Part shown: piece after piece, positions 1-64,000 of the stretch
Numbering within the stretch: the stretch's first letter is position 1
Layout of the letters: every line of letters starts with the position of its first letter
DNA from: a virus
Strand: one strand, 5' to 3'
IMG/VR virus record: IMGVR_UViG_3300006793_000023
Span: 1 to 64,000 of that record
Length of the DNA: 64,000 nt
The notes under the pieces: generated by a model
The model's database searches: none
Told to the model about the DNA's origin: nothing
What the model saw: the letters and a program-made list of their open reading frames with translations, nothing else
Made by a program: the position numbers and the translations under genes

Positions 1-1295
1 CATTATTAACAATAGTTAGACCTATCGCATCAGCAATCGGATATCTTTTAAAGTTTAAAGCAGTATCTATAGCACTAACAACAGTACTAGGTACAATAGC
101 CGGTTTTTTTGCAGTAAAAAAAATAGCTAATTTTGTAGGTGCAGGAATAAAAGGATTTAATGCAATGCGTGCTTCTATGTCTGGAATGGGCGGAGGTTTG
201 AAATCCTTAACAGGATTATTTGGAAAAGCAGGGAAAAGTATAGCAGACTCATTTAATAAAGGACTAGGAGATAAAACAAAAGTTGCTTTTGATAAAAGTA
301 TAAACCGATTTAGGGATCAAGCAACTGGTAAACTAGTATCTGCTGATAATGCAAAAAAATTAGGAGCTAAGATGCCTGACAGTTTAAAGAAAACTGGCGA
401 TACTGTAGGGGATTTAGGAAAGAAAACAAAAGACATAAAAGCCGATTCCGGAGCAGGCATCAGAGGATTTCTTAAAGGACTAGGAGATGGATTAGCATCT
501 ATCGGTAGACAGATAGGCGATGTTATAAAAGGTTCTATAGCTATAGGAGTAGCAGGAGTAGTTTTAGGCGGTTCATTCGCACTTGCTCTAAGGATGGTTA
601 AAGATGTAGATCCGGCACAAATGCTTGCATTTGCAGGATCGTTAAGTATGTTAGGACTAACCTTAGCAGTATTAGGAAAAGTTGGAGGAAGCATAATCCA
701 AGGAGCTTTAGCAATGGGAATATTAGGAGTTGCTTTAATACCCGCAGCATACGGATTAAGTTTACTTAAAGATATAAACCCAGGACAGATGTTTGCCTTT
801 GCAGGTGCATTAACACTCTTAGGATTAGCAGCAGCAGGTTTAGGCTTTTTACTTCCTTTTATAGCAGCTGGAGCAGGTGCAATAGCACTACTAGGAGCAT
901 CATTAATTCCAGCCGCACTAGCATTTAACCTACTTGGAAATACTCCTATTGATTCTATTATTTCTAAATTAACTGGATTAGCAGCAATAGCACCTCAACT
1001 CTTACTAGTAGGAGCAGGATTAATGGGTATAGCAGCAGGCTTAGGAATGATAGCAATATCTGGAATAGGAGCATTACCTGTATTGGGAGCACTAAGTCTC
1101 TTAGCTTTCGCTGCAACTCCTTTACTTGCCTTGGGAGGACTATTTGGAGACGAAGGAGAAGAAGACAACACAATGGCAGAAATATCATCTAAATTAGACA
1201 CTTTAATATCAGTTGTTTCAGCAGGTGGTAATGTATACTTAGATGGAGATAAAGTAGGAGAAACACAAGTGTTAGGAACGTATAAACTTTCTTAG
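1..1295 (+). CDS. Tail tape-measure-like protein, C-terminal part (5' end outside window)
   Basis: The frame is open from base 3, so the gene starts upstream of the window; 430 residues are visible. The middle holds a run of long Gly/Ala/Leu/Ile hydrophobic stretches (about bases 530-1150) separated by short polar turns containing D-x-x-x-M-x-x-F-A. The last 40 residues are an amphipathic 'ISSKLDTLISVV' helix and a 'VYLDGDKVGE' strand. This combination is common at the end of phage tape-measure proteins, which set tail length and can insert into the host membrane. Tail/baseplate genes follow directly. The family call is by character and position, not by a catalytic motif; another large membrane-active virion protein is possible. 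Confidence 0.6.
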   Translation, partial: LLTIVRPIASAIGYLLKFKAVSIALTTVLGTIAGFFAVKKIANFVGAGIKGFNAMRASMSGMGGGLKSLTGLFGKAGKSIADSFNKGLGDKTKVAFDKSINRFRDQATGKLVSADNAKKLGAKMPDSLKKTGDTVGDLGKKTKDIKADSGAGIRGFLKGLGDGLASIGRQIGDVIKGSIAIGVAGVVLGGSFALALRMVKDVDPAQMLAFAGSLSMLGLTLAVLGKVGGSIIQGALAMGILGVALIPAAYGLSLLKDINPGQMFAFAGALTLLGLAAAGLGFLLPFIAAGAGAIALLGASLIPAALAFNLLGNTPIDSIISKLTGLAAIAPQLLLVGAGLMGIAAGLGMIAISGIGALPVLGALSLLAFAATPLLALGGLFGDEGEEDNTMAEISSKLDTLISVVSAGGNVYLDGDKVGETQVLGTYKLS

Positions 1296-1298
1296 CTT

Positions 1299-1307
1299 CT
1301 ATTTATA
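1299..1307 (+). promoter_or_regulatory. CTATTTATA motif, candidate late promoter element
   Basis: This nonamer sits in the gap between the tape-measure gene and the next structural gene. The same motif recurs in several other intergenic gaps (10186, 22556, 34946, 39909, 40492). Its function is inferred from recurrence and position only. A TATATTA overlaps it at 1304-1310 but has no TTG box 19 bases upstream. Confidence 0.3.
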
Positions 1308-1330
1308 TTAAACTATTAAAATAATTAAAT

Positions 1331-1540
1331 ATGTCAAACGGAATAATCAATAACCAATTAACTAATTCTACATTAGGTCTAAAAGGATTAACACCAAGCC
1401 AAAGAGCAGGTGCAAAAAAAACATCTACTTTACATAATCAATCATCGATTAATAATCAACCAGCAATCGAACAGAGTGTTTCTGGATTAGATTTAGACGG
1501 CACAACACCAGATAAGTATTTAGATAACCCTCCACAGTAG
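1331..1540 (+). CDS. Small hypothetical protein between tail genes
   Basis: 69 residues, hydrophilic and rich in Asn, Gln, Ser and Thr, with no membrane segment or Cys. It starts 24 bases after the CTATTTATA motif and ends 4 bases before the next tail gene, so it is probably co-transcribed with virion genes. The family is not recognised. A small tail or baseplate accessory role is inferred from position. Confidence 0.6.
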   Translation: MSNGIINNQLTNSTLGLKGLTPSQRAGAKKTSTLHNQSSINNQPAIEQSVSGLDLDGTTPDKYLDNPPQ

Positions 1541-1544
1541 TCCT

Positions 1545-3920
1545 ATGCCTATTATAAGGAACTTAAAAAAAGACTTTGATGAAGGTCGTATGGATAATCT
1601 CCGCTCCCTATCTTATGAAGATAGAGGGGCTAAAGCTCCTTATGTTGAAAAACAATATGAAAGCAAATCTAATCCCGTAAGTAAAAGAGTTGATGACGCT
1701 TCTAGAATTGCAAAAATGCTTATCGATAAGCCTGGAATAAAACATCTAGCGAACGAAGCATTACTTAAACAAGGAGAGTTAACTAAAAAATTTGAATCTA
1801 ACGAAAAATACCAGCAAGGTACTTTAGTAGGTAACCTTATAAGAAGAGCAGGCGGTACAGTAAAACACGTCGCTCAAATCGTTGGATCAACACTTGCACA
1901 AGTTCCAGTAAACGGCACAGGAACTCATTTTTTAAGAGGATTTAAAACGGATACTTACCTACAAGATGGGGATCCATCAGGAGGTTTTCTTGAATTTTTT
2001 GGTGCCGGAGGTGTAGAAGGAACGAAGTATAGTTCTAGAGGTCAGAGAGTACCGGCTGAAGGTGTATTAAACGGTTCTAAATTACCAAGCAGAAATACTA
2101 CTGCTAGTCCAGGTGAGCTAGGACAAATGCACATAGGGGTTGAAGGAGATGTTTCCGTTAATACTGATATTGCTAAATATAATTCTACTCTTACCTATAC
2201 CGGTAACGATACCAATGAAAATATAGCAAACGTAGTAGGAGGAGCTCATATTAACAAAAGTGATATACTAGCATCCAATACAACTGCCTCTCCAGGTGAT
2301 TTAGGAACAAGTATAGAATTAGCTAATACATCAGGAAGTTTAACCTCAGAAGTCAAAGAAGCTAAATATAATGCTCAAAAGTCATATACAGAGACCGACA
2401 CAGAATCAAATGCTACTAATGTTAATAGTGGACAAAGTATTCCAAAACCACCTAACCTTACTAGAAACACAACTCCTTCGCCAGGTAGTCTAGGAATAGA
2501 TAAAAAAGATATAGAAGGAACTGTTACAGAAAATGTAACAACTTCTACTTACCGTACAGACGTACCATATACTGAAACTACTACGGTAGATAATATAACT
2601 AATGCTAATGTAGGTGCTCCAATAAAAAATCCTACAGGAACTGGTGAATTCGATCAAACTTTTGCAGTTCAAACTACCTCACTTGAAGGAGAGTTTGGAA
2701 TTAGTAATAAAAAGATCGAAGGAGATACAGCTCCATTAGAAAATAGAAAAGCAGACAAATTTCAAATAGGAGATACTAAATCTAAATTTGATACTCAGAA
2801 GAACATTATAGCAGCCCAATTTTTTAATAGCGGTAGCGGAGTAAATATACCGTTAAAAGAATCTCCAACACCGGATGAATTTGTTGATAATCAAATGTCT
2901 AAACAACTATATTCATCAGGTAGTACATATACAGGTAAAACTGCTAAACAGCATATAGATATACTTAAACACGGGGATGGAGTAAATGCAGGTATAGTAA
3001 ATAGAGTTAATCACAGCCTTGATACTGTTGGAAAAACATCAAATCCTATACCAGATAGTTTAGATACAGAATCAGCTACATACAATCAACTAATTTCTTC
3101 TACAAAAGTAAAGGATTTTAGAGAAACAGATGAATTTGGAGGTGGAAATAAAAATACCTATTCATTTGATTATAGTGATACAGATGTAAATAAAGAACAA
3201 AGAGTAGGTTTAGGTAATCCGGGAAAAATTACACGCAATAGAACTTTCTATAACATAAAAGACTCAGATACTGTTGATAAAATAAATAAATTAGATGTAG
3301 CAAAAAGTCCACTTGATGGTACTAATGTAAATGAAGGAGGTAATAGAGATTTAATTCAATTAGAATTTCAAATAATTACCCCAGATCAAAAATACTACCT
3401 AGCTTTTCGTGCTTTTTTAGATACCTTTGATGATAGTTTTAATGGTAGTTGGAATGCTAATAAATATTTAGGTAGAGCTGATAGTTTTTATACCTACAGT
3501 GGATTTGAAAGATCTATAAATATAGGGTTTAAAATAGCAGCACAATCACAAGAAGAGATGAAACCCCTATATCAAAAAGCAGCAACTTTAGCATCAGTTA
3601 CTGCACCAACTTACGGAGATAATGGTAGATTTATGAGAGGTTCTATCGCTAAAGTAACTGTAGGAGATTACATATATGAACAACCAGGTATAATAGAATC
3701 AGTTCAATATACTTGGCAGAAGGATTATCCATGGGAAATATCTTTCCAAGGCCCTGAGCTAAAAGATAAAGAAGGCCCTCAGATACTCCCTCATGTATTA
3801 GATGTATCTGTATCATTTAAAGTTATTCACGATTTCCTTCCACAAACAGGAATAAATCCATTTATCTCCAATCATAATGTAATAAAGACCATTAAAGATA
3901 CATACATACCGCTTGTATAG
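1545..3920 (+). CDS. Large tail/baseplate structural protein with internal repeats
   Basis: 791 residues with no signal peptide. The N-terminal third is basic. Residues about 184-400 hold four imperfect units each opening with 'NTTASPGELG' or a variant (starts near residues 184, 245, 308 and 376; spacing 61-68). The C-terminal ~200 residues form a distinct domain rich in aromatic residues, with 'FRAFLDTFDDSFNG', 'YSGFERSINIGFKIAA' and 'YTWQKDYPWEISFQGPE'. I recall similar stretches in tail-tube or baseplate proteins of Bacteroidota myophages but cannot name the family. Position between the tape measure and a LysM-like baseplate protein supports a tail-end role. The repeats may be an elongated spacer. 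Confidence 0.6.
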   Translation: MPIIRNLKKDFDEGRMDNLRSLSYEDRGAKAPYVEKQYESKSNPVSKRVDDASRIAKMLIDKPGIKHLANEALLKQGELTKKFESNEKYQQGTLVGNLIRRAGGTVKHVAQIVGSTLAQVPVNGTGTHFLRGFKTDTYLQDGDPSGGFLEFFGAGGVEGTKYSSRGQRVPAEGVLNGSKLPSRNTTASPGELGQMHIGVEGDVSVNTDIAKYNSTLTYTGNDTNENIANVVGGAHINKSDILASNTTASPGDLGTSIELANTSGSLTSEVKEAKYNAQKSYTETDTESNATNVNSGQSIPKPPNLTRNTTPSPGSLGIDKKDIEGTVTENVTTSTYRTDVPYTETTTVDNITNANVGAPIKNPTGTGEFDQTFAVQTTSLEGEFGISNKKIEGDTAPLENRKADKFQIGDTKSKFDTQKNIIAAQFFNSGSGVNIPLKESPTPDEFVDNQMSKQLYSSGSTYTGKTAKQHIDILKHGDGVNAGIVNRVNHSLDTVGKTSNPIPDSLDTESATYNQLISSTKVKDFRETDEFGGGNKNTYSFDYSDTDVNKEQRVGLGNPGKITRNRTFYNIKDSDTVDKINKLDVAKSPLDGTNVNEGGNRDLIQLEFQIITPDQKYYLAFRAFLDTFDDSFNGSWNANKYLGRADSFYTYSGFERSINIGFKIAAQSQEEMKPLYQKAATLASVTAPTYGDNGRFMRGSIAKVTVGDYIYEQPGIIESVQYTWQKDYPWEISFQGPELKDKEGPQILPHVLDVSVSFKVIHDFLPQTGINPFISNHNVIKTIKDTYIPLV
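2094..2873 (+). repeat. Four imperfect 61-68-residue coding repeats
   Basis: Units begin with NTTASPGELG, NTTASPGDLG, NTTPSPGSLG and the diverged QTTSLEGEFG. Between these heads the units share a K-Y-x-(S/A)-x-x-(T/S)-Y-T-(G/E)-x-(D/T) segment and a following N-x-x-N-V-x-x-G segment. They are diverged at DNA level, so the duplication is old. Confidence 0.6.
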
Positions 3921-3942
3921 TCTTTAAAAAATTCGTATATTA
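3912..3942 (+). promoter_or_regulatory. Phage promoter (CTTGT-N19-TATATTA), leaderless
   Basis: CTTGT at 3912-3916 is followed after exactly 19 bases by TATATTA at 3936-3942, preceded by TTCG. The ATG of the next gene lies 5 bases after the -10 box, where transcription should begin. Confidence 0.55.
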
Positions 3943-3947
3943 GAAAA

Positions 3948-4253
3948 ATGGGCAGACGATTTAGAAAAATACAAACAAATAAAACCATAAGAGGAACAGT
4001 ATATAAAAGAAACGTTATATACCCTGAAATACCTTTAAATGAAAACGATACCTACGTAATAACACAATACGGAGATAGGTATGATACTCTATCTTTAGAG
4101 TTTTACCAAGACCCTGAATTATGGTGGATTATCTCTTCAGCAAATAACTACCAAAAAGGATCTTTAAATGTTACTCCTGGTGTACAGTTGAGAATTCCTG
4201 CTGATAAAACATTAGCAATTCAATTATTTGAAGAAGTAAATCAAATAAGATAA
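3948..4253 (+). CDS. Baseplate protein with LysM-like fold (gp53-like)
   Basis: 101 residues. After a basic N-terminus the sequence reads 'YVITQYGDRYDTLSLEFYQDP', then 'ELWWIISSANN', then 'PGVQLRIP'. This is the usual pattern of LysM-type phage tail proteins (T4 gp53 class, gpX-like): a Y-x-V-x-x-G-D-x-x-D-x-L-A/S opening and a P-G-x-x-L-x-I-P ending. Such proteins sit in the baseplate wedge or bind near the hub. Its last base overlaps the next ATG, indicating translational coupling to the hub-like gene. The length fits a single LysM-like unit. Confidence 0.7.
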   Translation: MGRRFRKIQTNKTIRGTVYKRNVIYPEIPLNENDTYVITQYGDRYDTLSLEFYQDPELWWIISSANNYQKGSLNVTPGVQLRIPADKTLAIQLFEEVNQIR

Positions 4254-7200
4254 TGTCTAAACAAGCAAAAAGCATACCAAAGGAGGGTCCACAAGAAGTA
4301 GTTGGTAGTGGAGTTGCAAGAGGAGTAATAGCTCAGATAAAAGCTAGAGAAGGTCTTATATCTACTAAAAAAAAAGAAAACAACCAACTTCTATTCTTTA
4401 ACGGTAATGGTGCTTGGGCTAGAATAGTATCAAGTGTAAATACTCTTACTGAACAAGAAACAAAAGACTTAGCAACTGGTGAAAAATCCATTAAAGATGT
4501 TGTTGGGAATAAGAATCTAGCTTACAACAACGTAATCATGGGAGGCACCTTAAAACAAGGTGAAGCGTTAAAGGGAGGAGTAAACGAATCAACACATAGT
4601 CCTATAGATATAGATAAAAACGGATATATTACATCAGGAGATATAAAAAATTCCGGTTACCACAACTATAGAGGATTAGGTTTTAGACCTACACCGGGAA
4701 TTCAATCAGTATCAGTAAAATCAAAAGGTACTTACGGTACATTGAGAGATGGTGAAGTGAAAGTGACGGTTTGGGATTTAGAAGATTTAGAAATGATGCA
4801 AGCCCTATACCTTAGACCTGGTTATACTATTCTATTAGAATGGGGCCACAGCTTACAGCTTGATTCTACAACTAAAACTGTACGAAAAGAAGTAGAATTT
4901 TATAAAAAGTTTTTGAGAAATAGATTAAAAACAGAAACTATAGAAACAGACTTACAGGAGATAATTAAAAACTCACAATATAACTACGATTCTATGTTTG
5001 GCTATATTTCTAACTTTTCATGGTCTTTTAGAGAAGACGGAGGTTATGATTGTAGCATAAAAATTATATCTAAAGGAACTATTTTAGAATCGCTTGCAAT
5101 TACTTTTGATCCATCAAATGTATACCCATCCAGTCAATTCGCAAAGTGGAATGAAGATAAAAATAAAAAAGAAAAGAAGTCCATATTCCATAAACTATTT
5201 TCAGAAATAGATAAGTTACAAGCAACAGAAGGAGAAGGAAACGTTAAGCAAATAGCTTCTAACTATTACTCCAGCTTGGCAGACACAGCAATAGCCGGAT
5301 ACGATTTAGTAACCGGAGATACTAATTCAGCTGTAGAACGTGCATTAGCTGTAAAAGAACGTACTGAAGAAAATATTAGCTTAGCAATAGACACAGTTTT
5401 TGGAGACTTAAGCGATTTAGCAACACAGGCATCATCTGCCCAAACTTTAGAAGGTAGGATAGCTATGGAAAATGAAGCTTTTGTGTCTAAGTTAGAAAAA
5501 CTAGTTAATGGAGGAACTACTAGATACAAAAGTAAAAGGTATTCTTGGACTTCTAAGACAGGAATAGCTGGATTAGAAGAAGAAGAGCTGGTAAACCATC
5601 TTAACAAAGAATTTTCTATGTATGGTTTAAAATTTGTTGAAGGAACCTTAAATAGATCAGGAACTAGCTCAATAGATGAAGCAGGTGATAACTTAACAGC
5701 TTTTGTAGTAGATAAACCAAAACAAAGACTTTCTATAGAGAGTGATAACACTTTTAATATAGACGATAAAGCTGAAACTTTACGTCTAGTTGATTTTATT
5801 CAAGAAAATGCTGTTTTACCCGAAAGTGAACTTACACCTAAACAGAAAGAAGTAAGACAGGCGCAGGAAGAGAGAGCTCAACAAGTTAAAGACGATTTTG
5901 CAAATGCATTTTCAGAATTCGGCAGTCAAATACTTCCAGAAGGTAAAGTTGAACATATATTTACTAATGATAGCTTTCATCCAAAAACAGGAAAACATTT
6001 TCAAGAAAATTTAAATGCATTTTTAGCTTTCAAATTAAAAGATTTAGAACTAAAAGATACAGGTTGGGATAATGACGATATTAACGAATATTGGATTCCT
6101 TTATATACTATACTTGATGTATACAACAATTATGTAAGCTCAATAGATGCTACACAAGAAGCTCAAAAAGGCACTAAAACAAAAGGAAGAAAACTAACTC
6201 AATTTTACACAGGCTTTCAAGATAAAGAAACTAACTCAGTTAAGTATGAAAAAAAATTAAAATACTTAACTAATGAATATCATTTTTCAATAGACCCGTT
6301 AGTTTGTATACTTCCTAAATTACCAACATCTACAAAATTACATGACTCAGAAAATAAAGTAGTGAAATGGCCAAACGGTAAGGAATCTTACCCTATGGGA
6401 GTTGTATGGAAAAATGGATTTCATCAAAATATTGGAAAAGCACTATCTACAGGTATATTGAGAGGAGAAACAGATGATATTTTAAATATTATGGTATCTG
6501 TAGAGTATTTACAATCAGAAATAGACAAGATAGTAGATGCTTCTAAAGATTCAGATCAAAATGAAAATAATGATATGGTTAGCTTAATGAAAACGGTATT
6601 AAGAGCTATGTCGGATGCTATGGGCGGAATTAATGATTTAGATTTATTTTATGATGAGCAAGACGATCTTTTTTATGTTGTAGATAGAAAAGTTACTCCA
6701 AAGGTGAAAAGTATTATTCCAACTTTATCTCTAACAGGTACTAAATCTACAATCTCAAGTTTAAGTATTGATAGTAAAATAAGTTCAAACATTGGGAATA
6801 TGGTATCAATAGCAGCTCAAGGAACAGGAGGACATACAAAAGATAGTATTGGACCACTATTACAATGGAATAGAGGATTATTAGATAGACACATAATTCA
6901 TAAATCTCAAAAAAATACTATTGGAGGAGAAGAAATAACAGAAAAAAGAGAAAAACCAGAAGATAGAAGACTTAAAAAATGGATTGAAGATTATTATGAG
7001 TTCTGGGAAGAATTTAATGGTGAAAATTTTGCTGATAATGGAGACTACGATAAAGGGGCAATAAGTAATATTAAAAACTACCATAAAGAATTTTGTAAAA
7101 GATGGGTAGTTGATATCTTAATACATAACGAAGAAAATCCAATCCCCGCCCCAGGAGTAATCCCAGTGGAACTATCCTTTACTTCAATGGGAATTGCAGG

Positions 7201-8110
7201 ATTAAAAATAGGTCAAACATTTAAAATAGAAGAAGGTATTCTACCTCAAAAATACAGTACAAATTTTGGATACATTATAACAGGATTGGCACATTCTATT
7301 GATAATGGAAAGTGGACTACTGATGTTAAAACTCAATTTTACAGTTTGACTCCACCCACACCAGAAGAAGTAAAAGCAGTAGCAGAGAAGCAAGAATGCT
7401 CTACTGTAGAATACAGTGATACAAGTAAAGATAGTACTACATCAGCAGAAAAATCACAAGCAGAAGAAGCAGAAGCTACTAATATAGACTCTACAAATGT
7501 TGATTACGATGCAATTAAATCCTCAGTTACAAGTAAAGGTTATAAATGGGATGATAGAGATTTTGCTTTAAATATTGTAGGTATTAGAAACTACAATAAT
7601 ATTAAGGACGGTAAGTTACAATTAACAAATAAATTTGATGATATTATGACTATTTCTTGGAAAGAAAACGGAGTAAAAAAATCAGAGAAGTTTTCTTGTA
7701 CAACAGATCCAGGTAGGTACTGGTTAGTAGATAATCCAAATTCAAGAGGTACAGCTATTTTAAAAGAAGGTCAACATTTAAATTCTCATGGATTTGGAAC
7801 ACATAAAAGAAACCCTCCTTCATACCCTGCATTAGTTCAAATTAACCCGGTTACGGTATGGAGAGATCGAAATGGAGATTCTTTTTACGATTTTACAAAT
7901 CCAGAAAGAGGTAATTACGGTATTAACATACATAGAGCAAGCCCTAGCAGGAAGAGTAGACAAGTTACAAAATGGTCTGCAGGATGTCAAGTAGTAGATA
8001 AAGCTCAAAGCTTAGATAGAATTTTAGAAATAGCTAATCAAGCTAAAGATAGGGTAGGACAAAGACAGTTTACCTATACTCTTATTAATTCAAATGATTT
8101 AACAATATAA
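4253..8110 (+). CDS. Baseplate hub-like protein with C-terminal cell-wall hydrolase-like domain
   Basis: 1285 residues. The first ~1040 residues contain hub-like segments such as 'GTYGTLRDGEVKVTVWDLEDLE', 'LLEWGHS' and, near residue 990, 'PVELSFTSMGIAGLKIGQTF' with 'GYIITGLAHSIDNGKWTTDV', which is typical of phage hub/late-control type proteins. A Ser/Glu/Ala linker (about residues 1045-1080) leads to a ~190-residue domain with 'TTDPG', 'VYRDxNxDxxYD'-like, 'GINIHRA' and 'WSAGCQV'. The His and the Ser-x-Gly-Cys arrangement recalls L,D-transpeptidase-type or related murein-acting folds. The same domain occurs alone at 46321-46929. The tail-borne copy probably helps penetrate the cell wall. The catalytic class is not proven. 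Confidence 0.65.
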   Translation: MSKQAKSIPKEGPQEVVGSGVARGVIAQIKAREGLISTKKKENNQLLFFNGNGAWARIVSSVNTLTEQETKDLATGEKSIKDVVGNKNLAYNNVIMGGTLKQGEALKGGVNESTHSPIDIDKNGYITSGDIKNSGYHNYRGLGFRPTPGIQSVSVKSKGTYGTLRDGEVKVTVWDLEDLEMMQALYLRPGYTILLEWGHSLQLDSTTKTVRKEVEFYKKFLRNRLKTETIETDLQEIIKNSQYNYDSMFGYISNFSWSFREDGGYDCSIKIISKGTILESLAITFDPSNVYPSSQFAKWNEDKNKKEKKSIFHKLFSEIDKLQATEGEGNVKQIASNYYSSLADTAIAGYDLVTGDTNSAVERALAVKERTEENISLAIDTVFGDLSDLATQASSAQTLEGRIAMENEAFVSKLEKLVNGGTTRYKSKRYSWTSKTGIAGLEEEELVNHLNKEFSMYGLKFVEGTLNRSGTSSIDEAGDNLTAFVVDKPKQRLSIESDNTFNIDDKAETLRLVDFIQENAVLPESELTPKQKEVRQAQEERAQQVKDDFANAFSEFGSQILPEGKVEHIFTNDSFHPKTGKHFQENLNAFLAFKLKDLELKDTGWDNDDINEYWIPLYTILDVYNNYVSSIDATQEAQKGTKTKGRKLTQFYTGFQDKETNSVKYEKKLKYLTNEYHFSIDPLVCILPKLPTSTKLHDSENKVVKWPNGKESYPMGVVWKNGFHQNIGKALSTGILRGETDDILNIMVSVEYLQSEIDKIVDASKDSDQNENNDMVSLMKTVLRAMSDAMGGINDLDLFYDEQDDLFYVVDRKVTPKVKSIIPTLSLTGTKSTISSLSIDSKISSNIGNMVSIAAQGTGGHTKDSIGPLLQWNRGLLDRHIIHKSQKNTIGGEEITEKREKPEDRRLKKWIEDYYEFWEEFNGENFADNGDYDKGAISNIKNYHKEFCKRWVVDILIHNEENPIPAPGVIPVELSFTSMGIAGLKIGQTFKIEEGILPQKYSTNFGYIITGLAHSIDNGKWTTDVKTQFYSLTPPTPEEVKAVAEKQECSTVEYSDTSKDSTTSAEKSQAEEAEATNIDSTNVDYDAIKSSVTSKGYKWDDRDFALNIVGIRNYNNIKDGKLQLTNKFDDIMTISWKENGVKKSEKFSCTTDPGRYWLVDNPNSRGTAILKEGQHLNSHGFGTHKRNPPSYPALVQINPVTVWRDRNGDSFYDFTNPERGNYGINIHRASPSRKSRQVTKWSAGCQVVDKAQSLDRILEIANQAKDRVGQRQFTYTLINSNDLTI

Positions 8111-8113
8111 TAT

Positions 8114-8809
8114 ATGTATTTACCTAAAAGCCAATACTGCTTAAAATCAATAGAAGAGTTAGGAACCTTTAATTTAAAAGTTAGTGGTAGAGAGCAAGAT
8201 AAAAATAAAATAGAAAGAATAAAAAACACCTTATTTAATCAAACTACTAAGGTGGTAGTAACAAGCTTTGGCGCTATCTACAGCACTCTTGGTGTTAATT
8301 TAGAAAAAGGAGATTTCTCTAACGCAACAGAACTAATATCAGAAGATCCTACAACATCACAACCTACACTAAATACTCCTGGTAATTCAGGAAGATCTTC
8401 TAACAATAGGTTAAAGTCTATAAAATTACCTCCTACATCTAAAGATAGAGACAATGGAGTAATGAAAAGATACTTCTATAAAAACAGAGCAACAGGTAAC
8501 TGTAAAGAATTAAACAGAGCTCAGTATATTAATAATATTAACTCTAGATCTAAACGTGATAAAATAGCCGCAATAGAGTGGTATATAAAAGGTCCGGTAA
8601 AAGATCAAATGATAAACGGTTATTTTTTAGAAGGAATAGAGAGCAAAAATTTAAAGTCAATAGAGTTACTTAAAAAAGAACTTCCCGGGGCAGAAAAACT
8701 TTTACTTGATCCATTGGAGTACGTAAAAAATGAAAATATTGTAGAAGCTACCCCAATATTAGATCAAGATAAAGATATAATTATACCTTCACCAGGAAAA
8801 AGGTTGTAG
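8114..8809 (+). CDS. Hypothetical protein after the hub gene
   Basis: 231 residues, starting 3 bases after the hub stop codon and so likely in the same operon. Charged, with no membrane segment; a Ser/Thr/Pro/Asn-rich linker (about residues 75-105) separates two parts, the second containing 'MKRYFYKNRATGNCKELNRA'. It ends in 'IIPSPGKRL'. The family is not recognised. A baseplate, plug or assembly role is inferred from position only. A promoter for the next gene begins inside its 3' end. Confidence 0.55.
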   Translation: MYLPKSQYCLKSIEELGTFNLKVSGREQDKNKIERIKNTLFNQTTKVVVTSFGAIYSTLGVNLEKGDFSNATELISEDPTTSQPTLNTPGNSGRSSNNRLKSIKLPPTSKDRDNGVMKRYFYKNRATGNCKELNRAQYINNINSRSKRDKIAAIEWYIKGPVKDQMINGYFLEGIESKNLKSIELLKKELPGAEKLLLDPLEYVKNENIVEATPILDQDKDIIIPSPGKRL

Positions 8810-8832
8810 ATACGAAAATTTTTCGTATATTA
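8803..8832 (+). promoter_or_regulatory. Phage promoter (GTTGT-N18-TATATTA)
   Basis: GTTGT at 8803-8807 and TATATTA at 8826-8832, with TTTCG directly before the -10. The spacer is 18 rather than the usual 19. It overlaps the end of the preceding gene and would drive the polymerase-like gene starting 18 bases downstream. Confidence 0.6.
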
Positions 8833-8849
8833 TTAAAAAGGTTTTACAA

Positions 8850-10175
8850 GTGTTTTATATAGTAGAAGAAGAATCAAAATTATCTTCGTTAGAAGGGTTA
8901 GTTAAATTAGGTTGTTATGTAGAGGTAATTCCTGCTAATGACCTATACCATCCACGACTTAATGATACAGTTGCTGTTTATATAAGAATGATAAACAGTA
9001 AACATGGGTACATTATTCCTATTAATCATGACGAAGGACTGAACGTAGATAAGAATCGTATCTACAGTATGCTTTCTAAAGCAGGTAAACTATATACATT
9101 AAATAAAAAAAAACTGCTCTACTACTTTAATTTACAGGAAGCCATAGACATATCTCTACTCTATTCTATGGTAGAGTTTAAAAGATTAGAAATACCCGGG
9201 GATACTTCAACTATAAATTACTTCTATAATCGATACAGCGATAAGAGAGATTTAAACAGTATTATACCTATAGCTAAACTATACGAACGAAGTGAGAATA
9301 TCTACGAAAGTATAAAAAAAGTAATAGATTTAGAAATACCATCAGGTTTTAATTTTTATAATAATATTGCTACTAACGTATTCTACCTACTTGAACAATC
9401 AGGAGTAGGGATACTGTATGATAGTTTTAATAGTTTATTTAAACCTAAAAATCCCATTCATAACACAGTAGATAATAAAGTTTACACAGAATATAACCTT
9501 TATAATAATACATCTAGACCAACAAACACATTCAACTCAGTAAATTTTGCAGCAATACCAAAAGCAGAAGAGTATAGAAAATGTTTTAAACCTCAGAATG
9601 ATTTTTTTGTAGAATTTGACTTTGACGGGTACCATTTAAGACTTCTAGCAGAACAATTAGACTACCCTCTTACAGAAGAATCAGCACATAAACAGCTTGC
9701 TAAGTATTATTTTGGTAAGGAAGAGATAACAGAAGAGGAGTATGCTAAAGCAAAACAGATTAATTTTCATGCAATTTACGGAAAAATACCTGAAGAACAT
9801 AAGAATCTAAAAATATTTAAAGAAATACAAGAATATATTGATGCTATGTGGAAAAGCTTTCAAGAAGGGGGTTATGTCTGGAATCCTCAATCAGGTAAAC
9901 ACTTTACTCAAGAATTAAAAGATATGAATCCAGCAAAATTAATGAATTATATGATGCAATCGTTGGAAACTTCAAATAATATCATTATATTAAAAGATAT
10001 ACTAAAGTACTTAAGAAATAAAAAATCTTTTATTACTTTATATACATACGATGCTATCTTATTTGACTTTAGTAAAGACGACGGTAAAGAAACTTTAGCA
10101 GATATACAGAAAATAATGGAGAGACAAGGTAAATACCCTGTTAAATTTAAATACAACACAGATTTAGTGTTATAG
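8850..10175 (+). CDS. Divergent family-A DNA polymerase-like protein
   Basis: 441 residues from a GTG start; no ATG fits better after the promoter. The second half shows degenerate PolA polymerase motifs in the right order. Near residue 255, 'EFDFDGYHLRLLAEQ' corresponds to motif A (D-Y-S-Q-I-E-L-R). Near residue 300, 'AKQINFHAIYG' corresponds to the O-helix K-x-x-N-F-G-x-x-Y-G with Gly replaced by His. Near residue 400, 'YTYDAILFDF' corresponds to motif C with H-D-E changed to Y-D-A. Both metal-binding Asp positions survive, but the partner residues differ. No 3'-5' exonuclease motif was seen. A standard-length PolA lies at 32620. It could be a specialised polymerase, primase-like or inactive factor; it sits just before SSB and the recombinase. 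Confidence 0.6.
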   Translation: MFYIVEEESKLSSLEGLVKLGCYVEVIPANDLYHPRLNDTVAVYIRMINSKHGYIIPINHDEGLNVDKNRIYSMLSKAGKLYTLNKKKLLYYFNLQEAIDISLLYSMVEFKRLEIPGDTSTINYFYNRYSDKRDLNSIIPIAKLYERSENIYESIKKVIDLEIPSGFNFYNNIATNVFYLLEQSGVGILYDSFNSLFKPKNPIHNTVDNKVYTEYNLYNNTSRPTNTFNSVNFAAIPKAEEYRKCFKPQNDFFVEFDFDGYHLRLLAEQLDYPLTEESAHKQLAKYYFGKEEITEEEYAKAKQINFHAIYGKIPEEHKNLKIFKEIQEYIDAMWKSFQEGGYVWNPQSGKHFTQELKDMNPAKLMNYMMQSLETSNNIIILKDILKYLRNKKSFITLYTYDAILFDFSKDDGKETLADIQKIMERQGKYPVKFKYNTDLVL

Positions 10176-10185
10176 AACAGCACAA

Positions 10186-10194
10186 CTATTTATA
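10186..10194 (+). promoter_or_regulatory. CTATTTATA motif before 10196 gene
   Basis: Same nonamer as at 1299 and 22556. Here it ends one base before the ATG of the next gene, so if it is a -10 element it cannot drive that start; it may instead serve genes further downstream or act otherwise. Confidence 0.2.
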
Positions 10195-10195
10195 T

Positions 10196-10648
10196 ATGAT
10201 AACAAACACAACAATACCTAAGTTCGATTACGACATCGAACCTTTTTTTACCAGCGAAGATATGAGTAATAAGCTGTTTTGTACTTTTTCAACAGAAGAA
10301 GACCTAGATAATGTATTAGGTAATATACAGGAAAGATACAAAATTATATATAATAAGATTTTTGTACTATATTCTAAAAGTCAAGACGAATATATGTGTA
10401 CATATAATGTTGATTTTGGAAATGTAGGAGCATTTTTAGAAAATACTATATTAGTACATAGAAAAAAAGAAACCAATACACTGTATACTATTAACGCTCT
10501 TAATACTTTAATAAAAGAATTAAACGGAGGAGTTCTAGACACAAGTTACAGAATAAACTGGCCTGATTATCGCAACTGCGTATTACTTACCAAAGGTCCA
10601 GAATTAAAGAGAGTAAATACAAAGTTATATAAAATTATTGAGCTTTAG
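10196..10648 (+). CDS. Hypothetical protein upstream of SSB
   Basis: 150 residues, soluble, acidic N-terminus, rich in Tyr, Asn and Leu, with no recognisable motif. Its end overlaps the -35 box of the SSB promoter, so it belongs to the preceding transcription unit with the polymerase-like gene. Position suggests a replication-related role; no function can be assigned. Confidence 0.55.
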   Translation: MITNTTIPKFDYDIEPFFTSEDMSNKLFCTFSTEEDLDNVLGNIQERYKIIYNKIFVLYSKSQDEYMCTYNVDFGNVGAFLENTILVHRKKETNTLYTINALNTLIKELNGGVLDTSYRINWPDYRNCVLLTKGPELKRVNTKLYKIIEL

Positions 10649-10678
10649 TTGGCGATTTAATTTTTTATTCCTATATTA
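10648..10678 (+). promoter_or_regulatory. Phage promoter (GTTGG-N19-TATATTA) for the replication operon
   Basis: GTTGG at 10648-10652, then 19 bases, then TATATTA at 10672-10678. A 30-base leader ends in 'AGTTAT' directly before the SSB ATG. It likely drives SSB, recombinase, exonuclease and helicase up to the terminator at 15004. Confidence 0.75.
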
Positions 10679-10708
10679 ATAATAAGTTATAATTTTAAAA
10701 TTAGTTAT

Positions 10709-11515
10709 ATGGACATTAATGCTATTCGCGCTAAATTAGATGCGCTAAACAACAACGGTCAGGATAAAGAGAAAACTGACTATTCCAAGATTTTCTGGAA
10801 ACCACAATTAGGAAAGCAAACAGTACGTATTGTACCTTCAGCTTTCGACCCTACTTTCCCTTTTAAGGAATTAAAATTTCATTACGGTATTGGAAAATAC
10901 CCTATGGTAGCTTTATCAAACTTTGGTAAGCAAGATCCGATTGAAGAGTTTGTAAAAGAGTTAAGAAAAACCAACGATAAAGATAACTGGTCACTTTCTG
11001 GCAAAATTTCACCTAAAACTAGAATCTTTGCTCCTGTTGTAGTAAGAGGAGAAGAAGATAAAGGAGTTAGATTATGGGGTTTTGGAGTAACTATTTATAA
11101 AGCATTACTTGCTTTAGCAGAAGATGAAGATATTGGAGACTTTACCGATGTATTAAACGGATGGGATATGGTAGTAGAACAGCAACAAGGTAATCCGTAC
11201 CCTGAAACAACAGTACGTATTAAACCAAAGCAAACACCTTTATCAGATAATAACGATTTAGTTGATACTTGGTTAAAAACTCAACCTAACCCGGTAGAGG
11301 TACATACTCAATACGATTATGAATTTATTAAAAAGCAGTTACAAAATTACTTAGATCCTTCTGCAGCAGAAGAAAGTAATCAAACACCTGCAACTTCAAA
11401 AGAAGACAAACTGCCAGAAAGCTTAGGTCAACAAAAAGCAGACTTTACTTTGGAAACAGCTACGGCTGGCAACAAAGATACAGTGAGCAAATTTGATGAT
11501 TTATTTAACGAATAG
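10709..11515 (+). CDS. Single-stranded DNA-binding protein, gp32-like
   Basis: 268 residues. The N-terminal region contains 'YSKIFWKPQLGKQTVRIVP', as in phage gp32-type SSBs (F/W-x-P-x-x-G-x-x-x-I-R-x-L/V-P), followed by an OB-type core with basic and aromatic residues. The last ~60 residues are a Gln/Ser/Thr/Glu-rich tail ending in 'FDDLFNE', the acidic tip through which SSBs recruit replication partners. First gene of an operon encoding a UvsX-like recombinase, exonuclease and helicase, the expected partners. Strong call from architecture and context. Confidence 0.85.
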   Translation: MDINAIRAKLDALNNNGQDKEKTDYSKIFWKPQLGKQTVRIVPSAFDPTFPFKELKFHYGIGKYPMVALSNFGKQDPIEEFVKELRKTNDKDNWSLSGKISPKTRIFAPVVVRGEEDKGVRLWGFGVTIYKALLALAEDEDIGDFTDVLNGWDMVVEQQQGNPYPETTVRIKPKQTPLSDNNDLVDTWLKTQPNPVEVHTQYDYEFIKKQLQNYLDPSAAEESNQTPATSKEDKLPESLGQQKADFTLETATAGNKDTVSKFDDLFNE

Positions 11516-11517
11516 AA

Positions 11518-12591
11518 ATGGCAAAACAAAAAAAAGAGGTAAAAGCAGCCGCATCTGCGGCAGTCAAGAAGAGTTTTAATCTTGGAAATTTTAAGAAAAA
11601 GAAAGGATTTTCTAATGCATCTGTAAAGTTCAAAGAACAAGGATGGATTCCTTTATCAAAAGCTTTCCAAGATATTACATCTCTTCCTGGCATTCCAACA
11701 GGGCATATAACCCTACTAAGAGGACATAGTGATACAGGTAAAACAACAGCATTACTAGAAGCTGCTGTAAATGCACAAAAACTAGGAATCTTACCAGTAT
11801 TTATTATATCAGAGATGAAATGGTCGTGGGACCATGCTAAGGAAATGGGCTTAAAATTTGATGAGGTTACTGATGAAAACGGTAACGTAGTAGATTACGA
11901 GGGTCATTTTCTATATGCTGATAGAGGTACATTAAATACTATTGAAGAAGTTGCCGTATATATGGCTGATCTTATGGATGAACAGGCAAAAGGAAATTTA
12001 CCTTTTGATTTATGTTTTTTCTGGGACAGTATAGGTTCTATACCTTGCGATCTTTCAGTACGTTCTAATAAGAATAATAATGAATGGAATGCAGGAGCGA
12101 TGTCTACTCAATTTGGTAATAATTTGAATCAAAAGATTCTATTATCTAGGAAAGAGAACTCTCCTTATACAAATACTCTAGTAGCTATTAATAAGGTATG
12201 GACTATGAAGCCTGAATCACCAATGGGACAACCTAAATTACAGAATAAAGGAGGAATGTCTATGTGGTATGATTCAACTTTAGTAATCACTTTCGGAAAT
12301 ATAACAAACCCTGGAACTTCTAAGATAAAAGCTATTAAAGATGGCCTACAGGTAGAATTCGCTAAACGTACAAACGTTCAAGTAGAGAAAAACCATATCG
12401 GAGGAGTACAATCCAGAGGACGTGTTGTTATGACATCACATGGGTTTATACCTGATGATAAAAGAGCTATAGATAAGTATAAAAATGAGCATAAAGAGCA
12501 TTGGCTAAAATTAGTCGGTAGTATAGATTTTGACTTAATTGAAGAAGGAGACTTAGAAGAAGAATCTATAAAACCTAATATTTTAGATTAA
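11518..12591 (+). CDS. UvsX/RecA-like recombinase
   Basis: 357 residues. Walker A is 'GHSDTGKTT' (about residue 70), preceded by 'ITLLRG'; Walker B is 'DLCFFWDSIGSIP' (about residue 162). These, and 'GGMSMWYDSTLVITFG' near residue 245, match RecA-core recombinases of the T4 UvsX class, which form filaments on SSB-coated DNA and drive strand invasion and recombination-dependent replication. The N-terminus is very Lys-rich. It starts 2 bases after SSB and its stop overlaps the next start. The acidic C-terminal tail fits the family. Confidence 0.85.
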   Translation: MAKQKKEVKAAASAAVKKSFNLGNFKKKKGFSNASVKFKEQGWIPLSKAFQDITSLPGIPTGHITLLRGHSDTGKTTALLEAAVNAQKLGILPVFIISEMKWSWDHAKEMGLKFDEVTDENGNVVDYEGHFLYADRGTLNTIEEVAVYMADLMDEQAKGNLPFDLCFFWDSIGSIPCDLSVRSNKNNNEWNAGAMSTQFGNNLNQKILLSRKENSPYTNTLVAINKVWTMKPESPMGQPKLQNKGGMSMWYDSTLVITFGNITNPGTSKIKAIKDGLQVEFAKRTNVQVEKNHIGGVQSRGRVVMTSHGFIPDDKRAIDKYKNEHKEHWLKLVGSIDFDLIEEGDLEEESIKPNILD

Positions 12592-13625
12592 TGGTCAATT
12601 ATAGTAATATACTTAATAAACTTAAAGAAACCCCGCCCCGAGAGTTGAATGATCACATTCTAGTGATTGACGCTATGAATATGTTAATTCGTAGTTTTTC
12701 ATTACTCAAAGCAATGAACCCATCAGGCCATCATATAGGCGGCCTGGTCGGTTTTATGCGTTCATTAGGGTATGTAACTAGAATATTTGATCCAACGAGA
12801 GTAGTTATAGTATGGGACGGGAAAGGAGGATCTGCAAATCGTAAGAATATAGATCCAAACTATAAAGCTCAAAGAGCAACTGCTCGTATAACACATTGGG
12901 GACTTTATGATTCGAAAGCTGAAGAGCAAGAGGCCCTAATAGGGCAACTTTACAGAACACAAGATTACTTAGAATGCCTGCCAGTCCAACAGATTGGAAT
13001 GGAAAAACTAGAAGCAGATGATATTATAGCGTACATAGCTCAAAAAGCTTCAACATCTAATGTTAAAAAATGTACTATTATATCATCAGATAAGGACTTT
13101 TTGCAGTTAGTCGATAAAACTATCGAAGTATATGCCCCAGTAAAGAAGAAAACATTCAATGAAAGTAATATATTCGAAGAATTAAAAGTTCTTCCTGAGA
13201 ATTACAATGTTGTAAAAGCTCTTCTTGGAGATAACTCTGATAATTTAGCAGGAGTAAAAGGACTTGGAATTAAAACAATAATATCAGAATTTCCTGAACT
13301 AGTTAATACATCGGGAACAGACTTACAGTATGTTTATGATACATGTGCAAGTAAGTTAGAGGAAAAAAAATGCAAGAAAATTTTTCCTAAAATTATCACA
13401 GAGTGGGATCGTGTAGAAACTAATTATAAATTAATGAATTTACATGATTCTGTGTTGGATGATAAAGAAAAAAATCATATATTAGATATAATAAAGAGTG
13501 ACATACCCAACCTACAAACAGGGGCATTTTTACATCTTTTAGATCAAGATAAGATAGAAGGGATTACAAAAAATACTGAAGGTTGGTTAGAGAACTTTAG
13601 AGGTTTAACGGTTTTTAAAAAATAA
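12591..13625 (+). CDS. 5'-3' exonuclease / RNase H (FEN family)
   Basis: 344 residues. The N-terminal 'ILVIDAMNMLIRSF' holds the first metal-binding Asp. Then come 'VVIVWDGKGGSANRK', 'LEADDIIAYIA' and 'IISSDKDFLQLV', the conserved acidic cluster of FEN/PIN nucleases. 'ALLGDNSDNLAGVKGLGIKT' is the helix-hairpin-helix with its preceding Asp pair. T4 Rnh and the PolA N-terminal domain are relatives; these remove RNA primers and flaps. The main polymerase here lacks this domain, so the gene supplies it in trans. Overlaps the UvsX-like gene by one base. Confidence 0.85.
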   Translation: MVNYSNILNKLKETPPRELNDHILVIDAMNMLIRSFSLLKAMNPSGHHIGGLVGFMRSLGYVTRIFDPTRVVIVWDGKGGSANRKNIDPNYKAQRATARITHWGLYDSKAEEQEALIGQLYRTQDYLECLPVQQIGMEKLEADDIIAYIAQKASTSNVKKCTIISSDKDFLQLVDKTIEVYAPVKKKTFNESNIFEELKVLPENYNVVKALLGDNSDNLAGVKGLGIKTIISEFPELVNTSGTDLQYVYDTCASKLEEKKCKKIFPKIITEWDRVETNYKLMNLHDSVLDDKEKNHILDIIKSDIPNLQTGAFLHLLDQDKIEGITKNTEGWLENFRGLTVFKK

Positions 13626-13632
13626 GTTATAG

Positions 13633-14979
13633 ATGACATTAAAAGCATTGAATCAGTATGGAAAAGGATTCCAGCTGAAAGTATTGGGCTCATTGCTAAC
13701 AGATAAGGGTTTTCTTCTAAACGTAAGAGACGTTCTTCAAGAAGATTACTTTGACTCAGACGCACACAAATGGATTATCAATCAGTTAGTTACGTATTTT
13801 GACAAATACCATACTACTGTAACTATGGATGTTCTTAAAGTAGAATTACAGAAAATAGAGAATGATATTCTTAAGGTAGCGTTAAAAGAAGAGTTACGTA
13901 ACTCCTACCAAGCATCACAAGATGATTTAGAATACGTACAAGAAGAATTTACTACTTTTTGTAAAAATCAAGAAATGAAGCAGGCTATATTAAATTCTAC
14001 TGATTTATTAAAAGCAGGGGATTTTGACGGTATTAGAAATACTATTGAAAAAGCAATGCGAGCTGGTATGGATAAAAATATAGGTCATGAATATAATAAA
14101 GATATTGAGACTAGGTATCGATCTGATTACCGTCCTACTATTCCTTCTCCTTGGCCTGTTCTTAATGATGGTATTCAAGGAGGATTTGGGCCTGGGGATT
14201 TGGCTATTGTATTTGGTAATCCTGGTGGCGGTAAGTCATGGACTATGGTGGCTATTGCTGCTCATGCTGTTAAGCTTGGGCATAAAGTCAATTATTACAC
14301 TTTGGAACTCGGGGAAGACTACGTTGGTAAACGATTTGACTGCTATTTTACAGGGTACTCTATTGATGAAGTTAATAACCATCGTAAAGATGTACAAAAA
14401 GTAGTAGATAACTTAAAAGGTAAGTTAATTGTTAAAGAGTATGCACCTAAAAATGTCTCTGTAAATACAATTAAATCTCATATCCAGAAATGTATAGATA
14501 TGGACCACAAGCCTGATTTAGTTATAATTGACTATGTGGATTACTTAAGAGCTCCTTCAAGAGGTAAGTCTTTTGAAAGGAAAGACGAAATTGATGATGT
14601 ATTTATAGCTACTAAAGGTCTTGCAAAAGATATGAAAATACCTATATTAACTCCATCACAAGTAAATCGAATGGGTGCTAAAGATTCTGTTATAGAGGGT
14701 GACAAAGCAGCAGGTTCTTACGATAAGATGATGGTAGCAGATATTTGCTTGTCTCTATCTAGACAGAAAGAAGATAAAGTACTAGGAACTGGACGCGTTC
14801 ATGTTATGAAAAATAGATACGGTCAAGATGGTATGACTTATAATGTAAAAATGGATACCAATAACGGTCATATTGAATTTGAAGGAAAAGCTGACTTAGA
14901 CGAACAATTAAATTCTACACAAGGTCCTATCTTCAGTCTTTCAAGAGAAAAAATGTCAGAGCTATTTGATAAAAAGTAG
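13633..14979 (+). CDS. Replicative DNA helicase, DnaB-like
   Basis: 448 residues. An all-helical N-terminal domain (about 1-150) precedes a RecA-like core with Walker A 'GNPGGGKS' (about residue 197), 'YYTLELGEDYVGKRF' and Walker B 'PDLVIIDYVDYLR'. 'VNRMGAKDS' followed by 'IEGDKAAGSYDKMMVADICLSLSR' matches the DnaB/gp41 helicase signature. It would unwind the fork as a hexamer. Last gene before a strong terminator; preceded by 'AGTTAT' close to the ATG. Confidence 0.88.
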   Translation: MTLKALNQYGKGFQLKVLGSLLTDKGFLLNVRDVLQEDYFDSDAHKWIINQLVTYFDKYHTTVTMDVLKVELQKIENDILKVALKEELRNSYQASQDDLEYVQEEFTTFCKNQEMKQAILNSTDLLKAGDFDGIRNTIEKAMRAGMDKNIGHEYNKDIETRYRSDYRPTIPSPWPVLNDGIQGGFGPGDLAIVFGNPGGGKSWTMVAIAAHAVKLGHKVNYYTLELGEDYVGKRFDCYFTGYSIDEVNNHRKDVQKVVDNLKGKLIVKEYAPKNVSVNTIKSHIQKCIDMDHKPDLVIIDYVDYLRAPSRGKSFERKDEIDDVFIATKGLAKDMKIPILTPSQVNRMGAKDSVIEGDKAAGSYDKMMVADICLSLSRQKEDKVLGTGRVHVMKNRYGQDGMTYNVKMDTNNGHIEFEGKADLDEQLNSTQGPIFSLSREKMSELFDKK

Positions 14980-15003
14980 AATATATATGCTATTTATGGT
15001 AAC

Positions 15004-15044
15004 ATCTCCAATAGCAGATATAGCTTTCTCTGGAGATTTTTTTT
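15004..15044 (+). terminator. Rho-independent terminator after helicase gene
   Basis: ATCTCCA (15004-15010) pairs with TGGAGAT (15031-15037) and is followed by a run of T. The 20-base loop contains a further AGC/GCT pairing. It ends the SSB-to-helicase operon. Confidence 0.8.
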
Positions 15045-15071
15045 GTCTAATCTATTAATTAAAATTAAAAA

Positions 15072-16055
15072 ATGAGTTTACTTAACGAACGTGTGGTTTA
15101 TAAACCCTTTGAATATCCAAAAGCTTTCGATTTTTGGCTTAAACAACAACAAGCACATTGGTTGCATACAGAAGTTCCTATGTCACAAGACGTAACAGAC
15201 TGGGCTAGTAATTTAAAAGACCATGAAAAAAATGTTATTGGAGGAATATTAAAAGGATTTGCGCAGACTGAAACCATAGTTAACGATTACTGGTCTACAT
15301 TAGTCACTAAATGGTTTAGAAAACCTGAAATTATAATGATGGGAACTACATTAGGTTCAAGTGAAACAATACACGCGGAAGCATATTCATTATTAAACGA
15401 ACAATTGGGGTTAGATAATTTTGCAGAGTTTTTAGAAGATGAAGCAACTATGGCAAAAATAGAAAATCTTATGGACGTAAGAGACGGACATGATGGAACT
15501 CCAAACTGGCACGATAGAGCTAAGTCATTAGCAATATTTTCTGCATTTACAGAAGGTGTTAACTTATTTTCTTCATTTGCAGTACTTTTATCATTTAAAA
15601 TGAGAAACTTACTTAAAGGAGTAGGTCAAATAGTAGAATGGTCAGTTAGAGATGAATCTCTACACTCAGATGCAGGATGCTGGTTATTTAGAACCTTAAT
15701 GGAAGAACACCCAGAATTTAAAACTCCTGAATTAGTAGCTGATATTGAAGAAGCAGCAAAAAATGCTTTACAGTTAGAGTTTGATTTTATAGATAAGATA
15801 TTTGAAATGGGAGATTTAGAAAACCTTTCAAAGGAAGAGCTAAAGAATTTTATTCGTAATAGAGTAAATACAAAAATGAGCGATTTAGGATTAAAACCTA
15901 TAGTTCCAGCTGAAGAAATCGATAAAGGAGCATTAAAGACAATGAAGTGGTTTGATGCGGTAATAGCAGGTAAGCAACATACAGACTTTTTTGCAAATCG
16001 AGTAACGAATTATGCAAAAGGGCATATGGAATGGGACGCTGCTACAATATTTTAA
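15072..16055 (+). CDS. nrdB: Ribonucleotide reductase class I, beta subunit
   Basis: 327 residues. Di-iron/tyrosyl radical residues are visible: Glu in 'FAQTETIVNDYW', the E-x-x-H in 'SSETIHAEAYS' with the radical Tyr four residues after the His, Glu in 'FTEGVNLFSSF', and the second E-x-x-H in 'RDESLHSDAG'. It makes the radical used by NrdA to reduce ribonucleotides. Length and motif spacing fit class Ia NrdB. It is followed after 10 bases by nrdA. No GTTGC-type promoter was found directly upstream, so its transcription start is unclear. Confidence 0.92.
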   Translation: MSLLNERVVYKPFEYPKAFDFWLKQQQAHWLHTEVPMSQDVTDWASNLKDHEKNVIGGILKGFAQTETIVNDYWSTLVTKWFRKPEIIMMGTTLGSSETIHAEAYSLLNEQLGLDNFAEFLEDEATMAKIENLMDVRDGHDGTPNWHDRAKSLAIFSAFTEGVNLFSSFAVLLSFKMRNLLKGVGQIVEWSVRDESLHSDAGCWLFRTLMEEHPEFKTPELVADIEEAAKNALQLEFDFIDKIFEMGDLENLSKEELKNFIRNRVNTKMSDLGLKPIVPAEEIDKGALKTMKWFDAVIAGKQHTDFFANRVTNYAKGHMEWDAATIF

Positions 16056-16065
16056 TAAGTAAGTT

Positions 16066-17781
16066 ATGAGTTTAATAGTTGATACTTCCTCTTGGGAAGC
16101 AGGGAAAGATTACCCTGAATGGATGAATGAAATATCATTAGCAACAATATCAAAAGGGTATTTATTAGCTGATGAAACACCAAAAAAGGCATATAGAAGA
16201 GTAGCAGATACGATTGCTAAGAGATTAGATCGTCCTGACCTAGCGAATAAATTTTTTCGCTATATGTGGAAAGGATGGTTGAACTTAGCCTCCCCTGTAT
16301 TATCGAACACCGGAACCGACCGAGGATTACCGATCTCATGTTTTGGAATTGATACGCCCGATTCAATTCGAGGTATTGGATTAACCAATGCTGAACTAAT
16401 GAGACTTACCTCCCTCGGCGGCGGTGTCGGTATAGGGTTGTCCCGTATTAGAGGTAGAGGAGAAAAAATCGGAACAGGAAATATGGGTCAATCAGAAGGG
16501 GTAGTTCCATGGGCTAAGATATACGATTCTACTATTATTGCTACTAATCAAGGTGCAGTTAGAAGAGGAGCAGCCTCGGTAAATTTAGACATTAATCACC
16601 CAGATATTAAAGAGTACCTTCAAATAAGAAGGCCAAAAGGAGACCCAAACAGACAGTGTCTCAACCTACATCAATGCGTTGTAGTGGATGATAGCTTTAT
16701 GCAAAGATTAGAACATAGAGACCCGGAAGCTATGGGATTGTGGGTGGAAATACTAAAATCTAGAGTAGAAACTGGAGAACCTTATATTATGTATAAGGAT
16801 AATGTTAATAATGACAATCCTCCTGCTTATGTAAAGAATAATTTAGATGTTACTATGACTAACATATGTTCGGAAATTACTTTACATACAGATGAAGAAC
16901 ATTCCTTTATTTGCTGCTTATCATCAGTAAATATTACAAAATGGCATGAATGGAAAAACACTGATTTGATAGAGACATCTATATACTTTCTAGATGGAGT
17001 ATTAGAAGAATTTTTAGCTAAAACTTCTGGTAGAGATTCTTTAATAAGAGCACACCGATCGGCAAAAAAAGGAAGAGCTATAGGATTGGGAGTGTTAGGA
17101 TGGCATACTTTCTTACAAAACGAAAGAATTCCTTTTACTTCTATTGCTGCAACTTCTTATACCCATCAGATATTCTCTCAGATAAAGAATCAAGCAGAAG
17201 CAGCTTCTAGAAAACTTGCAGATGAGTACGGAGAGCCAGTATGGTGTAAAGGAACTGGAATGAGAAATACACATTTATTAGCAGTAGCACCAACAGTATC
17301 TAATTCTACAATATCAGGAGGAGTATCAGCCGGTATTGAACCAGTACCTGCTAACGTATATACTTTTAATTCTGCAAAAGGTACTTTTATTCGTAAGAAT
17401 CCTGCGTTAGTAAGTTACTTAGAAGAAAAAGGAAGTAACACAGAAGAAGTATGGGATGATATTATGAAAGCTAGAGGCTCAGTTGCTAATTTACCTGAAG
17501 ACATAATGCCTTTGCAGGATAAACAAGTATTTTTAACTTTTGCAGAAATTAATCAACTTGCATTAGTAGAACAAGCATCAGTACGTCAAAAGTATATAGA
17601 TCAAACTCAATCTTTAAATTTAGCATTTGATCCAACAGATTCACCAAAATTTATAAACTTAGTTCATCAAACAGCATGGAAACTTGGAATTAAGACTCTA
17701 TACTACCTCCGAACAGACTCAGTAATTAACGGAGATATAGGTTCTAGAACTTCTGAGGATTGTTTAAGCTGTGATGGGTAA
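16066..17781 (+). CDS. nrdA: Ribonucleotide reductase class I, alpha subunit
   Basis: 571 residues, shorter than cellular NrdA because the N-terminal ATP-cone activity site is missing. Catalytic residues are present: 'PISCFG' (first redox Cys), 'MTNICSEITL' (N-x-C-x-E with the thiyl Cys), 'FICCLSSVN' (second redox Cys), 'TLYYLRTD' (Tyr pair of radical transfer) and C-terminal 'CLSCDG' (C-x-x-C that accepts electrons from thioredoxin). Loss of the ATP cone, common in phages, would remove dATP feedback inhibition. A thioredoxin lies 600 bases downstream. Confidence 0.92.
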   Translation: MSLIVDTSSWEAGKDYPEWMNEISLATISKGYLLADETPKKAYRRVADTIAKRLDRPDLANKFFRYMWKGWLNLASPVLSNTGTDRGLPISCFGIDTPDSIRGIGLTNAELMRLTSLGGGVGIGLSRIRGRGEKIGTGNMGQSEGVVPWAKIYDSTIIATNQGAVRRGAASVNLDINHPDIKEYLQIRRPKGDPNRQCLNLHQCVVVDDSFMQRLEHRDPEAMGLWVEILKSRVETGEPYIMYKDNVNNDNPPAYVKNNLDVTMTNICSEITLHTDEEHSFICCLSSVNITKWHEWKNTDLIETSIYFLDGVLEEFLAKTSGRDSLIRAHRSAKKGRAIGLGVLGWHTFLQNERIPFTSIAATSYTHQIFSQIKNQAEAASRKLADEYGEPVWCKGTGMRNTHLLAVAPTVSNSTISGGVSAGIEPVPANVYTFNSAKGTFIRKNPALVSYLEEKGSNTEEVWDDIMKARGSVANLPEDIMPLQDKQVFLTFAEINQLALVEQASVRQKYIDQTQSLNLAFDPTDSPKFINLVHQTAWKLGIKTLYYLRTDSVINGDIGSRTSEDCLSCDG

Positions 17782-17792
17782 ATACTAAAAGT

Positions 17793-18206
17793 ATGTTATA
17801 TACATCTACGGTAATACTCCTTTTATTAAGCATAGGAGGAGTGTACTACCATTTCAAAAGAAAAATTAAAATTCTTAAATTAGAATTTGAAAATCAAAAA
17901 GCAATAATTAGAAGAGATGCAAAGAAGAGATCAGGGGCTGTACAGTGGGGTAAAACTATAGAACACTTTGTACCATTTATGTCAGAGTTTCCTGTTCCTC
18001 CAGAAGACTGTACATTTTTAGGTATGCCTATTGATTATGTTGGGTTTACAGACACCGCCAGCAAGACTAAATGTTCTGTACATTTTGTTGAAGTAAAAAG
18101 TGGAAGTTCCTTTTTGATGGGGAAACAAAAAAATATTAAAAAAGCTATAGAAGAAGGTAGAGTACATTGGCATGAAATATCTGTAGATGGAAATAACGTT
18201 AAATAG
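17793..18206 (+). CDS. Membrane-anchored Holliday-junction resolvase-like endonuclease
   Basis: 137 residues. An N-terminal hydrophobic segment (about 3-17) and a short charged helix precede 'RSGAVQWGKTIEHFVPFM', then 'FLGMPIDYVGF' and 'VHFVEVKSGSSF'. The acidic D...E-V-K pattern is the PD-(D/E)XK core seen in proteins annotated as Holliday junction resolvase-related endonucleases (PF10107 type). It may resolve branched replication intermediates near the membrane. It follows nrdA by 11 bases; its stop codon lies in the spacer region of the next promoter's start. Confidence 0.65.
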   Translation: MLYTSTVILLLLSIGGVYYHFKRKIKILKLEFENQKAIIRRDAKKRSGAVQWGKTIEHFVPFMSEFPVPPEDCTFLGMPIDYVGFTDTASKTKCSVHFVEVKSGSSFLMGKQKNIKKAIEEGRVHWHEISVDGNNVK

Positions 18207-18236
18207 TTGGTTATACGCAGCTTTTTTCTTATATTA
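18206..18236 (+). promoter_or_regulatory. Phage promoter (GTTGG-N19-TATATTA)
   Basis: GTTGG at 18206-18210, a 19-base spacer, and TATATTA at 18230-18236 preceded by TTTCT. The leader ends in 'AGTTAT' directly before the ATG at 18260. Confidence 0.75.
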
Positions 18237-18259
18237 TAGTATAATACTAAAACAGTTAT

Positions 18260-18391
18260 ATGTCAAAAAACACATCAAAACAACTTTACACTCAAACTAT
18301 GGAGTGGTTAAAGTCAAGAGGAATCAAAACTTCAAACACTAACAGAAAAAAATCAAGATTTAATTCATATAAAGAAAAAGGAAGAAAATGA
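18260..18391 (+). CDS. Small basic hypothetical protein
   Basis: 43 residues, rich in Lys, Arg, Ser and Asn, beginning MSKNTSKQLYTQTMEWLKSR. It has its own promoter and 'AGTTAT' immediately before the ATG, and its stop overlaps the thioredoxin start as ATGA, which argues that it is translated. Function unknown. Confidence 0.6.
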   Translation: MSKNTSKQLYTQTMEWLKSRGIKTSNTNRKKSRFNSYKEKGRK

Positions 18392-18648
18392 CAAAAGTAA
18401 TCAAATTTTACGCAGATTGGTGCGGACCTTGTCGTGTTTACGCTAAGACTTTTGATAAAGTATCGGAAGAATTAAAAGACACAGTAGAGTTTGTTAATAT
18501 AAATGTTGAAAAAGATACAAGCGGTTTAGCAGGTGAGTACAAAGTTACTGCAATACCGACAACAGTAATTATTAAAGATGGTAAGGAAAGTATTAAAAAC
18601 GGCAGATTAACAGAAGATCAGTTAAAAAGTTTTATATTGAATGAATAA
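18388..18648 (+). CDS. Thioredoxin
   Basis: 86 residues with the active site 'WCGPC' at about residues 11-15 and the cis-Pro loop 'AIPTTVIIKDG'. Shorter than cellular thioredoxin because the N-terminal strand is missing, as in many phage versions. It most likely supplies electrons to the phage ribonucleotide reductase encoded just upstream. Overlaps both neighbours by a few bases. Confidence 0.85.
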   Translation: MTKVIKFYADWCGPCRVYAKTFDKVSEELKDTVEFVNINVEKDTSGLAGEYKVTAIPTTVIIKDGKESIKNGRLTEDQLKSFILNE

Positions 18649-18985
18649 GAATATACTAATAGCATTTATACTCTTTACTGTAGCTCAAGGCTTAATATGG
18701 TATCAAACTAATTCTCAATTTTTTAACGATTGGGTGAAGGAGAGACCATTACTTATGGCTTCTATGGGGGTACCTATTAGTTATATATTAATCTATGCTT
18801 CTAGGTACGTAGTAGCAGGATTTGACGGATTACTATGGCCTGGTAGGTTGATAGGGTTTTCTACCGGTATGATAATAATGGCAACATGTACGTATATTCA
18901 TTTAGATGAAGGAATAACTCTTAAAACAGGAATTACATTATTACTAGCATTTATAATAGTAATGATACAGTTATATTGGAAATAA
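18641..18985 (+). CDS. Small integral membrane protein
   Basis: 114 residues with four probable membrane helices (about residues 3-20, 38-56, 66-84 and 92-111). No catalytic motif recognised. It overlaps the thioredoxin gene by 8 bases. A role in membrane remodelling or lysis timing would be guesswork. Confidence 0.6.
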   Translation: MNKNILIAFILFTVAQGLIWYQTNSQFFNDWVKERPLLMASMGVPISYILIYASRYVVAGFDGLLWPGRLIGFSTGMIIMATCTYIHLDEGITLKTGITLLLAFIIVMIQLYWK

Positions 18986-19002
18986 ATTTTAAAAATTAAG
19001 TT

Positions 19003-19308
19003 ATGTTAAGAAGACCAGATTCAATCCCTGCAGGGGATACAATTATTGAAGATTCAGTTATGGAACCTTTTTTTATTGCTAAATCTTCCTCAGGGGGATA
19101 TACAGTTTATGAAAGAGTTATCAAAGGTGATAACAATACTCATTATATTAAGACTATATGCTACCCGGGAAATTTTAATCATGCACTAAAAGCAGTATGT
19201 AGGGAATTACTTAATAATAAAAGTAACCACTACACTTCCCTTAAAGAGTATATTAATGAGTGGAAAGTAATACAAGAGAAAATATCATCTTTTACAAATA
19301 TAGATTAA
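19003..19308 (+). CDS. Hypothetical protein, weakly similar to 38435 gene
   Basis: 101 residues, soluble. The segment 'SSSGGYTVYERVIKGDN' resembles 'SPDGGKTVYKRLIGENP' in the gene at 38435, and both follow an acidic 'I-x-E' stretch, so the two may be distant paralogues. 'AAGTT' precedes the ATG. Function unknown. Confidence 0.55.
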   Translation: MLRRPDSIPAGDTIIEDSVMEPFFIAKSSSGGYTVYERVIKGDNNTHYIKTICYPGNFNHALKAVCRELLNNKSNHYTSLKEYINEWKVIQEKISSFTNID

Positions 19309-19309
19309 T

Positions 19310-19477
19310 ATGTCAGTTCCTATAGATATTTTTTATTGGAGAGTTGAAGTTGATGGAGAAGAGTGGATTGTAGATGGTAAAGAAATTAAAGAAGTAATTA
19401 GAAAAGTATTAGCAGAGGAACCATCAGCAGAGATAGATTTAATAGAAAAAACAGATATAAGTAAAGTTGTATTTTAA
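19310..19477 (+). CDS. Small acidic hypothetical protein
   Basis: 55 residues, starting 1 base after the previous stop codon. It begins MSVPIDIFYWRVEVDGEEW; a short beta-rich start is followed by 'VIRKVLAEEPSAEIDLIEK'. It overlaps the -35 box of the queC promoter. Function unknown. Confidence 0.55.
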   Translation: MSVPIDIFYWRVEVDGEEWIVDGKEIKEVIRKVLAEEPSAEIDLIEKTDISKVVF

Positions 19478-19496
19478 TAATATTTTTACTATATTT
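19466..19496 (+). promoter_or_regulatory. Phage promoter (GTTGT-N19-TATATTT) for queC
   Basis: GTTGT at 19466-19470, then exactly 19 bases, then TATATTT at 19490-19496. Expected transcription start is near 19503, just before the structured leader. Confidence 0.7.
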
Positions 19497-19509
19497 AATT
19501 AACATTTTA

Positions 19510-19537
19510 GCGTTAGCCTATACGCGAAATACCTGGC
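19510..19537 (+). promoter_or_regulatory. Candidate preQ1-I-like pseudoknot leader of queC (variant)
   Basis: GCGT (19510-19513) pairs with ACGC (19522-19525) around an 8-base loop containing GCC (19516-19518). The tail GAAATACCT leads to GGC (19535-19537), which can pair with that loop GCC. The stem, the loop and the 9-base A-rich tail before the pseudoknot strand match the geometry of class I preQ1 riboswitches, and the downstream gene makes preQ0. The loop lacks the TCGTAG core of the leaders at 23551 and 26729, so it is a variant or an unrelated hairpin. Confidence 0.4.
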
Positions 19538-19557
19538 AAATTTTAAATAAGTGAATT

Positions 19558-20346
19558 ATGGCACATTGTGTAGTAAGTTTAAGTGGTGGAATGGATAGCA
19601 GCACCCTATTGTTAAGAGCTATCGAGAAGTACGATACTGTAACAGGTATCTCATTTGACTATGGTCAAAAACACAGAGTAGAGCTAGAGAGAGCTCAATC
19701 ATTAATTAATTACCTTGCAAGTAAAGGTCACAAAGTAAATTACCGTCAAATTAAATTAGACGGATTAGTTGATCTATTAGACTCAGCTTTAGTTTCAGGT
19801 GGAGATGATGTACCAGAAGGACATTACGAACAAGATAATATGAAAGAAACAGTTGTTCCTAACAGAAATAAAATGTTTGCTTCCATTACTCAAGCAGTTG
19901 CATTATCCGTAGCAAATAGAACAGAAGATGTTTGTGATATTGCTTTAGGTATTCACGCTGGTGACCATGCAGTTTATCCTGATTGTAGACAAGAATTTAG
20001 AGATGCAGATGATGCAGCTTTTAGAATTGGAAATTGGGATGCGGAGAGAGTAGGTTACTTTACACCTTATTTAAATACTGATAAATTTGGTATTTTACAA
20101 GATGGAGAAATTTTATGTGCAAAGCTAAAAATTGATTTTGATGAAGTTTATAAAAGAACGAATACTTCTTATAAGCCTTATCCTTCGGGAAATAGTGATT
20201 ATAAGTCTGCTTCTAGTGTTGAGAGGATTGAGGCTTTTATTGCTCTTGGCAGAAAAGATCCCGTACAGTATGAGGATGAAACTGGAGAAGTTGATTACGA
20301 AGTAGCAAAAGCACACGTTGAAAAGGTTTTAGCTGACTATGTATAA
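19558..20346 (+). CDS. queC: 7-cyano-7-deazaguanine (preQ0) synthase QueC
   Basis: 262 residues. The PP-loop 'SLSGGMDSSTLL' (about 7-18) binds ATP; 'SFDYGQKHRVEL', 'VVPNRNKMF', 'ALGIHAGDHAVYPDCRQEF' and 'TPYLNTDKFGI' are QueC signatures. The enzyme converts 7-carboxy-7-deazaguanine to preQ0 using ATP and ammonia. The usual C-terminal zinc site (S-C...H-C-G-x-C-x-S-C-x-x-R) is gone: the four Cys positions align to Tyr205, Asp214, Ser217 and Ser220, while the flanking 'VERIEAF' is kept. It has its own promoter and structured leader. With folE, queD, queE, queF and dpdA in this window the role is DNA rather than only tRNA modification. Confidence 0.88.
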   Translation: MAHCVVSLSGGMDSSTLLLRAIEKYDTVTGISFDYGQKHRVELERAQSLINYLASKGHKVNYRQIKLDGLVDLLDSALVSGGDDVPEGHYEQDNMKETVVPNRNKMFASITQAVALSVANRTEDVCDIALGIHAGDHAVYPDCRQEFRDADDAAFRIGNWDAERVGYFTPYLNTDKFGILQDGEILCAKLKIDFDEVYKRTNTSYKPYPSGNSDYKSASSVERIEAFIALGRKDPVQYEDETGEVDYEVAKAHVEKVLADYV

Positions 20347-20374
20347 GTTAATGTTAAATAAACAATAGTTAAAT

Positions 20375-20518
20375 ATGGCCACAACTGAACAGCAAAACGG
20401 TAACCCCTGTACTAACGAAACTAGAAATACTTTCAACAGAAGAGTATCTAAGTACAGTATGTTAGGGAAAACCAAAAAAGTACAATGGAGCGATAGAAGA
20501 AGACATCGCAACATTTAA
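20375..20518 (+). CDS. Small basic hypothetical protein
   Basis: 47 residues, beginning MATTEQQNGNPCTNETR and with an Arg/Lys-rich end. It lies between queC and the tRNA-like element, with 'AGTTAAAT' just before the ATG. Coding status is moderately supported by the clean frame and the spacing. Function unknown. Confidence 0.4.
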   Translation: MATTEQQNGNPCTNETRNTFNRRVSKYSMLGKTKKVQWSDRRRHRNI

Positions 20519-20524
20519 AAAACA

Positions 20525-20637
20525 TGCCGAGTACCTCAGTAGGTAGAGGATTTTGACTTAACCTAACGCATAATAGAATACGATCGTGAAAAGCAATAGG
20601 GTCAGAAAAGACAGGGGTTCGAGTCCCCTCTCGGTTA
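20525..20637 (+). tRNA. tRNA-like element with a 38-40-base insertion in the anticodon loop
   Basis: The parts fit a class I tRNA except for the anticodon loop. The acceptor arm is TGCCGAG with CTCGGTT (20630-20636), then A. T-A is followed by the D-arm CCTC/GAGG (20534-20537, 20546-20549). The anticodon stem pairs 20551-20555 with 20603-20607, extendable to 7 pairs. The variable loop is AAGAC, and the T-arm is AGGGG-TTCGAGT-CCCCT (20613-20629). The anticodon loop would be 47 bases instead of 7. If the stem is shifted by one base, CTTAA at 20557-20561 could present anticodon UAA, but the identity is uncertain. CCA is not encoded. The insert is too small for a self-splicing group I intron. Confidence 0.5.
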
Positions 20638-20653
20638 ACTAATTTTAATTAAA

Positions 20654-20758
20654 ATGAATAGAAAAGAAAGAGTAGAAAAAGATTCATTAGCAGCATTAGG
20701 TATAATAGCTATAGTACTTTTTATTATTATAGGGCTAAGCTCAATTATAAGGTTGTAA
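20654..20758 (+). CDS. Tiny single-pass membrane protein
   Basis: 34 residues: a charged head MNRKERVEKDSLAAL followed by one hydrophobic helix (about 13-32) ending in Arg-Leu. It starts 16 bases after the tRNA-like element. Coding is plausible from composition; function unknown. Confidence 0.4.
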   Translation: MNRKERVEKDSLAALGIIAIVLFIIIGLSSIIRL

Positions 20759-20775
20759 ATAAAGTTTATGTTAAT

Positions 20776-21288
20776 ATGAAAAAAGGTTTTATAATTTTAA
20801 TAGTAACTATTTCTTTTTTATTAGTTAGTTACTCTTCGTATAAAAAGCCACGACCAGTAGTAACTCCTTTGTTAATAGAATTAGAACCTATTACTATAAG
20901 TAAACCTACTCTAAAGTACGAGAAGCTTATAGAAGCATTAATACAGGTAGAAAGTGAAGGAATAGAGTATATACACGGAGACATAGGGCTAAAAGAAGGT
21001 CCATCAGTCGGGGTACTACAGATTCGTCCTATTATGGTAAGAGAAGTAAACAGGATACTTCGTATTAAAAAAATCAATAAAAAATTTAAACTTAAAGATC
21101 GTTACAGTAGAAAAAAATCTATTGAGATGTTTAATATATGGAGAATGTTTTACCACCCTGATGGTAATTTTGAAAAAATATCTAGAACATGGAATGGAGG
21201 ACCTAAAGGATACCTTAAAAAGTCTACTGTTGGATATTGGATGGAAGTACAAAATGAACTAAGCTTAATAAATGATAAAAGAAACTAA
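20776..21288 (+). CDS. Exported lytic transglycosylase-like protein
   Basis: 170 residues. A hydrophobic N-terminal helix (about 4-20, probable signal or anchor) is followed from residue 50 by 'LIEALIQVESEG', where the Glu after Val fits the SLT/lysozyme catalytic acid, then 'GPSVGVLQIRPIMV' (the G-x-x-Q-I/M motif) and 'SRTWNGGPKGY' (A/T-x-N-x-G-x-G-x-V/Y). This is the normal order for a soluble lytic transglycosylase fold. It may open peptidoglycan during lysis or membrane-associated steps. Its last 17 bases overlap the next gene. Other candidate wall enzymes are at 4253 and 46321. Confidence 0.65.
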   Translation: MKKGFIILIVTISFLLVSYSSYKKPRPVVTPLLIELEPITISKPTLKYEKLIEALIQVESEGIEYIHGDIGLKEGPSVGVLQIRPIMVREVNRILRIKKINKKFKLKDRYSRKKSIEMFNIWRMFYHPDGNFEKISRTWNGGPKGYLKKSTVGYWMEVQNELSLINDKRN

Positions 21289-21859
21289 ACATCTAGTTGT
21301 AATAGGACATCCTGACCAAAAGTCATTTTGTTATAATGGTATTTTTAAAACTATTGTAAGACAAATGAAGAGGTATAAATCAAATTATAGAGTTATAGAT
21401 TTGTACGAGGATAAGCTTCACAGAGACAAAAAAGAGCTAATAAAGAAGTATAAAGAATTAGTTGTTTGGTCAACTCATATTTACTTTGTATCTCCTGTTT
21501 GGTGGTTTAGATTGACTCCTAAATTAGAGATGTTTTTTGACGAAGTATTTACACCTGGATTTGCTTATAAATTTATTCCTTTAATAGGAAAATATGCTTA
21601 CCCCAAACCGTTTTTCAAAAATAAAAAAGTAAGAACTTATATTACTCACGGAGCCCCGAAATTACCGGTAATAACATTATACCTTAACTCAGTTAAATTA
21701 AGGTTAGTAATGGGGGTTTATACTTTTGTATTTGGTTGGAACTTAAACAGGTGGACTAAAACTAAACAGTTCTGGTCAGTTCCATTTGTAACAAATAATA
21801 AACGTATAAAGTATTTAAGAGTAGTAAAAGAAGATATTAGGAAAGATTTAGGGTTATGA
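21272..21859 (+). CDS. NAD(P)H:quinone oxidoreductase-like flavoprotein
   Basis: 195 residues with a flavodoxin-like fold. 'VVIGHPDQKSFCYNGI' near the start matches the G-H-P-x-x-x-S-F FMN/FAD-binding opening of the NQO1/MdaB/KefF family, and 'FVSPVWWFRLTPKLEMFFDEVF' with 'PGFAYKF' matches the second family motif. Such enzymes reduce quinones by two electrons. A phage role is unclear; redox protection or flavin-dependent chemistry is possible. Overlaps its neighbours at both ends. Confidence 0.7.
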   Translation: MIKETKHLVVIGHPDQKSFCYNGIFKTIVRQMKRYKSNYRVIDLYEDKLHRDKKELIKKYKELVVWSTHIYFVSPVWWFRLTPKLEMFFDEVFTPGFAYKFIPLIGKYAYPKPFFKNKKVRTYITHGAPKLPVITLYLNSVKLRLVMGVYTFVFGWNLNRWTKTKQFWSVPFVTNNKRIKYLRVVKEDIRKDLGL

Positions 21860-22128
21860 TAGGTAAGAAGAAATTATGGAATTTCTATCTTAGAAATTTA
21901 GTTAGAGATAGGCGGCTTACACCTTTAGAGAGACTAGGTAGTAGAGTAGGGTATATGGGAGTAGGATTTCTAATAGGAGGACAATGGACAGTAAGTCCTA
22001 TTTTATTTATTCTAGGATTTATCTGCGTATTAATACAGGTTTCTATTAGGAAGCAATGGAACTTAGTAGCTCTGCAGTTAAACGGGCTAGTAGCTTGGAC
22101 AATTCATTTTATAAAATCACTGTTATGA
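21856..22128 (+). CDS. Small membrane protein
   Basis: 90 residues. A basic N-terminus (RDRRLTPLERLGSR) is followed by two or three hydrophobic helices (about 29-64 and 73-88). The stop TGA overlaps the next ATG as ATGA. Family not recognised. Confidence 0.5.
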   Translation: MIGKKKLWNFYLRNLVRDRRLTPLERLGSRVGYMGVGFLIGGQWTVSPILFILGFICVLIQVSIRKQWNLVALQLNGLVAWTIHFIKSLL

Positions 22129-22550
22129 TTATTTCAATAGTAATAATATATTTAAGTACCTTAGTTGGAGGAGTTATTTTATATAAAAAATACAAGTTTT
22201 TAAAAGATAATTTAAATAAAGAACATTTAGTTTCTACAAGAGATGATTTAAATAAAGTTCATAAACAGTATAATTATATTCTGGAAACTTTAGAAGAATA
22301 TAAAAAAGTATATAGCGAAACTAGGAGATACGTAGTAAATGCAACTATAGAGTTAGAACAAAGGCCAGAAGAAGTTAGAAAGGAACTTCTAGGTAAACTA
22401 AAAGATAAAGATAGGGAGATAAAAATTATTACTAGTCGAGTAAGCCACTTGAAAGAATCAGTAGAGAGAGAGAATAGATTTCTAATTCAAAGCGTACGTA
22501 AATTAGAAGATACGACAGTTAGGAAAAGTAATTCTAATATTAGATATTAA
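22125..22550 (+). CDS. Membrane-anchored coiled-coil protein
   Basis: 141 residues from the ATG that overlaps the previous stop codon; an in-frame ATG at 22056 also exists but lies inside the upstream gene. One N-terminal membrane helix (about 2-18) and then a long charged helical region with heptad-like hydrophobic spacing. The shape resembles an i-spanin or a scaffold. No family assigned. Confidence 0.5.
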   Translation: MIISIVIIYLSTLVGGVILYKKYKFLKDNLNKEHLVSTRDDLNKVHKQYNYILETLEEYKKVYSETRRYVVNATIELEQRPEEVRKELLGKLKDKDREIKIITSRVSHLKESVERENRFLIQSVRKLEDTTVRKSNSNIRY

Positions 22551-22555
22551 ATTTA

Positions 22556-22564
22556 CTATTTATA
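22556..22564 (+). promoter_or_regulatory. CTATTTATA motif before vWA-like gene
   Basis: Lies between the stop codon at 22550 and the ATG at 22582, with 'AAAGGTAAAG' after it. Same nonamer as at 1299, 34946, 39909 and 40492. Candidate late promoter element. Confidence 0.35.
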
Positions 22565-22581
22565 ACTAAAGGTAAAGTATT

Positions 22582-23499
22582 ATGATAATAAAGTCATTAG
22601 ATGAATTAACTTGGAAGCAATTTTCTGAATTAGAGGAATATAAAGATAAACCTCTAAATGAAGTTAAGTTAGCATATAATAACTACTTAGTAAACCTGCA
22701 ATCTTATAGGAATTTATATTTAAATTTTCAAAATAAAGGTAGAGCTTTAAACAACATCAAATTACCTTGCTCTAAAGGTATAGATGTAGCGGTTGTATTA
22801 GACATTACAACAAATGCTCCTTCTATGGTTAGTAGAATTGAGGATATGAAAACCGACCTAACCGCTTTTATATCCATAGTGGATAGTAGATCAGGAGGAA
22901 ATTACAGGATGGGTTTAGTTTTATTTGATGAGATAAATTCAAGTGCAACTGCAAACTATGCTACTGTAGGTACATATACATCACTCCCTGCATCTCAAAG
23001 AGAGATAAATACGAATACAGAGAATAAGGTATCTCAGCTATACACTTCTTTAGTACCTTTTAGTTCTAATAATGGATCTACTTTTATTACACAATTCAAT
23101 AAACTTAACACATTAGATTTTCCATTAGGTTCAGGAGAAGATATAAACGAACCAGGAGATATAGCAGTAAAGAAAGTAGTAGAAGAAGACTTTGTTGGAG
23201 CTTTTAGAGACGGGGTAGTAAAGTATATAATTTTAATTACCAACACTAAACCTTCAGGAGATGATGATGATGGACCAGTTCCTAATGCAGAAGATGTGGA
23301 TATACTAGCAACATCTAATACAGCAGCTGCAAAAGATATTCAAATATCCCTTATATCTACTACAGTAGCAGCAAGTAATCCAGCATATGGACAATTTCCT
23401 TCTGTAACTAACGGACTATATTTCACAGATCCGTCACAAAATTCTTTCTTCTCATTAGACCAAACTATTGAAGATTTATGTACAACACAAAATCCTTAG
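22582..23499 (+). CDS. von Willebrand factor A-like domain protein
   Basis: 305 residues with no signal peptide. After ~65 helical residues, 'GIDVAVVLDITTN' gives a MIDAS-like D-x-T-x-N opening; 'YRMGLVLFDEINS' and 'VVKYIILITNTKPSGDDDDG' are the expected second and fourth core strands of a vWA fold, with acidic metal-site candidates. vWA domains usually mediate binding. The candidate late element upstream and isolated position fit a virion or adhesion protein, but this is inference. Confidence 0.6.
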   Translation: MIIKSLDELTWKQFSELEEYKDKPLNEVKLAYNNYLVNLQSYRNLYLNFQNKGRALNNIKLPCSKGIDVAVVLDITTNAPSMVSRIEDMKTDLTAFISIVDSRSGGNYRMGLVLFDEINSSATANYATVGTYTSLPASQREINTNTENKVSQLYTSLVPFSSNNGSTFITQFNKLNTLDFPLGSGEDINEPGDIAVKKVVEEDFVGAFRDGVVKYIILITNTKPSGDDDDGPVPNAEDVDILATSNTAAAKDIQISLISTTVAASNPAYGQFPSVTNGLYFTDPSQNSFFSLDQTIEDLCTTQNP

Positions 23500-23505
23500 C
23501 AAATA

Positions 23506-23536
23506 GTTGCCTCTTAAAAATAAAATTACTATATTT
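23506..23536 (+). promoter_or_regulatory. Phage promoter (GTTGC-N19-TATATTT) for the queD-queE unit
   Basis: GTTGC at 23506-23510, a 19-base spacer and TATATTT at 23530-23536. The predicted start near 23543 lies just ahead of the riboswitch. Confidence 0.75.
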
Positions 23537-23550
23537 ATTTTAATATTAAC

Positions 23551-23580
23551 AGTGTCGTAGCACCACTATAAAAACACAAG
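23551..23580 (+). promoter_or_regulatory. preQ1-I riboswitch
   Basis: AGTG (23551-23554) pairs with CACT (23564-23567) around the 9-base loop TCGTAGCAC; the tail ATAAAAACACAAG ends one base before the ATG. The layout and letters follow class I preQ1 riboswitches: a short stem, a loop with a U-C-G-Y-A-G core and A-C at its end, and an A-rich tail whose C-A-A strand folds back on the loop. It lies in the leader of the queD and queE unit. A nearly identical element precedes folE at 26729. Ligand binding next to the start codon would probably block ribosome entry. Confidence 0.75.
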
Positions 23581-23581
23581 T

Positions 23582-23824
23582 ATGCAAGAAGAAATACACA
23601 AAGAGTTATGGGATAGAGATGAAAGAGAAATTCATCAAATCCAAGAAGGGATCTCAATAAACGGACAAAAAGTCCCAGATCCAAAATTACATCAAAGAAT
23701 TTCATTTATTAAATCAGCAATTCGTTTAGGGGCCTGCGCCTTTGGATTTTTCGGTATGTTTGAAATAGGATTTATTGGACTATTTTTAGCTGAAATAGTT
23801 GGAATTGGTGAAGAATTAGTTTAA
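23582..23824 (+). CDS. Small protein with hydrophobic C-terminal half, first gene of riboswitch-controlled unit
   Basis: 80 residues. The charged N-terminal half ('ELWDRDEREIHQIQ') is followed by two hydrophobic stretches (about residues 43-57 and 61-76) rich in Gly and Phe. Its ATG sits directly behind the preQ1-I riboswitch and queD follows after 9 bases. Position suggests a link with 7-deazaguanine metabolism, for example a small transporter or membrane factor, but no family is recognised. Confidence 0.6.
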   Translation: MQEEIHKELWDRDEREIHQIQEGISINGQKVPDPKLHQRISFIKSAIRLGACAFGFFGMFEIGFIGLFLAEIVGIGEELV

Positions 23825-23833
23825 ATTATAGAT

Positions 23834-24298
23834 ATGGGTAAATTTACATCAACAAAAGTATTTGACGGATTCTCTACAGTTTTTCGTCAATGGAAGGCAG
23901 AAGATACACACTGCCGATTCTTACATGGATACGGAACTTCAGTTAAAGTATGGTTTGAAGGAGAATTAGATGAGCGCAATTGGGTTTGGGATTTCGGAGG
24001 AATGAAAAGAGCAAAAGGAACTATCGACGGATTTAATCCTAAGGAATGGTTTGATTGGTTACTTGACCACACTTTTTTAGTAGCAGAGGATGATCCTTTT
24101 AAAGATTCTTTTCTAAAAATGCATGAAGCAGGAGTAGCTCAAGTAAGAGTAGTTCCTGCAACAGGAGCAGAAAAGTTTGCAGAATTTATATTTCTAAAAT
24201 TAAATCATTTCATTGATAAAGAAACTGAGGGTAGAGTAAAAGTAATTAAAGTAGAGTTTAGAGAACATCAAAAAAATAGTGCAATTTATGAAGCTTAA
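23834..24298 (+). CDS. queD: 6-carboxytetrahydropterin synthase QueD-like
   Basis: 154 residues. The 6-pyruvoyl-tetrahydropterin synthase fold is recognisable: 'FDGFSTVFRQW', 'CRFLHGYGTSVKVWFEGEL', 'WVWDFGGMK', 'WLLDHTFL' and 'ATGAEKFAEFIF'. Catalytic Cys27, Asp78/His79 and Glu113 are present. Two of the three usual zinc ligands are not: the H in F-S-A-A-H-R is Phe17, and the second His of H-G-H is Tyr33; His31 remains. QueD converts dihydroneopterin triphosphate to 6-carboxytetrahydropterin, the second step from GTP. Overlaps queE by 11 bases. Confidence 0.78.
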   Translation: MGKFTSTKVFDGFSTVFRQWKAEDTHCRFLHGYGTSVKVWFEGELDERNWVWDFGGMKRAKGTIDGFNPKEWFDWLLDHTFLVAEDDPFKDSFLKMHEAGVAQVRVVPATGAEKFAEFIFLKLNHFIDKETEGRVKVIKVEFREHQKNSAIYEA

Positions 24299-25145
24299 AA
24301 GAATTGAAGATTACAAGAAAGTACTTCCAATAGTAGAAGTATATACGGCAGTACAGTCAGAAGGCTCCAGACAAGGGTACCCTACTATTGTTGTAAGAAC
24401 ATCAGGTTGTACTCATAGATGTTATTTTGGAGAAGGAGGATGGTGTGATAGCTGGTATACCAGTATACATCCAGAAAAAGGAACGTTTTGCTTCCAGGAT
24501 ATTATGGATATGTACGAAGCAAATCCGCATATAAAAGAAATGATGCTTACTGGAGGTTCACCTACTATGCACCCAGCCTTAGTTAACGAATTAACACACT
24601 TTGCAAATGAAAAAAACATCTTTATTACTATTGAGACTGAGGGATCTCATTTTCTTAGGACCGATTATCCTATTAACTTACTTAGTATTAGCCCTAAGTA
24701 TAGTAATAGTATCCCCGTTGTTGGTGTTGAAACACCTCAGGGAGCTATAACAGACGAAAGAATGATAAAACGCCATAATAAATTTAGGCTTAATATTGAC
24801 GCTATATCAGATTCTATCATATACCATAAAGATTTTCATTTAAAACCAGTATTAGATAAAGAGTTGTCTATGATAAGTGAGGTAGAAGAATTTGTAGATA
24901 GACTATGTCAACTTTTACATGAAAAAGGATTTGGAGATGCTGACTACGGTACAGATGTTAGACCAATGGATATATCAGATATTAAAAAATGGATTCAAGG
25001 TAAGATATGGGCAATGCCTGCTGGAGATACTAGAGAAAGTTTAAAAGAATCATACCCAGTAGTTATGGATTTTGTTAGAGATAAAGGCTGGAGATTTACT
25101 GGACGTGCTCATATTATGGCTTTTGATACTGAACGTTGTGTCTAA
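24288..25145 (+). CDS. queE: 7-carboxy-7-deazaguanine synthase QueE (radical SAM)
   Basis: 285 residues from the ATG at 24288; a GTG at 24279 is less likely. 'VYTAVQSEGSRQGYPTIVVR' is the typical QueE opening (S-x-Q-G-E-G-x-x-x-G). The cluster motif reads 'SGCTHRCYFGEGGWCDSW', i.e. C-x3-C-x7-C rather than C-x3-C-x2-C, an insertion of the sort known in some QueE types. 'MLTGGSPTMHP' is the SAM-binding G-G-x-P. The enzyme contracts 6-carboxytetrahydropterin to 7-carboxy-7-deazaguanine. At about 285 residues it is longer than many bacterial QueE proteins because of extra C-terminal sequence. Confidence 0.85.
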   Translation: MKLKRIEDYKKVLPIVEVYTAVQSEGSRQGYPTIVVRTSGCTHRCYFGEGGWCDSWYTSIHPEKGTFCFQDIMDMYEANPHIKEMMLTGGSPTMHPALVNELTHFANEKNIFITIETEGSHFLRTDYPINLLSISPKYSNSIPVVGVETPQGAITDERMIKRHNKFRLNIDAISDSIIYHKDFHLKPVLDKELSMISEVEEFVDRLCQLLHEKGFGDADYGTDVRPMDISDIKKWIQGKIWAMPAGDTRESLKESYPVVMDFVRDKGWRFTGRAHIMAFDTERCV

Positions 25146-25278
25146 AGAAGAAGCATTAACAGTATTAGAGACCATAATGGAAAACATTAACATATGTTGT
25201 GCAGTAACTATGGAACCAGACGACGTTTTAGTATTATGTGATAAATTAAAAGAATATATAGAAAATGATAAAATTTAA
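25138..25278 (+). CDS. Small hypothetical protein
   Basis: 46 residues from a GTG overlapping the queE stop codon. Acidic and helical ('SKEEALTVLETIMENINI') with a Cys pair. It overlaps the next gene by 14 bases. A longer in-frame version from 25072 would run inside queE and is less likely. Function unknown. Confidence 0.4.
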   Translation: MSKEEALTVLETIMENINICCAVTMEPDDVLVLCDKLKEYIENDKI

Positions 25279-25564
25279 AGAATTAATAGAAACATCAGGT
25301 CCAGAAAAAATGGATAGGATAGTAACTATCGAAGGACATCCAGTATGGGACTATAAAATAGGAGGAGATAAGACTGTGTTTTTAATCTCCGAAGATCCTT
25401 GGGAAGGTGTTGACGAAGAGTACGTAACATTAAAAGAGATAAGAAAGTATATTGTTGATAACTTTATTCCTTTTGATATTGTGGAATTTAGAACAGAAGC
25501 AGATAGAGAATTATTAAAATCATATAAATGGGAAGAAAATCAATTAAATTTATCTCACTATTAA
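25265..25564 (+). CDS. Hypothetical protein
   Basis: 99 residues, acidic and soluble, with a beta-rich start ('IVTIEGHPVWDYKIGGDKTVFLI') and a helical end. No motif recognised. It overlaps both neighbours, consistent with the compact queD-queE operon. Confidence 0.5.
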   Translation: MIKFKELIETSGPEKMDRIVTIEGHPVWDYKIGGDKTVFLISEDPWEGVDEEYVTLKEIRKYIVDNFIPFDIVEFRTEADRELLKSYKWEENQLNLSHY

Positions 25565-26109
25565 TATTAATTCCTTTTATAGGATTTAGTCAAGTAGTAG
25601 AAATAGAAACAAAAATTTACAAAGTTGTTTACGATCAAGATTTAGAACAACCCTTAAAAGTAACATACACAGTTGAATGCCCCAGAGGAGAAGCGGACAG
25701 AGCAGGAATGGATTTCAGAACTGTTCCAAACATCCATACATCGGATAATCAAGATTACTCAAATAACGTATGGGATAAAGGACATTTAGCACCAGCAGCA
25801 GCTTTTAGTTGTACTAAAGAAATGCTAAAAGAGACTTTCCTTTTTTTTAATTGTGCACTTCAGCATGAAAGCCTAAATAGAGGTGTATGGAATAGGTTAG
25901 AACAATTTGAAAGAAATCTTGCTAATTTCTATAACGTTGATGTAGAGATAAAAGTAGTCTTTGACGCAAAAGTAAAAAGAGTTCCTTCAGGAGCAGCAAT
26001 ACCTAAAGAGTTTATAAAAATTATTAAATTTAATGATAAGGAATTGACTTTTATTTTTCCTAATAAAAATACTTCAGGAACAGATTGGATGGATTATTTA
26101 AAAAAGTAA
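25528..26109 (+). CDS. Exported DNA/RNA non-specific endonuclease (NUC1 type)
   Basis: 193 residues. A signal peptide (about 1-22) ends in 'GFSQ'. The nuclease core has 'WDKGHLAPAAAF', the D-R-G-H active site with Lys for Arg and catalytic His, and 'LNRGVWNRLEQFERNLA', the N-x-x-x-W-x-x-L-E metal-site motif. Family members cut double- and single-stranded nucleic acid. The signal peptide places it in the periplasm or outside, which is unusual for a phage nuclease and suggests attack on incoming or released DNA. It lies between queE and a phosphoribosyltransferase. Confidence 0.75.
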   Translation: MGRKSIKFISLLILIPFIGFSQVVEIETKIYKVVYDQDLEQPLKVTYTVECPRGEADRAGMDFRTVPNIHTSDNQDYSNNVWDKGHLAPAAAFSCTKEMLKETFLFFNCALQHESLNRGVWNRLEQFERNLANFYNVDVEIKVVFDAKVKRVPSGAAIPKEFIKIIKFNDKELTFIFPNKNTSGTDWMDYLKK

Positions 26110-26112
26110 GTT

Positions 26113-26283
26113 ATGACAAACAAGGAATTCATAGATTGGATTAAAGGGTATGTAGACGGAGTACACCCTTATTCTGCCTCCCCAAAACAATGGCAGCATT
26201 TAAAAGAGAAAGTAAAGAGTATTAATAAAGGTTCTGAGAGGTATGAAGTTGACAGTACCTACTGGACTACAAACATATCGTAA
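26113..26283 (+). CDS. Small hypothetical protein
   Basis: 56 residues, with 'AAGTTATG' at the start. The sequence has a helical head ('NKEFIDWIKGYVDGVHPYS') and a second helix ('PKQWQHLKEKVKSI'); similar small proteins occur in many phages, and I recall no function. Confidence 0.5.
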   Translation: MTNKEFIDWIKGYVDGVHPYSASPKQWQHLKEKVKSINKGSERYEVDSTYWTTNIS

Positions 26284-26285
26284 GA

Positions 26286-26702
26286 ATGGCAAAAAAAGTA
26301 AGATACGATTGGGATTGGATCGACAAGCAGATTGACTCAATTGGAGAAAAATTAGAATCAATAGATAAACCTCAATTTATTACAGGAGTACCTAGAGGAG
26401 GGTTAATACCGGCAGTACTTATGTCTCACAAATTTGAGATTCCTTTCATAGGATTAGAAGCAGCAAAAACATTACCAGGAGATTTGAAAAAAAAGGTACT
26501 TGTTGTAGACGATATAGCAGATTCTGGGAATACTTTAGCACAAATTCAGAGACATAATTTTCTAACTGCTACTTTAGCTAGAAGATATTCATCTTCATTT
26601 AATCCACTTTTTGTAGGAATAGATATTAAAGATGACCATTGGCTGGTATTTCCTTGGGAAAGATTATCAGCAAATTCAATACAGGATTATTTGGATAATT
26701 AA
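26286..26702 (+). CDS. Phosphoribosyltransferase-like protein
   Basis: 138 residues. 'ITGVPRGGLIPAVLMSH' is the nucleotide-side loop and 'VLVVDDIADSGNTL' is the PRPP-binding motif of type I phosphoribosyltransferases, closest in feel to xanthine/guanine phosphoribosyltransferase. It would join a purine base to PRPP. DpdA-type base exchange releases free guanine from DNA, so salvage of that guanine is an attractive role; this is inference. It ends inside the folE promoter. Confidence 0.75.
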   Translation: MAKKVRYDWDWIDKQIDSIGEKLESIDKPQFITGVPRGGLIPAVLMSHKFEIPFIGLEAAKTLPGDLKKKVLVVDDIADSGNTLAQIQRHNFLTATLARRYSSSFNPLFVGIDIKDDHWLVFPWERLSANSIQDYLDN

Positions 26703-26720
26703 AATAAATTACTTATATTA
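26690..26720 (+). promoter_or_regulatory. Phage promoter (TTTGG-N19-TATATTA) for folE unit
   Basis: TTTGG at 26690-26694, 19 bases, TATATTA at 26714-26720. The predicted start near 26727 lies 2 bases before the riboswitch stem. Confidence 0.6.
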
Positions 26721-26728
26721 CATAAGTA

Positions 26729-26757
26729 TGTGTCGTAGAACCACAATAAAACAAAAA
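26729..26757 (+). promoter_or_regulatory. preQ1-I riboswitch
   Basis: TGTG (26729-26732) pairs with CACA (26742-26745) around the loop TCGTAGAAC; the tail ATAAAACAAAAA follows. The loop differs from the 23551 copy at one base and the stem differs by compensated changes (AGTG/CACT versus TGTG/CACA), which is covariation support for the fold. It lies 8 bases before the folE ATG, so control of translation is likely. Confidence 0.78.
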
Positions 26758-26764
26758 TTAAATT

Positions 26765-27478
26765 ATGCCTAAAAAGTTTATAGAAGGAACAGAATTAGTA
26801 AAAGCCGGATTCGCTAACGGTATTTCAACTCAATTAGCAGAGAAACAAAAAGTAGAAGGACCAGAAGCTAGACTTACTGATCATGAAAAGCAAGTTATTA
26901 TAGAAAGAGCAGCTCAAGCTTATGCTGACTTTTTAACTGCTTTAGGATGCGATTACAAAGAAGATCCTAACTCAGCAGATACTCCTTTTAGAGTAGCTAA
27001 AGCTTACGTTAATGATTTATGGGCCGGAAGATATAGTCCTCTAGATAAAATTACAGCATTTCCTTCAGACGGGTATGACGGTATAGTACAAGAGAGTAAC
27101 ATACCTGTAACGTCTATGTGTTCTCACCATCATCAAGCTATTAGAGGTACAGTAAGTATTGCTTATATAGCTTCAGAAGACGGTAAGGTAGTAGGGCTAT
27201 CTAAACTAAATAGAATAGTAGAACAATTCGGTAGAAGAGGAGCTATTCAAGAGCAGTTAACTGTAGCTATTCATAATGCAGTAGATAAGATATGTGAAGG
27301 TAATTTAGGAGTAGCAGTTCAAGTTAATGCAACTCATGCATGTGTATCTTGTAGAGGAGTTAAGCATGGAGGAGCTTCTATGCAGACAGCTAAACTTACT
27401 GGAGCCTTTTTAGACGAACCATCAGCTAAAGCTGAGTTTTATAAAAATATAGAATTAGCAGAAAAATGCAGTCATTAG
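26765..27478 (+). CDS. folE: GTP cyclohydrolase I
   Basis: 237 residues. The C-terminal domain has 'SMCSHHHQAIRGTVSIAYI' (zinc Cys and His, catalytic His), 'VVGLSKLNRIVEQFGRRGAIQEQLT' and 'THACVSCRGV' (second zinc Cys), all standard for FolE. It turns GTP into dihydroneopterin triphosphate, the first step to preQ1. The ~40-residue N-terminal extension is not conserved. Sits directly behind a preQ1-I riboswitch, so the pathway's entry step is probably feedback controlled. Confidence 0.93.
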   Translation: MPKKFIEGTELVKAGFANGISTQLAEKQKVEGPEARLTDHEKQVIIERAAQAYADFLTALGCDYKEDPNSADTPFRVAKAYVNDLWAGRYSPLDKITAFPSDGYDGIVQESNIPVTSMCSHHHQAIRGTVSIAYIASEDGKVVGLSKLNRIVEQFGRRGAIQEQLTVAIHNAVDKICEGNLGVAVQVNATHACVSCRGVKHGGASMQTAKLTGAFLDEPSAKAEFYKNIELAEKCSH

Positions 27479-28170
27479 AAGAAAATAATAACGATTTTGA
27501 AAATGATCCTGATTGGTTAGAGTTTTTAGAACATGCTGATAAACCAGGGCCTTGGTCTGAAGAAGATGATAAGATTCATACTATAGGAGGGCTATCAAAC
27601 GATAAAGAAGGATCGTTTATGAAGTTTCAAAATAAGATTAAAAATAAAGAGAAGATGAGTAAACAATTATCACTATTTGAAGAGGAAGAGTTACCTGTTT
27701 GGGTAAACGGAGTACCCTTTGTTGATGAAGTAGAGACATTTAATGCTACTTTCGGTAAACCTAACAATTATGAACCAACAATACCAGAGAAAAAAGAATG
27801 GCAATTTGTATACGACTTTATACTCGAAGAATTGGAGGAATATAGACAAGCTTGCGAAAACGGAGACATCGTGGAAGTTTTGGATGCTTTGTGTGATATT
27901 ACTTATGTTTCCCTTGGGAACGGTGTTATGTTACACGGTCTTAAGAATCAGATATGGCCAGCATATCAAGAGGTACAAGCAAGCAATATGTCAAAGTCTT
28001 GCTCTACTGAAGAAGAAGCCATACAGACTGTCTCCATACGAGCTAAAGAGCAGGGTGAGCCGTGTCATTATGAAGAAGTTAATGATAGGTACATCGTATA
28101 TAGATCAAGAGATAGAAAAGTAATGAAGTCTGTAAATTACTTTAGACCTAATTTAAAAAAATTCTTTTAA
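27466..28170 (+). CDS. MazG-like NTP pyrophosphohydrolase
   Basis: 234 residues. The first ~65 residues are acidic and unassigned; an internal ATG at 27655 could be an alternative start. The middle has 'FILEELEEYRQACENGDIVEVLDALCDITYVSLGNG', the E-x-x-E...D-x-x-D helical signature of all-alpha NTP pyrophosphatases. It would hydrolyse (d)NTPs to monophosphates, possibly altering nucleotide pools or the alarmone response. Overlaps folE by 13 bases. Confidence 0.75.
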   Translation: MQSLEENNNDFENDPDWLEFLEHADKPGPWSEEDDKIHTIGGLSNDKEGSFMKFQNKIKNKEKMSKQLSLFEEEELPVWVNGVPFVDEVETFNATFGKPNNYEPTIPEKKEWQFVYDFILEELEEYRQACENGDIVEVLDALCDITYVSLGNGVMLHGLKNQIWPAYQEVQASNMSKSCSTEEEAIQTVSIRAKEQGEPCHYEEVNDRYIVYRSRDRKVMKSVNYFRPNLKKFF

Positions 28171-28358
28171 TGGCAATAAAACTAGAAGAACATAAGGTTT
28201 ACGTAGATAGTCATAAAATGGAAATGGTGCCGTTAACTGTAGCAATAGAAGCAGTAAATCAAGCATTAAATCCAGATATAGAAAAGTACACAGAAGAGCT
28301 AGAAAATGCTATGGAAGAATTACGTAACTCCTTAAATAATATTAGTATAGATGATTAA
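28170..28358 (+). CDS. Small hypothetical protein
   Basis: 62 residues, acidic, with a helical C-terminus ('DIEKYTEELENAMEELRNSLN'). Its ATG shares a base with the previous stop codon and its end overlaps dpdA by 8 bases. Function unknown. Confidence 0.5.
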   Translation: MAIKLEEHKVYVDSHKMEMVPLTVAIEAVNQALNPDIEKYTEELENAMEELRNSLNNISIDD

Positions 28359-29151
28359 AATAGCTCACGAAAGCCCAAAAAGTATTTTTAGCGATGTACA
28401 AAAATATACAGACTACGATTATGCTCTAGTACATTTATTTGAGGAAGATAAAGAATACTTAAATCAATTTAAAGAAGCAGTATCAAAAGGAAGAGAAGTT
28501 ATATTAGATAATTCTATCTTTGAATTAGAGGAAGCATTTGATGCAGATAAATTCGCTCACTGGATTAATGAATTAAGACCTACATGGTATATAGTCCCTG
28601 ATGTACTAGAAGATGCTAAAAAAACTATGAGTCAAATGGCTAGCTGGAATATGCACTATTCGGATGTAGTTTTTGGTAAAAAAATAGGAGTAGTTCAAGG
28701 TAAGACCTATAAACAAATAGTTGCATGTTATGAATATATGGATAAAATAGCTGATGTAGATATGATAGCTATATCATTTGATTATTCGTACTATACAAAG
28801 ACGGTTCCTCATCCTAATAAATACGTTAGCTGGATGCTAGGACGTATAAAGCTACTTGGAGATTTAGTTAAAGACGGAATTATAAATGAAAATAAACCTC
28901 ATCATTTACTTGGATGCGGCTTACCACAAGAGTTTTCCTACTATTCTCAATACCCTTGGATATACTCTTTAGATACTAGTAATCCAGTTGTACATGGAAT
29001 AAAAGGCATTAAATATAACTCAGACGGATTATGGTCTAAAGAAAGTCAAAAGTTGTTTGAACTGATTAATTACGAGGTAGGGGATACAAATTTAATTTTA
29101 GGAAACATTCATAAATTTAGATGGTTAGCAAATGGCAGTAGAGAGTTATAA
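28351..29151 (+). CDS. dpdA: DpdA-like 7-deazaguanine DNA transglycosylase
   Basis: 266 residues with TGT-like TIM-barrel signatures in order: 'VILDNSIFELEEAF' (first active-site Asp, as in D-S-G-G-F of TGT), 'WYIVPDVLEDAKKT', 'IGVVQGKTYKQIV' (G-I-V-Q-G), 'HLLGCGLPQEF' and 'YSLDTSNPV' (second Asp, the nucleophile position). Known phage DpdA enzymes swap guanine in DNA for preQ0 or preQ1. Shorter than tRNA-type TGT and lacking its zinc site, as expected for DpdA. Surrounded by preQ1-pathway genes and followed by a DpdN-like gene. Which DpdA subfamily it belongs to cannot be told by eye. Confidence 0.78.
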   Translation: MIKIAHESPKSIFSDVQKYTDYDYALVHLFEEDKEYLNQFKEAVSKGREVILDNSIFELEEAFDADKFAHWINELRPTWYIVPDVLEDAKKTMSQMASWNMHYSDVVFGKKIGVVQGKTYKQIVACYEYMDKIADVDMIAISFDYSYYTKTVPHPNKYVSWMLGRIKLLGDLVKDGIINENKPHHLLGCGLPQEFSYYSQYPWIYSLDTSNPVVHGIKGIKYNSDGLWSKESQKLFELINYEVGDTNLILGNIHKFRWLANGSREL

Positions 29152-29326
29152 AATAGGAGATAAAGTAAAATTTAAGTTTATTGGCAGGCTTCAAGTAGGT
29201 ATAATAGAAGATATAAAAGAAGGAGTTCAGGTGGATATCTGTAAAGAAAAAATTAGATTTGATATTAAAGACGGTAAATATACTTACCCAGTTGGTTTGG
29301 AAAATATTATAGAAAAAATAAAATGA
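29132..29326 (+). CDS. Small SH3/KOW-like protein
   Basis: 64 residues. 'YKIGDKVKFKFIGRLQVGIIEDI' followed by 'VDICKEKIRFDI' looks like a small beta-barrel of SH3/KOW type. It lies between dpdA and the formyltransferase, overlapping both. Binding partner unknown. Confidence 0.55.
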   Translation: MAVESYKIGDKVKFKFIGRLQVGIIEDIKEGVQVDICKEKIRFDIKDGKYTYPVGLENIIEKIK

Positions 29327-29862
29327 ATAAACCTTGGATAGCATTTTTTAGTCAGACAGGGTCTGAGATTGTTAGTATTGCTAAAGCTCTTAATAGATGG
29401 CCAGATGTTATAGTAACTAATGAAAGACCTTCTAAACTTAGAACTATTAATTCAGCATTATTAGAACAGGATTTATTAGTTACAACTAGTAATAAACCTA
29501 CAGAAACTGAATTATCTGAGTTACTTGAATACTACGATTCTCCAATAATAACTCTTCATGGATGGTTGAGAATAATGCCTCCTAAAATTTGTGAAAGTTA
29601 TAATATATTTAACGGACATCCTGGCCTTATAACAGAATACCCAGAATTAAAAGGTAAAGATCCTCAAATGAGAGCTTTAAAAGAAGGGTACCCAGTAATG
29701 GGTTGTGTACTTCATAAAGTAGTTGCAGGAGTAGACGAAGGGAAAATCTTAGCAGAAGAAAGATTTAATGCTTTTAATATTAACGAAGAAGAAATGTGGA
29801 TAGCTACTAGAGATAGATCTCTTTACCTATGGGTTAAATTTCTTGAGAAAGCTTTAATATGA
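29323..29862 (+). CDS. Formyltransferase, candidate DpdN (dPreQ1 formyltransferase)
   Basis: 179 residues with the PurN/Fmt-like catalytic set: 'NGHPGLI' (Asn and His of N-x-H-P) and 'GCVLHKVVAGVDEGKIL' with the D-x-G Asp. These enzymes transfer a formyl group from 10-formyltetrahydrofolate to an amine. Literature on phage 7-deazaguanines describes a formyltransferase, DpdN, acting on the aminomethyl group of dPreQ1. Co-location with dpdA and queF makes that the best guess; a purine-synthesis role is the alternative. The N-terminal Rossmann part is short compared with PurN. Confidence 0.65.
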   Translation: MNKPWIAFFSQTGSEIVSIAKALNRWPDVIVTNERPSKLRTINSALLEQDLLVTTSNKPTETELSELLEYYDSPIITLHGWLRIMPPKICESYNIFNGHPGLITEYPELKGKDPQMRALKEGYPVMGCVLHKVVAGVDEGKILAEERFNAFNINEEEMWIATRDRSLYLWVKFLEKALI

Positions 29863-30149
29863 CAGAAAAAGAGCACCTACTTGTACTCCTTATAGAAGAA
29901 TGCGTAGAAGTATCTCAAAGAGCAACTAAGATACTTAGATTTGGCTTTAATGATCCTACAGGTACAGAACCTGATCAGCCGTATAATAATGAAGAAAGGC
30001 TTATACAAGAGATTAACGATTTAGAAGCGGTTATAGATTTACTATTTCAAGATAAACCATTTTATAAATCACCTTTGCTTCAAAATAGAAAGAAAGAAAA
30101 AATAAAAAAATATTCTGAACTTTCAAAAAAATTAGGTTTATTAAATTAA
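29859..30149 (+). CDS. Second MazG-like NTP pyrophosphohydrolase
   Basis: 96 residues. 'LLVLLIEECVEVSQRATKILRFG' and 'LIQEINDLEAVIDLL' give the E-E-x-x-E and E-x-x-D-x-x-A helices of minimal MazG-type enzymes. Overlaps the formyltransferase by 4 bases, so translated with the modification genes. It could clear unwanted nucleotides. Confidence 0.65.
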   Translation: MTEKEHLLVLLIEECVEVSQRATKILRFGFNDPTGTEPDQPYNNEERLIQEINDLEAVIDLLFQDKPFYKSPLLQNRKKEKIKKYSELSKKLGLLN

Positions 30150-30155
30150 TTTTCG

Positions 30156-30162
30156 TATATTA
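30156..30162 (+). promoter_or_regulatory. Extended -10 (TTTCG-TATATTA) before kinase-queF unit
   Basis: TATATTA preceded by TTTTCG; the expected -35 position (30132-30136) reads TTAGG and is weak. A leader of 17 bases contains AAAGGTTAT before the ATG at 30180. Probably a weaker member of the promoter family. Confidence 0.45.
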
Positions 30163-30179
30163 AATATAAAGGTTATTAG

Positions 30180-30698
30180 ATGATTAAAAGAATAGCACTA
30201 GTAGGAGCTAGTAGTACGGGTAAGACTACTGTTTATGAACTACTTAAAAATAAATTACCTAAATACGAATTCGTAAACGAATCCACTAGAACTGTAGGTA
30301 GTTACGGATTTCCTATTAATGAAGAAGGAACTTGTGCTACTCAGTTAGCTATCAGTAGTTTTCATTTAGAGGCTTTACTTCAACCTTATAACTTAGTATT
30401 AGATAGATGTTATATGGATGTAGTAGTTTATACTAAATTTATGAAAGGAGTAACTTCACATACTTACAATTATATAGAAGATACTTGGAATAGAGTAAAA
30501 AATGAATATACTCATTATATTTACTTTCCTATTGAATTTGCTTCTGTAGATGATGGAGTAAGAAGTATAAGTGAAGAATGGAGAAAAGAAGTAGATGAAG
30601 AGTTTAGAGATGTATTAGATGGAGTACGTCAACCTTACTTAACTATAACTGGTTCTCCTATGCAAAGAGTAGAACAAATAATGAAATTTATAAATTAA
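30180..30698 (+). CDS. P-loop nucleoside/nucleotide kinase, NadR-like AAA type
   Basis: 172 residues. Walker A is 'GASSTGKTT' at about residues 8-16; 'LVLDRCYMDVVVY' carries a kinase D-R-x-x-x-D motif. The overall arrangement resembles NadR-type or deoxynucleoside monophosphate kinases. The substrate is unknown; supply of dNTPs or a modified nucleotide is plausible given that queF follows 4 bases later. Confidence 0.65.
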   Translation: MIKRIALVGASSTGKTTVYELLKNKLPKYEFVNESTRTVGSYGFPINEEGTCATQLAISSFHLEALLQPYNLVLDRCYMDVVVYTKFMKGVTSHTYNYIEDTWNRVKNEYTHYIYFPIEFASVDDGVRSISEEWRKEVDEEFRDVLDGVRQPYLTITGSPMQRVEQIMKFIN

Positions 30699-30702
30699 AA
30701 TT

Positions 30703-31614
30703 ATGTCAGACGTTAAAAATTATCAAGAAGTAGTAGAAATCGCTTCTAAACATTTAGGGAAAGTAGGAGGAGATGGGTACAAAGATACCTACGCTCCAGA
30801 ACTATTAGTTAAGGTACCCAGGTACTTAAACAGAGAAGGTTATGGATTAACCTCAGATAGCTTTGTAGGAGTAGACACTTGGAATTGCTATGAAGTATCA
30901 GCTATCACAACTAAGGGACTACCAGTAGCAGGTATGTTAAAAATTGTATGTCCTTCAGATAGTGAATATCACGTAGAATCTAAGTCAATTAAACTATACT
31001 TAAATTCATTTAATATGACACGTATAGGAGATAACTCAACAGACTGTATGGCAGTTATAGAAGCAAGAGTAAAGAGAGATTTAGATGAGCTACTAGAAAC
31101 TAACACAACTGTATCTTTCTACTCTTCAGAAGAAGATGGAAAAGCCTTTTCCTTTGAAGGATATACAGATCTTGGAGACATAGTAGATTTAGATCAAATA
31201 GATTTCACAGCGTTTAAATCAGATTCTTCTCAACTTTTAATCGAAGATAACTCAGACGATCCTATCGAAGTTAAGCTTAAATCTAATCTACTTAGATCAA
31301 ATTGTAGAGTAACAAATCAACCAGATTGGGGAGATGTATTTATTAGAATAAATGGTAGAGATGTACCTGCAGTAGATGCTTTAGCAAAGTATATTGTATC
31401 TCATAGAACTGTAAGTCATTTTCATGAAGAGATATGTGAAATGGTATTCAAGCACCTAATGGATGCCTATAAGCCAGAACAGTTAATGGTAGCATGTTTA
31501 TATACTAGAAGAGGAGGATTGGATATTAATCCTGTGAGAGCTACTCATCAAAGCTTGATACCAGACTTTTTTACAAAGCCAGATTTAAGAATTGCTAAAA
31601 CCTTAAGACAGTAG
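30703..31614 (+). CDS. queF: preQ0 reductase QueF (NADPH-dependent, long form)
   Basis: 303 residues. 'YHVESKSIKLYLNSF' is the QueF E-S-K-S-x-K-L-Y-x-x-S-F motif (NADPH site, about residues 89-103). 'SNCRVTNQPDWGD' has the catalytic Cys201 with Asp208 seven residues later. 'IVSHRTVSHFHEEICEMVF' and 'LYTRRGGLDINPVR' complete the tunnelling-fold signature. The length and motif order fit the long two-domain QueF of E. coli type. The enzyme reduces preQ0 to preQ1 with two NADPH. Its presence implies that preQ1, the ligand of the upstream riboswitches, is the base made for DNA. Confidence 0.9.
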   Translation: MSDVKNYQEVVEIASKHLGKVGGDGYKDTYAPELLVKVPRYLNREGYGLTSDSFVGVDTWNCYEVSAITTKGLPVAGMLKIVCPSDSEYHVESKSIKLYLNSFNMTRIGDNSTDCMAVIEARVKRDLDELLETNTTVSFYSSEEDGKAFSFEGYTDLGDIVDLDQIDFTAFKSDSSQLLIEDNSDDPIEVKLKSNLLRSNCRVTNQPDWGDVFIRINGRDVPAVDALAKYIVSHRTVSHFHEEICEMVFKHLMDAYKPEQLMVACLYTRRGGLDINPVRATHQSLIPDFFTKPDLRIAKTLRQ

Positions 31615-31615
31615 T

Positions 31616-31876
31616 ATGGAAAATATAAAGTTGCAAATGGAGTTAGAAGAGTTAAAATATGGAGGTAAGTCTCCCTTAGATGCAACAACTTCACTTTATG
31701 ATTATTTAGGCCAAGCAGCAGGACCTGCATTAGGAAAAGATGTATATAATGTAGCGTTAAAATCTAAAGAACCTGTTGCTACTAGAGAAGTAAGTACTAC
31801 TTACTACAAGGGTAAGGTAATGTTATACCGGTATGAATTTTTAAAAGAGTATTTTGATGCAAAAAGAAATAGTTGA
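31616..31876 (+). CDS. Hypothetical protein
   Basis: 86 residues, one base after queF. Helical start ('LQMELEELKYGG'), then 'SLYDYLGQAAGPALGKDVYNVA', and a basic C-terminus. Such small proteins are common in phages near polymerase genes; no family is recalled. Confidence 0.55.
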   Translation: MENIKLQMELEELKYGGKSPLDATTSLYDYLGQAAGPALGKDVYNVALKSKEPVATREVSTTYYKGKVMLYRYEFLKEYFDAKRNS

Positions 31877-32114
31877 AAATAGTAAATTAATTGCTGTAAG
31901 GGTACCGCCTGGAGATAACTGGGAGCTTGTTATTGATAAAGAGGCAGTGATTGAAGGATTGGTACAAACACTTACCCAATATATGAGGAAGACTAAATTT
32001 AAAGGTCACTACAGATTAGAACCACTGAATGGGAAACTATTTGCTATAGTTGAAGAAGAAATAAACCTTCCAGAACCAGAACCTGAAGTATGGGATTTAT
32101 ATGGAGAATATTAA
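31854..32114 (+). CDS. Hypothetical protein
   Basis: 86 residues, acidic C-terminus ('EINLPEPEPEVWDL'). It overlaps its neighbour by 23 bases in another frame. No motif recognised. Ends just before a strong promoter. Confidence 0.5.
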   Translation: MMQKEIVENSKLIAVRVPPGDNWELVIDKEAVIEGLVQTLTQYMRKTKFKGHYRLEPLNGKLFAIVEEEINLPEPEPEVWDLYGEY

Positions 32115-32122
32115 AGATTTAA

Positions 32123-32153
32123 GTTGCTTAATTGCAACTTTTTTCTTATATTA
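32123..32153 (+). promoter_or_regulatory. Phage promoter (GTTGC-N19-TATATTA) for GIY-YIG and polymerase genes
   Basis: GTTGC at 32123-32127, 19 bases, TATATTA at 32147-32153 with TTTCT before it. The spacer contains GCAAC complementary to GTTGC, giving an extra small inverted repeat. The leader ends 'AGGTTAT' before the ATG at 32172. Confidence 0.78.
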
Positions 32154-32171
32154 AAGTATAAAATAGGTTAT

Positions 32172-32606
32172 ATGAAAACAGCTAAATATTGGCAAGAAAA
32201 AGGTTTTGAAAAGATTGCTTGTATATACACTAGTGATAGATTAAAACAAGGTGTAGATGTAGAATTCACAATTAAAAAAGAAGATTGGAATAAACATCCT
32301 GGCGTTTATTTAATATGCTCTCTAGAAGAAGAGCTACTTAAAATAGGTCAATCAGCAAATCTATACCATAGAATTAACACTCAGTATAAGTGTGTAAGTA
32401 ACTTAGGTAATAATAGAATTAGAGCTGAAATAAAAGATAAGTACGGTAAGGTACTTATATATGCTTTAAAAACACCTAAAGAAAAATTTTCTTTACTGAA
32501 TTATTCTTTCTATATTAATTATCAGAAAGGTTTAGAGGAAGCTATGCTTCATGATTATTATAATAAGGTTGGAGATATACCAACACTTAATATGCAACGA
32601 AATTAA
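32172..32606 (+). CDS. GIY-YIG domain protein
   Basis: 144 residues from the ATG after 'AGGTTAT'; an upstream in-frame ATG at 32124 lies inside the promoter and is rejected. 'GVYLICSLEEELLKIGQSANLYHRI' is the GIY-YIG core in variant form (G-V-Y ... K-I-G-x-S-x-N-L-x-x-R), and a Glu and Asn needed for catalysis may follow later ('EAMLHDYYNK'). It could be a homing or host-DNA nuclease, or a DNA-repair factor working with the polymerase 13 bases downstream. Confidence 0.65.
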   Translation: MKTAKYWQEKGFEKIACIYTSDRLKQGVDVEFTIKKEDWNKHPGVYLICSLEEELLKIGQSANLYHRINTQYKCVSNLGNNRIRAEIKDKYGKVLIYALKTPKEKFSLLNYSFYINYQKGLEEAMLHDYYNKVGDIPTLNMQRN

Positions 32607-32619
32607 TAATAGGTTATAT

Positions 32620-34929
32620 ATGCAAATAGAAAAAAAATACTACACAGTTAGAGATTCTGAAACTTTAAAACTAATGTTTCAACATATAGAAGAGTCAGAA
32701 GTTATTGCAATAGATACGGAAACTACTTCTTTAAATATGAGAAAAGGTAAGATCGTAGGATGGTCTATATCTGGAGCAGAGGGAGTAGGGTTCTACCTTC
32801 CTACTTTAGTATGGAATTTTGAAAAAAATATACTACAGCCGCAAATTATTGACGGTACATCCGCAGAAGTTATTTCTAAGAACTTGCTTAAAATGCTTAA
32901 AGGTAAGAAGTTAGTAATGCATAATGCTTCGTTTGACTGTAGGTTTATTAAGAACTACTTTGGTGTAGATTTACTAGAAGATCTTTGGGTAGAGACGTTG
33001 CTCCTTGTTCATACAGTACAAGAAGAAGGTGCCGGTATGGGAGTGTTTGGATTAAAACCTCTAGCAATCTCAGTTCAGGAGCATATTGGTCTAGACGTAG
33101 AAAAAGCAGCTAATGAAGAGCAAATAGAATTAAAGGACTCTATTAAAGCTAATGGAGGAGAAGTAACTAAAACTAACTTTGAGATATATAAAGCAGATCT
33201 AGATATACTTTCTAAATACGCATCAGCAGATACAGATTTAACTTTACGTTTATGTAACTATTTCTTAACTAAGCTAAAAGAAGAAAACTTAGAAAAGTTC
33301 TTCTTTGAAGAGGAAGTAATGCCGATTTATAAAGAGGTTACTATCCCTATGGAGGAATACGGAGTAGATTTAGATATGGACCTTCTTCATAAAACTCATG
33401 ATAATATTGTAAAAGATTTAGAAGAGAATAAAGAGATTGTAATGAAAAGCCTATTAGCTACTTCAGAGGCTAAAAAATGGGTTATGAATACAGCTTTCGA
33501 TAACTTCCCTCCTAATCATAAAGGAAGTTGGGCTCAAATGCTTGCTCAAAGGTACTCCTTAGCGTTACCTAAATCAGAAAAAACCGGTAAGTATTCTCTT
33601 ACTCAAAAGAATATAGAAGAACTAGAAGATAGTCCAGCTAAACAGTTTCTATTGACTGGTGATAATTCTGTTTTAGAGGAGTTAGAAATAGCTAGGATAT
33701 CTATGGCTTTATGGAAAGATAAAAACGATGGAGAATATATAAATATTCAATCAAAAAAGCACTTAGGAGAAATAGTTTTTAACTATATGGGTATAAAAGC
33801 TAAGAGTAAGACGAGAAAAGGTCAAGCTCAATTTGATATGGATATGTTAGAGTCTCTTGCTAAAACTTATGCTTGGGCAGAGAATTTACGTATTTACAAT
33901 AAGCTACTAAAGATCAAATCTACTTATATAGATAGATTCATAGATAATAGCGAAGACGGTAGGTACTATTTCTACTTCAAGCAACATGGAACTGTATCAG
34001 GCCGATACGGCTCAGATGCACAACAGCTTCCTAAACCTAAAGAAGAAGGAGAAGATGCTCCTATTATTGTTAACTATACTAATATAGTTAGAGCATTCCT
34101 AATTGCAGGTAGCGGTAGAAAAGTAATAGACTCGGATTACGAATCGCTTGAACCTCATTGTTTTGCGTCTGTAACTGGAGATGAAAAACTTCAAGATATT
34201 TTTAATAACGGTTGGGATTTCTACTCTACTGTTGCAATACAAACTGAAGAACTAAAAGGAGTATCCCCAGATAAAAAAGCAGATAACTACCTTAAAAAGG
34301 TTGATCCTGTTAAGCGAAACCAGGCAAAAGCATATTCGTTAGGTATTGCTTACGGTATGGAGGCGTATGCTCTTGGTATGACTTTAGGTATCCCTACAAA
34401 AGAAGCAGAGAAACTAGTAGCAGGATATTTAGATGGATTTCCTGATCTTAAAAAATGGAGAGAAGATTCTAGACTACAAGTTAAAGCTCATGGGTATATT
34501 AAAAACTATGTAGGTCGTATAAGACATTTACCTAAAGTCACTAAAATATATGAGAAGTTTGGAGAGCGAATAATGGACTGGAGATTTAGAAACCAATTAT
34601 CTGATCAATACGGTAAAGATCAAGTACTTCAAGTATATAGAGATTATCGAAACGGTTTAAATAACTGTTTAAATTTTCAACTTCAGTCATTAGCAGCATC
34701 TGTAGTAAACAGAGCAGCATTGAAGATTAACCGTAAAGCTAAGGAGATGAATATAGATGCAATAGTTCAAGCTCAAGTTCATGATCAACTTATAATTAAT
34801 ATTAAAGAAGATCAAGCAAAAGAATTCGCACCTATAGTTCAACACATAATGGAGACTAATCTAGTATTACCTGGAGTGACTTTAAAAGCACCACCTGAAA
34901 TAGCAGATAACTGGAAAGAAGGTCATTAA
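32620..34929 (+). CDS. DNA polymerase I (family A) with 3'-5' exonuclease
   Basis: 769 residues from the ATG behind 'AGGTTATAT'. The exonuclease domain begins 'VIAIDTETTSLN' (D-x-E) and continues 'LVMHNASFDCRF' and 'YASADTDLTLRL'. Polymerase motif A is 'DSDYESLEPHCFAS' (about residue 504), the O-helix is 'KRNQAKAYSLGIAYG' (about 564), and motif C is 'VQAQVHDQLIINI' (about 719). Two departures are seen: motif C is H-D-Q instead of H-D-E, and the position equivalent to E. coli Phe762 is Leu. No 5'-3' exonuclease domain; that function is at 12591. This is the likely replicative polymerase. Confidence 0.9.
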   Translation: MQIEKKYYTVRDSETLKLMFQHIEESEVIAIDTETTSLNMRKGKIVGWSISGAEGVGFYLPTLVWNFEKNILQPQIIDGTSAEVISKNLLKMLKGKKLVMHNASFDCRFIKNYFGVDLLEDLWVETLLLVHTVQEEGAGMGVFGLKPLAISVQEHIGLDVEKAANEEQIELKDSIKANGGEVTKTNFEIYKADLDILSKYASADTDLTLRLCNYFLTKLKEENLEKFFFEEEVMPIYKEVTIPMEEYGVDLDMDLLHKTHDNIVKDLEENKEIVMKSLLATSEAKKWVMNTAFDNFPPNHKGSWAQMLAQRYSLALPKSEKTGKYSLTQKNIEELEDSPAKQFLLTGDNSVLEELEIARISMALWKDKNDGEYINIQSKKHLGEIVFNYMGIKAKSKTRKGQAQFDMDMLESLAKTYAWAENLRIYNKLLKIKSTYIDRFIDNSEDGRYYFYFKQHGTVSGRYGSDAQQLPKPKEEGEDAPIIVNYTNIVRAFLIAGSGRKVIDSDYESLEPHCFASVTGDEKLQDIFNNGWDFYSTVAIQTEELKGVSPDKKADNYLKKVDPVKRNQAKAYSLGIAYGMEAYALGMTLGIPTKEAEKLVAGYLDGFPDLKKWREDSRLQVKAHGYIKNYVGRIRHLPKVTKIYEKFGERIMDWRFRNQLSDQYGKDQVLQVYRDYRNGLNNCLNFQLQSLAASVVNRAALKINRKAKEMNIDAIVQAQVHDQLIINIKEDQAKEFAPIVQHIMETNLVLPGVTLKAPPEIADNWKEGH

Positions 34930-34945
34930 AAAAAGAAAATTAACA

Positions 34946-34954
34946 CTATTTATA
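34946..34954 (+). promoter_or_regulatory. CTATTTATA motif upstream of Hsp20
   Basis: Followed by ATAAAGG, as at 39909 (ATAAGG). Lies 87 bases before the Hsp20 ATG and just ahead of a GTTGC-family promoter, so the gene might have two promoters of different class. Confidence 0.3.
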
Positions 34955-34964
34955 ATAAAGGAAA

Positions 34965-34995
34965 TTGACCCTAGAGCAATTTTATTTTTATATTA
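34965..34995 (+). promoter_or_regulatory. Phage promoter (TTGAC-N19-TATATTA) for chaperone genes
   Basis: TTGAC at 34965-34969 and TATATTA at 34989-34995, exact 19-base spacer. The leader starts with a GACG/CGTC hairpin (35000-35016). Confidence 0.6.
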
Positions 34996-35032
34996 ATCAG
35001 ACGATCTTAGGACGTCACAAATTTTAAATGAT

Positions 35033-35458
35033 ATGAGTACATTATTTTATGAACGTACACCGTTCGACATTTTAGTTAGAAATTTTTTTCAAGACGCCGG
35101 CAACTACCTTCCGCTGGCAGAAACCAAAGTTCCTCACCCAGTAGACATATACACAAACGAAAAAGGACTCTTTTTCGAAGTGGCTTGTACAGGGATCTCA
35201 AAAGAGGATCTTAAAATCGAAACCCAAGATAATATCTTACGAATTAATTACGATAAGAGTAAAGACGCAGGATGCTGTGAAGTAAACGATTGTGATTATA
35301 TTCATAAAGGTATAGCTAGACGATCTTTTAACTTAGGCTGGAAGATTGATAGTAAATTTGAACTAAGTAAGGCAGATGCTGAATTTAAAGATGGTTTACT
35401 AAAAATTGCTATTCCATTTACAAAAGGATCAGAATTAAAAACTCTGAAAATCAAATAG
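35033..35458 (+). CDS. Small heat-shock protein, Hsp20/alpha-crystallin type
   Basis: 141 residues. Alpha-crystallin domain with 'PVDIYTNEKGLFFEVACTGISKEDLKIE' and the C-terminal 'ADAEFKDGLLKIAIPF' (the A-x-x-x-D/E-G-L-L-x-I-x-x-P consensus). It holds unfolding proteins for refolding and probably works with GroES/GroEL encoded next. A short Cys/Asp insert (GCCEVNDCD) in the middle is unusual. Phage small heat-shock proteins are known from T4-like cyanophages. Confidence 0.88.
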   Translation: MSTLFYERTPFDILVRNFFQDAGNYLPLAETKVPHPVDIYTNEKGLFFEVACTGISKEDLKIETQDNILRINYDKSKDAGCCEVNDCDYIHKGIARRSFNLGWKIDSKFELSKADAEFKDGLLKIAIPFTKGSELKTLKIK

Positions 35459-35475
35459 GTTTTAACCGCTCTAGG

Positions 35476-35506
35476 GTTTGATTTTCGAATTATAGTTCGT
35501 ATATTA
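35476..35506 (+). promoter_or_regulatory. Phage promoter (GTTTG-N19-TATATTA) for groES-groEL
   Basis: GTTTG at 35476-35480, 19 bases, TATATTA at 35500-35506 with TTCG before it. Leader ends AAAAAGTTATAA before the groES ATG. Confidence 0.65.
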
Positions 35507-35529
35507 ATTAATAAATAAAAAAGTTATAA

Positions 35530-37467
<1,938 letters not shown>

Positions 37468-37468
<1 letters not shown>

Positions 37469-37767
37469 TGAGTAAGTATAAGGAAATACATTTTAAAAAC
37501 GAGTATGGATTAGAAGATACTTGGACCTATGAGGGTAGTAGGTTAATAAAAACAGAATTTAGATACCCTAGAATTATTAATAAAAAAAAGAAAATTATGA
37601 GTGCAAAACAAGATTTATTTGAACAGATAGCTGAGCAATTTACAATCCTTCAAGAGAATAACGAAGGTTCGACAAAAACTTCTCAAGCTAGAGCTAGAAA
37701 AGCAGCCGGAGAGATTAAGAAATTAATTACTCCTTATAAGAAGGCTAATATGGCAGAGGTTAAGTAA
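37468..37767 (+). CDS. Histone H1-like protein, possibly fused to a short N-terminal domain
   Basis: 99 residues; the ATG overlaps the groEL stop codon (TAATG). Residues 1-43 form a small beta-like unit ending in a Lys run; residue 44 is Met, preceded in DNA by 'AATT' of the type seen before other starts, so translation from 37597 would give a 56-residue protein. That second half ('SAKQDLFEQIAEQFTILQ', then 'TSQARARKAAGEIKKL') matches the small Lys-rich histone H1-like (Hc1) proteins common in Bacteroidota, which bind DNA. Whether both products are made is unknown. Confidence 0.6.
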
Positions 37768-37818
37768 GTGAGTTAGGAGGGGGCGTTTTTCTCTTCTTGC
37801 CACGCGCGAATTTATAAG

Positions 37819-37845
37819 ACCCTTCCTTAACCGGAGGGGTTTTTA
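37819..37845 (+). terminator. Rho-independent terminator between convergent genes
   Basis: ACCCTTCC (37819-37826) pairs with GGAGGGGT (37833-37840) around TTAACC, then TTTTA. Strong for the + strand. On the - strand the hairpin is followed by a weaker AT-rich tract, so it may also serve the convergent gene at 37846. Confidence 0.82.
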
Positions 37846-38205
37846 TTAAAATTTAAATCTTATTAACTTCCCCTTCTTTTTACCTTTTCTCGATATAAGG
37901 TCTAAAGTAACGCCAATCGATATACCTCCATACGTTGTAGCAAGAAGATCTCTTGTATCAAAGTAGTTACCTTTTTGCCTGCTATCAATAGTTTCTTTAA
38001 TAGTTCCAAACAAAACAGCAGTAGCTACACTAGCCAGAAAAGCTTTACGGTTATCTTCTGTTTTATCTAATACGTAAGCGTAAGTGAAGCTCCCAAAAAA
38101 AGCACCAGCTAAAAAATGCTCTTGCTTATCAGGTTCAGATAATAATTGCGCGTTACTTGGTACAATAGTAAACAAAAATAAAGGAATAAGGAATAGTAGT
38201 TTCAT
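37846..38205 (-). CDS. Exported YfiM/DUF2279-like protein, only gene on the - strand
   Basis: 119 residues. The signal peptide ('LLFLIPLFLFTIVPSNAQ', about 2-19) is Bacteroidota-like. The body has 'DKQEHFLAGAFFGSFTYAYV', 'GTIKETIDSRQKGNYFDTRDLLATTYGG', the pattern of small periplasmic or lipoprotein-like DUF2279/YfiM proteins (D-K-x-x-H-x-x-x-x, K-E-x-x-D, D-x-x-D-x-x-A/G-x-x-x-G). The opposite orientation, own terminator and host-like sequence suggest an acquired accessory gene. It may alter the envelope. Confidence 0.7.
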   Translation of the reverse strand: MKLLFLIPLFLFTIVPSNAQLLSEPDKQEHFLAGAFFGSFTYAYVLDKTEDNRKAFLASVATAVLFGTIKETIDSRQKGNYFDTRDLLATTYGGISIGVTLDLISRKGKKKGKLIRFKF

Positions 38206-38236
38206 TGTAAGTATTTTTGTATAAATATAGATTAAA

Positions 38237-38267
38237 TTTGTTTGTATTAATTAATTTTCGTATATTT
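38237..38267 (+). promoter_or_regulatory. Phage promoter (TTTGT-N19-TATATTT), leaderless
   Basis: TTTGT at 38237-38241, 19 bases, TATATTT at 38261-38267 preceded by TTTTCG. The next ATG is 6 bases after the -10. It restarts + strand transcription after the - strand gene. Confidence 0.6.
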
Positions 38268-38273
38268 ATTTAT

Positions 38274-38393
38274 ATGATGAAAGATTTTGAATTCTTTAAT
38301 GATGAATGGAACGAAACCTGTATTGAAAAAAGTAACTCTATCGTATCAGGAATGGAGGGAGTCATTGAAAATTCCACAACCGCAGAAGAATAA
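38274..38393 (+). CDS. Small acidic hypothetical protein
   Basis: 39 residues, acidic ('FEFFNDEWNETCIEK'). It begins with a double ATG exactly 6 bases after a promoter -10 box, consistent with leaderless translation. Function unknown. Confidence 0.5.
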   Translation: MMKDFEFFNDEWNETCIEKSNSIVSGMEGVIENSTTAEE

Positions 38394-38434
38394 AAAAAAG
38401 TATACGCGTAAATTTAAACACAAAAATAAAAGTT

Positions 38435-38734
38435 ATGAGTGATTCTATTAAAAAGTATTATGAACTAGTTGAAGAAGGAGCTTTTGAAAAAGAAGTTATA
38501 TTAGAAGAAAGGCCTTATATTTACGAATCTCCGGACGGAGGTAAAACTGTCTATAAAAGATTGATAGGAGAAAATCCTGCTGAACGTGAATTAGTAGATA
38601 ATGAATCTGAAATATACACCTTGGAGTGGTTAGAGACTTACGCAAACCTTGCGCGACAGTATAAAGATGCATCACCTTCTCTTCTCAAAGAAATAACTAA
38701 CGACGAAATTTCTGTTAAAAAAGTTTGCGATTAA
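38435..38734 (+). CDS. Hypothetical protein, weakly similar to 19003 gene
   Basis: 99 residues, acidic and soluble; 'AAAAGTTATG' at the start. 'ESPDGGKTVYKRLIGENP' resembles a stretch of the gene at 19003. The C-terminus is helical. Function unknown. Confidence 0.55.
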   Translation: MSDSIKKYYELVEEGAFEKEVILEERPYIYESPDGGKTVYKRLIGENPAERELVDNESEIYTLEWLETYANLARQYKDASPSLLKEITNDEISVKKVCD

Positions 38735-38753
38735 ATCTTTTATTCGTATATTA
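38724..38753 (+). promoter_or_regulatory. Phage promoter (TTTGC-N18-TATATTA), leaderless
   Basis: TTTGC at 38724-38728 and TATATTA at 38747-38753 preceded by TTCG. The spacer is 18. The ATG at 38760 is 6 bases after the -10. Confidence 0.58.
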
Positions 38754-38759
38754 CCGTAT

Positions 38760-39257
38760 ATGAAAGTAACTTTACCTTATAATCCTCTACATTCAGAAGA
38801 ATGGTTAGATAAGTATTTTAAAAAAAACTACTATAAGAGACCTTATAATAGATTTCATTGGTGGAGGAGTTATGTCGATAAAAATAAACCTTTATCGGAT
38901 AGAAGTCCTTTGAGAGATAGAATTCTTAATGGTGATTTTGATTTCGGTCCATATAAATTTGAAGCAGAAGTTGTAGAACATAGGCTCAATGAAAAGTATA
39001 AAGAGCATTTTGAAGATTTAGGAAGGTACGTAGAAGAGACTTCTTTAGATAGAGCTCGAAGAAAAAGGCTACTTGAAGATTATGAAGCAGATGAAAATAG
39101 GAAATTAGAATCTCTAGCAAAATCATTCAGTGAACTTATTGGAATAACAAAAGATAAAGTATTTGATGAATTAGTTGAATACAGTGATACGTTAATAGAA
39201 TTTTACTATCACATTACAGAAAAATACCCTCGAAAGAATGGTATTGCATATTTATAA
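38760..39257 (+). CDS. Hypothetical protein
   Basis: 165 residues, highly charged and aromatic, with 'WLDKYFKKNYYKRPYNRFHWWRSYV' near the start and a long charged helix (about 75-130). No membrane segment. Start placed by the promoter 6 bases away. Function unknown. Confidence 0.6.
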   Translation: MKVTLPYNPLHSEEWLDKYFKKNYYKRPYNRFHWWRSYVDKNKPLSDRSPLRDRILNGDFDFGPYKFEAEVVEHRLNEKYKEHFEDLGRYVEETSLDRARRKRLLEDYEADENRKLESLAKSFSELIGITKDKVFDELVEYSDTLIEFYYHITEKYPRKNGIAYL

Positions 39258-39282
39258 TTAAATAATAACTTAAAAAACAGAC

Positions 39283-39627
39283 ATGAACACTATTTTAATT
39301 ATTTTAGGACTCTTAGTTGTAGCAGCAGGAGTTTATTATTTCGGTTTTTATACCAAAGGAAAAATTAACGACCGAGACGGAGATTATATCCCAGATGAAG
39401 TAGAGGATACTATCGAAGATGTAAAAGAGAAAGTTGAAGACATCCAAGAAGATGTTGAAGAAACTGTAAAAGAAGTAAAGCGTAGAGCTAAGCGAGTAAA
39501 ACAAGAAGTTAAAGACGTAGTCGTAGCTGCAAAAGAAGTAGTTGATCAAGCTGGAGATGTTGCAGCAGCTGCTAAAGGTAAGCCAAGACGTGGTCGCAAA
39601 CCAAGAAGAAGTAGTAAGAAAAAATAA
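39283..39627 (+). CDS. Membrane-anchored coiled-coil protein with basic tail
   Basis: 114 residues: N-terminal membrane helix (about 3-22), a 'DRDGDYIPDEVED' segment like thrombospondin type 3 calcium loops, a long E/K/V coiled coil (about 42-95), and a Lys/Arg-rich tail. Similar small proteins occur in flavobacterial phages. It could tether to membrane and nucleic acid or pack into virions. Stop overlaps the next ATG. Confidence 0.55.
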   Translation: MNTILIILGLLVVAAGVYYFGFYTKGKINDRDGDYIPDEVEDTIEDVKEKVEDIQEDVEETVKEVKRRAKRVKQEVKDVVVAAKEVVDQAGDVAAAAKGKPRRGRKPRRSSKKK

Positions 39628-39851
39628 TGCAGCAACCACAAATTAATTTTGATATATCTCAAACTCAAGGAGTAGTTTGTGAAGAATGTAACCACGTTCA
39701 TTTTCAACAAGTACTAGTTATAAGAAAAGCTTCAGGTTTGCTTACTGGAACAGGAAAACCTACTTATGTGCCAATTCCAGTCTTTGCTTGTAATAAATGT
39801 GGGCATGTTAATTCTGAGTTTTTACCTAAGGAGGTTAAGGATTTAGATTAA
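39627..39851 (+). CDS. Zinc-ribbon protein
   Basis: 74 residues with two C-x-x-C knuckles ('CEECNHVHF' and 'CNKCGHVNSEF') about 40 residues apart, giving a single zinc ribbon. Between them lies a hydrophobic beta segment. Similar small ribbons occur near structural genes of T4-like marine phages. Overlaps the upstream gene by one base; ends at a terminator. Confidence 0.65.
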   Translation: MQQPQINFDISQTQGVVCEECNHVHFQQVLVIRKASGLLTGTGKPTYVPIPVFACNKCGHVNSEFLPKEVKDLD

Positions 39852-39879
39852 CACATATTATTTTTATACACATAAGTAA

Positions 39880-39904
39880 GGAGGCAATTAGCCTCCTGCT
39901 TTTT
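39880..39904 (+). terminator. Rho-independent terminator
   Basis: GGAGGC (39880-39885), loop AATTA, GCCTCC (39891-39896), then TGCTTTTT. It separates the zinc-ribbon operon from the small membrane-protein gene. Confidence 0.8.
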
Positions 39905-39908
39905 GTCC

Positions 39909-39917
39909 CTATTTATA
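39909..39917 (+). promoter_or_regulatory. CTATTTATA motif after a terminator, candidate late promoter
   Basis: This copy lies between a terminator (39880) and a gene bounded downstream by another terminator (40231). The gene at 39977 therefore needs a promoter in this gap, and this motif plus ATAAGG is the only recurring element seen there. It is the best positional evidence that the motif is a promoter. Confidence 0.45.
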
Positions 39918-39976
39918 ATAAGGAATTCCTTAAATCCGACGGATAGTTATATATTGTTTAACTAATACATTTAATT

Positions 39977-40213
39977 ATGGATTTATTGAAGAAAATAGGT
40001 TCTTGGGCTGACGCCCTTACGCAAATTGGAATAAGCTTAATTGCTTTTGGAGTAGTACTTGAAGTACTATTTGGAGGAGTAGAAATTCCATTCTTACCAA
40101 ATATCTCAGTAGTAGGAAATATCATGGAGATATTAGGTTCGCTAAGTGCGGAAGGCTTATTAGGACTTGTAGGTGCATTTATACTGTACCACATTCTTAA
40201 GAAGAAAGGTTAA
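39977..40213 (+). CDS. Small two-helix membrane/virion protein
   Basis: 78 residues with two hydrophobic helices (about 15-35 and 55-74) around an 'IPFLPNISVVGNI' loop; short charged ends. It forms a single-gene transcription unit between two terminators, suggesting separately tuned, high expression. Small proteins like this are reported from T4-like marine phages near structural genes; a holin-like function is also possible. Confidence 0.55.
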   Translation: MDLLKKIGSWADALTQIGISLIAFGVVLEVLFGGVEIPFLPNISVVGNIMEILGSLSAEGLLGLVGAFILYHILKKKG

Positions 40214-40230
40214 TTTAATCAGTAATATAG

Positions 40231-40254
40231 AGAGGGCGAAAGCCCTCTTTTTAT
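40231..40254 (+). terminator. Rho-independent terminator with GAAA tetraloop
   Basis: AGAGGGC (40231-40237), GAAA loop, GCCCTCT (40242-40248), then TTTTTA. Very stable; ends the small membrane-protein gene. Confidence 0.88.
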
Positions 40255-40276
40255 TTTTTAACTTAATACTTATAGT

Positions 40277-40462
40277 ATGGAATCAATTAAAATTAATAAA
40301 GAGGCATTAGCAATATTTAAAGAAATACATTCAATAAAAAAACCTAAGGAAATTAACCCACTACTTAATAAGGCAGTGAAAATAATAGAAGAACAATTAT
40401 TTAGTTTAGAAATAAGATTGACTCAATTAAAAGAAGAAAATAAAAGATTAGGTAGGCTGTAA
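40277..40462 (+). CDS. Small coiled-coil protein
   Basis: 61 residues, helical with heptad-like Leu/Ile spacing ('IIEEQLFSLEIRLTQLKEENKRLGRL'). Lies between a terminator and the T9SS-type repeat gene. Function unknown. Confidence 0.5.
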   Translation: MESIKINKEALAIFKEIHSIKKPKEINPLLNKAVKIIEEQLFSLEIRLTQLKEENKRLGRL

Positions 40463-40491
40463 AACTTATAATAAGAAATGCAGTTTACACA

Positions 40492-40500
40492 CTATTTATA
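40492..40500 (+). promoter_or_regulatory. CTATTTATA motif before the T9SS-type repeat gene
   Basis: Lies 40 bases before the ATG at 40541. An in-frame ATG at 40478 precedes the motif and would add a non-signal extension, so 40541 is favoured. Candidate late promoter element. Confidence 0.35.
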
Positions 40501-40540
40501 TTTAAACAAAAGTTTAGTTTACAAAAAAATTAAGAATAAC

Positions 40541-43500
40541 ATGAAAAAATTATTACTTTGGTTATGCTTTATGCTTCCTTTTTTGAACATAGCCCAAGAA
40601 ACAGCACCCGTAACCTTTAGATTCGATGTTAATTCCATAATCGAAAGTATCCCCAACCCAGAACAAGCCAATGTGTATATCCAAACCAGTGTTACTGGAT
40701 GGAGTGATATACCAATGGAAGATGTTGGAGGTAATGGGATTTACAGAAAAAATATTAATATAGGTCACCCAACAGATGAAAATGTAGAGGTATTTTATAG
40801 ATTTAAGATAACATCTTTTGGTAATAATGGACTACCCTGGACACCATGGGAAGGAGGAAATAACTCTAATTTAGGAGACTGTGCTTTTCCCGCAGTTAGT
40901 ATCGGCCTTTCAGGGGGAATGGTAAGAGATGTAATAGTACCACAAGAATTAATAGATAACGGTACTTACGTAAATCCTTCAGGAGAATATAAATTAACTC
41001 ATTGTTTTAATGTATGTGGTAATGAACCTTGTCCACCAGAACCTTGTGTGGACGGTTTAATATCATCAAATGCTTATCAACAATGTGTAGAGAATACTCA
41101 AGCTTTAATAGTTTTTGAATGGGAGACAGAATGTCAAGTAGAGTCTGTATCCTACTCTAATGTAGAAGGAGCAGGACCTTTTATTTATACTGTTAATCCT
41201 GATGCAACTAACTTTGGAGTTTATGCTGGTAATGGACAGATGCCCCCTAATTGGAGTGTAGAACATCAGTTAGTTGTTAACTTTGCAGATGGTACATCAT
41301 CTGATCCTATTTTATATACCCCAACCCCTTGTATACCAGGCTGTACAGATCCTAATTCAGATGCTTATAACCCATGGGCAACAGTAGACGATGGTTCTTG
41401 TTCTGGAACAAATTGCGACCCAGATACTGAACACCAAATAACAATGCAGATTACATTAGATGACTGGCCTAATGAAACTTCATGGACAATGAATAGTGGA
41501 GGTATTATAGGAGCAGTTACAAATGGAACATATAATTTTAATGATATAGGAAAAACATTTACCTATAATTTCTGTATAGATAAAAATGTAGGATTTGAAT
41601 TTATTATTAACGATACTTACGGAGACGGTATAGCAGGTTCTACCTCAGGTGGAACTATAGATGGCTCAGTAAAAATATATGACTGTAATGGCGATATTAT
41701 TTGGGAACTACCAGATCCTAATTTTGGAGAAGTAGCTTATTCAGGTCAACAGTTTGGAGTTGACTGTGAAGGTACAGAAGAAATTTATGGTTGTACAGAT
41801 CCAGCTTATCAGTCATATAATCCAGATGCTACTATAGATGATGGTTCTTGTTCTGAATTACATATAGTAGGATGTATGGATGAGGATTCAATTAACTACA
41901 ATCCAGATGCTACAAAACAAGAATTAGTTCCTGTTTGTGAATATAACTTAGTAGTAAGAGATGCAGCATCAGATGGATGGGGGAATTCTTTTATAGGAGT
42001 TGCTCAAGGAGGAGTTAGTTTAGGAACTTATACTTTAGGGCCTGGAATAGAAGAACAGATTTGGCCACTAAGCTTAAATTCAGATGAAGAAGTAGTAGTA
42101 TATTACTTCGAAGTAGGTAATCCTCAAACTACCCCAGAAGAATTAAATTTCCAAACTTTACAAAATTCATTCCTTATAGTAGATTCAGATGAACAAGTAC
42201 TACTAGATGGTGGTACTAATCCATTCGAAAATAACGGTCAAGGAGCATTACAAAACTTTGAAGCACCATTCTTTGAAAACTATTCAGCTTTACCATTCTG
42301 CGGTACAGTTTGTATTCCAATAGTAGAAGGGTGTATGGATGAAACTTCGTTAAATTACAACCCTGAAGCTAATGTAGATGATGGTAGCTGTATTCCTTAT
42401 ATTGAAGGATGTATGAACCCATTAGCATTTAACTACAACCCAGATGCTACAGTAGATGATGGTTCTTGTGTTGAAGTAATTGTAGGATGTATGGACCCAG
42501 ATTCATTTAACTACAACCCAGAAGCTAACACCCCAGGTGACTGTATTCCAGTTATAGAAGGATGTATGGATCCAACATCATTTAACTATAATGAAAACGC
42601 AAATGTAGATGATGGTTCATGTATACCTGTAATAGAAGGGTGTATGGATGTAAATTCAATTAATTATAATCCTGATGCTAATACTGATGATGGAAGTTGT
42701 ATTCCAATTGTAGAAGGTTGTACAGATCCTGACTCATTTAACTACAATCCAGATGCTAATGTAGATGATGGTTCTTGTATACCTGTAGTCTTCGGATGTA
42801 CAGATCCAGATGCATTTAACTACAATCCAGATGCTAATACAGATAATGGAACTTGTGAACCAGTAGTCTTTGGATGTACAGATCCAGATGCATTTAACTA
42901 CAATCCAAATGCTAATACAGATAACGGTACATGCATTCCGGTAATACTTGGATGTACTGACAATACAGCATTTAACTACAATCCAGATGCTAATACAGAT
43001 GATGGTTCTTGTATACCTATTTTAGCAGGCTGTACAGATCCAGATGCATTTAATTATAATCCATTAGCAAATACTGACGATGGTTCTTGTGTTCCTGTAA
43101 TTTTAGGATGTACAGATAATACAGCATTAAACTATAATCCAGACGCTAACGTAGATGATGGAAGCTGTGTTCCTATTCTATACGGATGTATGGACCCAGA
43201 TTCATTTAACTATAATCCACTTGCAACTGTAGACGATGGTAGCTGTATTCCTATAGTAACAGGTTGTACAGACCCAGATGCATTAAATTATAATCCTGAT
43301 GCTAACACAGAAGATTTTAGTTGTATAGAAAAAGTTTACGGATGTATGGATCCTAACTCGATAAATTATGATCCTGAAGCTAATATAGATAACGGTAGTT
43401 GTATAACAGCTGTCGTAGGATGTATGGATCCAGAATCATATAATTTTAATCCAGAAGCTAACGTTTCAGATCCGGATGCTTGTTTATATGATGCAGGTTG

Positions 43501-43903
43501 TATAGACGGTCCTGGTAATCCATACTGGTTAAATAATAACTGTTATGCTTGGGTAATTGATGTCGATCAGTATTGCTGTGATAATGAATTTGACTCTATA
43601 TGTCAAGACATGTATAACTATTGTGAAAATGGATTTCCTGAAGGATTTGATCTAAATTCAATACAGTCGTTATTTTCTAGATTTACTTCTATAGTTGTTT
43701 ACCCTAATCCATCTAAAGGAGTATTGAATATAACATCTGACATCGAAGGAATAACTTATGAAGTAAGAGATATACTAGGTAAGCTTATCATACCAGAGAC
43801 ACTAGGATCTGAAGTAGACCTATCAGCTGCAAAATCAGGAGTGTATTTTCTTCAGATAAAAAATGGTACACAAACTTATAATAAAAGAATAATTATAGAA
43901 TAA
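40541..43903 (+). CDS. Secreted Cys-rich repeat protein with type IX secretion (T9SS) sorting domain
   Basis: 1120 residues from the ATG giving a signal peptide (MKKLLLWLCFMLPFLNIAQ, cut near residue 19). An N-terminal beta-rich domain is followed by 18 units of the pattern G-C-x-D-x-x-x-x-N-Y-N-P-x-A-x-x-D-D-G-S-C. The first three units are separated by inserted domains ('DTYGDGIAGS', 'DAASDGWGNSF') and the last 15 are tandem. After a Cys-rich linker, the final ~75 residues ('VVYPNPSKGVLNI', 'YEVRDILGKLI', 'LSAAKSGVYFLQI') are a T9SS type A sorting domain, which directs proteins across the outer membrane of Bacteroidota. It would be exported by the host and displayed or released. Followed 1 base later by an outer-membrane-like protein. 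Candidate late-type element upstream. Confidence 0.85.
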   Translation: MKKLLLWLCFMLPFLNIAQETAPVTFRFDVNSIIESIPNPEQANVYIQTSVTGWSDIPMEDVGGNGIYRKNINIGHPTDENVEVFYRFKITSFGNNGLPWTPWEGGNNSNLGDCAFPAVSIGLSGGMVRDVIVPQELIDNGTYVNPSGEYKLTHCFNVCGNEPCPPEPCVDGLISSNAYQQCVENTQALIVFEWETECQVESVSYSNVEGAGPFIYTVNPDATNFGVYAGNGQMPPNWSVEHQLVVNFADGTSSDPILYTPTPCIPGCTDPNSDAYNPWATVDDGSCSGTNCDPDTEHQITMQITLDDWPNETSWTMNSGGIIGAVTNGTYNFNDIGKTFTYNFCIDKNVGFEFIINDTYGDGIAGSTSGGTIDGSVKIYDCNGDIIWELPDPNFGEVAYSGQQFGVDCEGTEEIYGCTDPAYQSYNPDATIDDGSCSELHIVGCMDEDSINYNPDATKQELVPVCEYNLVVRDAASDGWGNSFIGVAQGGVSLGTYTLGPGIEEQIWPLSLNSDEEVVVYYFEVGNPQTTPEELNFQTLQNSFLIVDSDEQVLLDGGTNPFENNGQGALQNFEAPFFENYSALPFCGTVCIPIVEGCMDETSLNYNPEANVDDGSCIPYIEGCMNPLAFNYNPDATVDDGSCVEVIVGCMDPDSFNYNPEANTPGDCIPVIEGCMDPTSFNYNENANVDDGSCIPVIEGCMDVNSINYNPDANTDDGSCIPIVEGCTDPDSFNYNPDANVDDGSCIPVVFGCTDPDAFNYNPDANTDNGTCEPVVFGCTDPDAFNYNPNANTDNGTCIPVILGCTDNTAFNYNPDANTDDGSCIPILAGCTDPDAFNYNPLANTDDGSCVPVILGCTDNTALNYNPDANVDDGSCVPILYGCMDPDSFNYNPLATVDDGSCIPIVTGCTDPDALNYNPDANTEDFSCIEKVYGCMDPNSINYDPEANIDNGSCITAVVGCMDPESYNFNPEANVSDPDACLYDAGCIDGPGNPYWLNNNCYAWVIDVDQYCCDNEFDSICQDMYNYCENGFPEGFDLNSIQSLFSRFTSIVVYPNPSKGVLNITSDIEGITYEVRDILGKLIIPETLGSEVDLSAAKSGVYFLQIKNGTQTYNKRIIIE
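42329..43495 (+). repeat. 15 tandem coding repeats of 26 residues (78 bases)
   Basis: Fourteen units of 26 residues and one of 25 (third unit) give exactly 389 residues. Each has two Cys, near the start and end. Units 7 and 8 (about 42794-42949) are nearly identical in DNA, showing recent duplication; outer units are more diverged. Confidence 0.92.
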
Positions 43904-43904
43904 A

Positions 43905-44972
43905 ATGAGAAAATTATTAATATTACTTTTAGTAATCCCGTTTTTAGGTTTTAGTCAAAACTCTGAATCTAAATTTAAGAAAGAATTAAAGAAAACCCTT
44001 AAATTTTCAACTATATTTGCTGCAATTAATGGAGGTACTTCATTAGCAGATAAAAATACCTACTCAGTAAATACAGGTACTTTAATACCAGGGGTAATTG
44101 AAACACCATTTGATTATTCTCTATCTCTAGGTATTAGAAAAATAGCTAGATTTCAATATGAAAATAGAGAAAATGTATTTTATAACGGTACAGAAGAATC
44201 TTATTCAGATAATGCTACGTTAGGTAGGATAAAAGGATTTGAATTCTTATTCGAAGCTGATTACAGAAGAATTCAAGGTATTAAATATTTAGATCAACAT
44301 CATTTCTTGAGATATGTAGCCGACGATTGGGTTGCTAAAGTAGAGTACTTAGTAGGAGGTTTTATTGATATAGAATATTTTCAAGCTTCTCAAAGATATA
44401 AGAAGAACATTACTAAAGAGTTTTCTGTTAACGTAGGAGCAGCACAAAGGTTAGCTCAACCTTACGGATATGATCCTCTACAAGAGTGGATGTTAAGTAA
44501 TGGTAATTTACATTATACATGGCTTGCTATTCAAGAAGGATATGAAGTTCAATTTGATGGAACAGGAGGAGAAACCTATTTAGACCCTTCAGGTAATGTT
44601 GTAGCAACAAGTACTGAAGTATGGGAGGAAGTAGTTATTCCTCAAGTATTAGTTAACTATGTAGATAAGAAAACAGATGCTGCTCCATTGAGATTAGAGT
44701 ACTCTTTAATATTTGGATTTGATTATTATAAGTATACGAAGAACTTTTGGCTTCATGCTTGGGGGAATGTAATGCCTTATCATATACAGACAGGTGATCA
44801 ATTTTCTTTTCATAACTATAATGGAGGACAGTGGATAGACTACTCAGGCGGTTTAATATTCGGCTATAAATTAACAAAATCTTTAGGATTGTTTGCTGAA
44901 GGAACGTATAATCAATATTGGAATAGAAACTGGCATAATTTTTCAATGGGTGTAAATTATATTATATTTTAA
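43905..44972 (+). CDS. Outer-membrane beta-barrel-like protein
   Basis: 355 residues with a signal peptide (about 1-17, ending 'LGFSQ'). The body alternates aromatic and polar residues in beta-strand style ('GFEFLFEADYRRIQGIKYL', 'FGFDYYKYTKNFWLHAWGNV', 'LGLFAEGTYNQYWNRNW') and ends in 'MGVNYIIF', a terminal Phe as required for BAM-assembled barrels. It begins 1 base after the T9SS-type gene, so they are surely co-transcribed. In F. johnsoniae, T9SS adhesins such as SprB are paired with an outer-membrane protein gene (SprF); a similar pairing is inferred here, although sequence similarity to SprF/PorP is not apparent. Confidence 0.65.
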   Translation: MRKLLILLLVIPFLGFSQNSESKFKKELKKTLKFSTIFAAINGGTSLADKNTYSVNTGTLIPGVIETPFDYSLSLGIRKIARFQYENRENVFYNGTEESYSDNATLGRIKGFEFLFEADYRRIQGIKYLDQHHFLRYVADDWVAKVEYLVGGFIDIEYFQASQRYKKNITKEFSVNVGAAQRLAQPYGYDPLQEWMLSNGNLHYTWLAIQEGYEVQFDGTGGETYLDPSGNVVATSTEVWEEVVIPQVLVNYVDKKTDAAPLRLEYSLIFGFDYYKYTKNFWLHAWGNVMPYHIQTGDQFSFHNYNGGQWIDYSGGLIFGYKLTKSLGLFAEGTYNQYWNRNWHNFSMGVNYIIF

Positions 44973-44975
44973 AAA

Positions 44976-45260
44976 ATGGCAAAAGAATTAAGCGAAAATA
45001 CTAGTTTTCAAATAAGCATACAAACATTAATAGGTATTGCATTCGGTATAGCTACAGTAGTAGGTATGTGGTTTGCTCTTCAAGCAGATATAGAAGAAGC
45101 AAAAGAGCTGCCAGTTGCTCCACCACCAGATGTTACAAGGATGGAATATGATATGAAAGATCAATTGATTCGTCAAACAATTATGTCCACGCAAGAAGAT
45201 GTGCAGGAGTTGAAAGAAGACATGAAACGTATTGAAGATAAGATTGATAAATTAAGATAA
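44976..45260 (+). CDS. Small membrane protein with cytoplasmic or periplasmic coiled coil
   Basis: 94 residues: one membrane helix (about 14-36), a Pro-rich 'VAPPPD' hinge, then a charged coiled coil ('DVQELKEDMKRIEDKIDKLR'). The type is frequent in marine phages near lysis genes and resembles an i-spanin or holin accessory in shape. Function not assigned. Confidence 0.5.
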   Translation: MAKELSENTSFQISIQTLIGIAFGIATVVGMWFALQADIEEAKELPVAPPPDVTRMEYDMKDQLIRQTIMSTQEDVQELKEDMKRIEDKIDKLR

Positions 45261-45266
45261 TTTATT

Positions 45267-45596
45267 ATGAAAAAATTTATACTCGGTAGTTTACTTTTAC
45301 TAACCTCACATTTAATGTTTGGTCAAGTAGGAGTAAAATACTTTAATGCAGGATGGAATAAAGCAAACGACATAGAATGGGTAAGTAAATTATCTGACTG
45401 TGAATTAGAAAGATTTGATATAGGAGCTGACCCATCTCTTGCAGCAAAATATAAAGTAGTAGTAGTACCTACTGTAATTATTTTTCAAGATGGAGAAGAA
45501 GCAGAAAGATTTCAAGCAGACATTAGTTTTAAAATGGCTGCTACTAAAGAAGATGTACAAGATTATATTGATGAACTTATAATGAGTGCATTTTAA
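45267..45596 (+). CDS. Exported thioredoxin-fold protein lacking the CxxC site
   Basis: 109 residues, signal peptide (about 1-19, ending 'MFGQ'). The thioredoxin fold is recognisable from 'VGVKYFNAGWNK' and the cis-Pro loop 'VVVVPTVIIFQDG', but the W-C-x-x-C position reads G-W-N-K-A-N. One Cys occurs elsewhere (SDCELERF). A redox-inactive exported thioredoxin may act as a binding or chaperone protein in the periplasm. Lies among envelope-directed genes. Confidence 0.65.
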   Translation: MKKFILGSLLLLTSHLMFGQVGVKYFNAGWNKANDIEWVSKLSDCELERFDIGADPSLAAKYKVVVVPTVIIFQDGEEAERFQADISFKMAATKEDVQDYIDELIMSAF

Positions 45597-45638
45597 TATA
45601 GTTATAAAAAAATAAGTTACTAATTAATACGTTATATT

Positions 45639-45893
45639 ATGATAAACTATTTAAAACGTAAATGGATGGCATTTAAAAATTTATTTGATGATGATAATAA
45701 CATCAACGAAAAATCCGTAGTAGGGTTTTTAGCATTTACCGTAATGGTAATATTTGCTGTAGCAGACTTAGTAACTGGGTATATTGGAAAAGATTTAGTT
45801 ATCAATGAATTTATATATGATTCTTTCGTATGGATTGTATTAGGAGCATTTGGAATTGCAGAAGTAGGTAAGATATTTGGAAAAAAAGAATAA
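45639..45893 (+). CDS. Holin-like two-helix membrane protein
   Basis: 84 residues with two hydrophobic helices (about 27-47 and 58-77) and charged ends; the tail is 'KIFGKKE'. Size and topology fit a class II holin, and an exported protein and a wall hydrolase-like gene follow within 500 bases. A holin role is inferred from this arrangement. No sequence signature proves it. Confidence 0.55.
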   Translation: MINYLKRKWMAFKNLFDDDNNINEKSVVGFLAFTVMVIFAVADLVTGYIGKDLVINEFIYDSFVWIVLGAFGIAEVGKIFGKKE

Positions 45894-45894
45894 A

Positions 45895-46074
45895 ATGAAA
45901 AAGAAGATCACAGTACTAGCTTTAGCAAGTGTACTTACATTTAGCTGCGGAGCTTCTAAACCTTCTTGGGAAAGAAAAGATAGAACTGAAGTAAATAAAA
46001 ACGACCACGCAATAATGGGAGTACTCCTCTCAGGATTAATTTTATTTTCTTTACATACTTTTACAACCAGGTAG
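45895..46074 (+). CDS. Small lipoprotein with C-terminal membrane helix, u-spanin-like shape
   Basis: 59 residues from ATG at 45895; an in-frame ATG at 45877 overlaps the holin-like gene. Signal with lipobox 'LTFSC' (Cys at about 18), a ~22-residue charged linker, then a hydrophobic helix 'AIMGVLLSGLILFSL' near the end. Lipoprotein plus C-terminal membrane helix is the layout of unimolecular spanins, but the linker looks too short to span the periplasm. Confidence 0.5.
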   Translation: MKKKITVLALASVLTFSCGASKPSWERKDRTEVNKNDHAIMGVLLSGLILFSLHTFTTR

Positions 46075-46081
46075 AATAAAT

Positions 46082-46318
46082 ATGGCAGACACAGTAGCTT
46101 GTATGATTGCAATAAACGACGTTAAGTCTTCAGTTCAAGGTAACGACCCAAGAACTTGGATGAAAGCATGTGCAATAGAAACTTTACTGAAAGGTAAAAG
46201 CGGTAAGCACTTTAAAAATTGCTTAATAGGTAAAATAGAATCTACAAAAGAGCATATCGAAAACCCAGAAGGATATGCAGAAGAATTGTTTAATAAGATA
46301 AAAAATAAATGTAGTTAA
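46082..46318 (+). CDS. Small Cys-containing hypothetical protein
   Basis: 78 residues with four Cys (C7, C30, C46 and near the C-terminal end) and an all-helical look. No membrane segment or signal. Lies between the lipoprotein and the wall hydrolase-like gene. Function unknown. Confidence 0.5.
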   Translation: MADTVACMIAINDVKSSVQGNDPRTWMKACAIETLLKGKSGKHFKNCLIGKIESTKEHIENPEGYAEELFNKIKNKCS

Positions 46319-46320
46319 TT

Positions 46321-46929
46321 ATGAGTTGTTATACTAGAGAAGAGATAGAAGAAGTAATGAAAGCTAAAGGCTATAAATACTTTACAGGAGGAGACTATGA
46401 TGTTAATATAGTAGGAGTTAGAAATTCAGGTACTAAAGGAAGAGTTACAAATGCCTTTGATGACTGTATTACCGTATCATATAAAGTAGAAGGGGAATGG
46501 AAATTCCATTGCTTTAAAGCTACAACTGATCCCGGTTCTCACTGGGAGCAAAACCTTTTAAACGAAAAAGGAGTAGCAATTCTTAAACCAGGTCAGTATA
46601 GAGGTTCTCATAAGCTCAGGCTACATCAAGGGAAGTACTTAGCTTTAGGACAAAAATCCCCAGTTAAAGTATACAGAGATAATAATAGAGATGGTAAATA
46701 CGACCTCTTAGAAGAGAATGTTGATGAAGGAATTTTTGGAATTAACATTCATAGAGCTACAGGACGTTCTGGAGGTAAATCCATAAGAGTAGATAAATGG
46801 TCAGCTGGATGTCAAGTTATTGCTTCTAATGATGATTGGCATGAATTTTTAGATATATGTCAAACTGCAAGAGAAATTTGGGGTAATTCATTTACATATA
46901 CGCTTATAGAAAGCAAAGATATTTCATAA
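46321..46929 (+). CDS. Putative endolysin, stand-alone copy of the hub C-terminal domain
   Basis: 202 residues without a signal peptide. It aligns over its length with the C-terminal domain of the hub-like protein at 4253: shared 'NIVGVRN', 'ATTDPGSHW', 'VAILKPGQY', 'VYRDNNRDGKYD', 'GINIHRATG' and 'KWSAGCQV'. The conserved His and Cys (S-A-G-C) are likely catalytic, in a way reminiscent of L,D-transpeptidase or carboxypeptidase folds. Following a holin-like gene, it is the best endolysin candidate. The enzyme class is not proven. Confidence 0.65.
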   Translation: MSCYTREEIEEVMKAKGYKYFTGGDYDVNIVGVRNSGTKGRVTNAFDDCITVSYKVEGEWKFHCFKATTDPGSHWEQNLLNEKGVAILKPGQYRGSHKLRLHQGKYLALGQKSPVKVYRDNNRDGKYDLLEENVDEGIFGINIHRATGRSGGKSIRVDKWSAGCQVIASNDDWHEFLDICQTAREIWGNSFTYTLIESKDIS

Positions 46930-46931
46930 GA

Positions 46932-46962
46932 GTTGCTTTTTTAAAGTATTTTTCTTAAATTA
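46932..46962 (+). promoter_or_regulatory. Phage promoter (GTTGC-N19-TAAATTA), leaderless
   Basis: GTTGC at 46932-46936, exact 19-base spacer, TAAATTA at 46956-46962 with TTTCT before it. The ATG at 46968 is 5 bases after the -10. Confidence 0.68.
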
Positions 46963-46967
46963 TAGTT

Positions 46968-47384
46968 ATGGCAGATAAAACTGAAGATAGAAAAGATTCT
47001 CAAGTTGTAGTCGTTCAGGCTAGAGGAGGAAAAGGTTTACAAGGGTATTTACTTTTTGCTATACTAGGAGGCTTTGTAGCCTGGATGGTATGGGGACAGT
47101 CGAAAATAGATGTAGATGTTAAAGCTTATCAAGATAAAATAGATAAGTTAGAGCAAAAAGTTGATTCATTGCATACTAAGAATAACCACTTGGAGGAAGA
47201 ATCAGATTCTTTAGTAGCTAAAATTACAAGCTATACTAATAGAATAAATAATTTAAATTATAGAATTAATGTTATTAGAAAAGAAACTAAAGCAAAATTG
47301 GATGCTGTCAACAGTTATTCTTCTGATGAGTTACAACAGTTTTTCACAGACCGTTACGGATTCGACAAAGATAGTATTAACTAA
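46968..47384 (+). CDS. i-spanin-like membrane coiled-coil protein
   Basis: 138 residues: a short polar N-terminus, one membrane helix (about 26-43), and a long coiled coil (about 47-115) that would lie in the periplasm. This is the shape of Rz-type i-spanins, which join inner and outer membranes at lysis. Its 3' end overlaps the next gene by 116 bases in another frame. Leaderless start predicted. Located directly after the putative endolysin. Confidence 0.55.
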   Translation: MADKTEDRKDSQVVVVQARGGKGLQGYLLFAILGGFVAWMVWGQSKIDVDVKAYQDKIDKLEQKVDSLHTKNNHLEEESDSLVAKITSYTNRINNLNYRINVIRKETKAKLDAVNSYSSDELQQFFTDRYGFDKDSIN

Positions 47385-47700
47385 ACCAGTCGCTAAGTTA
47401 GTAATAAAAGATATAGTTGTAGGTGATCAATTAAAAATACAACTTAAAACAATAGAAGAGATTTTAAAACAGACCAACGGTAAACTAGAAACTCAATCTA
47501 TACTGGTTACTAATTTAGAAAGTCAAGTTTTAAATTATAAAAGTATTATAGGAGAACTTAACTCTAAAAGTACAATTCAATCTCAACTTTCAAAAGATTT
47601 AGAAAAAGCCCTTAAAGCTCAGAAAAGAAGAACATTCCTTTATAAAGTAGGCACAATAGCAGGAGGAGTAGCAACACTTCTTCTTTTGGTACAGAAATGA
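47269..47700 (+). CDS. Exported coiled-coil protein overlapping the i-spanin-like gene
   Basis: 143 residues if started at the first ATG, or 132 from 47302. A signal peptide ends in 'SYNSFSQ'; the mature part is a helical, periplasmic coiled coil ('KTIEEILKQTNGKLETQS') with a C-terminal hydrophobic helix ('VGTIAGGVATLLLLVQ'). The long out-of-frame overlap recalls Rz/Rz1 pairs, but it lacks a lipobox Cys, so it is not a standard o-spanin. Confidence 0.55.
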   Translation: MLLEKKLKQNWMLSTVILLMSYNSFSQTVTDSTKIVLTKPVAKLVIKDIVVGDQLKIQLKTIEEILKQTNGKLETQSILVTNLESQVLNYKSIIGELNSKSTIQSQLSKDLEKALKAQKRRTFLYKVGTIAGGVATLLLLVQK

Positions 47701-48920
47701 AAAATTTAAAAAAAGGAATATTACCATTTTTAATAGCAACTTCTGCCCTGTCAGTATCTGCTTCGGCCGCTTTCTATTCAGTTAGCGGTCTTAGTAAGTT
47801 ATTTGCTGGAGCATCTTTTGAAGTTATAATAATGGCCGGCTCTCTAGAAGTGGCTAAGTTAGTTATAGCGTCTCTCTTATATCAATATTGGGGTACATTA
47901 AACAAGCTACTTAGAACATATTTAGTAGTGGCAGCAACAGTATTGGTATTAATTACTTCTATGGGTATTTATGGTTTTTTATCTGCCGCCTATCAAGAAA
48001 CGTACTCTAAATTATCAGTAGTAGAAAATAAAAAAGGTTTTATTCAAAAGAAAATTGAATTTTATCAAAATGATGTAAATCGATATGATACGGAAATTGA
48101 AAGAATATCTAATAACATTAGTACTTTATCTAATGCAAAAACTTCGTCCATCCAAGTACGAGACACCTCGGTGGCTGGGGGCGTTAGAACAACAATCTCC
48201 ACAACTGAGCTTAGAATGGCGCAGAGTCGTATTAACATTGAGGAGGAGAATCGCAAACTGGCACAAGAAAAACGAACAATAGCATCAGATAGTCTACAGA
48301 AGTTTCAATTACAAGTACTAGAATTAGATAATAATGCAGAAATAGCCGGAGAGTTAGGACCTTTACAGTATCTCTCAGGACTTACAGGTACACCTATGGA
48401 TAAAATTATTAATATTCTACTCCTTATAATAATATTTGTATTCGATCCTTTAGCAATATCATTAGTAGTCGCTGCTAACTTTGCTTTTGATAAAGCATAT
48501 CCTAAGAAATTAAAAAATCTCTACGGTGAAGAAGAACATCCTGGAGACTTTGACGTTATAGCCAACTCTAAAAAATACTTTCCGGATAAAAAAAAAGCAA
48601 AAGGTTCAATCCCTAACGGATTAAAATTTAATAAAGAGTACACTCAAGAAGAAGTATCAAATGCATTTAAAGAAATGGACGAAAAAAGAATGGATATTAT
48701 AGGGCAAAATGGTAATGATGGATTACACTATGGAGAAGAATTCGATGAGGACCATGCTTTAGATATGGTACTTAATGATATGGTTAAAGACATGGAAGTA
48801 GTAGATGAAGAAGAGATCAAAAAAGAATTACAAAGAAAGATAAAATCTGTTCAGTCTATAAATAACTCTACCTGGAGAATTGTGTACAATGATAACTCTA
48901 TTGAGTTCGTTGAGAAATAA
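47697..48920 (+). CDS. Multi-pass membrane protein with central coiled coil
   Basis: 407 residues. Helices about 9-29, 36-58, 72-95 and 226-256 cross the membrane; residues about 100-215 form a long coiled coil ('IEFYQNDVNRYDTEIERISNN'). The C-terminal 140 residues are charged and soluble. I recall similar proteins from marine T4-like phages but no assigned function. It overlaps the previous gene by 4 bases. Confidence 0.55.
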   Translation: MKNLKKGILPFLIATSALSVSASAAFYSVSGLSKLFAGASFEVIIMAGSLEVAKLVIASLLYQYWGTLNKLLRTYLVVAATVLVLITSMGIYGFLSAAYQETYSKLSVVENKKGFIQKKIEFYQNDVNRYDTEIERISNNISTLSNAKTSSIQVRDTSVAGGVRTTISTTELRMAQSRINIEEENRKLAQEKRTIASDSLQKFQLQVLELDNNAEIAGELGPLQYLSGLTGTPMDKIINILLLIIIFVFDPLAISLVVAANFAFDKAYPKKLKNLYGEEEHPGDFDVIANSKKYFPDKKKAKGSIPNGLKFNKEYTQEEVSNAFKEMDEKRMDIIGQNGNDGLHYGEEFDEDHALDMVLNDMVKDMEVVDEEEIKKELQRKIKSVQSINNSTWRIVYNDNSIEFVEK

Positions 48921-48934
48921 TATTTTTTAATATA

Positions 48935-48965
48935 GTTTGTACTTAAGTAATTATTTCGTATATTA
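48935..48965 (+). promoter_or_regulatory. Phage promoter (GTTTG-N19-TATATTA)
   Basis: GTTTG at 48935-48939, 19 bases, TATATTA at 48959-48965 preceded by TTTCG. The leader to the next ATG is 20 bases and ends in 'AGTATAT'. Confidence 0.62.
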
Positions 48966-48985
48966 TAAGAATAAAAGAAGTATAT

Positions 48986-49213
48986 ATGAGTAAACTTATA
49001 GACATGCTGGAAAAGACAGCAGAAGCAGATAAAGCAAAAGCTTTACTTTCCTTAGATTTATTAAATAACAAAGCAGTAGGAATTGGAGATCATTCTACTT
49101 TAGATTTTTATAAGAACGCTGAAGAAGCATTAGCTATGTTAGTAGATGCTGACGATAGGTTAACTGCTTTAGATAAGTACTTTTCTAATAATAAGCAAAC
49201 TCTAAACGGATAA
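48986..49213 (+). CDS. Small helical hypothetical protein
   Basis: 75 residues, helical and acidic with 'KAKALLSLDLLNNK' and 'ALAMLVDADDRLTALDKYF'. Starts after a GTTTG-type promoter; immediately followed by the next gene with no gap. Function unknown. Confidence 0.55.
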   Translation: MSKLIDMLEKTAEADKAKALLSLDLLNNKAVGIGDHSTLDFYKNAEEALAMLVDADDRLTALDKYFSNNKQTLNG

Positions 49214-49468
49214 ATGAAATTGCCAATTATAAAAAGTATAGCTACTGACTATACTCTCGCAGAAGCTGATCTCTACGCAGCAGTAAAAGTACTAGAAACA
49301 ATAGGAGAAGCAAGAGGGGTATCCGAAGAAGAACTAGATGTTATAGGAGAGCTTATATCTAATATAGAAGGAGCAAAAGTTGTAGTAGATCAAAACAGAA
49401 ACTACAATATTCCTGTTAAAGACGCATTAAATAAGTTTATGAAAAGAGTTATTAATTCAATTAATTAA
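49214..49468 (+). CDS. Small hypothetical protein
   Basis: 84 residues, helical ('LAEADLYAAVKVLETIGEARG'), no Cys and no membrane segment. Co-transcribed with the previous gene. Function unknown. Confidence 0.52.
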   Translation: MKLPIIKSIATDYTLAEADLYAAVKVLETIGEARGVSEEELDVIGELISNIEGAKVVVDQNRNYNIPVKDALNKFMKRVINSIN

Positions 49469-49476
49469 ATAGTTAT

Positions 49477-49923
49477 ATGAGCGACAGAGAAATAATGAAC
49501 GCTAAAAAAGGAGAACCAATTTCTGCTGGTTGTGATGTTGGCCAGTACCTTAACGAGGATACACAGAGCAAATCACCTGAAAAAGAAAAAAAAGCAAGTG
49601 AAATACTTAAAGAAGAATATCCTACTATTTACGATGGTTATATGTCTATCATGGAAGAGCAGTTGGAGTTATTTAGTAAAAAACATTTGGACTACGGTAT
49701 GCATAATATTACTGCTGGTACTAGCCTTGCTAATGAAGATGAAAGGTCTTTCGCTCTCACAGGCCTATGGTATAGAATAAGTGATAAAGTTAATCGCTGG
49801 AAAAATATGATTATTACTGGCCGTAAAGCTCAAAACGAAACTTTAATAGATACGTATCAAGATCTTACTAACTACGGAATTATAGCTCAGTTAGTCGAAA
49901 GAGGTATGTGGAAAAATGATTAA
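49477..49923 (+). CDS. Nmad1 / DUF1599-like protein
   Basis: 148 residues; 'AGTTAT' before the ATG. 'ELFSKKHLDYGMHNI', 'RISDKVNRWKNMI' and 'ETLIDTYQDLTNYGIIAQL' match the DUF1599 family, also called nucleotide modification associated domain 1, found next to DNA-modification genes in phages. The acidic and His residues in an all-alpha fold recall MazG-type enzymes. A part in modified-nucleotide handling is inferred by family name and the 7-deazaguanine genes elsewhere in the window. Confidence 0.68.
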   Translation: MSDREIMNAKKGEPISAGCDVGQYLNEDTQSKSPEKEKKASEILKEEYPTIYDGYMSIMEEQLELFSKKHLDYGMHNITAGTSLANEDERSFALTGLWYRISDKVNRWKNMIITGRKAQNETLIDTYQDLTNYGIIAQLVERGMWKND

Positions 49924-49926
49924 CAC

Positions 49927-50865
49927 ATGCCAAAAAAGCTACCAAAAATAGTCAAGGAAGTTTGGGAGAGTAAAATCAAACAATCTCCTAAGACTAATAA
50001 ACATATATCATACAGTCAACTTTCAAGCTTTGCTACTTGTGAAAAGCAATGGTATTTGACGTATGTTAAGAGATTAGCTCCATACCAGCCTTCTATACAT
50101 GCAGTATTTGGAACTGCTATGCATGAAACTATTCAATCTTGGTTAGAGGTACTGTACCACGATAAAGTAAAAACTGCTAACGAAATGGACTTAGATGCTT
50201 TATTATATGAAAATATGATAAAAGCTTATAAAGGGCAGAAAGCTCAAAACGCTCATGAGCATTTTACTGATCAAAAAGAAATGAATATGTTCTATCTCGA
50301 TGGTAAACATATTCTTAATTTTTTAAAGAAAAAGAGAGGTGGATACTTTAGTACTAAGGGAGTATATTTAGCAGGGATAGAGACACTCCTGTACCAAGAG
50401 TTACGCCCTGGAGTAGTATTTAAAGGCCTTATCGACTTAGTATTCTACGATGAAAGAGTAGATGAATGGACAATCATGGATATTAAAACATCTACATCAG
50501 GATGGAATAAGTTTGCTAAAAATGACGATAAAAGAAAATCACAGATTTTACTATATAAAGAATTTTTCTCAAGGCAATTTAGCATTCCTATAGAAAAAAT
50601 AAACGTTGAATACTTTATAGTAAAGAGAAAAGTACCTGTAGAAGCTGAATTTGCATCAATGCAAAAAAGAGTTCAAGAGTTTAGACCTACTGATGGTCCC
50701 CGTAAAATGAAACAAGCTGTTGATCTTATGGAAAATTTTGTACATAAAGCAGTTGATATAGAAGGTAATTACATTGATAAAGACTATCCAACTAGTCCAT
50801 CTAGAGATGCATGTAGATTTTGTGCGATTAAGGAAATGAGACTCTGTCCTGATGCAGTTTTTTAA
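49927..50865 (+). CDS. Cas4/RecB-like PD-(D/E)XK nuclease with Fe-S-type cysteines
   Basis: 312 residues. 'ISYSQLSSFATCEKQWYL' is the typical opening with first Cys; 'FGTAMHETIQSWL' holds the metal-site His; 'GLIDLVFYDERVDEWTIMDIKTSTSG' gives the D...D-x-K core; and 'CRFCAIKEMRLC' supplies three C-terminal Cys, completing a four-Cys cluster as in Cas4/AddB. Acts as an exonuclease or end-processing enzyme in recombination. Three bases after the Nmad1-like gene. Confidence 0.82.
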   Translation: MPKKLPKIVKEVWESKIKQSPKTNKHISYSQLSSFATCEKQWYLTYVKRLAPYQPSIHAVFGTAMHETIQSWLEVLYHDKVKTANEMDLDALLYENMIKAYKGQKAQNAHEHFTDQKEMNMFYLDGKHILNFLKKKRGGYFSTKGVYLAGIETLLYQELRPGVVFKGLIDLVFYDERVDEWTIMDIKTSTSGWNKFAKNDDKRKSQILLYKEFFSRQFSIPIEKINVEYFIVKRKVPVEAEFASMQKRVQEFRPTDGPRKMKQAVDLMENFVHKAVDIEGNYIDKDYPTSPSRDACRFCAIKEMRLCPDAVF

Positions 50866-50906
50866 AAAAGGTATATATTTATATATGTAGATAAAAGTTA
50901 AAAGTT

Positions 50907-51086
50907 ATGAGAAATAAAGACAAAAAACTAACATCCGTTAGATTAGATCCAGATCTTTATGATGAATTTAAATTCCAGTGCTTGAAAGATAATTTTTCCT
51001 TTCAAAAGCTTGCCTCTCGAGCAATTTATCTTTATCTTAATGATAAGGACTTTAAAAATAAGTTACAAAAACAACTATTAAAATAA
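50907..51086 (+). CDS. Small ribbon-helix-helix DNA-binding protein
   Basis: 59 residues. 'LTSVRLDPDLYDEFKFQC' followed by 'FSFQKLASRAIYLYL' is the beta-strand, helix, helix pattern of Arc/MetJ-type regulators; 'AAAGTTATG' marks the start. It probably binds DNA as a dimer and may regulate the glycan cluster that begins 9 bases downstream. Confidence 0.68.
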   Translation: MRNKDKKLTSVRLDPDLYDEFKFQCLKDNFSFQKLASRAIYLYLNDKDFKNKLQKQLLK

Positions 51087-51095
51087 ATAAGTTAC

Positions 51096-52541
51096 ATGAA
51101 AAATAAGTTTCGTTACCTAAAGCAAGAAGATCGTAAAAAAATCTTACTTCTCTGTGATGATATTAGAATGAATTCCGGTATAGGGAATATGGCAAAAGAA
51201 ATAGTTTTAGGTTCAGCTCACCATTTTAATTGGGTTAATTTAGGAGCAGCATTAAAACATCCTGATGAAGGTAAAGCATTTGACTTATCAGCGCAAGTTA
51301 ACCAAGAGGTGGAAATAGAGGATGCTTATGTAAGATTAATTCCTTCAACAGGTTATGGAGACCCTAAAAAAGTAAGGGAGGTAATAGCAGTTGAAAACCC
51401 TGATGCTATTTTAATATTTACTGATCCTAGATATTGGACTTGGTTATTTGAAATGGAAAGAGAAATAAGATCTAAAATTCCAATTTTTTGGCTAAACATA
51501 TGGGATGACTATCCAGCTCCTCTTTATAATAAGCCGTACTACGAATCTGTAGATGTTTTGATGGCTATTTCTAAACAGACGAAAAATATAAATGAAATAG
51601 TATTAGGAGATAAAGCAAAGGAAAAGATTATTGAGTATGTTCCACACGGTATAAATACTAAACATTTCTTTCCTATTGAGGAAGGTACTGAGAATTACGA
51701 TAAACTAGTAGACTTTAAAAAAGCAGTTTTAAATAATAAGGATATAGAGTTTGTTTTATTTTACAATTCTAGAAATATTCGTAGAAAAAGCACAGCAGAT
51801 ACTATATTGGCTTACAGGTTATTCTGTGATAGGATAGGTAAAGAAAAAGCAAAAAAATGTGCTTTCATCCTACATACAACTCCTAAAGATCAACATGGTA
51901 CAGATTTGAAAGCTGTCAGAGAAGCATTCTGTGACCCAAGTTACGTTAATGTATTCTTCTCTTCAGATAAATTATCAGTAGCGCAACTAAATCTACTGTA
52001 TAATATGGCAGATGCCACTATTCTTCTTTCTTCTAATGAAGGTTGGGGATTATCCCTTACAGAATCGTTAGTGACTGCTACCCCTATAATAGCTAATGTT
52101 ACAGGTGGAATGCAAGATCAAATGAGATTTGAATCCGACGGTAAATGGATAGATTTTACTCCTGATTTTCCTTCTAACCATAGAGGTACGATTAAAAAAT
52201 GCGGAGAATGGGCTACCCCTATCTTTCCTTCCAACACATCAATAGTAGGTTCTTTACCAACTCCTTATATATTCGATGATAGATGTTCACCTGAAGATGC
52301 CGCCGCAGCAATAGAAAAAGTCTATAACTTATCAGACGAAGAGAGACGTACTGCAGGAAAAGCTGGATATAAATGGGCATTAGGAGACGAAGCTAGGCTT
52401 ACAGCAGAGGGTATGAGTAATAGAGTTATAGAGGTATTAGATAAAGGGTTTAATGAATTTACTCCAAGAAAGTCATTTGATTTTCATTTAATAAAAGATA
52501 TAGAAGCAAATTATATAGAACATAAATTAACAGGTTATTAA
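51096..52541 (+). CDS. Glycosyltransferase, GT-B fold (GT4-like)
   Basis: 481 residues. The N-terminal half opens 'KILLLCDDIRMNSGIGNMAKEI' (a GT-B 'S-G-x-G-x-x-x-x-x-x' loop), and the C-terminal half has 'LNLLYNMADATILLSSNEGWGLSLTES', the E-G-x-G-L-x-x-x-E donor-binding motif of GT4-like enzymes. First gene of a cluster of sugar-handling genes reaching to 60.6 kb. Substrate unknown. Confidence 0.82.
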   Translation: MKNKFRYLKQEDRKKILLLCDDIRMNSGIGNMAKEIVLGSAHHFNWVNLGAALKHPDEGKAFDLSAQVNQEVEIEDAYVRLIPSTGYGDPKKVREVIAVENPDAILIFTDPRYWTWLFEMEREIRSKIPIFWLNIWDDYPAPLYNKPYYESVDVLMAISKQTKNINEIVLGDKAKEKIIEYVPHGINTKHFFPIEEGTENYDKLVDFKKAVLNNKDIEFVLFYNSRNIRRKSTADTILAYRLFCDRIGKEKAKKCAFILHTTPKDQHGTDLKAVREAFCDPSYVNVFFSSDKLSVAQLNLLYNMADATILLSSNEGWGLSLTESLVTATPIIANVTGGMQDQMRFESDGKWIDFTPDFPSNHRGTIKKCGEWATPIFPSNTSIVGSLPTPYIFDDRCSPEDAAAAIEKVYNLSDEERRTAGKAGYKWALGDEARLTAEGMSNRVIEVLDKGFNEFTPRKSFDFHLIKDIEANYIEHKLTGY

Positions 52542-52542
52542 G

Positions 52543-53832
52543 ATGAGCAAACCAAGTATAGTTGTAAGCTGCCCAGTAGATACATATAGCGGGTACGGAG
52601 CAAGAGCAAGAGATTTTGTTAAAGCATTAATAGATATAGATGAGTACGATGTTAAGATATTAGCTCAAAGATGGGGCGAAACCAGATGGGGATATTTAGC
52701 CGACCATAAAGATACTGTACTGACACCTAGAATAATTAACCAATTAACGAAACAACCAGATGTATGGATTCAAATATCAATTCCTAATGAATTCCAAAAG
52801 GTAGGTAAGTATAATATAGGAGTTACAGCAGGTATAGAAACTACCTTATGTGATCCTTCTTGGATTAAAGGAGCAAACAATATGGACTTAATACTAGCTT
52901 CATCTAACCATTCTGTAGAATCTTTCAAAAGAAGTAAGTACGATATTAAAGATGATAGAACTGGTCAGATAAAAGACCAACTAGAATTAACTACTAAGAT
53001 AGAGGTACTATTTGAAGGAGCAGACTTATCTAAATACTTCCCAATTTCAAAATCTAGAAGTTTAACCGATATAGAAAAGAGGTTAGATACGATACCTGAA
53101 TCATTTTGTTTCCTAACTACAGGACACTGGATGCAAGGAGAATTTGGAGAAGATAGGAAGAACTTAGGAGTCACTATCAAATCGTTTTTAGAAACATTTA
53201 AAAACAAAAAAAATAAACCTGCATTAATAATGAAATGTCATAGTATGACTACTTCTATAATGGATAGGGAAAGAATATTAGAACGTATAGATTCTATAAG
53301 AAGCACAGTCAAAGGAAGCCTTCCTAATATATACCTCCTACACGGAGAAGTATCTGATACTGAAATGAATTTGCTTTACAACCACCCTAAAGTAAAAGCA
53401 TTTGTTTCCCTACCGAAAGGAGAAGGATTTGGAAGACCGTTTCTAGAGTTTAGTTTAGTAAATAAGCCAATAATTGCTTCTTTCTGGTCAGGTCAAAAAG
53501 ACTTTCTTAACGTAGATTTCACTAAATTTATCAGCGGTCAACTTAAACCAGTTCACTCTTCAGCAGTAGTTAAGAATATTATACTAAAAGAATCTGAATG
53601 GTTTACTCCTGATCCTATAGAGATAGGAAAAGCATATAAAGAAGTATATAAGAATTATAAAAAGTGGGCCAGTAAAGCTAAGAGACAGGGACATAAGAAT
53701 AGAGCTGAGTTTAGTTTTGACGCAATGACAGAAGTCTTAAAAGAGTTACTAAAAAATAATTTACCAGAATTTCCTAAGCAGGTAGAATTAACTTTACCTA
53801 AACTAGAGCTACCTAAATTAAAGATGATATGA
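52543..53832 (+). CDS. Glycosyltransferase, GT-B fold
   Basis: 429 residues. The N-terminus 'VVSCPVDTYSGYGARARDFV' resembles GT4 acceptor-side loops; 'FVSLPKGEGFGRPFLEFSLVNKPIIAS' is the donor-site E-G-x-G-x-x-x-x-E motif. A C-terminal Leu/Pro tail ('LTLPKLELPKLKMI') may be a docking peptide. Starts one base after the first glycosyltransferase gene and overlaps the methyltransferase gene by 4 bases. Confidence 0.78.
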   Translation: MSKPSIVVSCPVDTYSGYGARARDFVKALIDIDEYDVKILAQRWGETRWGYLADHKDTVLTPRIINQLTKQPDVWIQISIPNEFQKVGKYNIGVTAGIETTLCDPSWIKGANNMDLILASSNHSVESFKRSKYDIKDDRTGQIKDQLELTTKIEVLFEGADLSKYFPISKSRSLTDIEKRLDTIPESFCFLTTGHWMQGEFGEDRKNLGVTIKSFLETFKNKKNKPALIMKCHSMTTSIMDRERILERIDSIRSTVKGSLPNIYLLHGEVSDTEMNLLYNHPKVKAFVSLPKGEGFGRPFLEFSLVNKPIIASFWSGQKDFLNVDFTKFISGQLKPVHSSAVVKNIILKESEWFTPDPIEIGKAYKEVYKNYKKWASKAKRQGHKNRAEFSFDAMTEVLKELLKNNLPEFPKQVELTLPKLELPKLKMI

Positions 53833-54560
53833 TAAGAACAGACGGAGATAGAGAATTATTAGATGATCCAAATTTATCTATTATTAAAAACCATCAGGCA
53901 AAGTATGGGGGTTTAGGTATTGGAGTAGAAGAATGGGATGTAGAAAAAGATAGTAGGGTATTAGAGTCTTCCTGGGTTGCCAGGTATAACCATGAAGCTA
54001 ATATACTGTGTAATATAATTAAAGACAATAATATTTCTAAGGTATTAGAACTAGGTAGCGGCCCAGGAAGATTAGCAGATACTATCCAAAAAGGATTAGA
54101 TTCAGAGATTATTTACGACTTAGTAGATAAACCAAACGCTAAATTACAAAATGATAAATTTAATTATAAATGTAATAAATTCTTTGTTAAAGATCTTAAC
54201 AATGGATTTGACACTAGCGGTTTAGAAGATGAATATGATCTTATTATTGCTAATGACTTTTTAGAACATATTGCTAATGTAACAGACTGTTTAGTAAGCT
54301 GTTACAATAAAGGCTCAGACAACAGTAAGTTATTCATAAGTGTTCCAAACTGGCGTATGGGTCATTCATTTCAATATAGGGGATTATTTGATTATGATAA
54401 TTGGGTTTATACTATGGAGGTACATGGTTGGAAAGTAGAAGGAGTATATAATTCTAATTTAGCATGTAAGTATGCTGATAAATTATCATCAGAGAGTTCT
54501 ATGCCTGATCAATTAATACAGTCATGGAATTGGTATTTTCTAGCATCTAAAAAAATATAG
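53829..54560 (+). CDS. SAM-dependent methyltransferase, class I
   Basis: 243 residues. 'VLELGSGPGRLADTI' is motif I (E/D-x-G-x-G-x-G) and 'YDLIIANDFLEHI' is motif IV-like. Within a glycan cluster it probably methylates a sugar or a lipid carrier. DNA methylation cannot be excluded, but no N-P-P-Y motif is present. Confidence 0.75.
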   Translation: MIRTDGDRELLDDPNLSIIKNHQAKYGGLGIGVEEWDVEKDSRVLESSWVARYNHEANILCNIIKDNNISKVLELGSGPGRLADTIQKGLDSEIIYDLVDKPNAKLQNDKFNYKCNKFFVKDLNNGFDTSGLEDEYDLIIANDFLEHIANVTDCLVSCYNKGSDNSKLFISVPNWRMGHSFQYRGLFDYDNWVYTMEVHGWKVEGVYNSNLACKYADKLSSESSMPDQLIQSWNWYFLASKKI

Positions 54561-54585
54561 TAATAAAAATTAAATAAGTTATAGT

Positions 54586-55035
54586 ATGAATAAAGATAAA
54601 TTAGTAGAAGGTCCTTTTGGCAGTAATGCATGTTATGAACAGACTTTTGATAATAATGGTGAATCTGTAACAACATGGCTATGTTTTGGTAGCGGTTTTA
54701 CTACATCCACTTTAATGACTAAAAATAGCCCTACAGTAGAGAACGCTATTAAAACTTCCCCAGAACTCTACAAAGACCTAATGTTTGAAGATACAAACGG
54801 AAGAGTATGGTTACCAGCTACAATTACACTTCCAGAAAAAGGTATGGTATTTATTGACGGTACCTCAAAAGAGAATTGGAAGTGGGCTGGTGTAAAAGCT
54901 ATACCTATATCTGAACAAGATAAGAAAGTAGATGAAAATCAGACTCATAAAATGGATATGAAAAACTTAAAACATTTTGAGCAGAAAGATTTTATGGAAG
55001 CTGCAGATTTTATAGGAATGTTTAGTTTAGTATAA
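54586..55035 (+). CDS. Hypothetical protein in glycan cluster
   Basis: 149 residues, soluble, with aromatic-rich beta stretches ('GRVWLPATITLPEKGMVFIDG', 'ENWKWAGVKAIPI'). It has 'AAGTTATAG' before the ATG. Similar proteins occur near structural and modification genes in T4-like marine phages; no function recalled. Confidence 0.55.
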   Translation: MNKDKLVEGPFGSNACYEQTFDNNGESVTTWLCFGSGFTTSTLMTKNSPTVENAIKTSPELYKDLMFEDTNGRVWLPATITLPEKGMVFIDGTSKENWKWAGVKAIPISEQDKKVDENQTHKMDMKNLKHFEQKDFMEAADFIGMFSLV

Positions 55036-55045
55036 ATATATTTCG

Positions 55046-55052
55046 TATATTA
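55046..55052 (+). promoter_or_regulatory. Extended -10 (TTTCG-TATATTA), leaderless
   Basis: Strong TTTCGTATATTA but no good -35 (55022-55026 reads TTAGT-like). The ATG at 55058 is 5 bases later. Confidence 0.42.
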
Positions 55053-55057
55053 TTAGT

Positions 55058-55681
55058 ATGAAAATAAGTTATGCAATAACAGTTTGTAACGAATACGAAG
55101 AGATTCAAAAGTTAATATCTACTCTGATGTTAAATACAAATGAGGAAGATGAGGTAATAGTCCTATTTGATAAAAAAGCTGGAACAGCAGAAGTATGGGA
55201 ATACTTAGTAGGACTTCAAAGCCAAGACTTAATTAAAGCATACCCTAAAACTTTTAAAGGGCACTTCGCAGATTGGAAAAACCATCTTTCAAGTTTATGC
55301 TCTGGAGATTTTATATTTCAAATTGATGCTGATGAATACCCTAGTGAGGAGTTACTAAAAACACTTCCATTTTTACTTGAGATGAATAAAGATGTCGATG
55401 TAATATTAGTTCCGAGAGTAAATACGGTAGAGGGTTTAACTCAAGATCATATTGCTAAATGGAGATGGAGTGTTAACGAAAAAAATTGGGTAAATTGGCC
55501 TGACTATCAGTGGAGAATATATAAAAACTTAGATAAAATTAAATGGATTAATAAAGTTCATGAACGTTTAGACGGATTCGATCAATATGCTACACTGCCT
55601 ATGGAAGAAGGTTTTGCTCTCTACCACCATAAAGGTATCGAGAGGCAAGAAAAGCAAAATAATTTCTACGATACATTGTAG
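55058..55681 (+). CDS. Glycosyltransferase, GT-A fold (GT2-like)
   Basis: 207 residues. 'ISYAITVCNEYEEIQKLISTL' is the GT2 opening and 'GDFIFQIDADEYPSEELL' carries the D-x-D metal motif. 'RIYKN...KWINKVHERLDGF' fits the acceptor region of short GT2-like enzymes acting on lipid or protein sugars. The predicted start coincides with the leaderless promoter. Confidence 0.78.
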   Translation: MKISYAITVCNEYEEIQKLISTLMLNTNEEDEVIVLFDKKAGTAEVWEYLVGLQSQDLIKAYPKTFKGHFADWKNHLSSLCSGDFIFQIDADEYPSEELLKTLPFLLEMNKDVDVILVPRVNTVEGLTQDHIAKWRWSVNEKNWVNWPDYQWRIYKNLDKIKWINKVHERLDGFDQYATLPMEEGFALYHHKGIERQEKQNNFYDTL

Positions 55682-55716
55682 TAATAGTTATAAATAAAAA
55701 TTAAATAATTTTATAG

Positions 55717-56349
55717 ATGAGTAAAGATTTAGTAGTATATATTGCACATATAGATGATTTTGAGTGTGCAGTCTACGGGTACGTTTTAAATCACTATAAG
55801 AAGTATAATAAAGTTAAAATTATTACTGCTACAACATGGCCAGCTAAAGTTAAAGTATGGGAAAAGAATAAAAGTGAATTTCCTGAAGAGCTTCAAGATA
55901 AGTTAGTAGATATTAACTTAGGGTATGAAGCAAGAACTTTGTGGAAAAATCTAGACGATATGAAAGATGACTTTTATAAGTTGATGGACTTTTCTTCTAG
56001 GTTTGACCTGATATCTCACGATTCAGCAGACTGTCATACAGATCATACAGCTTGTTTCGCTGTAGCTAAAGGAATGTACAAGTACTGTAACAGGTTTATA
56101 ACTATATATTCTCCTTCTTCTGCTGGATTAAACCCTAATTTCTTCGTAGGTATGACTGAAGAACAGTATAGTATTAAAAAGAAAGCATTAGATAGGTACG
56201 ATATTCAAAAAGAACAATCGTATACAAAGTTAGGGTACTATTTACAAAGTGAGGAACATTATAACATAGGAAGAGCTCATGTATTAGAAAATTACGTATT
56301 TGACGACTATCCGTATTATGAAGTTTATAAGATACTAAAATGGTTATAA
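55717..56349 (+). CDS. PIG-L/LmbE-type deacetylase-like protein
   Basis: 210 residues. 'VYIAHIDDFECAVYGYV' is the A-H-P-D-D-E motif with substitutions (A-H-I-D-D-F-E), and 'ISHDSADCHTDHTACF' supplies the H-x-D-H metal ligands. The family removes acetyl groups from N-acetylglucosamine-type sugars. Within the cluster it would act on an amino sugar. The substitution of Pro by Ile is unusual. Confidence 0.7.
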   Translation: MSKDLVVYIAHIDDFECAVYGYVLNHYKKYNKVKIITATTWPAKVKVWEKNKSEFPEELQDKLVDINLGYEARTLWKNLDDMKDDFYKLMDFSSRFDLISHDSADCHTDHTACFAVAKGMYKYCNRFITIYSPSSAGLNPNFFVGMTEEQYSIKKKALDRYDIQKEQSYTKLGYYLQSEEHYNIGRAHVLENYVFDDYPYYEVYKILKWL

Positions 56350-56915
56350 GTATTCATCAACCAGAGCATTTTCCCTATATGGGATACTTTCAAAAAATGG
56401 CTGAAGCAGATATGTTTGTCATTTTAGATAATGTTAATTACAGGAAAAACTACTACCAGAATAGAAATAGGTTTTTAAATACTAATGGAGTTGAAGAATG
56501 GTTTTCTATACCAGTAGAGAAAGATGCTACTAAAAAGTGGATCAAAGATGTAGCAGTTAACAACAGCCAAAATTGGCGCAAAAAACTACTAACTAAATTA
56601 AATCAAAATTTTAAATTAGATTTAGAATATGTATACGATTCTTCTAATTTATTAGAAATAAATACTAGAAGTATAGAGTGGGGTAGAGATAAACTAGGAA
56701 TAAAAGTTCCTATAGTAAATGCTTCAGACCTAGGTGTATCTGGAAATAAAAGTGAGTTACTAGCTAATATATGTAATAAGTTAAACGCTACTAAATACAT
56801 ATCAGGCCCAAGCGGAAAAGACTACCTAGACTTAAGTTACTTTAATGGAATAGAAGTTGAGTTTTTTTCACCAAAAGTTGATAATTACTTTAGCAGTTTA
56901 TATAATTTAAGTTAA
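56340..56915 (+). CDS. WbqC-like family protein
   Basis: 191 residues. 'VISIHQPEHFPYMGYFQKM', 'MFVILDNVNYRKNYYQNRNRF' and 'YISGPSGKDYLDLSYF' are the WbqC family pattern, found in surface-polysaccharide clusters of Bacteroidota and proteobacteria. Exact chemistry is not known to me; roles in sugar-aminoacyl transfer have been suggested. Overlaps the deacetylase gene by 10 bases. Confidence 0.78.
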   Translation: MVISIHQPEHFPYMGYFQKMAEADMFVILDNVNYRKNYYQNRNRFLNTNGVEEWFSIPVEKDATKKWIKDVAVNNSQNWRKKLLTKLNQNFKLDLEYVYDSSNLLEINTRSIEWGRDKLGIKVPIVNASDLGVSGNKSELLANICNKLNATKYISGPSGKDYLDLSYFNGIEVEFFSPKVDNYFSSLYNLS

Positions 56916-57895
56916 TGGATATACGTTACGCAACATCAGAAATGGAATTTGCAGGTAAACTACCTGATAACTATCCATACATGAGAGTATTAGAAACACA
57001 GTTACGTTTTTTAGATTTAGATCATATTCCACTATTTCATATTCTTCAATCAGACACTAAATACGAAGGAGGTATTATGTTTAATATAGGTAAAGGAGGA
57101 TTAGATAAAGCTTATATCAATATCCTTTACAGTAAATTTAATAATGTAGTAGAGCAACTTAAATCTAAATTTAGTAAAGTATACATTTATCAAGATGGAG
57201 AAATAGGTTGGTGGAATCAAACAGATGTTAAATTGCAAGTATGGTGGTATAATCAACTATCCTCATCAGACGGTATACTAGTTCCAAATTCTACAGATGT
57301 CTGTTTTTATAGAGGCATCTTTAAAGACATACCAGTACGTGTTATAAGAAGTGTAATGACTGATGTAGGTTTAGATAATACAAAATTTAAAGAGAAATCA
57401 GGTAGAACAATTATTACAGGGCCTTTAACAAGAGAGTATAACGGATTAGTACAGGTTTTATTAGCACATAATTATGGACTTCCTATTGATATTCCTCCTA
57501 TGGGACAGAGCAGAATGCCAAAAGATTCGTGGGAGATGGCTAATAACATCGGGGTTAGGTACCTTCCTTATATGTCATGGATAGAATGGATGTATAATCT
57601 CAATCAATATGAACTAGGGTATATGATGTCTACCGCAACAGCTTCTGGATCTTTTGCTTTGAATTGTGCATACTTAGGCATCCCGTGCATAGGAGATAAA
57701 AGAGCAGATACACAATCAATGCTTTTTCCTGACTTAGCAGTGAATAGTCTAGATACTCAAACAGCATTAGAGTTAACCCTTAAACTTAAAAAGGATAAAG
57801 AATTTTACAACTCAGTTATTAAGAAAGCTAAGTTGGTACTAAAAGAAGAATTTAATAAAAGTAAAATGTTAAAAGTATTGTATGAAAATAATTAG
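56915..57895 (+). CDS. Probable GT-B type glycosyltransferase
   Basis: 326 residues. No classical catalytic motif is obvious; 'TATASGSFALNCAYLGIPCIGD' near the C-terminus resembles the donor-side loop of GT-B enzymes, and 'GRTIITGPLTREYNGL' could start the second Rossmann half. The gene lies between WbqC-like and sialyltransferase-like genes and shares a base with each neighbour. Function probable from context. Confidence 0.55.
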   Translation: MDIRYATSEMEFAGKLPDNYPYMRVLETQLRFLDLDHIPLFHILQSDTKYEGGIMFNIGKGGLDKAYINILYSKFNNVVEQLKSKFSKVYIYQDGEIGWWNQTDVKLQVWWYNQLSSSDGILVPNSTDVCFYRGIFKDIPVRVIRSVMTDVGLDNTKFKEKSGRTIITGPLTREYNGLVQVLLAHNYGLPIDIPPMGQSRMPKDSWEMANNIGVRYLPYMSWIEWMYNLNQYELGYMMSTATASGSFALNCAYLGIPCIGDKRADTQSMLFPDLAVNSLDTQTALELTLKLKKDKEFYNSVIKKAKLVLKEEFNKSKMLKVLYENN

Positions 57896-58553
57896 TAGTG
57901 AAGATATCTTTTCGTTAATTAAAGATAAAGATATATCAATTGTTGGTTCATCTCCTGAACTCAAAGGTAGTGGATTAGGATCCAAAATAGATTCTAATGA
58001 TATAGTAGTAAGATTTAACGATGCATTATTATTTTACAAAGATAATAAAGAAGACTACGGAAGTAAGTGTAACATATATGCAACATCTGGTTGGAGTCCC
58101 GATTTTAATGAAACTAATTCGTTAGACAAACATAAAAGCAATATAGACTTAAATAGTACATATATTCTTGGAACAAGACCTTTAGATAATAGTAATGTAG
58201 AACAACTTAAGAGAGGGTTAATAATGAGAGGACCGGTATTTAACTGGGTAAGTCAAGTTGAATGTAACTTCATCAGTATGCCTAATGAGGTATTTAATTT
58301 ACCTATTTTAAACGGTAATTTTAATTTAAGTAGTGGAATAGCAACTTTACTTCTTATATTACATTTTAATCCAAAAAGTATTTCAATGTTTGGGTTTAAC
58401 TTTTTTAATCATAAAAAACCAACTCACTTCTGGAATAATGATTTTTTCTATACAGAAGATTCTGTAAGAAAAAAAGAAGGTCATGATGGTAGTTTTGAAA
58501 AAGGGTTAGTAGTAGAATTATGTAAAAACTTTAATATTAAAGTACATGAATAA
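57882..58553 (+). CDS. GT29-like sialyltransferase
   Basis: 223 residues. 'DISIVGSSPELKGSGLGSKI' and 'DIVVRFNDALLFY' correspond to the L-sialylmotif (V-G-x-x-x-x-L-x-x-S-x-x-G-x-x-I-D-x-x-D-x-V-x-R-F-N). 'FNLSSGIATLLLILHF' and 'ISMFGFNFF' correspond to the S-motif (P-S-S-G-x-x...V-x-x-y-G-F), and 'KKEGHDGSFEKGLV' may hold the III/VS His-Glu pair. The family transfers sialic acid or related nonulosonates. Length is close to the minimal catalytic domain. Strong similarity in pattern, unusual for a phage. Confidence 0.72.
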   Translation: MKIISSEDIFSLIKDKDISIVGSSPELKGSGLGSKIDSNDIVVRFNDALLFYKDNKEDYGSKCNIYATSGWSPDFNETNSLDKHKSNIDLNSTYILGTRPLDNSNVEQLKRGLIMRGPVFNWVSQVECNFISMPNEVFNLPILNGNFNLSSGIATLLLILHFNPKSISMFGFNFFNHKKPTHFWNNDFFYTEDSVRKKEGHDGSFEKGLVVELCKNFNIKVHE

Positions 58554-59715
58554 TAAAATTACATTTGTTATACCTTCAAGAAATAACTTAGAATTCTTGC
58601 AGTTAGCATATAAATCTATCCGTAACTTGGAAATAAAACACGAAGTACTAATCTTAAACGATGCTTCTACAGACGGTACACAAGAATGGATAGAACAGCA
58701 AAAAGACGAAGACCTCATCACTTATAACAATCCAGGCCCTGAACGTATAGGAATCGTAGGTATGTTTGATAAAGGAATCGAAATGGCACGTACAGATATA
58801 ATTATGGCGTTTCATGCCGATATGGTTGCATGTAAGGATTTCGATAAAAATATTCTAAAACATTTAGATAAAGGAAAGGTAGTTACAGGTACAAGAGTAG
58901 AACCACCTCTACACCCAGACGGTCCAGAAAAACTTTTACTTAATTTTGGAATAGAAGCAAACGAGTTTAATTTTGATATTTGGTACAAAGAAAGTGAAAA
59001 AGTAAAAGAAGATAAAACAACTGAAGGGATCTTTGCACCTTGGTGTATGTATAAAGAAGACTTCTTAGCTATAGGTGGTCATGACGAATTATTTGCTCCA
59101 CAATCAAAAGAAGATTCAGACTTATTCAATAGATTTCAACTTAACGGATATAAATTTATACAACCCTGGGATGCTTTAGTTTATCATTTTACTTCTAGAG
59201 GTTCAAGATTTAATAAACATGCAGGAGGAAGCGCAGGAAAGAACTCAAATGAGTGGATTCAAACTACAACTAAAAATGGTAGAAACTTTATTCGTAAGTG
59301 GGGACATTTTATTAAACATACTCCGTTAATGAAGCCTATCATACCTCCTAAATACGATATTGGGTTTATTGTTAAAAATTGTAATTCAAATTTATTAGAA
59401 CTTTTAGAGCCATGGTGTAATAACATATACATTGAAGACGAAATGCAAGTTATTACTATAGATTATTTTGAAAAAGAAAAAAATAATACTCTATATGATT
59501 TAAGTGAGAGAATCAAACCATACGATAACGAAAAACAAAATGAAATTTTAGTACGGTTGGATGCAGCATCGTTTACTCAAGCTGACTTTCAAATTATACA
59601 ACAACTTTCAGAGATAATAAAAGATAGCGGTCAAATCGGTTCATTTAAATTAGGAAACTTTATAGTAGATATAATACAGATGAATGAATATCAAAACAAT
59701 TTAATTAAAGTATGA
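58546..59715 (+). CDS. Glycosyltransferase, GT2 family, with C-terminal extension
   Basis: 389 residues. 'ITFVIPSRNNLEFLQLAYKSI' is the opening, 'ILNDASTDGTQEWIEQ' the nucleotide-binding part, and 'DIIMAFHADMVACKDFD' the metal site, here H-A-D rather than D-x-D. The core covers about residues 1-240; the rest (about 240-389) is acidic and helical and not recognised. It may be a partner-binding domain. Confidence 0.78.
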   Translation: MNNKITFVIPSRNNLEFLQLAYKSIRNLEIKHEVLILNDASTDGTQEWIEQQKDEDLITYNNPGPERIGIVGMFDKGIEMARTDIIMAFHADMVACKDFDKNILKHLDKGKVVTGTRVEPPLHPDGPEKLLLNFGIEANEFNFDIWYKESEKVKEDKTTEGIFAPWCMYKEDFLAIGGHDELFAPQSKEDSDLFNRFQLNGYKFIQPWDALVYHFTSRGSRFNKHAGGSAGKNSNEWIQTTTKNGRNFIRKWGHFIKHTPLMKPIIPPKYDIGFIVKNCNSNLLELLEPWCNNIYIEDEMQVITIDYFEKEKNNTLYDLSERIKPYDNEKQNEILVRLDAASFTQADFQIIQQLSEIIKDSGQIGSFKLGNFIVDIIQMNEYQNNLIKV

Positions 59716-60614
59716 AAAAAGCAGCAGTTATAGGAGGAGCAGGATTTATAGGCTCTAATATAGTAAATACCCTAGTTAGTAGAGGTATAGACGTATCAGT
59801 AATAGATAATTTATCAACAGGTTTAGAAGAGAATATAAACAGCAAAGCTATTTTTCATAAACTAGATATAAGTACAGCTCACCAAAAAGAACTGATAGGT
59901 GCAATAACAGACTGTGAAGTAGTATTCCATACAGCAGCCTTAGCAAGAGTACAGCCATCGATAGAAAATCCTGTAGAGTTTGATAAAGTAAACACGAACG
60001 GAACTGTAAACTTACTTAAAGCATGTGTAGAATCTGGAGTCAAAAGAGTAGTATACAGTGCAAGCAGTTCCTGTTACGGAAACGCAGAGATATTCCCTAC
60101 ACCTGAGTCTCATCCAACTAATCCACTATCTCCTTACGGCCTTCAAAAATATATCGGTGAACAATATTGTAAAATGTTTTCTCAAGTTTACGGAATTGAT
60201 ACTGTATCTTTAAGATACTTTAATGTTTATGGAGAAAATATGACAATGGAAGGAGCATATAAATTAGCTATTTCTATATTTGCTAATCAACATAAGCAAG
60301 GATTACCTCTTACTATTACTAATGATGGTAACCAAAGAAGAGATTTTACATATGTCGGGGATGTAGTAGATGCAAATATACTTGCAGCCACAAACACATC
60401 AGACCTCAAAGGAGAAAGTTTTAATATTGGAAACGGAGATAACTACTCTATTAATGAAGTAGCAGATATCTTTGGAGGTAAGAAAGATTACTTTAAAAAA
60501 GTATTAGAGCCTTTCGAAACACTGGCAGATAATTCTAAAGCTAAAAGAGTACTGGGATGGAATCCAAAAGGAGATTTAAAAAAATGGTTAACTAATTATA
60601 TAAAAACACTATAA
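59712..60614 (+). CDS. NAD-dependent epimerase/dehydratase, UDP-glucose 4-epimerase-like
   Basis: 300 residues. 'AVIGGAGFIGSNIVNTL' is the G-x-x-G-x-x-G NAD site, 'YSASSSCYGNAEIFPTPE' supplies the catalytic Ser region and 'SPYGLQKYIGEQY' the Y-x-x-x-K. 'RRDFTYVGDVVDANILA' is typical of GalE-like enzymes. It would make the sugar nucleotide used by the glycosyltransferases. Last large gene of the cluster. Confidence 0.87.
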   Translation: MKKAAVIGGAGFIGSNIVNTLVSRGIDVSVIDNLSTGLEENINSKAIFHKLDISTAHQKELIGAITDCEVVFHTAALARVQPSIENPVEFDKVNTNGTVNLLKACVESGVKRVVYSASSSCYGNAEIFPTPESHPTNPLSPYGLQKYIGEQYCKMFSQVYGIDTVSLRYFNVYGENMTMEGAYKLAISIFANQHKQGLPLTITNDGNQRRDFTYVGDVVDANILAATNTSDLKGESFNIGNGDNYSINEVADIFGGKKDYFKKVLEPFETLADNSKAKRVLGWNPKGDLKKWLTNYIKTL

Positions 60615-60615
60615 A

Positions 60616-60792
60616 ATGAAAAAAACATACTTAGTAGAATTTAAAGAAGCTAACGGTTCTACATACGAATTCGAGTTTCTAACAGATGATATCGATTCTT
60701 CAATAGAACAATACTGTAGAAATAGACACATCGTTAGCCATAAGGTAATAAACGAAGGAGCTGGTGGTAAAAAACAAATGTTGTTTGGATAA
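60616..60792 (+). CDS. Small hypothetical protein
   Basis: 58 residues, starting 1 base after the epimerase stop. 'KTYLVEFKEANGSTYEFEFLTDD' suggests a small beta sheet; a Gly/Lys-rich end follows. Function unknown. Confidence 0.5.
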   Translation: MKKTYLVEFKEANGSTYEFEFLTDDIDSSIEQYCRNRHIVSHKVINEGAGGKKQMLFG

Positions 60793-60832
60793 AATAACCA
60801 GCTATTTATTAGTATACTACAATAATTTTTCT

Positions 60833-60839
60833 TATATTA
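60833..60839 (+). promoter_or_regulatory. Extended -10 (TTTTTC-TTATATTA), leaderless
   Basis: TATATTA preceded by TTTTTCT; the -35 position (60809-60813) reads TTAGT and is weak. The ATG at 60846 is 6 bases after the box. A CTATTTATT motif lies at 60802-60810. Confidence 0.42.
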
Positions 60840-60845
60840 ATACAA

Positions 60846-61232
60846 ATGAAAGCAGATAAAAAATTTATATTAGAAGCTGTAAAACAGGTTATCGCAGAAG
60901 CAGCAAAAATTAAGTTTGCCGGGCATCAATTTATGCTTAAGGTAGATGTTAATGAAGATCCTCAAAAGAAAGGATTAAAGATTCAATTTATACCAACTAC
61001 ATTCGGACAGTTATCTAAAACTGAGCAAAATGATATAGCTATAGAACTAGAAACTAGATTAGAAGCAGGATTAGATCAGTACGATATGAGAGTTGAAAGA
61101 GATAGAAATTTAAAAGATAAAACAATCATCGGGTTCTTTGTATATATAGAGTATTTTGATAAATTAGTTAGAAAAGCTTTATCAGGACAGAATCCATCTA
61201 AAGTAGATAGTGTAGATAATGGCGAAATATAG
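60846..61232 (+). CDS. Hypothetical protein
   Basis: 128 residues, soluble and basic-to-neutral, alternating beta ('LKIQFIPTTFGQL') and helical parts. The start codon coincides with the predicted transcription start. Overlaps the next gene by 14 bases. Not recognised. Confidence 0.58.
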   Translation: MKADKKFILEAVKQVIAEAAKIKFAGHQFMLKVDVNEDPQKKGLKIQFIPTTFGQLSKTEQNDIAIELETRLEAGLDQYDMRVERDRNLKDKTIIGFFVYIEYFDKLVRKALSGQNPSKVDSVDNGEI

Positions 61233-61377
61233 TTTTCATTCAAAGAATTCTAAGGAGAGTTTAAAAGTAATTAATGCTAACAGTAAAGCAGAAGCTGTAA
61301 AATATTTTGCTAAATTAAAAGTTTTACCGGAAGATAAATTTTTAGAACTATATGAAGTCACAAAAGGAAGATATTAG
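61219..61377 (+). CDS. Small basic hypothetical protein
   Basis: 52 residues, rich in Lys ('KYSFHSKNSKESLKVI'), overlapping both neighbours in different frames (14 and 26 bases). Coding support is the clean start and the overlap pattern. Function unknown. Confidence 0.45.
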   Translation: MAKYSFHSKNSKESLKVINANSKAEAVKYFAKLKVLPEDKFLELYEVTKGRY

Positions 61378-61756
61378 AACTATACTAAAATCAAGACTCA
61401 ATATTAGTTATAGAATTAAAATCAAACAACCTGACCGGGAAACTATGAATAAAAAGATCTTTATAAAAGTTATCAACCAGCTTAGAAAGATTGAAGAAAG
61501 AAAAGACTTTTTAGCTGAAGAAATAGGGATGGATATGACAGTTTATGAAGATCAATTCTTCAGTGTTATAGAAAACTTATTTAAACTAGCATTTAATAAA
61601 TCACAATTAGGCTTAATACAGATGTACCTTTACCAGCTCGTACCTGATAAAGATTGGGATGGAACCATTACAATAGAACACGATAAATTAGAGAAAACAG
61701 TTCCATTTAAGTCTGCAGACGAAGTTTGGGAAGTTATAAAAAAGTTTAATAAATAG
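61352..61756 (+). CDS. Hypothetical protein
   Basis: 134 residues, mostly helical, basic start and acidic middle ('KIEERKDFLAEEIGMDM'). Its stop overlaps the -35 box of the next promoter. Not recognised. Confidence 0.55.
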   Translation: MKSQKEDIRTILKSRLNISYRIKIKQPDRETMNKKIFIKVINQLRKIEERKDFLAEEIGMDMTVYEDQFFSVIENLFKLAFNKSQLGLIQMYLYQLVPDKDWDGTITIEHDKLEKTVPFKSADEVWEVIKKFNK

Positions 61757-61786
61757 TTGCTATAACATATATTATTTCGTATATTA
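61756..61786 (+). promoter_or_regulatory. Phage promoter (GTTGC-N19-TATATTA)
   Basis: GTTGC at 61756-61760, 19 bases, TATATTA at 61780-61786 with TTTCG before it. Leader ends AAAGGTTATATT before the ATG at 61815. Confidence 0.75.
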
Positions 61787-61814
61787 AGTTATTGTTAATT
61801 TAAAAGGTTATATT

Positions 61815-62144
61815 ATGAATTTAAAAATGATTAAATGCCCCAAGTGCGGCGAAGATTTCCCAGAACTTAGAAAAACTAAATACGGATATAACTTCTGTGT
61901 AAATTGTTCAACTGTTGAGCCTGTTGTAGGTATTACTACTGTTGAGGGTTCTGGTGATCATACTTTCAACGATCTAATTATTATGGATCAAAGTAAAGCT
62001 AAAGCAATAGCAGAAAAAGAAGCTGAGCTTACTGGTAAGAGAGTATATATAGAAATGTTAGATTTAGATAAAGACGAATTCGCTGTATCTCAATCAGTGA
62101 AAGAAGAAGTGGATAAGGCTTTAGATGATGAAACAGAACATTAG
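61815..62144 (+). CDS. Zinc-ribbon protein
   Basis: 109 residues. N-terminal 'CPKCGEDFPEL' and 'FCVNCSTVEP' form a four-Cys zinc ribbon (C-x2-C, 18 residues, C-x2-C). The rest is acidic with a helical tail. It may bind DNA, RNA or RNA polymerase. An in-frame ATG at 61824 is an alternative start. Overlaps nothing; methylglyoxal synthase starts 1 base after its stop. Confidence 0.62.
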   Translation: MNLKMIKCPKCGEDFPELRKTKYGYNFCVNCSTVEPVVGITTVEGSGDHTFNDLIIMDQSKAKAIAEKEAELTGKRVYIEMLDLDKDEFAVSQSVKEEVDKALDDETEH

Positions 62145-62145
62145 T

Positions 62146-62538
62146 ATGAAGTTTGCATTAATAGCACATGATAATAAGAAAGCAGATATGGTTGCTTTTG
62201 TTTCTAAACGCTTACCATTTTTCAATAGAGAAGATGTTAACATAGTTACTACAGGTACAACTGGTAAAAAAGTTAAACATGCCGGTATTGAAGATGTAGA
62301 AACAGTAAATTCCGGCCCGATAGGAGGAGATGCTGAAATAGCTGCAATGGTAGTTAGAGGGGAAATAACCGCAGTGTTGTTTATGAGGGACCCGCTAGAT
62401 AAGCACCCCCATGATGTTGACATAAATATGTTAATGAGACTCTGTGATGTCCACGATGTTCCCCTCGCTACTAATTACCGTACAGCTTCTATCTTAATAA
62501 AATGGTTTAAAAACAAGTTTAATGGGCCGTCCAGCTAA
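62146..62538 (+). CDS. mgsA: Methylglyoxal synthase
   Basis: 130 residues from the ATG just after the previous stop; an in-frame ATG at 62125 gives 7 more residues. 'ALIAHDNKKADMVAFV' holds the substrate His (H19 in E. coli), 'TTGTTGKKV' the phosphate loop, 'VNSGPIGGDAEIAAMV' the catalytic Asp (D71), and 'MRDPLDKHPHDVDINML' the D91/H98/D101 set. MgsA makes methylglyoxal from dihydroxyacetone phosphate, diverting glycolysis. Length is slightly below cellular MgsA. It is rare in phages. Confidence 0.85.
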   Translation: MKFALIAHDNKKADMVAFVSKRLPFFNREDVNIVTTGTTGKKVKHAGIEDVETVNSGPIGGDAEIAAMVVRGEITAVLFMRDPLDKHPHDVDINMLMRLCDVHDVPLATNYRTASILIKWFKNKFNGPSS

Positions 62539-63157
62539 GATACTAAAAAAAGAAGACATTCAAAGAGCTATGAAAATGACTCGTTCTAATCGAGCTGCTG
62601 CTAGATATCTTCATGTATCTTTCACTCACTACAAAAAGTACGCTAAGACGTATAAAGACGAAGAGACTGGCTCAACTTTATACGAGTTGCATAAAAACCA
62701 AGCAGGTAAAGGTATTCCTAAATTTCTTTCCAATGGAGGTAAAGAGCCTCCTATAATGGATTTAATTGAAGGAAGAGTACCTGTAGAGCATTTTGATCCT
62801 AAAAAAATTAAACAGAGATTAATATTTGAAGCTCTTATAGAAGAAAAATGTGCCTATTGCGGATTCTCAGAAAGAAGGGTACTAGATACTAAAGTACCTC
62901 TAGTTCTTAACCATAAGGACGGAAATAAGAAAAATTGGAACTTAGATAATATAGAGTTTTTATGTTACAATCATGCATTTTTATATGCTACTTCTCCTAT
63001 TACTGATAAGCAGGTAGAAGCTATGGAGGATTATGTTGATAGAAATGTAGAGGAGGTGAATTGGGAGCTTGATGAGCATCATATAGAGCATCTTAAAGAG
63101 TTAGGGTTATATCAAGAAGAAGAAAAACCAGGTGAAAAGTATATATCAAGACAATGA
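62522..63157 (+). CDS. HNH endonuclease-like protein with helix-turn-helix start
   Basis: 211 residues. The first 45 residues ('RSNRAAARYLHVSFTHYKKYA') look like a helix-turn-helix. A zinc/HNH domain follows: 'CAYCGFSERRV', 'LVLNHKDGNKKNWNLDNIEFLCYNH' with catalytic His in N-H-K and H-x-D-x-N pattern. It could be a homing or DNA-packaging-related nuclease. Overlaps mgsA by 17 bases in another frame. Confidence 0.68.
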   Translation: MGRPAKILKKEDIQRAMKMTRSNRAAARYLHVSFTHYKKYAKTYKDEETGSTLYELHKNQAGKGIPKFLSNGGKEPPIMDLIEGRVPVEHFDPKKIKQRLIFEALIEEKCAYCGFSERRVLDTKVPLVLNHKDGNKKNWNLDNIEFLCYNHAFLYATSPITDKQVEAMEDYVDRNVEEVNWELDEHHIEHLKELGLYQEEEKPGEKYISRQ

Positions 63158-63306
63158 GTCAAATAGAAGAATTAACGTATAGTGCAGAGCTTCACGGTAA
63201 AAAGAGTGAATTTATAAGAGTAGTAAATAAGTTTATAGAAGAAGAGCCTAATGAGTATTTAGATTCTATTTATATAAGAGCATATCAAATAGTAATGAAC
63301 ACTTAG
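63154..63306 (+). CDS. Small acidic hypothetical protein
   Basis: 50 residues, helical ('SEFIRVVNKFIEEEPNEYL'); starts ATGA-style over the previous stop. Function unknown. Confidence 0.45.
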   Translation: MSQIEELTYSAELHGKKSEFIRVVNKFIEEEPNEYLDSIYIRAYQIVMNT

Positions 63307-63459
63307 ATGAAAAAAAATAAAAAAATAAATAAATTCTCTACCTTCAAAAAGAAAAAACCTCTAGAAAGAAAAGTAGCTGATGATCTGGTGAAGAAATCAG
63401 AGCAGAACGAAAAGCTAAGAGAGAAAAATATAGGTACATCTTTTTTAGATTTATTTTAA
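63307..63459 (+). CDS. Small basic hypothetical protein
   Basis: 50 residues with a Lys-rich N-terminal half and an acidic C-terminal end 'IGTSFLDLF' like an interaction tail. It starts directly after the previous stop. Function unknown. Confidence 0.45.
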   Translation: MKKNKKINKFSTFKKKKPLERKVADDLVKKSEQNEKLREKNIGTSFLDLF

Positions 63460-63465
63460 AAAAGA

Positions 63466-63496
63466 GTTGCCTAACTGAGTTTTTTTTCTTATATTT
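63466..63496 (+). promoter_or_regulatory. Phage promoter (GTTGC-N19-TATATTT)
   Basis: GTTGC at 63466-63470, 19 bases, TATATTT at 63490-63496 with TTTCT before it. Leader ends AAAGGTTATG. Confidence 0.75.
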
Positions 63497-63519
63497 AATT
63501 ATATATAAAAATAAAGGTT

Positions 63520-63702
63520 ATGTTTAAAAAATTAAAATCAAATTTACTTACTTATTTATTTAAGGATTGGGTTAGTACTGAAACCGATTTAGAAACTCTT
63601 CATATTACTAAAAGTATGATAAATAGAAGAGAGAATATTTTAATAGAAGATGTTAATACACCTAGAACTATAGTAAAAGGATTTAGAGGATTTAAAAAAT
63701 AA
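63520..63702 (+). CDS. Small basic hypothetical protein
   Basis: 60 residues with 'GTTATG' at the start and a basic C-terminal tail. First gene after the promoter. Function unknown. Confidence 0.55.
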   Translation: MFKKLKSNLLTYLFKDWVSTETDLETLHITKSMINRRENILIEDVNTPRTIVKGFRGFKK

Positions 63703-63707
63703 AGGTT

Positions 63708-63968
63708 ATGAGATTTAAAAATTTAGGATTTATTCAGCATCCACATATTAAAGATTCTATTATGACTCAGGTATTTACTGACAGCGGTAAACGCGTATCT
63801 ATAGTATGCGGTAAAGGATTGTACAGTTCATCTAGGGATGGTAATAAAGCTGAGTGTCAAAGAGTAGAAGATGCAGTGTCTTTTGAAGTACTTATTGAAG
63901 GAGAAGATGATATAAGAGGATGGCAATCAAGAGAAGATATAGATAAACTTTTAGCAGAGCTCTTTTAA
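63708..63968 (+). CDS. Hypothetical protein
   Basis: 86 residues, beta-rich start ('VFTDSGKRVSIVCGKGLYSSSRDG') and acidic tail. 'AAAGGTTATG' marks the start. Function unknown. Confidence 0.55.
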   Translation: MRFKNLGFIQHPHIKDSIMTQVFTDSGKRVSIVCGKGLYSSSRDGNKAECQRVEDAVSFEVLIEGEDDIRGWQSREDIDKLLAELF

Positions 63969-63969
63969 A

Positions 63970-64000
63970 ATGTCTGAGAAAAAAGGAGAAACGGTAAAGC
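63970..64000 (+). CDS. Start of a gene cut by the window end
   Basis: ATG at 63970 opens a frame that runs past the window; ten residues are visible (MSEKKGETVK). Its close spacing to the previous stop suggests the same operon. No function can be given. Confidence 0.4.
   Translation, partial: MSEKKGETVK

Follow-up and report, generated by a model that had tools for sequence, protein, structure and literature searches.

Two copies of a probable, divergent preQ1-I type-II-like riboswitch ahead of the queDE and folE genes of a phage

Class-I preQ1 riboswitches are already known, and the structural consensus of their type-II form comprises a stem P1 closed by a G-C pair, A-C before the 3' strand of P1, an H-type pseudoknot helix P2 and an A-rich loop L3; it is located ahead of genes for preQ1 synthesis or transport (PMC11625349). 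Two of the four steps of P2 are canonical in the type-II aptamer, and in that of Thermoanaerobacter tengcongensis (Tte, PDB 3q50), which belongs to a translational switch, the pair G11-C30 is placed directly above the ligand (PMC11625349). The class I type II switch of Bacillus subtilis (Bsu) is transcriptional and has a terminator. Among phages, glutamine riboswitches have already been predicted in phage Melnitz and in pelagiphage Mosig (PMC9004378). Like the element described here they are predicted metabolite switches of marine phages, but the RNA, the ligand and the genes are unrelated, and Melnitz and Mosig lack glutamine synthesis, whereas the present phage appears to make the sensed compound itself (PMC9004378).

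The window, i.e., the whole stretch of 64,000 nucleotides analysed here, comes from an IMG/VR virus record that is 71,620 bases long; its features are collected in Table 1. Copy 1 of the element reads AGTG-TCGTAGCAC (23555-23563)-CACT-ATAAAAACACAAG (23568-23580), and the ATG at 23582 follows a single base past it. An earlier note on this DNA had proposed a promoter, an AGTG/CACT stem, a loop and an A-rich tail ending one base before the ATG, all in front of a queD-queE unit. Stem, loop and tail are present, and the element is confirmed as real; a TATATT promoter-like box lies upstream, and its promoter activity is inferred. The unit does lie downstream, but its first gene is orf80, followed by queD and queE. 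The 80-aa orf80 protein matches no Pfam or PHROG family; orf80 is kept as the leading ORF of the riboswitch-preceded queDE unit in many phages. Having located copy 1 correctly, the note did not report a second copy, ahead of folE, which reads TGTG-TCGTAGAAC-CACA-ATAAAAC, with the folE ATG 12 nt downstream.

Table 1. Positions of the riboswitch-like elements and of the associated genes in the window
Feature	Position	Strand	Basis or remark
queC	19558-20346	+	PF06508, E 1.1e-36; no aptamer in front (leader inspected)
TATATT promoter-like box of copy 1	23530-23535	+	sequence; upstream conservation in homologues
Copy 1 aptamer, preQ1-I type-II-like	23551-23580	+	sequence, covariation, shuffles, covariance model (47.6 bits)
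Copy 1 stem P1	23551-23554 (AGTG) with 23564-23567 (CACT)	+	
Copy 1 L1, TCGTAG	23555-23560	+	
Copy 1 L2	23561-23562	+	
Copy 1 specificity C	23563	+	
Copy 1 L3, A-rich	23568-23574	+	
Copy 1 pseudoknot C	23575	+	
orf80, small hydrophobic protein of unknown function	23582-23824	+	first gene of the queDE unit
queD	23834-24298	+	PF01242, E 1.1e-15; TIGR03367 below cut-off
queE	24294-25145	+	62-65% identity to annotated phage QueE proteins; TIGR03365 below cut-off
TATATT promoter-like box of copy 2	26714-26719	+	
Copy 2 aptamer, preQ1-I type-II-like	26729-26753	+	strict descriptor, leader survey, covariance model (43.2 bits)
Copy 2 stem P1	26729-26732 with 26742-26745	+	
Copy 2 L1, TCGTAG	26733-26738	+	
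Copy 2 specificity C	26741	+	
Copy 2 L3	26746-26751	+	
Copy 2 pseudoknot C	26752	+	
folE (GTP cyclohydrolase I)	26765-27478	+	PF01227, E 8.4e-42
dpdA-like DNA guanine transglycosylase	28351-29151	+	80% identity to annotated DpdA of phage immuto
PurN-like formyltransferase	29323-29862		between dpdA and queF; same arrangement in phage immuto
queF (preQ0 to preQ1 reductase)	30703-31614	+	PF14489 over cut-off; TIGR03138, E 5.2e-72, below its cut-off

The Tte sequence CUGGG-UCGCAG-UAAC-CCCAG-UUAACAAAACAAGG aligns readily with AGUG-UCGUAG-CAC-CACU-AUAAAAACACAAG of the window, L1 being equal to the Tte UCGCAG at five of six positions, and the Bsu sequence also aligns readily with the window copies (Tte and Bsu sequences: PMC10639078). 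Shared with Tte are L1 of the form UCG(C/U)AG, A-C before the P1 3' strand, the G-C floor, U6, C7, the pair G11-C30, an A before C30, the A-rich L3 and the placement at the start codon. The phage form differs from Tte in its P1 of 4 bp instead of 5, an L2 one base shorter, the lack of a Shine-Dalgarno sequence, its occurrence in phages, its two copies per genome (folE and queDE) and its being missed by the Rfam model RF00522. With Bsu it shares a near-identical tail (AUAAAAAACUAAG in Bsu, AUAAAAACACAAG in the phage) and an L1 of the CUAG/GUAG type; unlike in the Bsu switch, the ATG follows within 4-12 nt, too near the element to leave space for a terminator.

Relatives were gathered by protein similarity to the QueE, QueD and FolE of the window, and the same RNA-like motif is found in them ahead of queD, with a second copy ahead of folE. 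Viral contigs were scanned with the inner G-C pair of P1, L1 and part of the tail fixed, the other three stem pairs being left free. P1 is fully paired at four positions, only the closing G-C having been fixed, in 27 of the 30 distinct sites among the matches listed, and at three positions in two further sites; the stems comprise AGUG/CACU, UGUG/CACA, UGAG/CUCA, GGUG/CACC and GGAG/CUCC. The G-C floor pair closing P1 is present, as the search pattern dictates. Across the 37 rows of an alignment, A-U, G-C and U-A all occur at pair 1 and both U-A and A-U at pair 3, 100% of the P1 cells are paired (76% in shuffles), and the covariation score of 0.555, against 0.116 in shuffles, is attained in 0 of 500 shuffles and drops sharply when the partner strand is shifted. 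The cells are counts of sequences, not of independent events, and it is the 30-site scan that provides the unbiased test of P1, because the alignment was built from sites picked for pairing.

Comparison of the loop with the 3' tail supports a predicted H-type pseudoknot P2 between L1 and the tail. G11 and the tail C are conserved in the alignment; the tail C was required by most scans. The scan for members with L1 UCACAG, in which the bases after the tail C were left unspecified, yielded 12 distinct members, all ahead of queD or queE, and all 12 have G at tail position 33 (CACG), compared with 14 of the 83 U9 members (Fisher p 1.7e-7, relatedness not removed). The C9 side of that test includes one further site, L517, which is a chance match; it adjoins a likely tail tape-measure gene. 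In the U9 members position 33 does not always permit a 9-33 pair. G33 also stands opposite C9 in the Tte crystal structure, a likeness that holds on the phage side for the UCACAG members. The specificity C (C14) is invariant and A13 occurs in at least 90% of rows (alignment A1), while L3 is A-rich along P1, with A at columns 21-24 in all 37 rows. The type II mark, A-C immediately ahead of the P1 3' strand, is present, with the exception of UCGUAGCCC in the L040 group, and the marks of preQ1-I type I (U-C before the P1 3' strand, UU on the 5' strand) are not met, A-C and U-C(G) being found instead. The contact bases matching the published type-II description are G5-C16, U6, C7, G11-C30, the A-preceded C15 and A29 (PMC11625349). 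Rare L1 variants, UUGAAG and UCGGAG (L409, L430, L317, L332), retain P1, the specificity C and the tail; they are natural variants bearing on the ceiling of the pocket.

Within the window a strict descriptor matches copies 1 and 2 alone, against 0 matches in 300 dinucleotide-preserving shuffles. A covariance model made from the alignment yields exactly these two copies in the record of the window; in each positive phage genome its matches at E 0.01 are confined to one or two sites. Membership in the Rfam family RF00522 (PreQ1) is defined by a covariance-model score above the gathering threshold of 39 bits, and the match to it that the earlier note had called for is absent at copy 1, at the gathering level, at E 10 and in a search of 61 bases only. 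Nor does RF00522 match copy 2, in searches of the window and of the whole record, or any of five related loci; its only matches over the whole 71,620-base record are four weak ones, all elsewhere. The note would have considered its proposal refuted by a missing RF00522 match together with no ligand-dependent structure change; the former part is fulfilled, and the ligand part can only be inferred. The missing match is weak evidence against the element, because RF00522 is blind to the short variant in every relative tried, and the failure is judged to be a limit of the model's power, not an absence of the element. Single-strand folding (-3.0 and -1.3 kcal/mol) does no better than shuffles, and the minimum-energy fold of copy 1 is a competing hairpin; as the program excludes pseudoknots, this folding is uninformative.

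The motif is tied to a single pathway. Across the related phage contigs, 78 of the 80 distinct instances precede folE, queD or queE, directly or via orf80, and the other two are truncated by the contig end. It is placed directly on queD in L013, L063 and L273 and directly on queE in L293 and L317, which indicates that the common target is the pathway, not orf80. The start codon is an ATG 4-12 nt past the motif in 92 of 92 distinct leaders, and an SD-like spacer occurs in none of the 92. Of 91 distinct homologues, 82 have TATATT in the 40 nt preceding P1, compared with about 17 in shuffles. The copies within a genome differ systematically: those ahead of queDE mostly have AGUG stems and C after UCGUAG, those ahead of folE mostly GAG or UGUG stems, A after UCGUAG and longer spacers to the ATG. 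These differences may give the two switches different thresholds.

With FolE, QueD, QueE, QueC and QueF as well as DpdA encoded, the phage has, in principle, what it needs to synthesise preQ1 and to incorporate it into DNA, the dpdA-like protein being the likely consumer of the pathway product. No aptamer was found before queC, dpdA or queF by the covariance model and leader inspection. In the isolated phage vB_FspM_immuto_2-6A (immuto), infecting Flavobacterium, the motif stands ahead of folE, and queF and dpdA are present; the window QueF is 64% identical to that of immuto. Judging from this kinship, the hosts of the present phage are probably marine flavobacteria.

The covariation of P1, that of L1 with the tail, the kept contact bases, the near-exclusive placement ahead of folE and queD/queE, and the full phage route to preQ1 including QueF all support the class-I preQ1 reading of the earlier note, binding itself being inferred. 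We hold with considerable confidence, in the absence of ligand-binding or expression data, that the element is a divergent phage-borne preQ1-I type-II-like riboswitch in two copies, an SD-less translational OFF switch exerting end-product feedback; both switches very likely sense preQ1 and lower its production, binding and switch direction alike being inferred. Transcription would begin just upstream, from the putative TATATT-box promoter, and the leader RNA would fold the 4-bp hairpin P1, along which the A-rich 3' tail is predicted to return and to pair with L1 (G11-C30 and the 9-33 pair) as an H-type pseudoknot. By homology to the Tte aptamer, preQ1 made by the phage through FolE, QueD, QueE, QueC and QueF would pair with the specificity C and lock the pseudoknot, and the locked fold may bury the A-rich start region and stop ribosome entry. 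Such a block is expected because only 4-12 nt separate the end of the pseudoknot from the AUG and no Shine-Dalgarno sequence is present; Bacteroidota seldom use Shine-Dalgarno pairing, so the SD-less leaders fit. Feedback would act on the entry steps, on folE, whose product uses GTP, and then on queDE with its leading small ORF, so that GTP could be spared while preQ1 is plentiful and the supply of preQ1 matched to DpdA insertion into phage DNA.

That the same fold recognises another ligand, preQ0, guanine or a phage-specific 7-deazaguanine, is unlikely but deserves attention, as the Tte type-II aptamer prefers preQ1 over preQ0 only 17-fold (PMC11625349), and the phage form departs slightly from known aptamers (4-bp P1, short L2, G8 to A8 variants). 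Here and in immuto, moreover, the PurN-like enzyme encoded between dpdA and queF might add a formyl group to preQ1 or to the modified base, formylated preQ1 being one such ligand. Against this, the known preQ1-contact bases are kept, among them the G of the floor pair, by which the aminomethyl group is read, and the motif is accompanied by queF in 32 of 32 assessable contigs among the 50 folE contigs, three folE contigs without queF being without the motif (Fisher p 0.024, uncorrected for relatedness). Cellulophaga phage phiST, with queDE and folE, has no motif, and no queF is annotated in the stretch viewed. The link between motif and queF is suggestive only, because 11 contigs without the motif before folE also have queF; some of them carry the queDE copy. 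It is likewise doubtful, though worth keeping in view, that the element forms a separate subtype re-tuned to a phage DNA-base precursor, e.g., formyl-preQ1 or preQ0, and blocking SD-less A-rich start sites, a platform undescribed for preQ1 switches.

Protein-bound translational operators usually lie at start codons, and here two units of one regulon each have a short hairpin in exactly that place; a conserved-loop hairpin held by a phage or host protein, possibly a pathway enzyme, and repressing folE and queDE is nevertheless very improbable, as it would leave unexplained the conserved C-ended A-rich tail, the loop-tail covariation and the identity of loop and tail to known preQ1-aptamer contact bases. 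That the motif, lying just downstream of the conserved TATATT box, is a DNA-level element (operator or promoter part) conserved for transcription and not as RNA can practically be set aside, since the changes in P1 are compensatory in pairs and the spacing to the ATG is narrowly kept (4-12 nt), whereas TATATT lies anywhere from 0 to 23 nt away.

In the bacterial genomes sampled, the phage form of the element was not recovered. A search for the phage form (R1) in 251 Flavobacteriaceae genomes found none, under strict filters, with few candidates scored and without a positive control, and RF00522 found none in 247 genomes of the class, again with strict filters and few candidates scored; a BLAST search of named phages with the 31-nt consensus gave insignificant partial matches only. 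The R1 result, for want of a positive control, merely hints at phage-borne evolution of the element. Scans with loose patterns, run on viral and genome contigs, returned almost only chance matches with P1 unpaired, which served as contrast; bacterial genome contigs with TCGTAGAACN6TAAAAACA gave 29 matches, 0 with full P1. No report of a phage preQ1 riboswitch was found in the open-access literature, subscription papers being outside the scope; what seems new here, priority not being established, is that stem and loop are short, that a phage carries the element, that it is placed twice, that the starts are SD-less and that RF00522 is blind to it. If the proposal is true, phages that write 7-deazaguanine into DNA run metabolite feedback through riboswitches of their own, set on the first pathway steps in two separate units. 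The family, overlooked by the public RNA model, offers a natural aptamer of very small size (about 25 nt with a 4-bp stem) and a case in which to test how riboswitches control start sites that lack Shine-Dalgarno pairing.

Downstream of queC the window also contains a Rfam tRNA match (20525-20637; 113 nt, 41.8 bits) that is not reported by ARAGORN and for which blastn, with a query one base short, found no relative in named phages. About 38 bases seem to be added around its anticodon loop, perhaps as an insertion or an intron-like sequence.

Follow-up and report, generated by a model that had tools for sequence, protein, structure and literature searches.

Proteins that carry a Sec signal peptide and a C-terminal domain (CTD) of the TIGR04183 family are exported by the type IX secretion system (T9SS) through the SprA translocon with PorV as shuttle, and these type A cargos normally rely on the host's PorV and do without a cognate barrel (PMC12618676). 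Type B cargos of F. johnsoniae, such as SprB, have a gene for a PorP/SprF-like barrel directly downstream of their own, and this barrel is required for secretion of the cargo and has been proposed as its surface anchor (PMC12618676, PMC9143113).

Phages have been connected with the system before. Bellas et al. 2020 found Cryophage proteins that end in T9SS type A sorting domains and are thought to hijack the host system, with cargos (endoglucanase, GH39 and PA14) encoded by highly variable metagenomic-island genes (PMC7468147). The crAss-BACON paper from 2019 places T9SS domains near BACON genes (PMC6949934). The idea of a phage T9SS cargo is therefore not new, and these reports correct the first-pass annotation of the DNA considered here, which knew of no standard phage function of this kind.

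The DNA in question, called the window, is a stretch of 64,000 nucleotides from an IMG/VR viral record of 71,620 bp. It encodes a large repeat protein, here called the cargo, which like the Cryophage proteins is phage-encoded and has a T9SS CTD, but which is non-enzymatic, belongs to a cassette that is conserved throughout a group of marine phages and is accompanied by an apparently phage-specific barrel. The cluster 2 ORFs in the crAss-BACON excerpts are likewise tandem-repeat phage proteins, once with a T9SS sorting domain; they differ in having BACON repeats, in belonging to crAss-like phages and in lying beside head genes, and these excerpts note no barrel partner (PMC6949934). With the SprB-SprF pair the window shares the arrangement of a large, repetitive, putative surface adhesin with a barrel gene directly downstream, but the phage CTD is of type A (TIGR04183) or a second kind of tail rather than TIGR04131, and the barrel falls outside the PorP/SprF model (PMC12618676, PMC9143113). 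What is new is the conserved set of four genes, including a barrel of its own, on which a literature search found no paper. A paper on an endolysin-SprA fusion (PMC12628812) is engineering work and irrelevant.

The cargo gene and its sorting domain

The longest open frame around the cargo gene extends from 40478 to 43903 on the + strand, but translation is likely to start at the ATG at 40541, since relatives (e.g., L008) begin with MKKLLLWLC. From the N-terminus the protein consists of a signal peptide, an N-terminal domain, beta-sandwich domains, 18 Cys repeats, a Cys-rich domain and the type A CTD:

40541..43903, + strand: cargo gene (1120 aa), predicted T9SS cargo from its ORF, HMM matches and repeat count
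40541..40597, + strand: predicted Sec signal peptide MKKLLLWLCFMLPFLNIAQ, read from the sequence
41339..43465, + strand: 18 GC[TM][DN]...YNP...DDGSC units, in a run interrupted by two beta-domains
43475..43624, + strand: 50-aa Cys-rich domain (CLYDAGC...CYAWVIDVDxYCC...WD..CQ..YNYC) between repeats and CTD
43697..43900, + strand: T9SS type A sorting domain (Por_Secre_tail), above cut-off for TIGR04183 and PF18962

In the cargo the repeat has the form GC[TM][DN]..x.NYNPxA..DDGSC, also written GCxD/N...YNP...C, and the count of 18 is made up of 16 units found by regular expression and two with variant spelling (aa 267 and aa 417) that were read directly. The N-terminal domain is E-set/CBM-like, as named by eye. 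Its structure prediction was poor (pLDDT 62, and below 50 for aa 1-148 of the modelled fragment), and Foldseek with this model gave generic FN3/Ig-like matches and nothing more. A Pfam search found no catalytic domain in the window cargo.

Residues 1053-1120 match TIGR04183 with 47.4 bits (cut-off 23, E 1.4e-12), and the match spans model positions 1-72 of 72 and ends at residue 1120 of 1120. For PF18962 the C-terminus scores 47.7 bits (cut-off 27, E 2e-12). The signal peptide, the 18 Cys repeats and the type A domain that the first-pass annotation had read are thus confirmed by sequence reading, regular expression and HMM, both profiles being above cut-off. TIGR04183 is matched in 17/17 full-length relatives scanned, and above-cut-off matches occur in 11/11 large related viral contigs tested; from this follows that the match is not due to chance. 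The type B model TIGR04131 was matched neither by the window protein nor by 16 relatives. Between close pairs of relatives the dN/dS of the CTD is 0.06-0.17, and in distant pairs, many of which have a high dS, it reaches up to 0.56; for the barrel the range is 0.03-0.12. The CTD is under purifying selection.

Phage group and source of the modules

The window contains phage genes for polymerase, helicase, ribonucleotide reductase, exonuclease and GroEL, and a related 119-kb contig (G001) carries T4-type major head, tail sheath, tail tube and baseplate genes, so that the relatives are contractile-tail phages. The phage origin of the DNA, as first assumed, is borne out by these two sets of genes and by the IMG/VR record itself. 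Related contigs are as long as ~178 kb. Terminase_6N is present in only 2/11 contigs and was therefore left out of the classification.

Several other features of the window may be recorded here. Genes resembling those for QueC, QueE and GTP cyclohydrolase occur at 19558-20346, 24279-25145, 26765-27478 and 30703-31614, and this set suggests 7-deazaguanine DNA modification. For the interval 28-52 kb the sole megablast similarity to an isolate phage is to Flavobacterium phage immuto (72%, ~30.2-31.6 kb). Phage-encoded GroES-like and GroEL proteins are found at 35530-37468. A run of glycosyltransferase/sugar-metabolism-like genes at 51096-60614, in an order that is partly common to related contigs, may act on the surface glycans of virion or host.

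A close cassette sits on a contig binned into the Flavobacteriales MAG G012, although binning is no proof of host. This MAG has 42 TIGR04183 matches and contains the repeats, some of the N-terminal domains and both tail types seen among the cargos; as it includes the binned phage contig with its cassette, the phage itself accounts for part of its matches to phage queries. Relatives of the repeats are found in the Bacteroidota genomes G012 (C27), G059 and G055. Host Flavobacteriales T9SS proteins, such as G012 C27, share both the GCxD...NYNP...DDGSC repeats and the secretion signals, but these counterparts are chromosomal, and the phage Cys-rich domain, barrel and cassette are absent from, or weakly matched in, the sampled genomes. 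The Cys-rich domain gave weak matches in G059 only, and the barrel had no relatives in 296 Bacteroidota genomes other than G012; within the genomes sampled, the barrel thus appears to be phage-specific. The cargo accordingly looks as if it had been built from host-type T9SS modules around a phage-specific core.

The repeat by itself is uninformative on export. Cyanophages have the GCxD...NYNP Cys repeat in virion proteins of the tail region that carry no export signals, as in S-CAM3 (L103 4572-6122) and L102 (AG-345-P14); the S-CAM3 proteins, which are annotated as virion structural and adjoin a short tail fibre gene, have neither signal peptide nor CTD. The claim that a phage here codes for a T9SS cargo is supported by the CTD match, the signal peptides, the purifying selection and the host counterparts of the modules, and export of the cargo via the host T9SS is judged very probable from these sequence features.

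A conserved four-gene cassette

The cargo gene stands as the first-pass annotation described it, but it is not a single gene on its own: it is one of four linked genes, which include that of the barrel. Neither the barrel nor the Cys-rich domain figured in that annotation. The neighbourhood contains the following features:

40229..40250, + strand: terminator-like hairpin and T-run upstream of the cassette, from a consensus scan only
43905..44972, + strand: predicted 355-aa outer-membrane beta-barrel, apparently phage-specific, with signal peptide and terminal F
44976..45260, + strand: 94-aa protein with one N-terminal membrane helix and a charged coiled-coil-like tail, read from sequence
45267..45596, + strand: 109-aa signal-peptide protein, thioredoxin-like, in which the CxxC site is replaced by N-A-x-W-N (alignment)
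45639..45893, + strand: small membrane protein of 84 aa, called holin-like only for its size and hydrophobicity
46321..46929, + strand: endolysin-like protein (phrog_3000, phrog_33083 endolysin)

The hairpin marks a possible operon boundary. A promoter scan gave fewer sites than shuffled sequences and was uninformative. The 84-aa protein has no family match and adjoins the cassette in many relatives. The C-terminal domain of a 1285-aa protein at 4253-8110 belongs to the same phrog_3000 family as the endolysin-like protein.

The barrel gene begins one base past the stop codon of the cargo gene. Its AlphaFold model, of moderate confidence (pLDDT 67), has about 12 strands, and the Foldseek matches are NanC/KdgM porins, BamA, FapF and further outer-membrane barrels, so the 355-aa protein is predicted to be an outer-membrane beta-barrel; a good match (E 5e-25) was also obtained with A0A516LKJ4, an unnamed viral protein. 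Membership of the PorP/SprF or PorV families was rejected, as 17 members gave no match to a model of these families in NCBIfam at E up to 1, and a Pfam search with the window barrel had no match. No useful solved relatives of the barrel or of the Cys-rich domain were found by sequence. Among the INPHARED isolate phages neither the barrel nor the 94-aa protein was found, and the matches of the thioredoxin-like protein were ordinary phage thioredoxins only. This 109-aa protein matches PF00085 (E 4e-4) and TIGR01068 (E 5e-5), both below cut-off. The N-A-x-W-N motif of this predicted periplasmic protein is conserved, and its gene is linked to those of cargo and barrel.

Cargo, barrel, 94-aa protein and thioredoxin-like protein form a conserved four-gene cassette. 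IMG/VR was scanned with family alignments, each family being used as a separate starting point. Every scan yielded a lower bound on the number of relatives, which is 457 for the 94-aa protein, 555 for the thioredoxin-like protein, 584 for the barrel and 578 for the Cys-rich domain. When all query genes are combined, the four genes occur together in 92/94 well-flanked loci, i.e., loci with at least 8 kb on either side, but because contigs overlap and close relatives are favoured, such counts are not independent samples of phage diversity. All four were present in 22/24 loci with the 94-aa protein as query, in 26/26 with the thioredoxin-like protein and in 22/22 with the barrel; the other three genes accompanied the cargo in all 22 long loci retrieved via its Cys-rich domain, and the 94-aa protein was linked in every well-flanked barrel locus. 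The cargo gene lies immediately upstream of the barrel gene in 44/70 loci. According to subgroup, the order is cargo-barrel-94-aa-thioredoxin-like, 94-aa-thioredoxin-like-cargo-barrel or barrel-94-aa-thioredoxin-like-cargo, and that the linkage holds while the order permutes argues for a shared function over simple inheritance. A 245-kb contig, IMGVR_UViG_3300030098_004828 (L040, L042), has two different copies of the cassette ~119 kb apart; two phages may have been assembled into one here.

Within the cassette it is the cargo that varies. Full-length cargos have 606 to 1375 aa and 6 to 27 repeats, and a signal peptide, called by a crude rule, is predicted in 99/99 cargo ORFs with closed 5' ends. 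Their N-terminal domains fall into CUB-like (81), MAM-like (7) and, as in the window, E-set-like (10) groups, where MAM is a Pfam match (5e-20) and the other two were named by eye. Variable N-terminal modules on a conserved stalk and end are what would be expected of surface adhesins. The Cys-rich domain, present in 193/202 cargo ORFs (redundant loci counted), is the best-conserved part of the cargo and is retained with either type of tail.

By family HMM the tail is of type A in 58/70 unique well-flanked loci. The other 12 were at first candidates for cassettes without cargo, which was rejected because they have a repeat cargo with another tail, ending in ITDLLGRPV...LLFIYDDGSVIRKIK or a close variant (e.g., L231:12479-12613, L241:11954-12088 and similar) and located downstream of the thioredoxin-like gene in the loci inspected. 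Five such tails were recognized by neither NCBIfam nor Pfam. The same tail occurs at 12 places in G012, some of them on proteins with a visible signal peptide, and since this MAG is rich in TIGR04183 it is likely to be a second sorting tail, possibly an uncatalogued T9SS sorting signal. The barrel tree shows at least 6 switches of tail type. The barrel therefore does not track CTD type, and its interpretation as a CTD-type-specific shuttle is weakened. At L193:9311-10549 a further protein with a signal peptide adjoins the cargo; its matches are AhpC/TSA-like and SprB-repeat, and it has a short tail of a similar kind. Some phages may thus carry more than one T9SS-type cargo.

Proposed export route, barrel partnership and benefit

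The best explanation of the locus as a whole, given a probability of about 0.55, is that the cargo is exported by the host T9SS with assistance from the barrel and remodels the surface of the infected cell late in infection. The signal peptide would direct the cargo through Sec into the periplasm, SprA and PorV, the translocon and shuttle of the host, would recognize the CTD, and the disulphide-rich repeat protein would be displayed on, or released from, the infected cell surface. The barrel and the membrane-anchored and periplasmic proteins would probably retain, guide or position the cargo, in a role modelled on the SprF-type barrels whose genes immediately follow those of type B cargos. For this partnership of cargo and barrel the odds are put a little below even. 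When the tail switches while the Cys-rich domain stays constant, it also follows that this domain, rather than the CTD, is the likelier point of contact with the barrel, if there is any contact.

Late remodelling would chiefly bar the adsorption of other phages or of the phage's own progeny; adhesion or aggregation would be an alternative benefit of a surface cargo. Receptor blocking by T5 Llp is of this kind: a phage-encoded envelope protein stops adsorption to the infected cell or to debris, but Llp is a small lipoprotein without T9SS and is likened to the cargo by putative role alone. In the window's subgroup the cassette adjoins lysis-type genes, which suggests late expression, and for this reason a block of adsorption is ranked first among the benefits, followed by lysis or release and then by adhesion or nutrient capture. 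This ranking is the least certain part of the argument, and surface exclusion as the main benefit is proposed as a possible rather than a probable outcome. Against the best explanation, the cassettes of some relatives adjoin tail-fibre-like or virion-like genes rather than lysis genes. The switches of tail type on the barrel tree, the independence of type A cargos from a cognate barrel, the cyanophage virion proteins with the same repeat and the moderate confidence of the barrel model also count against it.

The neighbouring lysis-type genes also allow an unlikely alternative, in which the cassette cooperates with holin and endolysin and breaches or loosens the outer membrane, replacing spanins, or frees progeny from debris. 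Many relatives have the order cargo-barrel-94-aa-thioredoxin-like-holin-like, often followed by endolysin, and the products, whose predicted locations run from inner membrane and periplasm to outer membrane and surface, would jointly span the envelope; but a large, variable surface adhesin is unnecessary for lysis, other subgroups have the cassette apart from the holin and endolysin genes, and weak spanin matches are found on other window proteins. It is improbable that the cargo is a T9SS enzyme or binding protein of the host that was picked up by chance and gives infected cells adhesion or polysaccharide capture. The close host counterparts of the repeat and N-terminal modules, the MAM domains on some cargos and the glycoside hydrolases among Cryophage cargos (PMC7468147) are in line with such an origin, but no catalytic domain is detected in the window cargo, and the strong conservation and linkage throughout the phage group speak for a function fixed in the phages rather than a recent chance gain. 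Least probable is a virion protein, i.e., a tail or baseplate decoration with host-like modules and a CTD that is a passenger or a dock to the host surface, since, for all that S-CAM3 has the same repeat in virion structural proteins beside a short tail fibre gene and the cassette adjoins virion-like genes in relatives L042 and L063, the signal peptide found throughout the cargos is needless for virion proteins assembled in the cytoplasm, the S-CAM3 proteins lack it together with the CTD, and the cargo is linked to an outer-membrane barrel and lies outside the head-tail-baseplate modules in the window's subgroup.

Returning to T9SS export with late surface remodelling, the four genes may tentatively be seen as a complete phage surface-display module, in which a borrowed T9SS translocon would be combined with the phage's own barrel, periplasmic and inner-membrane proteins in an envelope-spanning and lineage-fixed arrangement. 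If the best explanation is true, an abundant group of marine Bacteroidota phages routinely rebuilds the surface of the infected cell through the host T9SS with a dedicated barrel partner. Phage infection would then be linked to T9SS biology, surface exclusion in Bacteroidota would gain a testable route, and both new CTD/barrel pairs and a sorting tail that seems to be uncatalogued would become available for study. What was a one-paragraph suggestion in 2020 becomes a defined, conserved gene set.
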